33,132 nucleotides of DNA. Source: a virus. Location of the stretch: positions 1 to 33,132 of the IMG/VR virus record IMGVR_UViG_3300008216_000044; one strand, given 5' to 3'. Below the pieces are notes generated by a model. The model was given only the letters and a program-made list of their open reading frames with translations, was not told the origin of the DNA and did not search any database. Positions 1-33,132 of the stretch are shown piece after piece; position 1 is the stretch's first letter; every line of letters starts with the position of its first letter. The translations under genes were made by a program, and so were the position numbers.

Positions 1-2
1 CC

Positions 3-179
3 GCCGTGGAGGTCCCCGCTCCCCGCGCCGCCGTCGTCGGCACCGGCACCGGCCTGGAGCGCGCCCTCGCCGCGCTGCGCGACTCCCACACCCGGGCCGC
101 CCGGCCCGGCTACACCGACGCCGACGCCGTCGCCGACGCCGAGGCGATCATCGCCGCCTACCTCCGACAGACCACCTGA
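3..179 (+). CDS. C-terminal end of an unidentified protein (5' end outside window)
   Basis: The reading frame is open from the first bases of the window to a TGA at 177-179 and gives 58 residues. The visible part is Ala/Asp-rich and probably helical, ending in AAYLRQTT. No motif identifies a function. It runs in the same direction as the three plus-strand genes that follow and is separated from them by a strong hairpin, so it is probably the last gene of its own transcript. Its coding character rests on G/C-ending codons and on the position of the stop just before the hairpin; there is no independent support. Confidence 0.5.
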   Translation, partial: AVEVPAPRAAVVGTGTGLERALAALRDSHTRAARPGYTDADAVADAEAIIAAYLRQTT

Positions 180-192
180 CCGACCCACCCGA

Positions 193-224
193 GGGGCCCC
201 GGCCAACACCCCGGCCGGGGCCCC
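193..224 (+). terminator. Hairpin after the partial first gene
   Basis: Perfect 12-bp inverted repeat: arms 193-204 and 213-224, with an 8-nt loop. It lies between the stop at 179 and the GTG at 253. There is no T tract, as is usual for high-GC actinomycete hairpin terminators. Confidence 0.6.
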
Positions 225-252
225 CGCCGCCACGAACCCGAGGAGCCCGACC

Positions 253-639
253 GTGACTGCCCTGCACACCCTGTTCATCGGCGACGACCCCGCCGCCCGC
301 GAGGTGCTGCTGCACCTGCCCGGCGACGTCGCCCGCGCCGAGACCGTCGCCCAGGCCCGCGACTACCTCCTCGCCCCCGCCCCCGCAGACCGCCGCTACC
401 TGCTCGTCTACGGCGACGACGTCGCCACCGTCTACGGAACCCCCGGCCACGCCCAGGCCGCCCCCCTGGGGCCGTCCTGGGGCCCCCGGATCGTCCTCAC
501 CGCCGCCGACGTCATCGGCCCCGCCGTGTGGGCCGGGGCGGTCGCCCTCGGTGTCGACGGCGTGTTCCAGCTCCCCGCCGCGCTGCCCTCGCTGCTGCTG
601 CTCGCCGCCGGCGGCCAGGTGTTCGCGGGCCAGCGGTGA
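253..639 (+). CDS. CpaE/Ssd-like N-terminal domain protein, truncated
   Basis: 128 residues from a GTG preceded by GAGGAG. The pattern near the end (IVLTAADV, then AVWAGAVALGVDGVFQLP) resembles, from memory, the N-terminal pseudo-receiver domain of actinobacterial septum-site-determining (Ssd/CpaE-like) proteins, where a similar block precedes a MinD/ParA-type ATPase. Here the protein stops where that ATPase would begin, and no Walker motif is present. In full-length relatives this domain sits beside type IV pilus/secretion ATPases; its role when alone is unknown. The stop overlaps the next start by 4 nt (GTGA), so it is translationally coupled to the Cys-rich gene downstream. The family assignment is tentative. 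Confidence 0.55.
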   Translation: MTALHTLFIGDDPAAREVLLHLPGDVARAETVAQARDYLLAPAPADRRYLLVYGDDVATVYGTPGHAQAAPLGPSWGPRIVLTAADVIGPAVWAGAVALGVDGVFQLPAALPSLLLLAAGGQVFAGQR

Positions 640-959
640 CCACCACCGTGACCGGGGACGCCGTCCCGGCCCGCTGCCTCGACGACCCCGCCGCCGCCGA
701 GGTGATCACCGGGACGTGCGCGGTGTGCCTCACCGACCTGACGTGCGACGGCTACGGCTGGACCGACCCCGACGGCGACGCCGAGTGCCCCGGGGGCCGT
801 CAGATGTGCGAGCGCGGCTGCTACGGCCCCCTGCCCGGCCGCCCCCACCTCGCCGACCCGCCCTGCGGGCTGTGCGGCAGCACGGGGTTCGTCGCCGGCC
901 TGCACGACCCCGTCCCCGACTACCGCCCGACCTCACGACAGGATGGGGGCCCCCGATGA
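636..959 (+). CDS. Small Cys-rich protein, probable zinc binding
   Basis: 107 residues from a GTG that overlaps the previous stop. It contains two clear CxxC pairs (CAVC near residue 29 and CGLC near residue 86) plus further cysteines in CDG, ECPG and MCERGC. The spacing suggests one or two structural zinc sites in a soluble protein. The C-terminal part (PPCGLCGSTGFVAG) resembles a zinc-ribbon knuckle. No named family was recognised. Both neighbours overlap it by 4 nt, so it is the middle gene of a three-gene translationally coupled unit whose last member is a probable DNA-binding protein. Confidence 0.65.
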   Translation: MTTTVTGDAVPARCLDDPAAAEVITGTCAVCLTDLTCDGYGWTDPDGDAECPGGRQMCERGCYGPLPGRPHLADPPCGLCGSTGFVAGLHDPVPDYRPTSRQDGGPR

Positions 960-1378
960 GCGCGACCGTGGAGGCCACCATGACCGAGGAGGAGACCCCC
1001 CGTCCCAAGGGCGGACGCCCGGCCATCGGGTCGCACCGCTGGCCCTCGGGGAAGTCCCGGCAGGACCCCGTCAAGCTGCGCCCCGACGTGCTCGCCGCCC
1101 TCGACGCGCTCGCCGCGCGGCTCGCCGACACCCGCGCCGGCCAGATTCGCCGCGCCGTCGCGATGCTGCTCGCCGACCCGCCCAGCGCCGAGCAGGTCCG
1201 CGAGTTCGAGCCCCGCCGCCCGTACGGCGCGGGCCTGGTCCAGGTGGCGATCGGGTTCGCCGACGGGCAGCTCGCCGACCTCGACGCCCTCGCGGCCGCG
1301 TTGGACGTCGCCCGGTTCACGCTCCTGCGCTACGCCGTGGCGCGGCTGCTGGAGGCCGATCCGCCGACGGGCCGTTGA
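956..1378 (+). CDS. Tandem ribbon-helix-helix DNA-binding protein
   Basis: 140 residues; the ATG at 956 overlaps the previous TGA (ATGA). After a basic, Pro-rich N-terminal tail there are two similar blocks, about residues 38-73 (VKLRPDVLAALDALAARL then TRAGQIRRAVAMLL) and 95-133 (VQVAIGFADGQLADLDALA then RFTLLRYAVARLL). Each has the strand-helix-turn-helix pattern of a CopG/Arc ribbon-helix-helix motif. That fold normally dimerises through the strands, so two copies in one chain could form an intramolecular pseudo-dimer. The likely role is transcriptional control or DNA binding on a mobile element. Its 3' end overlaps the convergent translocase gene by 49 nt. An alternative start is the ATG at 980. 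Confidence 0.7.
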   Translation: MSATVEATMTEEETPRPKGGRPAIGSHRWPSGKSRQDPVKLRPDVLAALDALAARLADTRAGQIRRAVAMLLADPPSAEQVREFEPRRPYGAGLVQVAIGFADGQLADLDALAAALDVARFTLLRYAVARLLEADPPTGR

Positions 1379-3027
1379 CGGTCTGCGGCTCGCCGGCGAG
1401 GGCGACCCGCACGGACGTAGACGCCCCGCTGCGGCCGATCCAGCAGGCCGTCGTCCACGCACGCCGACAGTTCGTTCTGGATCGACTTCACCGACGCGGG
1501 GACGGCCTCGGGCCAGTCCTTCGACGCGGCGAACACCTCCGCGGTCTTCGTCGGCCCCTTCCCCACTGCGGCGAGCACGAGCGTGCGCAGCTCCCCGTTC
1601 CGCGGGCCGTCCGGCCCGTCACCGTCGGCCGCGGCGGCGGTGGCCGGTTCGGGGTCCTCGTCGGGGACCGTCCCGGCGAGCCGGTCGGCCCACACCGCCA
1701 GGTCGTGCCCGCCGGCCTCGACGTCGCCGGGGTGGAGCTCGGCCCGGGGCGCGGCCGCCGCCCACTCGTGGTTGTCGGCGGGCTCCCACGTGCGCAGCAT
1801 CGTCGAGCGCCGGTCCGGGCCGTACAGGTAGGCCGCCCCCTGCAGCGGGGTGACCCCGTCGGGCAGGGTCTCGGGCAGGTCGGCGGGCTGGACCCCGTCC
1901 ATGTCGCCGGCGAACGCCATCCCGGCCTGCTCGCGGGTGCGGGTCTTGAACGAGATCACGTTGCCCGACACCATGCCGCGCAGGTCGGTGTTCCCGCCCA
2001 GCTCGGTCCCGGAGATCGACTGGCCGCAGATGGTGACGCGGACACCGAGGCCCCGGCCGCCCTGCGCGAGGTAGACCACCATGCTGACCAGCTCGGCCGC
2101 GAGCTTTGACCCGAGCGCCTTGCGGAGCATGGGGAACTCGTCGATCACCACCTGGAGGTACGGGCTGCACGTCAGGACCGGGTCGAAGTGGTCGATCCCC
2201 GTCCGCTCCCGCCCGGCAGCGTCTACCCAGCGCAGCGTGGCGAACCGGCGCGACCGCGCATCGGCGATCCGCACGGCCGCGCGCACCATCCGCATGATGT
2301 TGTGCGGGGAGGCCGCCCACCAGCCCATCGCCGGCGAGGTCCGCCACTGTGGGAACGACGTCCCGCCCTTGCCGTCCCCGAGGAAGGTCACGAACAGCGA
2401 CCGCTGGCGGCCGTGCCCGTCGACGTAGCGGCACTGGCTGGTCTCCCGCAGCATCCACTGCAGGAACGCCGTCTTCCCGCGGCCCTGCGCGCCGGCGACC
2501 AACCAGTGCACCGCCCCAGACCCGGGCTCGAAGAACCGCATGTGAGCCGGTGCCTCGTCGACGTAGCGGCCGGCGGGCGCGATCCCGGTCGTCGCCAGCA
2601 GCGGCGAGGGCCCCGGCCACGGCGCCGAGGTGAGCAGCGGGTTCGAGTGGATCAGGGTCAGGCGGGCACGGGCGTGGTGCCCGCCGGGCATGGGGCTGAC
2701 GTCGCAGGTGCCATCGGGCATCAGGGCGGCGCCGAGGTTCGGCGCGAGCATCCGGACCGTGGCGTAGGTCTGCCGGCCGCCGGGGGCGCACACGACGGTG
2801 GCCTCCCACCCGGCCAGGGTCTCGCGGACGTCCTCGAGGTGGGACCCCGGCAGGAGCCCGCCCGGGCGGCTGACGTGGACGTCCCAGGCGTCCTCCAGCC
2901 ACGTCCGGGCCGGGATGACGTCCTCGACCAACACGGGGGCCGGGTGGCGCGTCGGGTCCCACCGCCACCAATACGGCAGCGACGCCGCGGTGAGCCCGAG
3001 CATCGCGAGCAGGTCCGGGTCAAGCAC
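1330..3027 (-). CDS. TraB/FtsK-type DNA translocase
   Basis: 565 residues from a GTG. Walker A is GAQGRGKT (about 179-186) and Walker B is VVIDEF (about 293-298), followed by a conserved-looking QGGRGLGVRVTICGQS stretch typical of FtsK/SpoIIIE/TraB motors. A Pro/Asp-rich linker (about 450-475) leads to a likely winged-helix domain (about 476-540: LRTLVLAAVGKG, then TKTAEVF and RGVYVR). A motor plus C-terminal winged helix matches actinomycete TraB, which pumps double-stranded plasmid DNA between mycelial cells; FtsK gamma is organised similarly. No membrane segment is present, whereas TraB and FtsK are normally membrane anchored. The gene immediately upstream encodes a small membrane protein and overlaps by 8 nt, so the anchor may be supplied in trans. 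It is the last gene of the minus-strand operon. A chromosome-type FtsK role is unlikely because the protein is short and set in plasmid context. Confidence 0.85.
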   Translation of the reverse strand: MLDPDLLAMLGLTAASLPYWWRWDPTRHPAPVLVEDVIPARTWLEDAWDVHVSRPGGLLPGSHLEDVRETLAGWEATVVCAPGGRQTYATVRMLAPNLGAALMPDGTCDVSPMPGGHHARARLTLIHSNPLLTSAPWPGPSPLLATTGIAPAGRYVDEAPAHMRFFEPGSGAVHWLVAGAQGRGKTAFLQWMLRETSQCRYVDGHGRQRSLFVTFLGDGKGGTSFPQWRTSPAMGWWAASPHNIMRMVRAAVRIADARSRRFATLRWVDAAGRERTGIDHFDPVLTCSPYLQVVIDEFPMLRKALGSKLAAELVSMVVYLAQGGRGLGVRVTICGQSISGTELGGNTDLRGMVSGNVISFKTRTREQAGMAFAGDMDGVQPADLPETLPDGVTPLQGAAYLYGPDRRSTMLRTWEPADNHEWAAAAPRAELHPGDVEAGGHDLAVWADRLAGTVPDEDPEPATAAAADGDGPDGPRNGELRTLVLAAVGKGPTKTAEVFAASKDWPEAVPASVKSIQNELSACVDDGLLDRPQRGVYVRAGRPRRRAADRQRPVGGSASSSRATA

Positions 3028-3388
3028 CGAGGCTCACCGCCGTGAGGTAGTAGAGGGTGATCGCGACGACGATGGTCGCCTCGCCGCGGTGTCGGGCCCG
3101 TGCCCATCCGGCGATGCCGAGGGCGACGGCGAGGGCGAGCACCGGCCACGTCGGTAGCGCGGCCGCCCGCAGCAGCCGGATCGCCGCGGCCGACCCGCCC
3201 ACGACCAGCAGCAGCAGCAGCGGGGCGAGCATGTGCCGTGCCCGCCACAGCCGTGCACGGGCGGCATGACGGCGAGCACGTTCGCGCGCCTCGGCCTGGC
3301 GGGCCTGTTCGGCCAGCCACGCGCCGGTGAGCTGTTCGGCCGTGGGGGTCTCGGGGTCCTCCCGCGACCACGGGCGCAGCATGTCCAC
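3020..3388 (-). CDS. Small membrane protein, possible anchor of the translocase
   Basis: 122 residues from a GTG. A charged helical N-terminal half (Arg/Ala/Glu-rich, about residues 15-50) precedes two or three hydrophobic segments, including APLLLLLVVGGSAAA, WPVLALAVALGIAGW and TIVVAITLYYLTAV. Its stop lies inside the start region of the TraB/FtsK-like gene (8-nt overlap), which implies translational coupling. Because the downstream motor lacks the N-terminal membrane domain usual for its family, this protein may provide it; that is inference. It could equally be a Spd-type plasmid spread protein. No sequence family was recognised. Confidence 0.7.
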   Translation of the reverse strand: MDMLRPWSREDPETPTAEQLTGAWLAEQARQAEARERARRHAARARLWRARHMLAPLLLLLVVGGSAAAIRLLRAAALPTWPVLALAVALGIAGWARARHRGEATIVVAITLYYLTAVSLGA

Positions 3389-3409
3389 GATGGGGGCCTC
3401 CGCAGATCA

Positions 3410-3446
3410 CCCGGCCCGCCGACCCCGTAGGGGTCGACGGGCCGGG
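3410..3446 (-). terminator. Hairpin inside the transfer operon
   Basis: Inverted repeat with arms 3410-3426 and 3430-3446 and a GTA loop: 16 base pairs with one C/A mismatch. It lies between the stop at 3485 and the GTG at 3388, so on the minus strand it could attenuate expression of the last two genes. Confidence 0.6.
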
Positions 3447-3484
3447 CCCGGGGTGGGGTGTTGAGCCGGTCTGGTGGGCGCGCC

Positions 3485-4255
3485 TCAGCGCGCGGTGTAC
3501 GCCGGGGTGTCCGCGGCGTGCTTGGCGTTCTGCACGGCCTCACGGATCGCGCCGTGCCGTTCGAGCAGCCTCTCGATGTTGCCCAGCGCGCGGTCGCTGA
3601 ACTCGGCCAGCTCCCCGAGGGTGTCGGCGTCCATGTTCCGGGCGGTCAGCCCTGCGACGAGGACCTCGTGGTCGGCGAGGACCTGCCGGTAGAACGCCTC
3701 GACGTCGTCGACCTTGACGTCGTCGGCGGTGAACTTGCTGGTGGGTGCGGTCATGGTGACTCCTCCGAGTGACGGTTTCGTGCTGTTCGGGTGCTTTGGT
3801 CGGGGTTGGGCGACGGGCGGCTGCTCGTGCTCGCCGAGCGGGTACGCCGGTCGCGCGGGTGGCGTGTCGTCCGGACGGGTGACCTCTGTTGGGCGCACAC
3901 CAAGGTCGGCTCGTCGCTGCTCGCGCGCCGCGTCGACGCCACGCCGCCACTCAGCGGCGAGCCGATCGCGCAGGGCGAGCAGTCGGTCGATCCAGTCGGC
4001 TGCACGGCCCCCGGCCGTGTTGAGGACGTCGCCGGCCTTGTCCAGCCACTTGCCCCCGTGCGACCCGGACCCGCCGCCGGTGGAGGCCGGGGGGCGCGCC
4101 TCACGCGGCGGGCGCGGCTCGCGCGGCGGACGAGACGGGCGCGACGTCGTCGAGTCCAGTGTGCCGGTGATCAGCCCGGTGCGGCTCAGCATCGGCCCGA
4201 GCTGGTCGGTTGCGCGCATCCACCAGTAGGCGAGGAACAGCGACAACTCGAACAT
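3485..4255 (-). CDS. Unknown protein with N-terminal hydrophobic helix; second in-frame start at 3754
   Basis: 256 residues from the ATG at 4255, which overlaps the previous stop (TGATG). A short hydrophobic N-terminus (FELSLFLAYWWM) is followed by a Pro/Arg-rich low-complexity stretch and an amphipathic helix (WLDKAGDVLN to DRLAAEWRRGVDAAREQ). A disordered segment then uses codons rare for this DNA (CCA, CAA, AAA, TCA, GGA). At 3752-3754 a second ATG follows a near-perfect GGAGGA ribosome site and would give an 89-residue acidic helical protein (MTAPTSKFTADDVK...). There is no stop between the two parts, so either one protein with internal initiation or two products from one frame is possible. 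The 89-residue product is the more confidently expressed unit. Function unknown; it sits within the transfer-type operon. Confidence 0.6.
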   Translation of the reverse strand: MFELSLFLAYWWMRATDQLGPMLSRTGLITGTLDSTTSRPSRPPREPRPPREARPPASTGGGSGSHGGKWLDKAGDVLNTAGGRAADWIDRLLALRDRLAAEWRRGVDAAREQRRADLGVRPTEVTRPDDTPPARPAYPLGEHEQPPVAQPRPKHPNSTKPSLGGVTMTAPTSKFTADDVKVDDVEAFYRQVLADHEVLVAGLTARNMDADTLGELAEFSDRALGNIERLLERHGAIREAVQNAKHAADTPAYTAR

Positions 4256-4659
4256 CAGAACAGGAGGTCGGTCAGGGCGCCGCCGGCGCCATTGATCGCC
4301 GCGCCCACGGTGAGGATCAGCGTCGGAATCCACCCGTCACCGATCATCGTCGCGAGCATCGGCAGGAACAGGGCGACGACGGCCGTCGTGCGGGACGCGG
4401 CCCCCTTGTTCCTCGGCCACAGGTCGTGCCCGAGCTGCAGGCTCATCCACACCGCGGCGCCGACCAGGACGACGATCGCCCCCCCGACCCACGGGCCGAG
4501 GGTCGTGGCGATCCAGCCCGCGCCGGTGCTGAACAGCCCGAGCAGGAAGGCGTTCACCCCGGCGCCGGCGCCGAACCACATCACCGGCACGGTCCGGGCC
4601 AGCTTCTTCTTCCGCAGGAAGAACAGCCCGCCGAGGAACAGGGCGACGGTCGCCATCAC
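4255..4659 (-). CDS. Polytopic membrane protein of the transfer-type operon
   Basis: 134 residues from a GTG (an ATG follows immediately), overlapping the previous gene by 4 nt and preceded by GGGGGTGATGG. About four hydrophobic segments are visible, among them ATVALFLGGLFFL, PVMWFGAGAGVNAFLLGLF, GGAIVVLVGAAVWMSL and ILTVGAAINGAGGAL, with a basic RKKK after the first. No enzymatic motif. Small membrane proteins encoded directly upstream of TraB in Streptomyces plasmids (Spd proteins) help plasmid spread through the mycelium; position and topology fit that class but there is no sequence proof. Confidence 0.7.
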   Translation of the reverse strand: MMATVALFLGGLFFLRKKKLARTVPVMWFGAGAGVNAFLLGLFSTGAGWIATTLGPWVGGAIVVLVGAAVWMSLQLGHDLWPRNKGAASRTTAVVALFLPMLATMIGDGWIPTLILTVGAAINGAGGALTDLLF

Positions 4660-5222
4660 CCATCACCCCCCGCCGTGGCGATCGCCTCGGCCGCGGCGTC
4701 CGTGGCCCCGAACAGCCAGCCCAGCAGCAGCCAGGTGCCGATCACGCCGAGCGCGGTGAGGAACCGCGACGGCCGCTGCACCACGTAGGCCAGCGCGTAG
4801 GCGAGCACCGTCACGGGCACGGCCAGGAGCCAGCCGTAGGCCCGGCCGAGGAACTCCAGGGCGGGGTGCCGCTCCCCGGGGACCACGGCCCCGTCACGGA
4901 CCCAGGCGACGACGTCGGCGACGGTGGCCGGGCCGACCCGCCAGAACGACCGGTGCCCGGCCTGCCCAGTCTCCTCGCGCACGGCGGCCTCGGCGTGGAC
5001 GTAGCGGGTGTGCCGCTCCCCCCGGTCGAGCTCGTCGGAGACGCCGCGGGCGATGGGCACCCGGAGCGCATCCCACAGCGCCGCGGCGGCCTCGCGCGTG
5101 TACGCGCGCGTGCACGTCCGCGCGCGAGGCTCCTCGTCCGGGGGGTCCTCCCCCGTTGCCGTTGCCGTTGCCGGTCGTGCCGGCTGCCAGGTCGGCGGCC
5201 GGTCGTGCTCGGTGGTGGTCAT
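4656..5222 (-). CDS. Membrane protein with cytoplasmic N-terminal domain
   Basis: 188 residues from the ATG at 5222, which overlaps the previous TGA. An upstream in-frame extension exists but is a shadow of the neighbouring gene. A disordered N-terminus includes an alternating Ala/Thr run made by tandem 6-bp repeats. A helical domain follows (about 40-115: TREAAAALWDALRVP, FWRVGPATVADVVAWVRDG), then two hydrophobic helices near the end (AYGWLLAVPVTVLAYALAYVV and FLTALGVIGTWLLLGWLFG). Nucleotides 5093-5116 form a 24-nt run of strictly alternating pyrimidine and purine. Function unknown; presumed part of the membrane complex around the translocase. Confidence 0.65.
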   Translation of the reverse strand: MTTTEHDRPPTWQPARPATATATGEDPPDEEPRARTCTRAYTREAAAALWDALRVPIARGVSDELDRGERHTRYVHAEAAVREETGQAGHRSFWRVGPATVADVVAWVRDGAVVPGERHPALEFLGRAYGWLLAVPVTVLAYALAYVVQRPSRFLTALGVIGTWLLLGWLFGATDAAAEAIATAGGDG

Positions 5223-5461
5223 GTCATCTGCTCCAGCTCTCTGATCTGGCGGTCCATCTGCTCCAGTGCGGTCGCGGCGGCCTGCTCGGCCGCGGCGGCG
5301 GGGGCGTGTCGGATGGCGGCTCCGAGGTGGAGGGCCCGCACCCGGATCGCGTCCCAAGGGGTCTGTGCGGCGGCGACGAGGTCGTCGTAGTAGCGGCGGC
5401 GGCGGTGCGCGGCGGCGAGGGCGCCGATCGCCTTTCCGGCCTTGACCCTCCGTCCGGGCAT
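5219..5461 (-). CDS. Small basic, helical protein
   Basis: 80 residues from the ATG at 5461, behind a strong AGGAGG site. The N-terminal half is basic (GRRVKAGK, AAHRRRRYYDD) and the C-terminal half is an Ala/Glu/Gln helix likely to form a coiled coil (EQAAATALEQMDRQIRELEQ). It has no membrane segment and overlaps the next gene by 4 nt (ATGA). Such small basic coiled-coil proteins can be nucleic-acid or partner-binding adaptors; no family was recognised. Confidence 0.65.
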   Translation of the reverse strand: MPGRRVKAGKAIGALAAAHRRRRYYDDLVAAAQTPWDAIRVRALHLGAAIRHAPAAAAEQAAATALEQMDRQIRELEQMT

Positions 5462-5470
5462 TCTGACCTC

Positions 5471-5695
5471 CTATTCCGTCAATACATAGAGGCCGACGGA
5501 TTGCCCGTTACTTGTTTCTACGTGCATTTCGTATTCGGCGATTCCGCCGCGGCCGTCGCGGGCTGCGGCGTCCCGGAGGACCCGCCCGAGCAGCTGCTCG
5601 TGATCACCGGCGCCGAGGTCGACGTGCGTGATCAGCTCAGCGCCGGCGGGGTAGCCCCGGAACGCGAGGCGGCAGCGCACCAGCTCGGCGGCCAT
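5471..5695 (-). CDS. Small unknown soluble protein
   Basis: 74 residues from the ATG at 5695, overlapping the previous stop (TGATG). The sequence alternates strand-like and helix-like parts (RCRLAFRGYPAGAEL, EYEMHVETSNGQSVGLYVLTE) and has no hydrophobic segment. The last 40 bases use A/T-rich codons (TTG, ACG, GAA, TAT-type) unlike the neighbours. No family recognised. It is the second gene of the minus-strand operon, just before the strong ribosome site of the next gene. Confidence 0.6.
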   Translation of the reverse strand: MAAELVRCRLAFRGYPAGAELITHVDLGAGDHEQLLGRVLRDAAARDGRGGIAEYEMHVETSNGQSVGLYVLTE

Positions 5696-5913
5696 CACGA
5701 CCTCCGCACGCGCGTGTGGACCTCGCCGAGCAGCGTCCCGGCCCCCACGGCGGCCGCCGTCCCGACCAGCTGCACGAGCGCCGGGGGATGGCCGTGCAGC
5801 CCCAGCCCGAGGCCGTAGGCGAGTACGACCAGGGCGACGGCAACGAGCCCCACCTGCACGCCGGCGAGCACGCGCGTAGAGCGCACCCCAGCGTCTGACC
5901 TCGATCCGGGCAT
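5695..5913 (-). CDS. Two-helix membrane protein, first gene of the transfer-type operon
   Basis: 72 residues from the ATG at 5913, preceded by CAGGAGGT at good spacing. Two hydrophobic segments (about 17-37, VQVGLVAVALVVLAYGLGLG; about 45-62, ALVQLVGTAAAVGAGTLLG) are flanked by basic residues, suggesting a hairpin in the membrane with both ends in the cytoplasm. It follows a promoter candidate and a structured leader at 5945-6040, so it probably begins the operon that ends with the TraB/FtsK-like gene. Function unknown. Confidence 0.65.
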   Translation of the reverse strand: MPGSRSDAGVRSTRVLAGVQVGLVAVALVVLAYGLGLGLHGHPPALVQLVGTAAAVGAGTLLGEVHTRVRRS

Positions 5914-5944
5914 GGCGAGTAGACCTCCTGGCCTGTGTTGGATT

Positions 5945-6004
5945 TCGGCCGCCCGCCGCGCCGGGCGGGGAGGGGGCCCCCGGTGAGCTGCGGCGGGCGG
6001 CCGA
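5945..6004 (-). promoter_or_regulatory. Stem-loop at the predicted 5' end of the transfer-operon mRNA
   Basis: Perfect 15-bp inverted repeat, arms 5945-5959 and 5990-6004, with an inner G/C-rich loop that can pair further (a GGGGGCCCCC core). It begins about 7 nt after the -10 candidate at 6012-6017, where transcription would be expected to start. It may stabilise the mRNA or attenuate transcription. Confidence 0.5.
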
Positions 6005-6011
6005 TGCCAGC

Positions 6012-6040
6012 ACTATGCACGCCTGAGGTGAATAAGTCCA
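6012..6040 (-). promoter_or_regulatory. Promoter candidate for the minus-strand transfer operon
   Basis: Read on the minus strand: -35 TGGACT (6035-6040), 17-nt spacer, -10 CATAGT (6012-6017). The 9-bp operator arm at 6025-6033 lies inside the spacer, where a bound protein would block RNA polymerase. Assigned by eye. Confidence 0.45.
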
Positions 6041-6101
6041 GCCGCGACACGACACGCCCCCACCTGGGCGATGCTGCTCGACACGCACCGCCATTCACCT
6101 C
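6025..6101. promoter_or_regulatory. Inverted 9-bp operator pair between divergent operons
   Basis: GAGGTGAAT at 6025-6033 and its exact reverse complement ATTCACCTC at 6093-6101, with 59 nt between them. Each arm touches one of the two divergent promoter candidates. A likely ligand is one of the regulators encoded just downstream (6980-7840 or 7907-8269); this is inference. Confidence 0.5.
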
Positions 6102-6105
6102 TAGG

Positions 6106-6135
6106 TTGACTGCCGCCCGCCCGGCCGGGGACACT
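6106..6135 (+). promoter_or_regulatory. Promoter candidate for the plus-strand regulator operon
   Basis: -35 TTGACT (6106-6111), 18-nt spacer, weak -10 GACACT (6130-6135), upstream of the ATG at 6173. The right operator arm ends 4 nt before the -35. Assigned by eye; the -10 is poor. Confidence 0.35.
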
Positions 6136-6172
6136 CCGCAGGTCGCACCGCCGATCGGGAGGGGAAGCCCCG

Positions 6173-6391
6173 ATGGACCACACGCCCGCCGTCGAGATCG
6201 AGACCTACGTGACCACCGCCGACTGCTCCGACCGCGTCCAGTGCCCCTCCGGGCACCGGGTCAACGTCATGCCCGGGGGCCGGGTCGTGCAGGGCAAGCG
6301 CATCCCCGATGCCGTCCGCGCCGCGCTCGTCGAGCTGGGCATGCCCGCCGCCGAGGACGCGGTGTGGATTCCCGACGGGCTGGAGGTGTGA
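6173..6391 (+). CDS. Small unknown protein heading the regulator operon
   Basis: 72 residues from the ATG at 6173, behind GGGAGGGGA. Predicted short strands are followed by a helix (IPDAVRAALVELG). It has two cysteines (DCSDRVQCPSGH), a spacing that could hold a metal but is not diagnostic. It is first in a plus-strand operon with a DUF6879-like gene 1 nt downstream and an XRE regulator after that. No family was recognised; small acidic partners of this kind are common beside DUF5753 regulators in actinomycetes. Confidence 0.6.
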   Translation: MDHTPAVEIETYVTTADCSDRVQCPSGHRVNVMPGGRVVQGKRIPDAVRAALVELGMPAAEDAVWIPDGLEV

Positions 6392-6392
6392 G

Positions 6393-6977
6393 GTGACCCA
6401 GCAGCAGCACCGAGAGCTGGACGCGGCCGGGATCGGCCGGTTCTTCGCCGACCACTACCGCAGCGCCGGCGACACCCTGTTCCGACTCGAGACCCTGCCC
6501 GGCTACGACGTCACCGACGACGGCCCGAACTGGCGACTCTGGCAGGAGGGCGCGGCCGAGCCGGACCCGGCGTGGAAGGAGCCGTGGCTGGACACGCTCC
6601 GCCGCGAGCACCGTGCCGGCCTGCGCGCGTCCCGCGTGCGGATCTTCGGCAAGCACCTCACCGACTACGAGCGGTTCGAGTGCCACTTCGGCTACGCGCT
6701 CAACGGCCCGGCCGGGGAGGAGATCGGCGTCCTCCGAGCCGGGGAGCACGCCATCCCGGGCGACCTCATCGTCCAGGACTTCTGGCTGGTCAACGACGCG
6801 CACGTGATCGTCATGCGCTACGACGAGGCCGGACGGTTCCTCCGCGGGGACCTCCTCGACGACGACGCCGCACCCCGGTACGTCGCCACCCGTCGCGCCG
6901 CCCAGCTCGCCGCCGAGCCCTTCGACACCTGGTGGGCACGGCACCCCGAGCTCCACCGCAGGTCCGCGGCGGCCTGA
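6393..6977 (+). CDS. DUF6879-like protein
   Basis: 194 residues from a GTG at 6393, 1 nt after the previous stop. The sequence has the features I remember for the DUF6879 family of actinomycetes: an early FRLETLPGYDV block, WLDTLRREHRAG, a YERFECHFGY motif near the middle, DFWLVNDAHVIVMRYDE, and a C-terminal WWARHPEL. The biochemical role is unknown. Members typically stand next to XRE-type regulators with DUF5753, exactly as here, which suggests a partner or effector of that regulator. The family name is given from memory. Confidence 0.75.
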   Translation: MTQQQHRELDAAGIGRFFADHYRSAGDTLFRLETLPGYDVTDDGPNWRLWQEGAAEPDPAWKEPWLDTLRREHRAGLRASRVRIFGKHLTDYERFECHFGYALNGPAGEEIGVLRAGEHAIPGDLIVQDFWLVNDAHVIVMRYDEAGRFLRGDLLDDDAAPRYVATRRAAQLAAEPFDTWWARHPELHRRSAAA

Positions 6978-6979
6978 CG

Positions 6980-7840
6980 TTGACGCGCGGCCGAGGAGCA
7001 GCGGCGAGCAGTCCGGACGACCTGTCCCGACTGCTCGTCGCCATCCGCACCACCGACCGCGCCGACCGTGGCCTCCGCCCCCTGTCTCAGCACGCTGCCG
7101 GCCAGCTCGCCGCCCACTTCCTCGACGGCCGCCCGCTGTCGCAGGCCCGGGTGTCGCGCGCGGAGAACGGCACCCACCCCTTGTCCCCGGCCGAGGCCGA
7201 CGCCTACGCCCGCGGCTGCCAGGCCAGCGCCGAGCGTCGCCGCGAACTTGTCGACCTGGTCCGCGTGTTCGCTCCCGAGGCCGTCACCAGCCGCGCCGTG
7301 CTGGTCCGCCGTCCCCACCTCATCCAGGCCAGGATTGGCCGCCTCGAAGCGGAGTCGACGCTGATCCGGTCCTGGCAGGACGCGATCGTCCCGGGGATGC
7401 TGCAGACCCCGGCCTGGACCGCCGCGGCGTTCGGCGACCCGGGCCCGGAGTGGTGGGAAGCCCGGGAACGCCGGCTCGCCCTGCTCGCCGACCGGGATCG
7501 GTCGTGGCACTTCGTGCTGTCCGAGGCTGCGCTCCGCTGGAACCTCGGGGCCGAGGTCATGGCCGAGCAGCTGGACCACCTCGCCGCGGTGATCACCCAG
7601 CACCCGCACGTGCAGGTCGGGGTCGTCCCGCTCGCCTCGCCGAAGACGGCCGTCGCCTCGGGACCGTTCCGGCTCTACGGCCGCCGCACGGTCGAGGTGT
7701 CGACCCCGTCGGGAACCTACTTCGACTCCGACCCGGGCGAGGTCACCGCCTACGAACAGCGCTTCGACTTCGTCGACGAGATCGCCGCCTACGACGAGGA
7801 CGCGCTGATGTTGGTCGCTGCGCTGCGGCGCGCCCTCTGA
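6980..7840 (+). CDS. XRE-family helix-turn-helix regulator with DUF5753-like domain
   Basis: 286 residues if the TTG at 6980 (2 nt after the previous stop) is the start; no better in-frame ATG/GTG is near. About residues 10-90 hold a helix-turn-helix region (RPLSQARVSRAENG, SPAEADAYARG) with the LSQ..VSR.E pattern of XRE repressors. The remaining two thirds match DUF5753: SWQDAIVPGMLQT, WWEARERRLALL, HFVLSEAALRW, VGVVPLAS, and the terminal DEDALMLVAALR. Regulators of this type act in Streptomyces development and in accessory loci. Here it is a candidate switch for the mobile element and may bind the operator pair at 6025-6101 (inference). Confidence 0.8.
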   Translation: MTRGRGAAASSPDDLSRLLVAIRTTDRADRGLRPLSQHAAGQLAAHFLDGRPLSQARVSRAENGTHPLSPAEADAYARGCQASAERRRELVDLVRVFAPEAVTSRAVLVRRPHLIQARIGRLEAESTLIRSWQDAIVPGMLQTPAWTAAAFGDPGPEWWEARERRLALLADRDRSWHFVLSEAALRWNLGAEVMAEQLDHLAAVITQHPHVQVGVVPLASPKTAVASGPFRLYGRRTVEVSTPSGTYFDSDPGEVTAYEQRFDFVDEIAAYDEDALMLVAALRRAL

Positions 7841-7842
7841 CG

Positions 7843-7871
7843 TTCCGTTCCGCGTCCGGCACAGCTATGGT
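7843..7871 (+). promoter_or_regulatory. Internal promoter candidate before the small DNA-binding-like gene
   Basis: -35 TTCCGT (7843-7848), 17-nt spacer, -10 TATGGT (7866-7871), directly followed by an imperfect palindrome GGTTACCGGAACC (7869-7881) that could be an operator. The next start is the ATG at 7907. Confidence 0.4.
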
Positions 7872-7906
7872 TACCGGAACCCCGTTACTGCGTGAAGGAG
7901 ACGGCC

Positions 7907-8269
7907 ATGCCCCCGGGTCTGCCCCTGCCCAGCCGCGCGCCGTCCTCGGCGGCGGCCGCGCTGCTGCGCGCCGTGCAGGACTTCGCCGCCCCCACGGCTG
8001 GCTCGATCGAGGACGACCTGCAGCGCGTGTCGGACCTGCGGCACCTCGTGATCGTCGCGGAAGCGGCGTGGGAGGAAGCCCTCGTCCACGCCCGGGAGTC
8101 CCTGCGCAGCGACGGCGCGCTCGGCGACCGAGTGGTCGAGAACCCCACCGGAGGGGTCGGCCGGCTGCGGCGCGACACCGGGATCGCCCTGTCGACCCTC
8201 CAGGACCGCATGGGCAAGGGGCGTGGACGGCAGATCGAGGCCCGGCGGCGCGAGGCGTTCCCCGCGTAG
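7907..8269 (+). CDS. Small protein with a possible helix-turn-helix
   Basis: 120 residues from the ATG at 7907, preceded by AAGGAGA; an in-frame GTG at 7892 covers that site and is less likely. The N-terminal half is helical and acidic (SIEDDLQRVSDLRHLVIVAEAAWEEAL type). The C-terminal part (LRRDTGIALSTLQDRMGKGRGR) reads like a helix-turn-helix with a basic recognition helix. It is last in the plus-strand operon, with its own promoter candidate and a strong terminator 13 nt after the stop. A DNA-binding accessory role is plausible but unproven. Confidence 0.6.
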   Translation: MPPGLPLPSRAPSSAAAALLRAVQDFAAPTAGSIEDDLQRVSDLRHLVIVAEAAWEEALVHARESLRSDGALGDRVVENPTGGVGRLRRDTGIALSTLQDRMGKGRGRQIEARRREAFPA

Positions 8270-8281
8270 GCGCAACGCCCA

Positions 8282-8336
8282 CAACGCACCGACGGGCCCG
8301 CCACCTCTACCCAGGTGGCGGGCCCCGTCGGCGTTG
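8282..8336. terminator. Strong bidirectional terminator
   Basis: Core stem 8291-8306 with 8313-8329 (16 bp, one bulged C, 6-nt loop), extended outward by partial pairing of 8282-8290 with 8330-8336. It sits between the convergent stops at 8269 (+) and 8346 (-) and can serve both transcripts. Confidence 0.8.
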
Positions 8337-8345
8337 CACCGCCGG

Positions 8346-8897
8346 TCAGTCCGCTGACAGCCCGAGCTCCACGACCCGCGCGAGGAACGCCGACCGCGAC
8401 GGCACACCCAGCTCCTCGGCGCGACCGTCGAGCACCTCCAGTTCCTCGTCGGTGAGCCGTAGCTGAACCGACGAGGACGCCTCCGACCTGGCGCGCACCA
8501 CCCGGGTACGCGGAGGCAGCGACGACCGTCGCGGCGCCGGCGGGGCGAAGTGGTCCTGCAGCTCCCCGTCGAGCCGGTCGAAGGTGTCGAGCAGCCACTC
8601 CGTGAGGGTGACCCCCGCCCCGTTCGCGGCCCGCTCCATCGCCTCCTTGGTGGTGGCGGCGAGGTAGACCTGCACGGGCCGCTTCCCGCTCGTGCTCGCG
8701 CTCGGCGCTGCCACCTTCGGCGTGCGCCGGCGGGGGCGGGGACGGTCCTCGCGCGCAGGCCGGTCGCCCGGGGCATGGTCGGGAGCGGGGTCGGGCTGCG
8801 CCGGGATCGGCGAGGGTGCCGCCGCGGCGGGCGGCGGGCGCAGCCCGGTGAGCCCGCCACGCAGGGCCGACAGGTCCCGGGGGTTGGCCGCGTTCAC
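8346..8897 (-). CDS. Ribbon-helix-helix partition protein (ParB role)
   Basis: 183 residues from a GTG at 8897 that overlaps the parA stop (GTGA-type overlap). The first 60 residues are Pro/Ala/Arg-rich and disordered, a region that in ParB-like partners often contacts the ATPase. Two ribbon-helix-helix-like blocks follow: about 72-110 (KRPVQVYLAATTKEAMERAAN, then TLTEWLLDTFDRL) and 141-180 (SSVQLRLTDEELEVLD, then SRSAFLARVVELGL). Position directly downstream of parA and the repeat-rich region upstream of parA fit a type Ib-like partition system in which this protein binds the centromere and represses the operon. The double motif is unusual. It is not a classical HTH/CTPase ParB. Confidence 0.8.
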   Translation of the reverse strand: MNAANPRDLSALRGGLTGLRPPPAAAAPSPIPAQPDPAPDHAPGDRPAREDRPRPRRRTPKVAAPSASTSGKRPVQVYLAATTKEAMERAANGAGVTLTEWLLDTFDRLDGELQDHFAPPAPRRSSLPPRTRVVRARSEASSSVQLRLTDEELEVLDGRAEELGVPSRSAFLARVVELGLSAD

Positions 8898-9829
8898 GCC
8901 GGCACCGCCGTCATCGCCCCGATCCGCTGCGTGACCTCCTCGGCGAGCCGGTAGTAGTCCCCGGCCAGGTGCGGGGCACTCGTGGCGAGGGCCTGCGTCG
9001 CCGCCACCGACTCCGGATCGGGCCGGTGCTGCCCGCCGCCGCCGCGGCCGCGAGCGGCGCGGAGCATCTGGAACCGCAACTTCCGCGCCTCGGGCAGCTC
9101 GGCCTCGATCTCGTGTACCAGCTTCCCGAGGCGCCGGCAGTCCTGAGCCGGTCCCTCGACGTGACGAATCTCGGTGTCGAACGTCAGGCCGGGACCGAGG
9201 TCCCGGTCGATCTGCTTGCGGGCGGTCTCGGCGATCCGGCGCGAGCGCGCCCCGATCCCGAACAGCACCACCCCCAGCAACTCCAGGTGCGGGTTGTCCC
9301 CGCCCTTGACGTGCGTGAACAGCTTGGCGACCTGGACCAGCCCGTCGAGACTCGCGTCGTCGGCCTTCGTGGGCACCACGACGAACCGTGCCGCGGTGAG
9401 CGCCATCTGCTGCAGCGCCCGGTTCCCCGGCGGGCAGTCGATCAACACGAGGTCGTAGTCCGCGGCGATCGTGGCGAGGGCGTCGTTCACCGCACCGTTG
9501 ACGCTCTGCCCTCGGGTCCCCCGTGAGTAGAGGGTCGCGGCCATATCCTCGACCAGCTCGCCGCCGGGGATGACGTCGAGGTTGGGCCGGACCTCGCGCA
9601 GCGGCTCCAGCGGGGCCCCGGCGGTCACCGCGGCGAACAGTGCTCGGCCCCCGTCGCCGCGGCCGTCGTCGACGTAGCCGAGGTCCCGGCCCAGGTTGCC
9701 CTGCGGGTCCATGTCGGCGATGAGGACCCGATAGTCGGCCTTGGCGAACAGTCCGCCGATGTTGGCCGTGATGCTCGTCTTCCCGGTCCCGCCCTTGCCG
9801 TTGATCACGGCGATGGCTTGGTGCAGCAT
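8894..9829 (-). CDS. parA: ParA-family partition ATPase
   Basis: 311 residues from the ATG at 9829 behind AGGGAG. It has the deviant Walker A KGGTGKTS (12-19), Walker A' DMDPQGN (39-45) and Walker B LVLIDCPPG (about 130-138), all canonical for ParA/Soj ATPases that segregate low-copy DNA by nucleoid gradients. There is no N-terminal helix-turn-helix extension, so it is the short (Ib-like) type. The C-terminal 60 residues include a Gly/Arg-rich insert (ARGRGGGGQHR) before a final helix. It is cotranscribed with the ribbon-helix-helix protein, and the putative centromere lies immediately upstream. This indicates that the element is, or was, maintained as a plasmid. Confidence 0.93.
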   Translation of the reverse strand: MLHQAIAVINGKGGTGKTSITANIGGLFAKADYRVLIADMDPQGNLGRDLGYVDDGRGDGGRALFAAVTAGAPLEPLREVRPNLDVIPGGELVEDMAATLYSRGTRGQSVNGAVNDALATIAADYDLVLIDCPPGNRALQQMALTAARFVVVPTKADDASLDGLVQVAKLFTHVKGGDNPHLELLGVVLFGIGARSRRIAETARKQIDRDLGPGLTFDTEIRHVEGPAQDCRRLGKLVHEIEAELPEARKLRFQMLRAARGRGGGGQHRPDPESVAATQALATSAPHLAGDYYRLAEEVTQRIGAMTAVPA

Positions 9830-9830
9830 C

Positions 9831-10140
9831 CGTGCTCCCTGCGTGCTCTATGCGTGTGCCCGGCTGCCTGCCCGGGTGCTCAACCGGTGCGGGCTGCATG
9901 GGGGGTGCGTGCTCCGTGCTCAGTGGTAGCGCGCAGCACGCACGGTAGCAGCGGGCAGCCTCCGGGCATCGCGCGTGTCGGGTGCGTGTCGCACGCTGGC
10001 CGCCCGCGTTGCGCATGCCGCCTGCCTGCGTTGTGCAGTCGGTCAGCACCGATGCTGCGCGGGTGCTAGCTACCCGCTGGTGGTGTGTGGCAAGCCCGCT
10101 GCACGCTGGCAGCACGCAAGTAGCGGTTGCCGTGCATGCG
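9831..10140. repeat. Iteron-rich region upstream of parA: putative centromere (parS/parC) and operator
   Basis: Exact TGCGTGCT occurs at 9840-9847 and 9906-9913, and its reverse complement AGCACGCA at 9935-9942 and 10111-10118. Shorter relatives are scattered between (CGTGCTC at 9831 and 9915, TGCGTGTG at 9851, GGGTGCTC at 9874, and a GTGCG...CGCAC inverted pair at 9982-9995). No gene is evident here. Direct and inverted short repeats next to a ParA plus ribbon-helix-helix pair are the normal form of such centromeres. The first copies overlap the parA leader, so autoregulation is likely. Confidence 0.65.
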
Positions 10141-10303
10141 CCCTGCAAGCCTTATTCGGCCCGATCCGGGGTCGTGGGCCGCCCCGGATAGGGCCGGAAC
10201 CGGCCGCTGGTCGTCCCGGTGCCGAACGAACACCCGCTCCCCGGTGGAACGGGACCCTCGGAACCGGCACAGGGCAAATGAGGGCCGATCCCGGGAACGA
10301 CGA
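10141..10303. other. Noncoding spacer between putative centromere and late-operon terminator
   Basis: I see no convincing gene, promoter or iteron here. Some short G/C palindromes occur (for example GGCCGGAACCGGCC around 10192-10205), but none is strong enough to assign. With 9831-10140 and the terminator it completes the only gene-free stretch longer than 300 bases in the window. Confidence 0.4.
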
Positions 10304-10345
10304 ATGCCCCCGGCGGACCCGCCGAAGCGGGCCCGCCGGGGGCAT
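10304..10345 (-). terminator. Terminator at the end of the virion operon
   Basis: Outer 13-bp stem (10304-10316 with 10333-10345), single mismatched bases, inner 5-bp stem (10318-10322 with 10327-10331) and a CGAA tetraloop. It begins 6 nt after the stop of the minus-strand repeat protein. Confidence 0.85.
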
Positions 10346-10351
10346 CCAGCA

Positions 10352-13300
10352 CTACGGAGACGCGACCAGCTCGCGGGAGGACACGTCATCGACCCGCGCT
10401 GCACTCGACACCGACACGTCGTCGACGCGAGAGACGGCCCCCGCGGTGAGGTCGTCGACCCGCCTCGCGCGCACCTGCCACGGCAGCCGCCACGAGTCCG
10501 GGCCACGCACCGCACCGCCCGAGCCGACCCCGGACGCGCTACCCACGCCCGCGCCGACCGCCGGCCGAGGCGCCTCCGCCGTGCCCGTCCCGGTCGCCGA
10601 CCCCGGGTAGACGACCACGGCGGCACCGACCGGCCCGGCCACACCGGTACCGATCGCCTGCCCGGCGAGGACCTGCCGGTCGTCCTGCGACACGAGCTGC
10701 GACGCCGCGCCCGCGGCGAGCGCGGTCCCGGCGCGAGCCGCCACCACCGAACCGGCCGGTTCCGCCGACCCTGCCCCGGACGCGGTCCCCGCCGGCGACC
10801 AGACCCGCCCGGACACCTCGCCCGCCGTGCCGGTTCCGGCCGCGGTGCCGGCCACGGCCAGCACCACCCCGACCCCGTCGGGCACGGGCGCCTCGCCCGA
10901 CCCGAACGCCGTTCCGGCGACCGCCGACACCGCGGCGGTCACCGCACCCGCTGTGCCGGTGCCGCGCGCCGTCGGGCCGACGACCTCGCCCGGGCGGATC
11001 GCTGTCGGCTGCGGCGCGGAGCCGACGCCGCTCGCCGTCGCGGCGAGCACCTCGAGCGCGGCCGTCGCCTCACCGGCCTGACCGACACCGGCGGCTGTGG
11101 CGGCCGTACCGGCGAGGTCGGCCCGAACTGCCCCGGCCGTGCCGGCACCGTGCGCGGTGGCGGCCTGCGCCGTCACCGCCGCGGACGCCGCCCCGGCCGT
11201 GCCCGCCCCGGCGGCGGTAGCGGCCCCGGTCGTGACCGCCACCGTCGGTGCGTGGGCCTGGCCGGACCCGGTCGCAACGGCCGCCGGGGCGTCGCGCACG
11301 GCCACGAGCTCGGCCGTGGGGCTGTGCGCGGTGCCGGCGCCTTCCGCGGCCCCGACCGGCGCCATGACCGTCGCGGCCACGGTCGAGGCGCTGCCCACAC
11401 CGGCCGCGGTCCCGGCCTGCGCGGTGACCGCGGCCGTCACCGGCCCGGCCTCGCCGGCCCCGGCCGCGGTGCCAGGTGTCCGGGAAAGCGACGTCGACGC
11501 CGTGACCGGTCCGGCCGTGCCGACGCCCTCTGCGCTGTCGGGGGCGGCCACGGTTACCGCGTCCGCCCCGACGGGCCCGCCCGAGCCGACCCCGGTCGCG
11601 GTCCCGGCTCGCGCCTGCACCGCAGCCGCCACCGGCCCGGCCGTCCCGGCACCCTCAGCGGTGCCGGGGGAGCGGGACAGCGACGTCGACGCGGTTCCCG
11701 GCCCGGCGGTACCTGCACCGGCCGCGTTCCCGGCCTGGGCCTGGACCGACCCCGACGGTGCGGCGGCGGACCCCTGCCCGTCGGCCGACCCCGGCCGGGC
11801 CGACACGACCGCCGCGGCATCGCCCGCAGTGCCGGAGCCCGTCGCCGTCGCGGCGGTGGCCGTGACCGCTGCCGCCACCGGCCCGGCGGTGCCGGAACCG
11901 GTAGCCGACGGCACCGATGGTGCCGCCGTCGAGGTCGCCGTGACCTGCCCGGCCGTGCCGGTACCGGCCGCCGTAGCGGCCTGCCCTGAGACGGCCCCGA
12001 CGGTCACACCGGCTGTCCCGGTGCCCGCGGCCGCCCCTGCGGCTGTGGCGATCGCCGCGGCGGCGGCGTCCGCGGACCCGACACCGGCGGCCGTGCCCGC
12101 AGCGGGTTGCAGGGACGGTCGTACCTGCTCGGCTGTGCCGGTGCCCTGCGCGGTCTCGACGGCCCGGGTGATCGCTGCCTGCGTCACGCCGGCGGTGCCG
12201 GTCCCCTCAGCGGTCCCGGCGAGCGCGTAGACGGTGGCGACGCCCTCGGCCGAGGCGCCCCCGCCCGATCCTCCGCCGGACGCGGTGCCCGCGTTCGGAG
12301 CGACGATCGGCGCGGCGGCCCCGGCCGTGCCGGCGCCCGTCGCGGTCGCGGCGGTGCGCGCAATCGCCGCAGACACCTCGCCGGCCGTCCCTGCACCGGA
12401 CGCGGTGCCAGCCGGGGCGCGCTTGTCGATCGCCGCCGTGGGCGCGCCCGCGCTGCCCGACCCGGATGCGGTCCCGGCCCGGGCGGCGACGTGCCCGCCG
12501 ACCGGCCCGGCAGACCCGGACCCGGACGCGGTGCCGGGTGTCCGGGCGAGCGACGTCGACGCGGTGACCGGCCCGGCCGTGCCGGTGCCGGTCGCGGTGC
12601 CAGGGGTGCGCGCGAGCGACGTCGACGCGGACACCGCGCCCGCGGCGCCTGTACCGGAGGCGGCCCCGGCGGCGGGTGCGGCCGACGCCGTGACCGGCCC
12701 GGCGGTGCCGGTGCCCGTCGCGGACGGGGCGGCGCGGGAGACCGACGCCGCCACTGGCCCGGCCGTCCCGGACCCGGATGCGGTCCCGGGACGGGCAGTG
12801 ACCGCCGCGGTGGGCTGCCCGGCCGTACCGGCACCTGTCGCCGCAGCCGCGGTCTTCCTGACGGCGCCGGCGGCTGCCCCGGCAGTACCGGTGCCCGTTG
12901 CCGTTGCCGGAGTCCGGGCGAGCGATGCCGCCACCGGCCCGGCGGTGCCGGTGCCGGTCGCGTTGGCCGGGCGTGCCGTGACCGATCCCGTCGCCGCCCC
13001 GGCCGATCCCGTACCGGCCGCGGTTCCCGCCGTCGCGTTCGTGACTGGGGGAGGGACGTAGTCGGCGACGGTCAGCCCGTACTTGTCCTGAAGGTACGAG
13101 TGGACAGTCGCCCGCTCCCCGGCTGTGAGGACGCGGGAGTAGACGATGAGCTCGGCAAGGTCACCCTGCAGGTACTCGTCGGTGCCCTCCAGGTCGATAC
13201 CGATGATCGTGGTGAGGCCGCTGCTGATCGCCCGGCCACCGCCGGTGCCGGCGGCCGCGCCCGCGATGTAGAGCGACGTCGCGGAGGTGGTGTGCGAGGC

Positions 13301-13723
13301 CGTCAGGACGTGGAAGTTCGTCGTGTTGACCGTGCCGGTCGCGTCGACGCGGAACCCGGTGTTCTGCCAGCTCAGGGCCGGGCGACTCGCCCGGACCTGG
13401 AAGATGACGCCGTTAGTGCCCGAGGTCGACCGGATCGGCTCGATGGCCCGGCCGCCGTGCTTGACGACGGCGAAGATCGTTTCGTTGGGCAGTCCGGAGT
13501 TCGCCCCGGACAGCATGTAGTCGCCGCCCGCGAATCGGACCGCAGGCTTGCCGTTGATCGCGTTGGTAACGAACGACGGGCGGAGCGCGCTGCTTGACTG
13601 CGTCGCGTTGTAGCCCAACCCGCCTGAGTCCGGCCAGGTCGCGACCTCCGCGCCGTTGGCGAGCGCGAGCGAGTCCGCGCGCCACCAGGCGTGCAGGTCG
13701 GAGATCGAACTCGGATCAGCCAT
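10352..13723 (-). CDS. Giant tail-type protein: LamG-like domain plus about 41 Gly/Thr/Ala repeats
   Basis: 1123 residues from the ATG at 13723, behind AGAGGAGGGG. Residues 1-228 form a LamG/concanavalin-like jelly roll (DLHAWWRADSL, VATWPDSGG, KPAVRFAGGDYML, LAELIVYSRVLTAGERA). About 229-1052 are roughly 41 degenerate units, mostly 20-22 residues, with consensus A-x-G-x-G-T-A-G-x-V-x-A-x-V and ending in GT or AT. The C-terminal tail repeats RVDD three times. I recall comparable GTGTA-type repeats in minor tail proteins of actinophages, so an adhesin or side-fibre role in host binding is likely. It is the last gene of the virion operon but is set off by strong hairpins on both sides, so it may be expressed at its own level. 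A secreted host-type surface protein is an alternative. Confidence 0.75.
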   Translation of the reverse strand: MADPSSISDLHAWWRADSLALANGAEVATWPDSGGLGYNATQSSSALRPSFVTNAINGKPAVRFAGGDYMLSGANSGLPNETIFAVVKHGGRAIEPIRSTSGTNGVIFQVRASRPALSWQNTGFRVDATGTVNTTNFHVLTASHTTSATSLYIAGAAAGTGGGRAISSGLTTIIGIDLEGTDEYLQGDLAELIVYSRVLTAGERATVHSYLQDKYGLTVADYVPPPVTNATAGTAAGTGSAGAATGSVTARPANATGTGTAGPVAASLARTPATATGTGTAGAAAGAVRKTAAAATGAGTAGQPTAAVTARPGTASGSGTAGPVAASVSRAAPSATGTGTAGPVTASAAPAAGAASGTGAAGAVSASTSLARTPGTATGTGTAGPVTASTSLARTPGTASGSGSAGPVGGHVAARAGTASGSGSAGAPTAAIDKRAPAGTASGAGTAGEVSAAIARTAATATGAGTAGAAAPIVAPNAGTASGGGSGGGASAEGVATVYALAGTAEGTGTAGVTQAAITRAVETAQGTGTAEQVRPSLQPAAGTAAGVGSADAAAAAIATAAGAAAGTGTAGVTVGAVSGQAATAAGTGTAGQVTATSTAAPSVPSATGSGTAGPVAAAVTATAATATGSGTAGDAAAVVSARPGSADGQGSAAAPSGSVQAQAGNAAGAGTAGPGTASTSLSRSPGTAEGAGTAGPVAAAVQARAGTATGVGSGGPVGADAVTVAAPDSAEGVGTAGPVTASTSLSRTPGTAAGAGEAGPVTAAVTAQAGTAAGVGSASTVAATVMAPVGAAEGAGTAHSPTAELVAVRDAPAAVATGSGQAHAPTVAVTTGAATAAGAGTAGAASAAVTAQAATAHGAGTAGAVRADLAGTAATAAGVGQAGEATAALEVLAATASGVGSAPQPTAIRPGEVVGPTARGTGTAGAVTAAVSAVAGTAFGSGEAPVPDGVGVVLAVAGTAAGTGTAGEVSGRVWSPAGTASGAGSAEPAGSVVAARAGTALAAGAASQLVSQDDRQVLAGQAIGTGVAGPVGAAVVVYPGSATGTGTAEAPRPAVGAGVGSASGVGSGGAVRGPDSWRLPWQVRARRVDDLTAGAVSRVDDVSVSSAARVDDVSSRELVASP
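10510..13040 (-). repeat. Coding array of about 41 units, 60-66 bp each
   Basis: The DNA encoding the repeat part of the 1123-residue protein. Units keep phase at the protein level (core GxGTAG) while third-codon positions and the variable half differ, so this is an old, diversified array and not a recent expansion. One subset with the insertion STSLARTPGT or STSLSRTPGT recurs (near units 7, 8, 22 and 25), suggesting internal duplication of multi-unit blocks. Confidence 0.75.
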
Positions 13724-13754
13724 GCTCGCCCCTCCTCTTGTCCGGAAACGAGGA

Positions 13755-13802
13755 GAGGCCCGGCCGCCGACTCACCGGGGGAGTGAGCGGCGGCCGGGCC
13801 TC
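13755..13802 (-). terminator. Terminator before the repeat-protein gene
   Basis: Inverted repeat spanning 13755-13802 with about 20 paired bases (outer 15 bp plus an inner CTCAC/GTGAG) and a short G-rich loop. On the minus strand it follows the stop of the 13818-14285 gene and precedes the ribosome site of the giant repeat gene. Confidence 0.8.
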
Positions 13803-13817
13803 AGCAGCGGGTGCGGG

Positions 13818-14285
13818 TCAGAGGGTGATCCGCGCGATGCCCGTCGCGGCCCACACGACGGTGAACGTTCCGGCCGTGACGGACTGCTCCCCGCCGAAGG
13901 CGTTGAAGCACACGCCGTACTTCGAGCCCGCGGCCGGGGTGTCGTTGTAGACCGTCACCCCGGTGACCGCGGTCAGGGTCGCGTTCGCCCCGGACGCCCT
14001 GTCGTCGGCGTCGAGGAAGCACACCGCGGCCGTGCCCTGGTTGATCTGCTTGTTCGCGAGGAGCTGCCCACCGGCGGGCCAGTCGGTGCTGGAGGACTTC
14101 TCCGACGCGACCAGCCAGGTGCCGGCGTTGTAGGAGGTCTGCGCGAGGACGGCGTCCTGGGCGGGGGTGACCCCGTCGCCCCAGAGCGCCGCCTTCATGT
14201 TGTTGGTGAGGAAGTCGAGCGTGCCGGCGCCCCACAGGTCGCCGATGTGCGCGCGGAAAATCTCGGAAGCGGTGCCGAAGGCCAT
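13818..14285 (-). CDS. Small phage structural protein, probably tail associated
   Basis: 155 residues from the ATG at 14285, behind CAGGAGAG. Pattern: FLTNNMKAALWGDG near the N-terminus, a long middle with AVCFLDADD, TLTAVTGVTVYNDT, and a C-terminal GTFTVVWAATGIARITL. From memory this arrangement (a short helix followed by beta structure ending in 'G.F.I.W...GI..I') occurs in many siphophage proteins encoded among minor tail genes. Exact virion position unknown. It is the last gene before the strong hairpin at 13755-13802. Confidence 0.65.
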   Translation of the reverse strand: MAFGTASEIFRAHIGDLWGAGTLDFLTNNMKAALWGDGVTPAQDAVLAQTSYNAGTWLVASEKSSSTDWPAGGQLLANKQINQGTAAVCFLDADDRASGANATLTAVTGVTVYNDTPAAGSKYGVCFNAFGGEQSVTAGTFTVVWAATGIARITL

Positions 14286-14372
14286 TGCGGCTCTCCTGGT
14301 GTCCGTGGATGAGGGAGACCGTCAGGCGTGGGGCGCGCACTGATCAGGTAGGTACGAGCAGGGGCGGGAGGC

Positions 14373-14675
14373 TCAGACGCCGTCGGTGGAGGCGGACCCG
14401 GTCGCGGTGCCGGCCTCGGCGCTGACCGAGGCGCCGGCGGGGGCCTCGGCCGCCGCGGCGTCGAGCGCGGCGTCGAGCTCGGCCTTCGCGGCGGCCTCCG
14501 CGCGGTGCCAGTCCTCGGCCGCGGCGACCGACTCGGCGAGCGAGTCCTCGGCGCGGTCGGCGGCGTCGCGGAGGTTCTGCAGGTGGGCCCTCGCGCCGTC
14601 GACGGCGTCGTCGGCGACCCGGGCCTGGCCCGCGAGGTAGGCGTGCTGGGTGGCGAGCTTGGACAGGTCGGACAT
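14373..14675 (-). CDS. Small coiled-coil protein
   Basis: 100 residues from the ATG at 14675 with CGGAGAA upstream. Nearly the whole chain is predicted helix with heptad-like Leu/Ala spacing (LSKLATQHAYLAGQ to AKAELDAALDA), followed by a Gly/Ser/Thr tail. There are no membrane segments and no cysteines. Such proteins among the distal genes of siphophage operons are often of unknown function. It lies between the zinc-type protein and the small structural protein, in the same direction. Confidence 0.6.
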   Translation of the reverse strand: MSDLSKLATQHAYLAGQARVADDAVDGARAHLQNLRDAADRAEDSLAESVAAAEDWHRAEAAAKAELDAALDAAAAEAPAGASVSAEAGTATGSASTDGV

Positions 14676-14688
14676 GCGGGTTCTCCGA

Positions 14689-15012
14689 TCAGGAGGTGAT
14701 GCGGGCCCGCGCGGTCGGGGCGAAGACCGCGCAGTCCTGCCCGTCGTCGCGGGTGACCACCACCGACATGACCGGCCGCCCGTTGTGGAGCTGCACCAGC
14801 TCGTTGCCGATGTAGTCCTCCCGCTCCCGGGCCTCGACCTTCGCCCGGGTGCCCGCGGGCACCATCGGCGAGGTGAGCCCGCCGCGGAGCCCGCGGCAGG
14901 GGTGGAACGGGGTGTGCGGCGCGGTCTCGCGGGTCACGTGGGTGTGGTCGCAGTTCGGGCACTCCCACCGGTGTTCCGGCGGGTCGATCAGCACGGCGCG
15001 GGACATGGACAT
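14689..15012 (-). CDS. Phage protein with a zinc-ribbon-like N-terminus
   Basis: 107 residues from the ATG at 15012 (a second ATG is at 15006), with GAGGTGG at good distance. The N-terminal third has CPNC, then HTHV and HPCRG, possible zinc ligands of a small ribbon. The C-terminal half looks beta-rich (GRPVMSVVVTRDDGQ, CAVFAP). No family name can be given. It follows two hairpins downstream of the holin gene and probably forms a small late unit with the coiled-coil gene after it. Confidence 0.55.
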   Translation of the reverse strand: MSMSRAVLIDPPEHRWECPNCDHTHVTRETAPHTPFHPCRGLRGGLTSPMVPAGTRAKVEAREREDYIGNELVQLHNGRPVMSVVVTRDDGQDCAVFAPTARARITS

Positions 15013-15050
15013 GACGGGGCCACCTCACGGGGTGATGGGTGAGCGGGGAC

Positions 15051-15098
15051 GACGACGGCCCCGCCCCCGGCGCGGTGGCAGGGGTCGGGGCCGTCGTC
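15051..15098 (-). terminator. Hairpin after the holin gene (second of two)
   Basis: Perfect 13-bp stem, arms 15051-15063 and 15086-15098. On the minus strand it comes after the hairpin at 15127-15172 and before the start at 15012. Confidence 0.65.
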
Positions 15099-15126
15099 GA
15101 GGGGAGGGGAGCGGACGGTCGTGGGT

Positions 15127-15172
15127 GCTGCTGGTGCCGAGGCCCCTCTCCCGATCCCCCGGCACCAGCAGC
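15127..15172 (-). terminator. Hairpin after the holin gene (first of two)
   Basis: Perfect 13-bp stem, arms 15127-15139 and 15160-15172, beginning 17 nt downstream of the holin stop at 15190. Together with the next hairpin it makes a tandem terminator. Confidence 0.7.
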
Positions 15173-15189
15173 GGACAGCGGGCCCGGCC

Positions 15190-15525
15190 TCAGGCGGCCG
15201 GGCGGAACCCGTCGGGGAGCTGGAGCGCCACGAGCTCCACGTGCCCGGTCGAGACGTTGCGCGCGAACGCGGCCGGGCTCGTGTTCGGGGTGACCTGCGG
15301 CTCGGCCTGCTTGACGACACCGAACGCGGCGAGCAGCGCGGTCACGGCGGTGACCACGCCCGGGATCAGGCCGAGGAGGCCGACGATCGCGTCGCCCTGC
15401 ACGCTGGTGAGCAGCCCCCACCCGATCAGGGCGGTGACGAGGGAGCCGAGGAACGCCCTCGCCGACGCCACGGTCTTGAAGGCGTCGCGGAGCGGGACGG
15501 GACGGACGTCGAGCGGTGCGGACAT
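15190..15525 (-). CDS. Holin
   Basis: 111 residues from the ATG at 15525, behind CGGAGGT. Two hydrophobic helices (about 24-41, AFLGSLVTALIGWGLL; about 46-70, AIVGLLGLIPGVVTAVTALLAAF) separated by a short turn, with a polar C-terminal tail that ends in a Leu/Pro-rich stretch. Size, two-helix topology and position directly after the endolysin gene are those of actinophage holins, which open the cytoplasmic membrane so the endolysin can reach the peptidoglycan. The DAFKTVASARAFLGS start is also common among such holins (from memory). Confidence 0.8.
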   Translation of the reverse strand: MSAPLDVRPVPLRDAFKTVASARAFLGSLVTALIGWGLLTSVQGDAIVGLLGLIPGVVTAVTALLAAFGVVKQAEPQVTPNTSPAAFARNVSTGHVELVALQLPDGFRPAA

Positions 15526-15610
15526 GGCGGTACCTCCGGGGGAGGGGTGGATGGCCGCGCGGCGGTCGCCGACGGCCGGGGCGCGAGGGATGGGGCGTCC
15601 CGCGCGGGGA

Positions 15611-16552
15611 TCAGGTGGCGGCGAGCTTCGCCGCGAGACCGGCGAGCACGGCCTGGGTGAACGCGGCCGGGTCCGGGGTCAGCGCGGCCGCGAGTCGGTC
15701 GATCGCCTCGCGCATCCCGGCCAGCTCCGCGGCCGTGGCCGGATCGGCCTCACCGCCGCCACCGGCGGGGAGCTTGTCGAGCTTGCCGTGGAGCTGGAGC
15801 ACGAGCTGACGGGTCTCGTAGGCGCGGGCGTCGGAGTTGATCGAGAACCCGGCCGGGGTCTCCTCGACCGGGATCGTGGGCGGGTCCTCACCGAGGAGCC
15901 CGTAGTCCACGCGGGTGCGGTGACGGCGGAACAGCTCGTCGTGGACCGCACGGAGGATCCGGTCCTGCTCGGGGGTCATGTCGTCGTCCTCCTGGACAGC
16001 GGGGGGCGGGAGCGTCGGCGTCGACCCGATCCGGTCACGCCACTTCACGAGCGCCGCCATCGCCTTGTCGGCGTAGGCCTCGGCGCGGTCCCCGGAGCCG
16101 TTGTAGCGGCGGAACCCGCCCCGGTCGCCGTAGGCGCGGATCAGGCGGGCCAGGCCGGTGAACCCGGCCAGCTGGTTGACGTAGGGGTCGGCCGGGCCGG
16201 TCGGCCCGCCGATCTGCTCGGCCCGGGCGATGTACTCCTCGGAGGTGAGCTGGCAGTCCCCGACGCCCTGACGCGGCACGATCCCGGCGCGCTGGGCCGC
16301 CCTGAACCGCAGGTAGTTGTCCGGGGTGACCGGCCCGCCGAACTCGTAGATGACCCGGCCCTGGGCGTCGGTCCGTCGCGCCGGCGGGGTGGAGTACCGG
16401 CCGTCGGAGCCCCACACCATCCGGCCCCCGCCGGTCTCGTTCATCAGCACCACGCACGCCGCGGCGAGCTCCAGCCCGGCGACCTGCGCCGCGCGGACGG
16501 TGATCTCGGGCCGCAGGATGCCCCAGGCCCGCAGGGTCTCGACCGCGCCCAT
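15611..16552 (-). CDS. Endolysin, transglycosylase/lysozyme-like
   Basis: 313 residues from the ATG at 16552, which overlaps the previous stop. The N-terminal domain (about 1-165) has the lytic-transglycosylase pattern: a candidate catalytic Glu39 in LMNETGGG followed by WGSD, then GVGDCQLTSEEYIARA, QLAGFTGLARLI and YNGSGDRAEAYADKAM. The Q.T...Y and YNG motifs are typical of goose-type/SLT lysozyme folds that cleave the glycan strand. A linker with an acidic run (QEDDDMTPEQ) leads to a helical C-terminal half of unknown role, possibly wall binding or oligomerisation. No LysM or peptidase motif was seen. The holin is next downstream. Confidence 0.8.
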   Translation of the reverse strand: MGAVETLRAWGILRPEITVRAAQVAGLELAAACVVLMNETGGGRMVWGSDGRYSTPPARRTDAQGRVIYEFGGPVTPDNYLRFRAAQRAGIVPRQGVGDCQLTSEEYIARAEQIGGPTGPADPYVNQLAGFTGLARLIRAYGDRGGFRRYNGSGDRAEAYADKAMAALVKWRDRIGSTPTLPPPAVQEDDDMTPEQDRILRAVHDELFRRHRTRVDYGLLGEDPPTIPVEETPAGFSINSDARAYETRQLVLQLHGKLDKLPAGGGGEADPATAAELAGMREAIDRLAAALTPDPAAFTQAVLAGLAAKLAAT

Positions 16553-16947
16553 CAGGTGCTCCGCCGTGACGGCCGGGCCCGGACCTGCCCCTCGCACGGC
16601 CTCTTGGACCGGCCGAACAGGTCGACGACGTCGAGCTGCCAGCCGCTCGTGCGCCACGTCCTCGACCACGCCAGGGTCTCCGCGCGGGTCGCGGTGAGCT
16701 GGACCCGGCTGTAGTGCGTCGGGTCGGCGAGGTCGGGGAGCAGCACGAGGTTCCCGGCGGCCGCCGACCACTCGAACAGCGGGTCCCGGCCCTCGGCGCC
16801 GATGATCGCGGACGCGGAGGTGATGAACACCGGGACCTCGTCGGCGTCGACGACGTCGACGACCAGGTCGACGTCCTCGAACCCGTTGTAGTCCAGGTGC
16901 ACGGTGCGGGTCGCGGGCCCGATCCGCAGCGGCGCCGGCGTCGTCAT
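16552..16947 (-). CDS. Small beta-rich phage protein before the endolysin
   Basis: 131 residues from the ATG at 16947 with AAGGGAG upstream. The sequence alternates strands (RTVHLDYNGFEDVDLVVDVV, VPVFITSAS, NLVLLPDLAD, YSRVQLTATRAE) and carries two W residues near the end (WSRTWRTSGW). The plan resembles the small beta-sandwich LtfC-like proteins seen near actinophage minor tail genes, but that is a weak comparison from memory. The gene overlaps both neighbours by 3-4 nt, so it belongs to the translationally coupled chain of membrane proteins and endolysin. Confidence 0.55.
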   Translation of the reverse strand: MTTPAPLRIGPATRTVHLDYNGFEDVDLVVDVVDADEVPVFITSASAIIGAEGRDPLFEWSAAAGNLVLLPDLADPTHYSRVQLTATRAETLAWSRTWRTSGWQLDVVDLFGRSKRPCEGQVRARPSRRST

Positions 16948-17816
16948 GGGGTGCTCCCTTCCGGCGCCAGGCACAGCAGCGCTTCCTCGGTCCCGGTGGT
17001 GGTGACGACCTCGCGCAGCACCAGCACCCGCGGGGGAGGGCAGGCCGGGTCGCCCTGGTCGCCCTTCTCGCCGGTGTCGCCCATCGGGCCGACGCACTCG
17101 GGGATCGACGGCAGGCACGGCTCGCCGCGCTCCCCGCGCTCCCCGCGCTCGGGCGGGAACTGCTCCAACCGGCGGGCGACCGCGGCGTCGATCGCCTCCG
17201 GGGTGATCGGCGGCGCCCGGAACTGCGCCCCGTTGATCTCGAAGTAGCGGTTCACCTCGGCCCGGAGCCGGTCCTGCCCGGGCCCGATCACCGCCCTGAC
17301 CACCTCGGCCTCGATACGCTCGGCGACGTCGTCGGCTGTCGGGTCCTCGGGCAGCGCGGCCAGGACCCGGGCGGTGGCCGCGGCGATGATGGTCTCGGTC
17401 GTATCGGCCATGTCCGCCGGCGCCGGTACGGGCGGGCGGCCTTGCTCCTGGAGCTGCCGGTTCCCCGCGACGAACTCCGCGCGCGCCTGCTCCAACGCCT
17501 CCCGGGTGGCCGTCGAGCTGGACAGCGCCAGGTTCGACACCACCAGCGAGGCGAGGACAGCGGCGATGAGCGCGAGCGCGAGGGTCACCAGACCCCACGT
17601 CCGGCCGCGCCGGTTCACGATCCCGCGGACCACCCGGGGCAGCGCCTCGGCCTGGGTCGCGCGGGTGGCGACCCGGCCCACGGCGCGCCGCTCCTCTGCT
17701 CGCGCACGACGCAGATCGTCCTTCGTCGGGGGCGGGTCGTCGTCGTAGTCGAACCCGTCGCTGACGAACTCCTCGGTCTGCGGGCCGTCGTCGAGGGGGT
17801 CCTCGTAGCCGGTCAC
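16944..17816 (-). CDS. Collagen-like single-span membrane protein near the lysis genes
   Basis: 290 residues from a GTG at 17816 overlapping the previous stop. Acidic N-terminal tail (about 1-35), basic helix, one membrane segment (about 75-97, GLVTLALALIAAVLASLVVS), then a helical stalk and, at about 224-258, collagen-type Gly-X-Y triplets (GERGERGEP, GPMGDTGEKGDQGDP). All four cysteines lie in or after the triplets. Positive charges before the membrane segment predict N-inside/C-outside topology, so the collagen-like part would be extracellular and could be disulfide linked. Function unknown: a lysis accessory, an exclusion protein or a virion-associated fibre are options. Collagen triplets are common in phage fibres, but a membrane anchor is not. 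Confidence 0.65.
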   Translation of the reverse strand: MTGYEDPLDDGPQTEEFVSDGFDYDDDPPPTKDDLRRARAEERRAVGRVATRATQAEALPRVVRGIVNRRGRTWGLVTLALALIAAVLASLVVSNLALSSSTATREALEQARAEFVAGNRQLQEQGRPPVPAPADMADTTETIIAAATARVLAALPEDPTADDVAERIEAEVVRAVIGPGQDRLRAEVNRYFEINGAQFRAPPITPEAIDAAVARRLEQFPPERGERGERGEPCLPSIPECVGPMGDTGEKGDQGDPACPPPRVLVLREVVTTTGTEEALLCLAPEGSTP

Positions 17817-18256
17817 GACGTCGCACCTCCCCGCAGCCGCCGGTTCTCCTGGACCAGCTGCTCGACCTGGGCGAGCAGCAGTGCGTTCTCCACGCGGAGG
17901 CCCTCCTTCGCACGCTCGTGCCGCCGGGCCTCCTGCTCGTGCCCTGCGGCATCGGCCTCCGCGGCCGCGAGCTCGGATTCCAGACGGGCGATGTACCGCT
18001 CGGTCATGTCGTCGGTGCGCGCCATCACCGCGGGCAGGGGCTCAGGCACGGCCGGGTCCGGGGCGGGCTCGACGACCGGGACGGGCCGGCGAACCCGGCC
18101 CTCCAGCCAGGCCCGCAGCGGCGGACCGACGTAGATCAGGACTGCGATCACCAGGACCACGAACAGCGCTTGCGAGGCGACGTTCGGGGGCAGGTCCCGG
18201 AGGAACGAGAAGTCAGGTAGAGGTGGCGCTGCACCAGCAGCGTCGAGCACGAGCAC
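17813..18256 (-). CDS. Single-span membrane protein with C-terminal coiled coil
   Basis: 147 residues from the GTG at 18256, chosen for its GGGGGGA ribosome site; a longer in-frame form from 18310 exists. One membrane segment at about 27-43 (ASQALFVVLVIAVLIYVG) is followed by basic residues and a Pro-rich linker, then a long coiled coil (about 84-143: YIARLESELAAAEADA, ENALLLAQVEQLVQENRRL). Charges suggest the coiled coil is cytoplasmic, the opposite side from the collagen part of the neighbouring protein. The two genes overlap by 4 nt and may form a pair spanning the membrane. Function unknown; it lies between tail genes and the lysis cassette. Confidence 0.6.
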   Translation of the reverse strand: MLVLDAAGAAPPLPDFSFLRDLPPNVASQALFVVLVIAVLIYVGPPLRAWLEGRVRRPVPVVEPAPDPAVPEPLPAVMARTDDMTERYIARLESELAAAEADAAGHEQEARRHERAKEGLRVENALLLAQVEQLVQENRRLRGGATS

Positions 18257-18374
18257 GCGGTCCCCCCGAGACGCGGACGGTGCGCCACGCCCGGGAGGGG
18301 CGGGCGCCAAGCGGTGCAGGCGTCATCGCGAGCCCGCGGGCGGGGGCGGCCACAGCGGGCGGCCTCCCCTCCGG

Positions 18375-18944
18375 TCAGGGGGTCGGGCCGACCCACTGGG
18401 CGAAGAACTTCGCGCCGCCGAAGCCCGTGAAGACCGAGGCCGCCCCGGTGCCGGTCTGCCGGACAAAGCACCGCAGGGTGTCCCCCGCGGTCAGCGGCAG
18501 CAGGTCAGCGCACTGCGCGGCGGTCAGCGTGCCGGGGCGCCCCGGGGCGGACCCGCCGGTGACGACCCCCGACGTCACGACCGTGGAGTTCCGCGTGATC
18601 CGTATGGTCATCATCCCGCCGCCCGCCACGTTGTTGAGCTGGACGTGCGCGCCGAACCGCCACAGCCCCGACACGGGGATCGTGATAACCCCGCTGGTCG
18701 GGGCGAACATCGCGGCGGTGTCGTAGTCCTCCAGCTGCCACTGCATGAGGGTGTCGGTGTTGGCCGCGATCGACTGCGCACCGGCGGAGGACTGACGGAC
18801 CCGCACCATCGGGCGCGTTCTCCGGAACGACGACAGCAGCCGGCCGTAGAGGTAGTTCTCGAGGGTCGACAGGGCGTTGAGGTCGGTGTGGGTGACCGGG
18901 ACGCCCTCGGTGAACCACGGCAGGGCCGGGGTGGGCGCGGTCAC
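18375..18944 (-). CDS. Jelly-roll (C1q-like) minor tail protein, third paralogue
   Basis: 189 residues from a GTG at 18944, overlapping the upstream gene by 4 nt; a longer in-frame form is unlikely. N-terminal PWFTEGVPVTHTDLNAL, with the 'F..G.V.T...LN' signature of actinophage tail proteins, then a beta-rich domain: SGLWRFGAHVQLN, GGGMMTIRITRNS, LPLTAGDTLRCFV and a final FFAQWVGP. The strand order and the 'G.Y.F...V' type motif resemble a C1q/TNF jelly roll. It shares the plan of the two genes upstream, so it is one of three tandem copies and probably forms trimers at the tail tip. Confidence 0.7.
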   Translation of the reverse strand: MTAPTPALPWFTEGVPVTHTDLNALSTLENYLYGRLLSSFRRTRPMVRVRQSSAGAQSIAANTDTLMQWQLEDYDTAAMFAPTSGVITIPVSGLWRFGAHVQLNNVAGGGMMTIRITRNSTVVTSGVVTGGSAPGRPGTLTAAQCADLLPLTAGDTLRCFVRQTGTGAASVFTGFGGAKFFAQWVGPTP

Positions 18945-19516
18945 GGCACCGGCCCCTCCCACACCGCCCACATGCGGGTGCCCCCGAACCGCGGGTCGCA
19001 GGCCACCACGGTGCCGGTGTCCTGGATCGCCCAGCCCTGCACGTACGTCGAGGTCCCGATGATGATGGAGTCGGTCGTGATCACCGCTCCGCCGCCGGAC
19101 CCGGAGTCGTAGGTGCCATAGGACACCCCGGCCGAGAAGTTGGCGATATCGCCGTCGGTGGCGATTCGCACCCCGATGGTCGACCCCAGGGGGGCGGTGA
19201 CGGGCTGCAGCGTCACCGACAGGCCGAAGCGGTAGACCCCCGGCGTGTTAATGATCAACTTGTCGGCGTCGATGCCCGACCACATGCTGTCCGTGTCGAC
19301 GATCCGCTCATCCCACACGATCGCCCGGTCCGACCCGTTGAACAGCTCGAAGTTCTCCACCGACACCCCGACCACGACGACCGGCCGGTCCTTGCGGAAC
19401 CCGCCCATCGTGAAGTTGTAGAGGTTGAACAGGTTGTCGGTGATGCCCGCGAGATTGGTCGCGGTCGGGACCTGACCCGCGGTGAACGTCGGCAATGCGG
19501 GAACGGGGGCGGTCAC
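18941..19516 (-). CDS. Jelly-roll (C1q-like) minor tail protein, second paralogue
   Basis: 191 residues from a GTG at 19516 that overlaps the previous stop by 4 nt. N-terminus TFTAGQVPTATNLAGI, a classic actinophage tail-protein opening. The body has FELFNGSDRAIVWD, the jelly-roll-like NTPGVYRFGLSVTLQ, STIGVRIATDGD, and ends AVWEGPVP like its neighbour's QWVGPTP. The same N-terminal frame (MGGFRKDRP) recurs in the gene before it (MGGFRTHKP), confirming duplication. The likely role is trimeric receptor binding or tail-tip decoration; the receptor is unknown. Confidence 0.72.
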   Translation of the reverse strand: MTAPVPALPTFTAGQVPTATNLAGITDNLFNLYNFTMGGFRKDRPVVVVGVSVENFELFNGSDRAIVWDERIVDTDSMWSGIDADKLIINTPGVYRFGLSVTLQPVTAPLGSTIGVRIATDGDIANFSAGVSYGTYDSGSGGGAVITTDSIIIGTSTYVQGWAIQDTGTVVACDPRFGGTRMWAVWEGPVP

Positions 19517-20157
19517 AGCGTCACCGCCCCTCTACGCAGATCGAGCGGCGCGACCCATTCCAGCGACGCCTTCAGCCCGCCCTGCGTGGAATCGAGCGGG
19601 TGGGTCTGGTTGTTCGACGGCTGCCCCGTGTTGAGCGGCCCGACCTGCACGGGGCAGAACCGCACCGCGGCCCCGACGTCGAGCGGCACCAGCGCGGCGC
19701 CGTGCACCTGCGCCGGCTGGTTGAGCACCAGCCGGACCCGCGGGTTGCACACCGCGTCGTGCTCGACGTTCTCACCGCCGACGAGGATCGCGGCCTGGAT
19801 GCGGGGCTGCGGATTGTTATTGAGGTTGCCCGACGCCGCGAAGCAAGCGCGGATTTCCAGCCAATAGATGCCCGCCGTGTTGATAGTGACGACCGATAGC
19901 GCAGTCCCGGACGACGCGGCGAAACCATCGGTATCGACGAGATATGTCACCGGCCCGACTGGCTCGACAAAGTTGTGCCGAACCGATGCCGACGCGCATT
20001 GCAAAACCGCCATCGGCTTATGGGTGCGGAAACCGCCCATCCGGCCATTGAACAAGGTCTCCACGTTGCGCGGCATCGCGTTGAGTTCCCGCTGCCGAAC
20101 GATCCTGCCGTCCACGAACTCGGGGATCTCAGGCGTCGGCCGTGAGAGATCAGCCAC
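19513..20157 (-). CDS. Jelly-roll (C1q-like) minor tail protein, first paralogue
   Basis: 214 residues from a GTG at 20157, behind GGAAGGAGGT. N-terminal PEFVDGRIVRQRELNAMPRN and MGGFRTHKP match the two following genes. The central block (NTAGIYWLEIRACFA, PRIQAAILVGGENV, LVPLDVGAAVRFCPVQVG) follows the strand pattern of a C1q-like jelly roll. It is the first of three overlapping paralogues after the large minor tail gene. Several codons in the middle (ATT, AAT, TTA-type at 19820-20050) are less G/C-rich than the surroundings, which may mean a separate origin for this copy. Confidence 0.7.
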   Translation of the reverse strand: MADLSRPTPEIPEFVDGRIVRQRELNAMPRNVETLFNGRMGGFRTHKPMAVLQCASASVRHNFVEPVGPVTYLVDTDGFAASSGTALSVVTINTAGIYWLEIRACFAASGNLNNNPQPRIQAAILVGGENVEHDAVCNPRVRLVLNQPAQVHGAALVPLDVGAAVRFCPVQVGPLNTGQPSNNQTHPLDSTQGGLKASLEWVAPLDLRRGAVTL

Positions 20158-20172
20158 CGCCGCACCTCCTTC

Positions 20173-22689
20173 CTAATACACCGGCACGGCGGTCGTCCCG
20201 AGCGCCCCGGCCGTCGACGACCCCAACACCCAGGCCCGATCCACCCACACCGGAGACAGCTCCCAGATCGACTCCCACGTGCCGGCCGCAACGTTCACGT
20301 CCTGCGTGATCGACTCGATGTAGAAGTCGGCCGAGAACATCGGCCCGACCCGTGGGCGCCGGCGGATCGTGACGCGGAGCCCGATCTCGGCGGCCAGCAC
20401 GATCGGCCACAGCTCCGGCTTGGAGTCCGGGCGCAGCACCAGCCGCTCGCACCGCATCCGAGGCGCCGCGTACCGGCGTCGCCGGTAGGTCGCGGCCTGT
20501 TCCAGTTCGAAGTCGTCGAGCACGTCGAGGGTGAGCGACAGCGTGCGTTGGCCGATCTCGTCCTCGATCGCGGCGTCGACGACCTCCAACGGCCCCGACC
20601 GGCCGGGCCGGGACAGTCTGACCCGCGAGAACACGTAGCGCGGGTCGTAGTCGAGCCGCAGGTCCTCGTAGGGCAGTTCCCCGGCGGCCTCGCCGAACAC
20701 CCAGCCCGTGCGCACGCCGTCGAGGTGTCGGGCAACGGAGGTCTCCACCACGACCTCGCCGTCGCGGGCCGCGTACACGATCCCGTCGGCGGTGGCGGCG
20801 AGCGCCTCCAAGGCCGCGAGGGCCGACCCCCCGATCTGCTCGTGATCGGCGGCCAGCGGCGCCGAGGCCGAGTCCACGGGGACGCGCCGGGCCCCGCCCG
20901 GGTACACCCGGTCCAGAATGCGGAGCGCCCGCTGGTCGGGCGCCTCACCGAGGTACCCGACCCCGCGCTGGTAGTGGGCGCGCAACCGGGCGCTCGGCAG
21001 CCGTGTCGGGTAGAACCCGACACGGGCGACGCTCACCTTGGACAGCGGGTTCCCGTTGCGGGTCAACGCGGAAATGTTGATCGAGTTGATTCCGTAGTCG
21101 GTGATCGGCAGCGGAATCCCGGCCAGGGCGCCGTCTTCACGTACGCTCGCATCGAACCTGTAGGCGGCCTTCCAGTTGCCCGGAACGGCGGGGTCCGGCT
21201 CGAACGAGATAGCGAAGTAGTGCCATTGCCCGTCGTCGAGATAGGCGTCGGTGATGACAAAGTCCTCCGCGGCCGGGTACCCGTAGAGCAGCCCTGGCAG
21301 GTTCACCGCGAGATAGGACCGGGCGTAGTTGTAGAACATCAGCCCGAACCACTGATCACCGCTGGTCGGTTCCAGGTAGTTGCCCGAGGTGATCGACTGG
21401 AACACGATTCGCGCGACCGATGCGTCGATCTTCGCCCAGAACTCGATGGTCGCCGCGCCGGTGTTCAGGGTGAACAGCGTCGGGCCCCACCCGGTCGCGT
21501 TGCGCGTGTCGAGGGAGGTCACCTGGCCCGCGTAGTCCAGGTCCGCCGGGTTCTGCCGTTCCTGCGACAGCGTCACGGCCGGGGTCCCGTCGGGCAGGGT
21601 GTCCCCGCGCCAGGCGATCGTCCCGCCCTTGGACGGCAGGAACTCCCGCATGCGCACGGTGCCCGCGAGCCGCCCCTGCGCCCGGCCGGGACCGGTCGCG
21701 TCATCGAACGGCAGCCACAGCGACGGGTCGTCGCCGGCGATCTCGGCCTCGTAGGTGTCGTCCAGCACGGTGCGGGACAGCACCGACAGCGCGTCGACGA
21801 GCTCCAACGGCCGCTGGCCCCGGAACCCCCGGTCCACCCACCGCTGCGGGTAGCGCTCGATGAACCCGGTCCACACCGGCCAGAACACCGGGCCCGAGGT
21901 CGTGAAGGCCGAGGGGGTGGCGACCCCGTACTCGACCTGCTCGTCGTCGAGGAACACCTGCAGGGTCCCCGACCCGCCGGTCACGACCAGCGACAGCGGC
22001 GTGCGCAGCCCGGTCGCCATGACCGTGGCCGACACCCTGGTCCAGCCGCCGCCCGACACCGCGGTCCCCGACAGCACCCCGCCGAGGTTGAACCGCGCGC
22101 TCACCCCGGAGGTCGTCACCCGCAGGTACGCGCTGTAGGTGATCAACGTTCCGGGGATCGACCACGGCCCCCAGTGCTCTCCGTTCGGGCCGACCCAGGC
22201 CCGCGCGGTCGCAGACGGCCCGGTGAGGAGGAAGTTCAGGCACCGCGTCCCCGACCGCGGGGTGATCGTCGAGCTTGCGACCGTGCCGGCCCCCGTCGCG
22301 TCCCACCCGTTCACCCCGCCGTTCTCGAGTCCCGGGTGTGTCGTCCCGCCGTAGGTCCCGGCCTGGATCGCGTTCCCTGGGGTGTCCGGCCCGGGCCACC
22401 ACGCCCGCACCTGAGCCGCCCGGTACAGCGCGAGCTTGTTCGTCCCGGAGTTCAGCGGCGAGGACGTGTTGCTCGGGTTGAGGGTCTCCTGCGGGTCCTC
22501 GACGGTGATCGAGCACGTCCCGGCCTCAACCTGCCCCAGCTCGTAGGACCGGCCACGCGAGCACGAGAACCCGCCGATCGACCGCCCGTGCCCTTCGTCC
22601 AGCCTGACCGAGGTCAGCCCGTCCGGCCGCGCCGGCGGGCCGTGCTCGAAGTCGCCGAGCACGACCACCTTGGGCAGGTTCGATGCCAC
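20173..22689 (-). CDS. Large minor tail protein (distal tail/tail-tip) with LamG-like insert
   Basis: 838 residues from the GTG at 22689, with a G-rich ribosome site just after the tape-measure stop. The first 100 residues (VVVLGDFEHG, IGGFSCSRGRSYELGQVEAG, ITVEDPQETLNPSN) match the opening of actinophage tail-tip proteins encoded after the tape measure. About 400-560 contain a LamG-type jelly roll (ATIEFWAKID, DGQWHYFAISFEPD). The last third (EDLRLDYDPRYVFSRVRLSRPG, ESITQDVNVAAGTWESIWELSPV) resembles the baseplate hub/Tal-like part. It probably combines roles that other phages split between distal tail and tail-associated proteins; the LamG part may bind host glycans (inference). Confidence 0.82.
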   Translation of the reverse strand: MASNLPKVVVLGDFEHGPPARPDGLTSVRLDEGHGRSIGGFSCSRGRSYELGQVEAGTCSITVEDPQETLNPSNTSSPLNSGTNKLALYRAAQVRAWWPGPDTPGNAIQAGTYGGTTHPGLENGGVNGWDATGAGTVASSTITPRSGTRCLNFLLTGPSATARAWVGPNGEHWGPWSIPGTLITYSAYLRVTTSGVSARFNLGGVLSGTAVSGGGWTRVSATVMATGLRTPLSLVVTGGSGTLQVFLDDEQVEYGVATPSAFTTSGPVFWPVWTGFIERYPQRWVDRGFRGQRPLELVDALSVLSRTVLDDTYEAEIAGDDPSLWLPFDDATGPGRAQGRLAGTVRMREFLPSKGGTIAWRGDTLPDGTPAVTLSQERQNPADLDYAGQVTSLDTRNATGWGPTLFTLNTGAATIEFWAKIDASVARIVFQSITSGNYLEPTSGDQWFGLMFYNYARSYLAVNLPGLLYGYPAAEDFVITDAYLDDGQWHYFAISFEPDPAVPGNWKAAYRFDASVREDGALAGIPLPITDYGINSINISALTRNGNPLSKVSVARVGFYPTRLPSARLRAHYQRGVGYLGEAPDQRALRILDRVYPGGARRVPVDSASAPLAADHEQIGGSALAALEALAATADGIVYAARDGEVVVETSVARHLDGVRTGWVFGEAAGELPYEDLRLDYDPRYVFSRVRLSRPGRSGPLEVVDAAIEDEIGQRTLSLTLDVLDDFELEQAATYRRRRYAAPRMRCERLVLRPDSKPELWPIVLAAEIGLRVTIRRRPRVGPMFSADFYIESITQDVNVAAGTWESIWELSPVWVDRAWVLGSSTAGALGTTAVPVY

Positions 22690-22693
22690 AGGA

Positions 22694-25600
22694 TCACCCC
22701 CCGGAGAGACCGGCGTTGACGTTGCGACCGGCGTAGCGCGCGGTCGCCTTCCGCACGAGTTCGAGGAGGTCCCGCTCGGCGACGACCGTGCCGCCCACCT
22801 CGAAGTGGTTGTGCACCTCGTTGACGATCGCCCGGGCGACCCCACCGAGGACGCTCGCCAGGGTCGACGGGGCGAACCCGGCCGAACCCGGCGCGCTGAT
22901 CCGGGCCTGAATGTCCCCGCCCAACTGCGCGCGAGCGGCCTGCATCGCCGCCCGCGCCGAGGCGATGACCCCGGGGGTGCCCTTGCGCAGGGACTCCTCG
23001 AAGTCGCCCATCAGCGCGATGCCGGAGTACGTGACGTACCCGCGACCGGAGAACGGCCCGGTCTTGGCCGGGCTGAACGGCCACAGCGCGCGCAGCTGCG
23101 CCATGCCGCGACGGACCCAATCGACCATCTGGTTCCAGCGCGACACGATGCCGTTCCAGAACCCGGAGACCAGCGAGACCCCGGACTGCCACAGGTTCGT
23201 GTTCAGGATCGCGCGGATGATGCTCCCGGGCAGGTCGCGGGCCCACTGGATGAGCTGACGGCCCCGCTCTGCCGCCCCGGCAACCATCCCGGCGAACCAC
23301 TGTCCCGCCCGCGACGGCAGCGTCGCGAACCAGGAGACGAGGTTCTGGATCGTCTGCGACGCCCACTGCCCGGACCCGGTTCGCAGCTCGCCCATGCGCT
23401 GCTGCGCGGTGCGGTAGAGCCCGGCGAAGTGCTCGCCGACCCGCCCCGGCAGCCCGGTGAACCACTCGACGAACCCGTTGACGGCGTCCTGCGCCCACTG
23501 CGGCGCGCCGCGCACGAGCTCCGCGGCACGCCGGCGAGCACCCTCGACGGTCTCGCTCCACCACCGGGACGTGCGCTCGGGCAGGGTGGTGAACCACTCG
23601 ACGAACCCGGCCACGATCTCCGCGCCCCACTGCCCGGTGCCGTCTCGTAGCTCGGCGAGCTTCTGACCGGCGTTCACGCCCGCCTGGGCGAACCAGCCCC
23701 CGACGGCGCCCGGGATGCCCCCGAGCCAGTTCGTGAAGCCGTGCCACACCTCGGCGAGCTTCGCGTTCACGTCGGCGTTGAACTGCGTTCCCCACGCGCC
23801 CACGTCGGCCCGGAGCTGCGTCCACCAGCCCGACACGTCGCCCGGGATGCGGCCGATCCAGTTCTGGAAGGCCTGCCAGTACTGCTGCAGCGGGGTCTCC
23901 CCGCGCTCCCACGTCGCGGACAGCTCCTCGAACTCGGCGCGGATATCGTCGAACGCGGTCGCCGGGTCGGTCATCAGCTGGTTCGCCGCGCCGGTGATGT
24001 TCTTCAACCCGGCGTAGCCCAGGCCGTTGTTGCTGGCCTCCTCCTCCGGGGTGGCCTTGGGCAGGAAGTTGTCGGCCAACGCGAGCCCGGCCAGGCCCGC
24101 GCCCGCGCCGCCGAGGTTGCGCATCAGCCGGCCAGCGGTCCGCAGCCGGGTCGCGAGCCGCCCCAGCCCGGGGATGAGCCGCGCGATGGCCCCGGCGAAC
24201 GACAGGATCAGCCCGAACCGGCTCACCAGCATGAACGCCTTGAAGATGAGGTAGAGCTTGCCCATCTCCAGGATCCACCCCGAGATGTCGTCCTCGTGCT
24301 CGCGCAGGATCGAGACCAGCCACTCCAGCGCCGGCGCCAGCCACTCGGCCGCCGCCCCGGCGAGGTCCATCACCGCGGGGAGGACGATCTCCAGAATCTC
24401 CCCGAGCGCCGACAGGACCCGGCCGAACGAGTCGCCGTGCCGGTCGGCGTAGTCGAGCATCCCGGCGAGCCCTTCGAGCACGCCGCGGAGCAGGTCCGCC
24501 GTACCGCGGGCGATATCCTGGTTCGCCCCGACGTTGACCCACGACTCGGCCAGCCGCAGCGAGCCGTCCCCGAGCGCTTGCACGATCGGGACGGCGTTCC
24601 GCTGCATCCGGTCCAGCTGCTCCTGGAACGCCGGGTCGCGGAACATATCGCCGAACCGCCTGGCGATGATCCCCATTTCCCGGCCGACGAGCCCGATGTT
24701 CTTGCGGAAGATCGGGAACAGCTCCTCGGAGTCCCGGAGCATCTGGGTCAGCCCGGGCAGGAACGCCTCCTGCGCCTCGTCGCGCAGCTCGCGCAACGGC
24801 TCGCCCATCGCGATCAGCTGCTCGACGAACGCCCGACCGGCCGGGGTCAGCTTCTTGAGCGCCTCCTCGTACTTCGAGGACTGCGCGGCGGCGCCGGCGG
24901 CCTGCTCGGCCGCCGAGGCCTGGGCATCGGCGAGCCCCTGCATCGCGTCGGCGACCGCCCGGGCCGCGTCGTCGTTGGACTCCGCGGCCTGCTGCTGGGC
25001 GTCAGCGACCGCGGCGACGGCGTCGGCGACGGACCGGGCATGGTCCTGGGCGGACTCCGCGGCCTGCTCCTGGGCCCGCGTGACGGCGTCGACGGCGTCG
25101 GCGACCGACCGGGCCGCGTCCTCGTTGGCCTCGGCGGCGTCACGGCGAGCGTCGGCGAGCTCGCGCTCAGAATCGGCGACGTCGCGCCCGGCCTCGGCCA
25201 GCGCCTCGCGCGCGTCGGACACCCGCCGCGCGGCGTCGGCCTCGGAGTCGGCGGCGTCCTTCTGGGCACGCTGCAGGTCCCTGGTCGCCTCGGTGGCCTG
25301 CTCCTGGGCCTCGGCGAGCCGTTCCCGCGCGTCGGTGACCTCCTCGGACCCCTCGATGCCCCGCTCCTGGGCGTCGCGGGCGTCGTCGACGGCCCGCGTG
25401 GTGTCCCTCTCGAGTTCGGCCTCCCGCGCGCGGGCGACGTTGAGCTCGTGGAGGGCCCGCATCCGGGACACGTGGGTCGACTCGCTGGAGCGCAGCTCCC
25501 GGTAGTACGCGCGCTCCGCCTCGGCGACGGCGACAGCCGCGCCGAACTGGTCCACTGCGAGCGCGGCGACCCGGTCCTGGAGCTCCTGCATGGTGCGCAG

Positions 25601-26662
25601 GGCGTTCTGCCGGGTCGTGTCGAGCCGTTCCTCGGCCTCGGTGACGTCACGCAGCGCCCGGGTCTCGCGCCGGCGTGCCGCGGCGATGGACTCCGCGGCG
25701 TCCTCGGCGGCCCGGACCTGGTCGGCGAGCGCGTCCTGCACGGCGCGGTGAGCCCGCGCCTCGGCCCGCTTCGCCTCGACGATCCGCTCCGCGGCCGCCT
25801 CGATCGCCTCGGCCCCGTCCCGCGCGGTGCGCGCGGCCTGCCGCTGCGCGTCGACGACCCGACGCTGGGCGTCGGCGATCGCCCTCGCGCTGTCGCGAGC
25901 CGCCCGGGCGGCCTGCTGCTGGGCGTCGACGACCCGGCGCTGGGCGTCGGCGATCGCGTCGGCCCCGTCCCGGGCGGTGCGCGCGGCCTGCCGCTGCGCG
26001 TTCGCGATCTGCTGCTGGGCGTCGCGGATCGCGCGGGCGCTCGCCGCCGCGGCGGCCGCGCCGGACGTCGACGCGGTCGCCGCGGCCTCCTGGTCCGCGG
26101 CGTACCCGCGTAGCGCCTCCCCGACGCCGAAGAACGACCCGCCGAGGACGGTGACGATCCCGGCCAGCCCGGACGCCACGGCCGGTATGCCGGCGAGCGC
26201 GGCCCCGGCGATCCCGGCGGCCGACCCGACGAGGGCCAACTTCCCGGCGAACGAGGTCGCCGCCGACGCCGCGGCCTGGAACCGGGCGACGAGCTGCTGC
26301 CCGTAGGAGGTGACCTGGAGGAACGCCCCGCCGGCCTGTGCCGACGCCGACACGATCCGCGTCGCCGACCCGCTCCACACCGCGGTGGCGAGCCCCCATG
26401 CCGCCTGGACGCCGGTCGAGGCGTTGCGAGCGGCGGTGACGGTGCCCTGGATGCCACCGTTCATGCGGATCGCCGCGGCGGTCCACGCTGCCGCAGTCCG
26501 CGCGGCGGACCGCTCCGCGCTGACGCTGGCCTGCTCGGTCGCGGTCTCGATCTGCTGGCCTGCGGCCTGGGTGACCGCGGCCGACTGCCGCATCTGCGCG
26601 TCATAGTCGGCGTTGTCGCCGACCAGGCGACCCCGGACTGTGAAGTCGTCACCAACGGACAC
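22694..26662 (-). CDS. Tail tape measure protein
   Basis: 1322 residues from a GTG behind GAGGAGG, the longest gene here. The N-terminus (MSVGDDFTVRGRLVG) leads into Ala-rich helices, a hydrophobic Gly/Ala stretch (about 140-185), then a coiled coil of about 400 residues (roughly 200-600) with 25-residue repeats. A second hydrophobic zone lies near 760-830. Trp/Phe-rich repeats (FVEWFTTLP, FVEWFTGLP, LVSWFATLP) follow at about 950-1130, and a small C-terminal domain ends the protein. Length, coiled coil and position between chaperones and tail-tip gene are diagnostic. At the usual 0.15 nm per residue it predicts a tail of about 200 nm. The W-rich repeats may interact with membrane during DNA entry (inference). 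Confidence 0.93.
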   Translation of the reverse strand: MSVGDDFTVRGRLVGDNADYDAQMRQSAAVTQAAGQQIETATEQASVSAERSAARTAAAWTAAAIRMNGGIQGTVTAARNASTGVQAAWGLATAVWSGSATRIVSASAQAGGAFLQVTSYGQQLVARFQAAASAATSFAGKLALVGSAAGIAGAALAGIPAVASGLAGIVTVLGGSFFGVGEALRGYAADQEAAATASTSGAAAAAASARAIRDAQQQIANAQRQAARTARDGADAIADAQRRVVDAQQQAARAARDSARAIADAQRRVVDAQRQAARTARDGAEAIEAAAERIVEAKRAEARAHRAVQDALADQVRAAEDAAESIAAARRRETRALRDVTEAEERLDTTRQNALRTMQELQDRVAALAVDQFGAAVAVAEAERAYYRELRSSESTHVSRMRALHELNVARAREAELERDTTRAVDDARDAQERGIEGSEEVTDARERLAEAQEQATEATRDLQRAQKDAADSEADAARRVSDAREALAEAGRDVADSERELADARRDAAEANEDAARSVADAVDAVTRAQEQAAESAQDHARSVADAVAAVADAQQQAAESNDDAARAVADAMQGLADAQASAAEQAAGAAAQSSKYEEALKKLTPAGRAFVEQLIAMGEPLRELRDEAQEAFLPGLTQMLRDSEELFPIFRKNIGLVGREMGIIARRFGDMFRDPAFQEQLDRMQRNAVPIVQALGDGSLRLAESWVNVGANQDIARGTADLLRGVLEGLAGMLDYADRHGDSFGRVLSALGEILEIVLPAVMDLAGAAAEWLAPALEWLVSILREHEDDISGWILEMGKLYLIFKAFMLVSRFGLILSFAGAIARLIPGLGRLATRLRTAGRLMRNLGGAGAGLAGLALADNFLPKATPEEEASNNGLGYAGLKNITGAANQLMTDPATAFDDIRAEFEELSATWERGETPLQQYWQAFQNWIGRIPGDVSGWWTQLRADVGAWGTQFNADVNAKLAEVWHGFTNWLGGIPGAVGGWFAQAGVNAGQKLAELRDGTGQWGAEIVAGFVEWFTTLPERTSRWWSETVEGARRRAAELVRGAPQWAQDAVNGFVEWFTGLPGRVGEHFAGLYRTAQQRMGELRTGSGQWASQTIQNLVSWFATLPSRAGQWFAGMVAGAAERGRQLIQWARDLPGSIIRAILNTNLWQSGVSLVSGFWNGIVSRWNQMVDWVRRGMAQLRALWPFSPAKTGPFSGRGYVTYSGIALMGDFEESLRKGTPGVIASARAAMQAARAQLGGDIQARISAPGSAGFAPSTLASVLGGVARAIVNEVHNHFEVGGTVVAERDLLELVRKATARYAGRNVNAGLSGG
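24900..25980 (-). repeat. 75-bp coding repeats (25-residue units) in the tape measure gene
   Basis: At least three units in a row near 25755-25980 (TARDGADAIADAQRRVV, AARDSARAIADAQRRVV, TARDGAEAIEAAAERIV) and three near 24900-25127 (DAARSVADAVDAV, DHARSVADAVAAV, DAARAVADAMQGL). Each unit is 25 residues, and the DNA is strongly similar between adjacent units. Confidence 0.8.
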
Positions 26663-26719
26663 GTGCTGCCCTCCTCGGCCTGGCTGGAGCGGGGGAGGGG
26701 CTGGTGCGTGTGGTGCTGG

Positions 26720-27145
26720 TCAGCGCCAGGCGGCGCGGAAGATCGCCGCGACCTGGGGGACGGCCACCGCTACGCCGGGGGCGACGTAGGGGCGCGGTGG
26801 CAGGGTGGTGCGCCCGAGCCGGCCGGTCTGCCCGCCGAACTCGTGGATGCGGCCGTAGACCGCCGTCGGGCCGAACGAGGCCTCCCACCCGGCCAGGCCG
26901 AGGGGCCGGGGCCGGGTGGACCCCACGGAGCGCCGGAGGTTTCCGCTGATCAGCGACGGCGGCTGCCCGGGGTTGGACGGGGTCGGGGTGCCCCGGACGT
27001 GCGAGGAGCGCGACAGCTGGAGCTTGATCTGCCGCTCGATCACCAGGGCCCCGTCGGCGGTGGCCCGCCGGGTCGCCTCGCTGCGTCGTTCGGCCATCGC
27101 GAGCAGGTGCCCGGCCGCCTCGGACGGGTTGTCGAAGTGCGGCAT
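26720..27145 (-). CDS. HK97 gp10-like head-tail protein
   Basis: 141 residues from the ATG at 27145; longer forms start in the neighbour's frame region and are less likely. Basic helical N-terminal part (HLLAMAERRSEATRRATADG, VIERQIKLQLSRSSHVRGT), then LISGNLRRSVG, and the family-typical FGPTAVYGRIHEFGGQTG followed by LPPRPYVAPG. The 'G....Y...HEFG' and 'PPRP(Y/F)' motifs are those of HK97 gp10/tail-completion-type proteins, which act at the head-tail junction. Such genes normally lie between the connector and the tail tube genes; here it stands between chaperones and tape measure. Confidence 0.7.
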   Translation of the reverse strand: MPHFDNPSEAAGHLLAMAERRSEATRRATADGALVIERQIKLQLSRSSHVRGTPTPSNPGQPPSLISGNLRRSVGSTRPRPLGLAGWEASFGPTAVYGRIHEFGGQTGRLGRTTLPPRPYVAPGVAVAVPQVAAIFRAAWR

Positions 27146-27170
27146 GGTGGCGCCGACCTTCCCGGCCGGG

Positions 27171-27431
27171 TCAGTGGGCGCGGCGGAGCGCGGCCTGCTG
27201 CTCGGCCTCCTCGACCTCGTCAAGCACCTGGGTGACGAGGGGAATGCGAATGCGATCCCGCAGCGGGAGGGACGCGACCTGGTCCGGGGTGAGCCTGTAG
27301 CGCCTCAGCCACCAGATCACGTCCAGCGTCTCCTCCCACAGCGTCGGCTCACCGGGCAGCGGCGGGCCTACTTCCTCACCCCTCAGGCGTGCCCGGATGC
27401 GCCGTCGGGCCCGGTAGGGGAGGTGGGGTCC
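27171..27431 (-). CDS. Tail assembly chaperone, -1 frameshift extension (T part)
   Basis: About 85 residues readable only in the -1 frame relative to the upstream chaperone: ...GEPTLWEETLDVIWWLRRYRL, QVASLPLRDRIRIP, QVLDEVEEAEQQAALRRAH. The sequence is clearly protein-like, but no ATG/GTG with a ribosome site precedes it. The upstream chaperone frame ends at 27383, inside this region. Slippage of a Pro codon is possible at 27425-27428 (CCC onto CCC) or 27416-27419 (CCT onto CCC). The fused product (G-T type) and the unshifted one together load the tail tube onto the tape measure in many siphophages. The exact slip site is not proven, so the start coordinate is approximate. Confidence 0.65.
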   Translation of the reverse strand, partial: GPHLPYRARRRIRARLRGEEVGPPLPGEPTLWEETLDVIWWLRRYRLTPDQVASLPLRDRIRIPLVTQVLDEVEEAEQQAALRRAH

Positions 27432-28057
27432 TCGTGGTCGGCCGGGTCGACCTTGCGCGGGGTCAGCAGGTCCATGACCGGCTGCAGCTTGGCGACGACG
27501 ACGTCCTCGTCGCGGATGGTGAGCTCGTCGAAGCTGGACCCTTCCCCGGTCTCGGGGTCGGCGGTCTGCAGCGACGGGATGCGCGCCTCCGGGGCGTAGG
27601 GCAGCGACCAGGCGACGATCATCACCTCGGCGACGGCGCGCTGCATCCGCGCGATCGTGCCCATGTCGAACGCCTCGGCCGCCATCGGCAGCACCGCCAT
27701 GACGTGGCTGCGGTGCCGGGATCGGAGGTCGTCGGTGTGGCGCAGCTGCACCCACCCGCCGGACGGGAGCGCGACACGCTCCCCGACGAGGGGACGCGCG
27801 ATGACGGGGTCCGGGACGGCCGGGTAGTGGGTGGCGCCCAGCGGGTAGGGCGCGAGCACGGGCACGCTCGGGTCCGCCGGTGCCTGGCCCTGGTGCGGGT
27901 CGGCCTGGGCGGCGGCCTGCGGGGTGTAGGGCATGGCCGCACCGGGCACCACCCCGGACGCCGGGGTCGAGACGACGGCCGGGCCGAGGTAGTCGACCGG
28001 GGCCGTCATGTGCGCGGCGTGCGGGGTGGTGCTCGGGGGGAGAGGGGTGGTGTTCAT
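27383..28057 (-). CDS. Tail assembly chaperone (G part)
   Basis: 224 residues from the ATG at 28057, which overlaps the tail tube stop (TGATG). The N-terminal third is Pro/Ala/Gln-rich and disordered. The second half has the chaperone-like core: GGWVQLRHTDDLRSRHRSHV, GTIARMQRAVAEVMIVAWSLPY, and a C-terminal FDELTIRDEDVVVAKLQPVMDLL. Position between tail tube and tape measure, and an open second frame at its 3' end, identify it as the first of the paired tail assembly chaperones. They are not part of the finished virion. Confidence 0.8.
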   Translation of the reverse strand: MNTTPLPPSTTPHAAHMTAPVDYLGPAVVSTPASGVVPGAAMPYTPQAAAQADPHQGQAPADPSVPVLAPYPLGATHYPAVPDPVIARPLVGERVALPSGGWVQLRHTDDLRSRHRSHVMAVLPMAAEAFDMGTIARMQRAVAEVMIVAWSLPYAPEARIPSLQTADPETGEGSSFDELTIRDEDVVVAKLQPVMDLLTPRKVDPADHEDPTSPTGPDGASGHA

Positions 28058-29061
28058 CAGTACGTCGTCACTCCGTTGGCGAGGGTGATCTTGCAGGGGG
28101 ACATGCCGCCGGACGTGCCGGCGTTGGCGGCGGTGGCGATCGCCTCGAACTCGACCTCGTACTCGGCGGCCTCGTTCCCGCCCGAGTACTTCGACGCCGT
28201 GTAGTTGCCCTTCGCGATATCGACTTTGACCGAGATCAGGCCGGCGCCCGACCCCCCGTTGTCGATCACGAACTGCAGGGCGGGCTGCGCGTGGTTGAGG
28301 TAGTCGAGGAACGGCTTCTCGTCGGCCGCGACGAACATCAGCTTCCCGGTGACCTCGACGGTCCCGCGGCTGATCGTGAAGGGGTCCTGCGTGCCGGCGA
28401 GGGTGTAGTACGGCTTCAACGCCCGCTTGATCGACACCTCGGTCTCCATCACGTTCTTGGCGAGCGTGGTGGATGCGGCCGGGCCGCCGATGCCGACCTG
28501 CGCCCGCCAGGACGCGATCGGCGGGACCGTCGACGGGGTCGACGTCGGGGCGACGCCGGGGATCTTCGTCCCGAACGCGGTTCCCTTGCCGTCGAGGGTG
28601 AAGTGCTCGCTCTCGGCCGACCACTTCATCGTCAGGTCCGACAGGCACGACCCCGGGACCTGACGCGCCCCCACCGAGGCGACCGGGCCCTGGTAGTGCG
28701 TGAACGTGTGGGACGGCGGCTGCGCGCTGCCCGAGTTGAGCAGCGAGAACACGTGCTCGAACGACGGGGCGGCACCGGTCGTGGTGAGGTCGCCCAGGAT
28801 GTTGAGCAGCAGGTGACCGAGGGCGTCACCGAACATCGGGCCCTTGATCGTGAACTCGGTCTTCGTCGGGCCCTGCTGGATGCCCGACGTCGCCCCGAGG
28901 TGACCCCGCATCGCGGTGTCCTTGATCTGCTCGAACGACTGCTCCGGGACGAACTCGTCGACGGGCATGGTGAACGTGGGCGCCACGGGCACGCCGTGGG
29001 TCGCCTCCTTCGCCAGCCCGAGGAACTGGCGGGCGGACGCGAACGTGACGGGAGCGGTCAT
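28057..29061 (-). CDS. Major tail (tube) protein
   Basis: 334 residues from the ATG at 29061 with CGAGGAG upstream. The opening (FASARQFLGLAKEATHGVPVAPTFTMPVDE) and 'F..IKDTAMRGHLG' are typical of siphophage tail tube proteins of the actinophage type. Later blocks SHTFTHYQGP, LSDLTMKWSAESEHFTLDGKG and AEYEVEFEAIA build the beta barrel that stacks as hexamer rings around the tape measure. About residues 165-185 (PGVAPTSTPSTVPP) look like a flexible linker. It lies directly upstream of the chaperones, as expected. An integral Ig-like decoration domain was not evident. Confidence 0.88.
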   Translation of the reverse strand: MTAPVTFASARQFLGLAKEATHGVPVAPTFTMPVDEFVPEQSFEQIKDTAMRGHLGATSGIQQGPTKTEFTIKGPMFGDALGHLLLNILGDLTTTGAAPSFEHVFSLLNSGSAQPPSHTFTHYQGPVASVGARQVPGSCLSDLTMKWSAESEHFTLDGKGTAFGTKIPGVAPTSTPSTVPPIASWRAQVGIGGPAASTTLAKNVMETEVSIKRALKPYYTLAGTQDPFTISRGTVEVTGKLMFVAADEKPFLDYLNHAQPALQFVIDNGGSGAGLISVKVDIAKGNYTASKYSGGNEAAEYEVEFEAIATAANAGTSGGMSPCKITLANGVTTY

Positions 29062-29345
29062 CGGGACTCCTCGGTGCCGGCGCCGCCGGCGGTGTCGGTG
29101 GGCGCGGTGTCGGTGGGCGCGGGCTGGGATGCGGGCGACCAGTGCGCGGTGTCGGGCGGGCCCTCGGGCCACTCGACGACCTCGCCCGGGGCGACCTCGC
29201 GGCCGAGGGGCATCGGGACGACGGGGTAGGGGCCGCTGAACCGCCACCACCGCGGCGCCGGGGCCGCGGCGGGCTCGACGTCGGGGGTCGGGGTGGGCGG
29301 CTGGTCGGTGCGCGCGCGGGCGCGACCGCTGGAGGTGCTGGACAT
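29058..29345 (-). CDS. Small Pro-rich phage protein
   Basis: 95 residues from the ATG at 29345 (GAGGAG upstream), overlapping the tail tube start by 4 nt. Both ends are disordered and Pro/Thr/Ala-rich; the centre (WWRFSGPYPVVPMPLG, APGEVVEWPEGPPDTAHWSP) looks like a short beta domain. Comparable small proteins with a 'V.PGEVV.WP' core occur near head-tail genes of actinophages, from memory. Function unknown; perhaps a minor head-tail joining part. Confidence 0.55.
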   Translation of the reverse strand: MSSTSSGRARARTDQPPTPTPDVEPAAAPAPRWWRFSGPYPVVPMPLGREVAPGEVVEWPEGPPDTAHWSPASQPAPTDTAPTDTAGGAGTEESR

Positions 29346-29356
29346 GACGGGTCTCC

Positions 29357-29908
29357 TCACGCCCACACGTGGTGGTGCGCCTCGAACTGGATCATCAGGT
29401 AGCCGCGGGTGACGTTCGCGGCGGTCTCGGCGGGCTCGTTGTCCCAGCGGATGCCGCTGCTCTCGCCCTCGCCGACCTGGAAGCCGGACACGCCCGCGGC
29501 GAGCTGGTTCTCGAACCCGCCCGACCCGAGGGTCCGGTCGGCCCGGATGCGCTCCAGGAGCCTCTGGTGCAGCACGAGGAAGGCGTCCTGGGCGTCCTCG
29601 GCGTATCGGGCCTTGGAGTGCAGGAACACGTGCAGCGCGACCGAGATCGAGACCAGCTTCATCCCGTTCGTCGCGCCGGCGACCGCGACACGGCGCTCGA
29701 CGCCGGCGTCGAGGTGCACGAGCATCGCCGTGCCGTGCTCCTCGGTGTCCATCCCGCCGTGCAGGTCGCGGGAGCTGGCCCGCTTCCCCCGGGCCCGCTT
29801 CACGATCCCGAGGCCGGGGACCTGCGGGTCGAGGTAGGCGCGCGCCTCGGGGTCGTAGTCGCCGCCGAAGTAGCGGCAGATCGCGTCGTGGATGACGGGC
29901 AGCGACAC
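29357..29908 (-). CDS. Tail terminator protein
   Basis: 183 residues from the GTG at 29908 with CGAGGAGAG upstream. SLPVIHDAICRYFGGDY at the N-terminus, a central strand pair (MKLVSISVALHVFLHSKARYAED), a helix (FLVLHQRLLERIRADRTLG) and a C-terminal strand (RGYLMIQFEAHHHVW). The alpha/beta plan, length and position between the connector and the tail tube gene fit the tail terminator that caps the tube and joins it to the head. The 'D..D.F..LH..L..RIR.D..LG' helix is frequent in actinophage terminators (from memory). Confidence 0.75.
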   Translation of the reverse strand: MSLPVIHDAICRYFGGDYDPEARAYLDPQVPGLGIVKRARGKRASSRDLHGGMDTEEHGTAMLVHLDAGVERRVAVAGATNGMKLVSISVALHVFLHSKARYAEDAQDAFLVLHQRLLERIRADRTLGSGGFENQLAAGVSGFQVGEGESSGIRWDNEPAETAANVTRGYLMIQFEAHHHVWA

Positions 29909-29927
29909 GGGCGGCTCTCCTCGAGGG

Positions 29928-30644
29928 TCAGCGACGAGACATGAACGGGGCGAGCGCCGCCTCCGCGCGGCCGCGGAACCCGGGGGTCCTGGCCTTCCCG
30001 GAGTCGCCGCGCCGGCGAGCGCTCAGGCCGGGCGCGTCGCCGGGGTAGTCGTCTTCCTCGACCAGCTCGGCGGCGGCCATCCACCGGCAGGCGTTGACCA
30101 GCGCGAGCGGAACCGGGCTGTACCCGCCGCTGTAGGTGACCGAGACCCGGGACCCGACCGGGAGCCAGGTCCCGATGCGGAACCACAGCTCCCCGGTGTC
30201 GGGGGCGATCCCGCCGCCGAGGAGGTCGTGGGCGGGCACGACCTGGCCGGTGCCTCCGGACCGGAGGATCCGCACGGTGACGTCGCTGTAGCTCCACATC
30301 TCGGGGAACAGGGGCGCGTACTGGTCCACCCAGACCCGCCGGACCTGCCCGGCCGTGCCGGCGAGCGCGCGGCTGTAGGACATGCCGAGGGCGACCAGCG
30401 GGTCACCGGTGACGTCGCCGAGGTCCGAGGCGTCAGCGCCGTGCGCCTGCTGGGTCTCGGTCACCGCGGTGAACGGGGCGAGCCGGCGACCGGTGAACGC
30501 CTCGCACTCGCGCGTCGCCCGCATCATCACCTCGGCGAGCTCGGTCTCGTCCAGGCCGCCGATGAGGGAGCGCAGCGTCGACCGGTCCATGTCGGCGGTG
30601 GTGGCGAGCGGGACCGGCTGATCCCGGGGGTGGTCGACGCTCAC
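29928..30644 (-). CDS. Head-tail connector (gp6-like adaptor)
   Basis: 238 residues from a GTG at 30644, directly after the stop at 30648. It is helical with beta insertions: TLRSLIGGLDETELAEVMMRATRECEAFTGRRL, then VRRVWVDQY, VTVRILRSGG, RVSVTYSGGYSPVPLALVNAC, and a C-terminal RWMAAAELVEEDD. The 'Y..G...VP..L..A...' helix after a 'V.Y.GG' strand is the hallmark of gp6/gp15-type head-completion adaptors that form a ring under the portal. Its place between capsid and tail terminator agrees. Confidence 0.78.
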   Translation of the reverse strand: MSVDHPRDQPVPLATTADMDRSTLRSLIGGLDETELAEVMMRATRECEAFTGRRLAPFTAVTETQQAHGADASDLGDVTGDPLVALGMSYSRALAGTAGQVRRVWVDQYAPLFPEMWSYSDVTVRILRSGGTGQVVPAHDLLGGGIAPDTGELWFRIGTWLPVGSRVSVTYSGGYSPVPLALVNACRWMAAAELVEEDDYPGDAPGLSARRRGDSGKARTPGFRGRAEAALAPFMSRR

Positions 30645-30647
30645 GGG

Positions 30648-30959
30648 TCAGGACCCGGTACGGCCCCGCGACGCGCGGGCGGGCCGGGTGGCCTTGGCCG
30701 GCGGGGCGGGCTCGGTGACCAGGGCGACCGGGGCGCTCTCGTCGGGCTCGGTGACGGGGGCCTCGTCACCGTCGGGGTCCTCGTCGGCGACGGGGTCCTC
30801 GTCGACGACGTCGTCCGCTGCGACGGAGAACCCACCGTCGACGATCGCCAGCAGCGCGATGCCCTGCTCGACGTCGACCTCGACGACGGCACCGTCGCGG
30901 TCCCAGCGGTTGCCGAACGAGTCGGCTCCGGCCTTCTCCTTGCGGATCTTCATGCGCAT
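30648..30959 (-). CDS. Small acidic phage protein (post-capsid)
   Basis: 103 residues from the ATG at 30959 with AGGAGG; a second ATG at 30953 is possible. The N-terminus is basic (MKIRKEKAG), then a short beta-like core (NRWDRDGAVVEVDVEQGIALLAI) and an acidic Asp/Glu/Pro tail ending in basic residues. It is situated immediately after the major capsid gene and its terminator. Small proteins at this site in actinophages are often of unknown role or capsid-associated; nothing more can be assigned. Confidence 0.6.
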   Translation of the reverse strand: MRMKIRKEKAGADSFGNRWDRDGAVVEVDVEQGIALLAIVDGGFSVAADDVVDEDPVADEDPDGDEAPVTEPDESAPVALVTEPAPPAKATRPARASRGRTGS

Positions 30960-30973
30960 GGCGTCCTCCTGGT

Positions 30974-30993
30974 AGCGAGCGAGCGAGCGAGCG
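30974..30993. repeat. (AGCG)5 tetranucleotide run
   Basis: Five perfect tandem AGCG units between the 22-bp terminator and the ribosome site of the gene starting at 30959. Such tracts can change length by slippage; the distance to the start codon would then vary. Confidence 0.8.
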
Positions 30994-30997
30994 GGGG

Positions 30998-31045
30998 CAC
31001 GGCGGGGCGCCCTACCGGATCGCTCCGGTAGGGCGCCCCGCCGTG
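30998..31045 (-). terminator. 22-bp perfect hairpin after the capsid gene
   Basis: Arms 30998-31019 and 31024-31045, perfectly paired, with a 4-nt TCGC loop. It starts 16 nt after the capsid stop. It may terminate most transcripts or protect the 3' end of capsid mRNA, so that capsid is made in excess over tail proteins. Confidence 0.88.
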
Positions 31046-31060
31046 GGGTCAGGCCGACAC

Positions 31061-32431
31061 TCAGGCCTGCAGCGACACCGCGTTCCCGGTCATGGCGCCG
31101 ATGAACTTCGGCCCGCGGAGCGCGAGCGTGCAGTCCGACATGACGCCGTAGGGCTGGCTGTCCGGGGTGGTGACGGTCGCGGCCAGGTCCAGCGGGACCA
31201 GCTCGCGCACGTAGGGACGGAGCAGGTTCTCCGGGTCACGCGACACCAGGAAGATCGGCTCCGTGCCCAGCGCGGACGGCTTCTTCGAGGCGTTCGTCCC
31301 GGCGTAGGCCACCGGGTCCTGCACCGGCGCGGTCCCGCCGTTGCGCGGCAGCAGCGCCGTGCCGGTGTCGATGATCGACGTCGTCAGGATCGGGGTGATG
31401 CCGTCCGAGGCGAGCCGGACGACGGCGTCGACGATCCCGAGCAGGGTCGCCGTGCCGGCGCCACCGGTGGAGCGGTACACCTTGAACAGCAGCGGCGTGC
31501 CCTCGTCCACGCCCACCACGTTGGGCAGCGCGAGCGTGACCGTGGACGTCGCGCCCGTGGTGGCCTGGGTGACCTCGGCGGAGGCGACCGACTCCCCGGA
31601 GCGGGCGATGATCGCCGACACCTGGTAGCGGTAGGTCGCCGCCGGGAGGGTGCCGCCCGTGGTCGCCGTCGAGGTCGTGACCGCACCGACGTTGTTGCCG
31701 CGGTTCGCCAGGAACGAGGACTTCACCAGCGGCACGTCGCGGTAGCTCATCACGTTGACGCCGCCGGCGATCTCGACCCGGTCGAACCGCTGCTTGTCCG
31801 AGAGCAGCTGCGCGATCCGCGACTGCGCGGTCGGGGACATGACGAGCATCCAGGAGGCATCCTGGACCGGCTCCGAGACGTTGGTCTCGACCATGTCGAG
31901 CAGCATGTCCAGCGACCCGAGCGACAGCGTCGCACCCGCGCGGTCGATCGCGTTCTGGTTGCTGCCGCTGTAGGTCGACAGCAGGTTGTCGAACCCGTCG
32001 AACTGCGGGTAGGGGCCGAACTCGGTCGACGCGGCGTTGCCCCAGAGGACCTGGGTCTCCAGGTCCCAGTAGAGGCCGCGGATCGCGCCCTCGATCTCCC
32101 GACCGCGCAGCGAACCGACCTGCGCGGCGGTGACCTCCTCGGCGTAGCCGGTGACGTCACCGATGGTCTGCAGGTGCTTCATCTGGAAGAAGCGCTGCAC
32201 GTAGGTGCTCTGCGACAGGGGCCGAGCGCCGCCGTCGCGGACGTTGCCGCCGGCCGGGACGCGGTCGCGCCGGTTGAAGTAGAAGACGTCGCTGCTGTGC
32301 TTGCGCGAGGTGATCGAGCGGACCAGCAGGGAGAACCGGCGCTGGTACTCCAGGATCATCGGGTCGATGATCTTCTGAACGAGCGGTGCGGCGCCGACGG
32401 CGTCGAGGGCCTCGCGGGTGTGCGTGGTCAT
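31061..32431 (-). CDS. Major capsid protein with inserted Ig/FN3-like domain
   Basis: 456 residues from the ATG at 32431 with GGAAGGA upstream. HK97-type features: N-terminal helical arm (TREALDAVGAAPLVQKI), QMKHLQTIGDVTGYAEEV, a spine helix region (LDMLLDMVETNVS), SWMLVMSPTAQSRIAQL, and the C-terminal VRELVPLDLAATVTTPDS and YGVMSDCTLALRGP. Residues about 249-350 (31382-31687) break this fold with an Ig/FN3-like sequence (TYRYQVSAIIARSGESVAS, then LLFKVYRSTGG), probably displayed on the outer capsid surface. The gene lies between the scaffold-like gene and the connector genes, as expected, and is flanked by hairpins on both sides. Confidence 0.9.
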   Translation of the reverse strand: MTTHTREALDAVGAAPLVQKIIDPMILEYQRRFSLLVRSITSRKHSSDVFYFNRRDRVPAGGNVRDGGARPLSQSTYVQRFFQMKHLQTIGDVTGYAEEVTAAQVGSLRGREIEGAIRGLYWDLETQVLWGNAASTEFGPYPQFDGFDNLLSTYSGSNQNAIDRAGATLSLGSLDMLLDMVETNVSEPVQDASWMLVMSPTAQSRIAQLLSDKQRFDRVEIAGGVNVMSYRDVPLVKSSFLANRGNNVGAVTTSTATTGGTLPAATYRYQVSAIIARSGESVASAEVTQATTGATSTVTLALPNVVGVDEGTPLLFKVYRSTGGAGTATLLGIVDAVVRLASDGITPILTTSIIDTGTALLPRNGGTAPVQDPVAYAGTNASKKPSALGTEPIFLVSRDPENLLRPYVRELVPLDLAATVTTPDSQPYGVMSDCTLALRGPKFIGAMTGNAVSLQA

Positions 32432-32466
32432 CAGGGGGTCGTCCTTCCGGGACGGTGTGCACGACA

Positions 32467-32501
32467 AAGGCCCTGCCCGGTGGGGGTGCGGGCAGGGCCT
32501 T
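32467..32501 (-). terminator. Hairpin just upstream of the capsid start
   Basis: Perfect 13-bp stem, arms 32467-32479 and 32489-32501, between the scaffold-like gene and the capsid ATG at 32431. It may partly terminate or mark an mRNA processing site. Confidence 0.65.
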
Positions 32502-32538
32502 CGGGTGGTGAGCGGGTGACCATCGCTGCCGTGCGGCA

Positions 32539-32557
32539 CCAGCCCCGACGGGGCTGG
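32539..32557 (-). terminator. Small hairpin in the scaffold-capsid spacer
   Basis: 8-bp stem (32539-32546 with 32550-32557) with a 3-nt loop. Second of three hairpins in the 189-nt spacer. Confidence 0.45.
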
Positions 32558-32572
32558 CGGTCTCGGAACGAA

Positions 32573-32600
32573 CCGGCCCGCGACGTCGCGCGCGGGCCGG
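32573..32600 (-). terminator. Hairpin after the scaffold-like gene
   Basis: Perfect 10-bp stem, arms 32573-32582 and 32591-32600, 8-nt loop, 20 nt after the stop at 32621. First of the three hairpins before the capsid gene. Confidence 0.55.
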
Positions 32601-32620
32601 GAACCTCAGGGGCGTGAGGG

Positions 32621-33132
32621 TCAGGCGGGGAGGTTGCGGTACGCCGACCGGCTGCCCATGATCGCCTGCTCCGTCGCGGGCGCGAGGAACTTCTCGCGCT
32701 CCTCGGCGGTGTAGGTGTGGAGGGGCTTGTCCGGCCACCCGGCGGGGAGGCCGTGGGTGCCGGTCGCGGCGGCGGACTCGGTCGCGGCGGGGGCACCGAC
32801 GGGCTGACCCGGGTAGCCCTTGCGCTTCACGCCGTTGGTCTCCGCGTCGGCCTGCAGCGCGGCGGTGACGAGGCGCTGCACCCGCTGCTCCTCGGTCTCC
32901 TCGGCCGCGGTCGTCGCGACCGCGGCGGGGGCGCCGGCGGCGGCCAGGCGCTCGGCCACGATCCGCTCGACGCGCTGCTCCTCGGTCTCCACCGAGGCGG
33001 CGGCGGCCTTGGCCGCGGCGATCTTCTCCGCGACCAGGGACTCGATCCGGGCCTCCTCGGCGGCCTTGGCCTGCGCGGCGGCGACGCGCTCGGCGACGAT
33101 CCGCTCGATGCGCTGCTCGTCGGTCTCCTGCG
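32621..33132 (-). CDS. Scaffold-like coiled-coil protein (N-terminus outside window)
   Basis: The frame is open from the right edge to the stop at 32621, giving 169 residues of the C-terminal part. At least four related helical segments recur (ETDEQRIERIVAERVAAA, EARIESLVAEKIAAAK, ETEEQRVERIVAERLAAA, ETEEQRVQRLVTAAL), then a linker and a C-terminal helix (TAEEREKFLAPATEQAIM). Charged repetitive coiled coil immediately upstream of the major capsid gene is typical of a scaffold, either a separate protein or the C-terminal part of a protease-scaffold fusion; the missing N-terminus decides which. A GTG at 32992 is in frame but has no good ribosome site, so it is not taken as the start. Confidence 0.7.
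   Translation of the reverse strand, partial: QETDEQRIERIVAERVAAAQAKAAEEARIESLVAEKIAAAKAAAASVETEEQRVERIVAERLAAAGAPAAVATTAAEETEEQRVQRLVTAALQADAETNGVKRKGYPGQPVGAPAATESAAATGTHGLPAGWPDKPLHTYTAEEREKFLAPATEQAIMGSRSAYRNLPA

Follow-up and report, generated by a model that had tools for sequence, protein, structure and literature searches.

What does a phage use a protein for in which a unit of about 20 mostly small residues is repeated 41 times, and to which part of the particle would such a protein belong? The question is raised by a gene in the window, i.e., the complete stretch of 33,132 bases (positions 1 to 33,132) of the IMG/VR record IMGVR_UViG_3300008216_000044. A longer contig of IMG/VR (56659 bases) contains the same virus, with 99.995% identity across 19369 bases. 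On the minus strand the genes run from the major head protein via the head-tail adaptor, tail tube, tape measure, and a large distal-tail-type protein to several small genes, the gene of a 155 amino acid protein, the repeat protein, and ParA (Table 1). The order of head, tube, and tape measure genes identifies the virus as a long-tailed phage (siphovirus), and the repeat protein gene is the final gene of the structural cluster. Within the tape measure gene tandem repeats of 75 bp and 150 bp are found (24945-25138 and 25793-26102), which possibly reflect tail-length variation. The gene adjoining ParA (8346-8954, minus strand) appears ribbon-helix-helix-like by eye and may encode the ParA partner; the two genes may constitute a partition locus, and the virus may therefore be a phage-plasmid. 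A tRNA scan detected no tRNA genes.

Table 1. Positions of the features discussed, in the window and in two other phages
Source	Feature	Position	Strand	Remark
Window	Major head protein	31061-32539	-	phrog_752, E 2.1e-31
Window	Head-tail adaptor	29928-30644	-	
Window	Tail tube protein	28057-29250	-	Pfam Phage_tube_2, E 3.2e-21
Window	Tape measure protein	22694-26662	-	phrog_305, E 1.1e-33, other matches too
Window	Large distal-tail-type protein	20173-22845	-	
Window	PHROG_644 'wing arm' homologue, 155 aa, directly upstream of the repeat gene	13818-14285	-	phrog_644, E 7e-7
Window	Repeat protein (putative appendage), 1123 aa: LamG-like head, 41-unit array, charged C-terminal tail	10352-13723	-	
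Window	LamG-like head, about residues 1-225	13049-13723	-	Pfam PF13385
Window	41-unit array, residues 232-1079	10487-13030	-	A4-x-G6-x-G8-x-A10 ... V17
Window	Units 7 and 8, first two copies with the STSL(A/S)R(T/S) insertion, 22 residues each	12539-12670	-	
Window	C-terminal tail, residues 1080-1123 and stop codon	10352-10486	-	three RVDD(L/V) motifs, read directly
Window	ParA ATPase	8894-9829	-	Pfam AAA_31, E 2.6e-28; phrog_164
MiniFlayer (L013)	Pair gp6, gp8	5186-5620 and 5867-9997		
L043	20-residue array protein	6511-10452	-	tailspike-like gene comes after

The repeat unit, its history and the head domain

From the sequence alone the gene had been read as encoding about 41 strongly diverged copies of a 20-22-residue repeat behind a LamG-like head. 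Parsing with a position matrix, to which two degenerate units were added by eye, confirmed the tandem repeat as an array of exactly 41 units, but besides 29 units of 20 and ten of 22 residues it also contains two of 24; none has an odd length. The regularity of the unit is borne out by this parse and by its invariant positions. In the 20-mers alanine 4, glycine 6, and glycine 8 are present in 29 of 29, alanine 10 in 28 of 29, and a valine, leucine, or isoleucine at position 17 in 27 of 29, positions 5, 7, and 9 being mostly threonine, alanine, or serine. This alternation of small residues, together with the aliphatic residue 17, is a predicted beta-strand pattern. The strict core pattern occurs 21 times, whereas shuffles that preserve the composition contain it 0.07 times on average, and the periodicity score reaches a z of about 16 against shuffles of 60-residue blocks. 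The composition is 31% alanine, 19% glycine, and 14% threonine.

The divergence of the units is indeed strong, with a mean nucleotide identity between units of 56% and 85% for the best pair, and Tandem Repeats Finder called only a single stretch of some four units within the array as a DNA repeat (12479-12771, overlapping rows). The STSL insertion is found in four units (7, 8, 22, and 25), and its recurrence had been taken to suggest expansion by block-wise segmental duplication. This was not supported, because copied blocks would leave diagonal runs of matches when units are compared pairwise, and none were seen: the diagonal-run statistic yielded a correlation of 0.04 (p=0.21 versus permuted unit order). 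The similarity of adjacent units slightly exceeds that of random pairs (p=0.02), as would fit local duplications that took place now and then, with a long period of divergence thereafter.

The proposed LamG-like domain was recovered as Laminin_G_3 (PF13385) when the head was scanned alone (E 3.3e-9; 37.5 bits versus a Pfam cut-off of 27.6), a match which disappears when the full-length protein is scanned. IMG/VR contig 3300017691_000005 carries a head 38-40% identical to that of the window. In the 132-kb phage contig L003 (7941-9254, plus strand) the 38-40% identical LamG-like head is followed by a different domain, without an array, and head and stalk are therefore separable modules. Long plus strand reading frames which overlie the array (10127-11989 and 12107-13597) are taken as antisense by-products of the high GC content. 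Whole-protein searches against annotated phages, at the DNA and the protein level, gave no matches, probably due to divergence and low-complexity filtering, and a Pfam scan assigned no family to the array of the window or to those of the relatives scanned.

The PHROG_644 arm gene and its pairing with repeat arrays

The 155 amino acid protein encoded directly upstream belongs to PHROG_644, a large family with function listed as unknown. It is 39% identical to MiniFlayer gp6 and is found at 2e-14 by a hidden Markov model built from the actinophage group without the window arm. A profile of 19 arm relatives matches a single solved chain, 9d93_Ra 'Tail wing arm, gp31' (E 1.4e-9). PDB entry 9D93 is mycobacteriophage Bxb1 (PMC13243192), the names of its chains (wing arm gp31, wing brush gp33) being taken from the PDB titles. 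The Bxb1-type arm homologue itself belongs to PHROG_644 (E 2.9e-43), and the model of the Bxb1-type group reaches members of the actinophage group, down to 2e-15. As Bxb1-type arms alone reach the window arm with a direct E of 0.5, and significance is obtained only via intermediates or a pooled profile, the relation of the window arm to Bxb1 is transitive and not direct. The AlphaFold2 model of the arm was too poor to use (38.6).

The surroundings of arm genes were examined in two collections. In 14 regions of annotated phages, with strong 18-26-residue periodicity as criterion, all 12 strongly periodic proteins are located one to four genes from an arm homologue. They have periods of 22 (Onyinye gp43, Ronaldo gp62, Jabbawokkie gp28, REQ3 orf59, and F116), 24 (Vasanti gp28, Orchid gp38, BlueNGold gp106, and GodonK gp95 and gp96), 23 (Smooch gp64), and 19 or 38 (EBPR siphovirus gp72). 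No other gene tested in these regions passed, among them several long minor tail proteins, and the arm neighbours in Phrux, MiniFlayer, and a Xanthomonas phage also failed the test. The second collection was obtained from IMG/VR by arm similarity alone, blind to repeats. The best 80 of 423 arm loci were used, which left 59 after dereplication, one of them the window's own virus. Among these a periodic protein is present in 35 of the 41 loci with at least 3 kb downstream, and the best lag (10-34 allowed) is 20 in 33 of 42 cases, 22 in four, 24 in three, and 25 in two. Still among the best 80 of 423 loci, periodic genes are concentrated within 2.5 kb of the arm (36/247 versus 7/198 farther away, Fisher p 7e-5), and none of 120 genes more than 3 kb upstream of it is periodic.

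A two-unit profile from the window scored 51 of 56 periodic proteins from the best 80 of 423 loci above their own shuffles, which argues for a kinship of pattern and not of composition alone; compositionally similar controls overlap in score, so that common descent of the units is unproved. Spacings were counted with steps of 14 up to 31 residues permitted, the units being found from a seed of equal-length copies. Pooled over 49 arrays, 170 steps of 20, 17 of 22, 29 of 24, one of 18, one of 26, and two of 23 residues were obtained. Non-20 steps are thus even in 48 cases and odd in two, counts which are not independent and were obtained with the equal-length seed. Even-only stepping is a strong rule; it is not absolute, since locus L009 has two steps of 21. 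The window itself conforms to it, with its 20/22/24 array beside the arm gene. A pattern scan of bacterial genomes found mostly 5-residue and similar simple repeats, with no convincing array among the 80 loci listed, and in literature searches, within their limits, neither this repeat nor the pairing of arm and array was found described.

Several further loci merit mention on their own. The window (14689-15012, minus strand) and L009 (8269-8664, plus strand) have in common a small gene whose start is CPNC/zinc-ribbon-like and which lies upstream of the arm gene in both. Locus L010 has an array without a PHROG_644 hit, and the place of the arm is taken by a small protein which resembles Pfam 'GP4 fiber I protein gp80'; comparison with the arm family (hhalign E 1e-4, probability 56) is only suggestive of homology. 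In L043, likewise without a PHROG_644 hit, a small protein (10487-10930, minus strand) precedes the 20-residue array protein and resembles PF23140 'Podophage GP4 fiber I protein gp80', with a match (E 9e-6) that narrowly misses the cut-off. A repeat protein with a 25-residue period in L220 (8462-11806, plus strand) contains a catalytic domain of apiosidase-like type (PF13204, E 6e-10), and some of the heads may therefore be enzymes.

A proposed stalk and its possible forms

We consider it reasonably probable that the array forms an extended beta-rich stalk of a virion appendage which is held by the PHROG_644 arm. Assignment to an appendage of the virion, as in the sequence-only reading, is supported by the PHROG_644 neighbour and by the pairing of arms and arrays. 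The 155 amino acid protein would fix the appendage to the particle, like gp31 in the tail wings of Bxb1, and the repeat protein would be its distal part. Its 41 units would build a single long thin stalk with two short strands per 20-residue unit, the first with A/G/G/A pointing to one side and T/S/A to the other, and the second carrying the V/L/I residue. The LamG-like head would be the likely binding end, for a glycan or another surface. Along a beta strand successive residues alternate between its two sides. An odd step would turn the alternating strand pattern inside out, and growth of units by two residues only would account for lengths of 20, 22, and 24 and for odd units being almost lacking. 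The reach of the appendage would be set by copy number: as estimated unit numbers in related phages cover a wide range (about 5 to 47 in the best 80 of 423 loci), the suggested ruler for fibre length is possible.

In an AlphaFold2 model of six units (14 aligned segments as input; pLDDT 44, pTM 0.35) strands were predicted at unit positions 3-10 and 13-15 in each unit, shorter in the last two. These repeated strands agree with the sequence pattern, the fold not being established by them. The unit is regular in its predicted strands, at low confidence, and a low pLDDT would be expected both for an obligate oligomer and for a disordered chain. If three chains were wound together like those of known trimeric phage fibres, with the A/G/G/A face packed at the axis, the poor monomer confidence would be explained, and the low hydrophobic content and the small-residue face would suit a tight symmetric axis. 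The Bxb1 wing brush also has three chains, and the point against such a trimeric shaft is that a search for a familiar trimerisation domain in the C-terminal part recognised none; we regard it as a quite possible form of the stalk, somewhat short of an even chance. The stalk might also be a monomeric beta solenoid with one unit per coil, and the unit length near 20, the two strands per unit, and the even steps fit the geometry of coils. Beta coils rise by about 0.48 nm each, and 41 of them would therefore give a rod of about 20 nm; for a trimeric shaft a length two to three times as great is conceivable. Large hydrophobic residues for the core of a solenoid are almost lacking, the pLDDT is low, and no sequence match to a solved solenoid was found in the PDB, which makes this form rather doubtful.

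Two readings dispense with a beta structure. A low-complexity linker, flexible and for the most part disordered, which would join the LamG head to the virion, is suggested by a pLDDT below 50 across most of the model and by the alanine-, glycine-, and threonine-rich composition; invariant positions and almost even-only lengths in many unrelated phages would be unexpected for such a linker, and we judge it improbable. That the array forms a polyproline II bundle, the structure reported for the brush of the Bxb1 wing, seems very improbable indeed: the repeat protein is glycine-rich and positioned like the brush, but its glycines are at positions 6, 8, and 11 of the 20-mer and not at every third residue, the invariant feature being alternation by two.

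A separate issue is the site of the appendage. The earlier label of a tail-type protein agrees with the arm being a tail-tip part in Bxb1, and it is weakened by the pairs of MiniFlayer and phiCbK, which lie nearer to capsid genes. Together with a further such pair near capsid genes (L015) and the published head-filament candidate gp76 of phiCbK (PMC3556154), they speak for a head or neck filament, to which MiniFlayer gp8 might also belong. As the pair in the window closes the tail gene cluster and gp31 of Bxb1 is assigned to the tail wing in its PDB title, we think a head or neck location unlikely for the window protein, if deserving of attention. Since the pair follows tail genes in the window and adjoins capsid genes in MiniFlayer and phiCbK, it may be a module usable at different sites of the particle.

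The stalk reading, if true, would provide a structural role for PHROG_644. A 20/22/24 even-step array beside a PHROG_644 gene would be a signature for annotating appendage stalks, which are missed by ordinary searches because of low-complexity filters, and the observed range of unit numbers would be a natural stalk-length series for asking whether repeat number controls reach. The PHROG_644 neighbour and the shared 20-residue even-step unit are context beyond what had been noticed in the sequence before.

Comparison with known appendages

The tail wing of Bxb1 resembles the locus in its arm, homologous via PHROG_644, and in a distal wing protein encoded nearby: 'Tail wing brush, gp33', three chains of which are contained in 9D93, is encoded two genes after the arm in Bxb1-type phages. 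It differs in that its glycine-rich domain is reported as polyproline II bundles and not as beta structure (PMC13243192), so that a protein encoded beside an arm is not necessarily built of beta strands. No 20-residue array is visible by eye in the brush homologue, and a search of the window repeat protein against PDB sequences gave no match to 9d93, hence no homology to gp33.

In phiCbK an array-type gene follows the PHROG_644 gene directly (gp243/gp242). Judged by length and description, gp242 (phiCbK_242, 2799 aa) is gp76 of Gill et al., which was named the most probable head filament and was not detected in virions by its authors (PMC3556154). It shares with the window protein a concanavalin-like domain and C-terminal repeats of about 23-24 residues, and differs by its 2799 amino acids, its poly-Gly domains, and its proposed place on the head. 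The satellite phage MiniFlayer attaches to the neck of its helper, and hypothetical proteins beside its tail fibre gene could, according to its authors, form an adsorption module for this neck (PMC10690885). Its gp6 is a PHROG_644 protein, and two genes on gp8 has a LamG-like start and V-x-P-M-x-G-S-G units with a spacing of mostly 22-24, but these units are scattered between other domains, in line with the failed periodicity test. We regard gp6/gp8 as a candidate fibre for attachment to the helper. It may be, and we suggest this tentatively, that an unnamed superfamily of repeats with a fixed unit of 20 residues, growing by two residues only, is the standard stalk of PHROG_644-anchored appendages in many phages, including the phiCbK candidate and the possible helper-holding protein of MiniFlayer, with copy number setting the reach. 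Minor tail proteins of Gordonia and Mycobacterium phages (phrog_7114, phrog_553, and phrog_416), in which the units are more hydrophobic and the array is often N-terminal with another domain at the C-terminus, resemble the protein of the window in having arrays of 22- or 24-residue units which adjoin PHROG_644.
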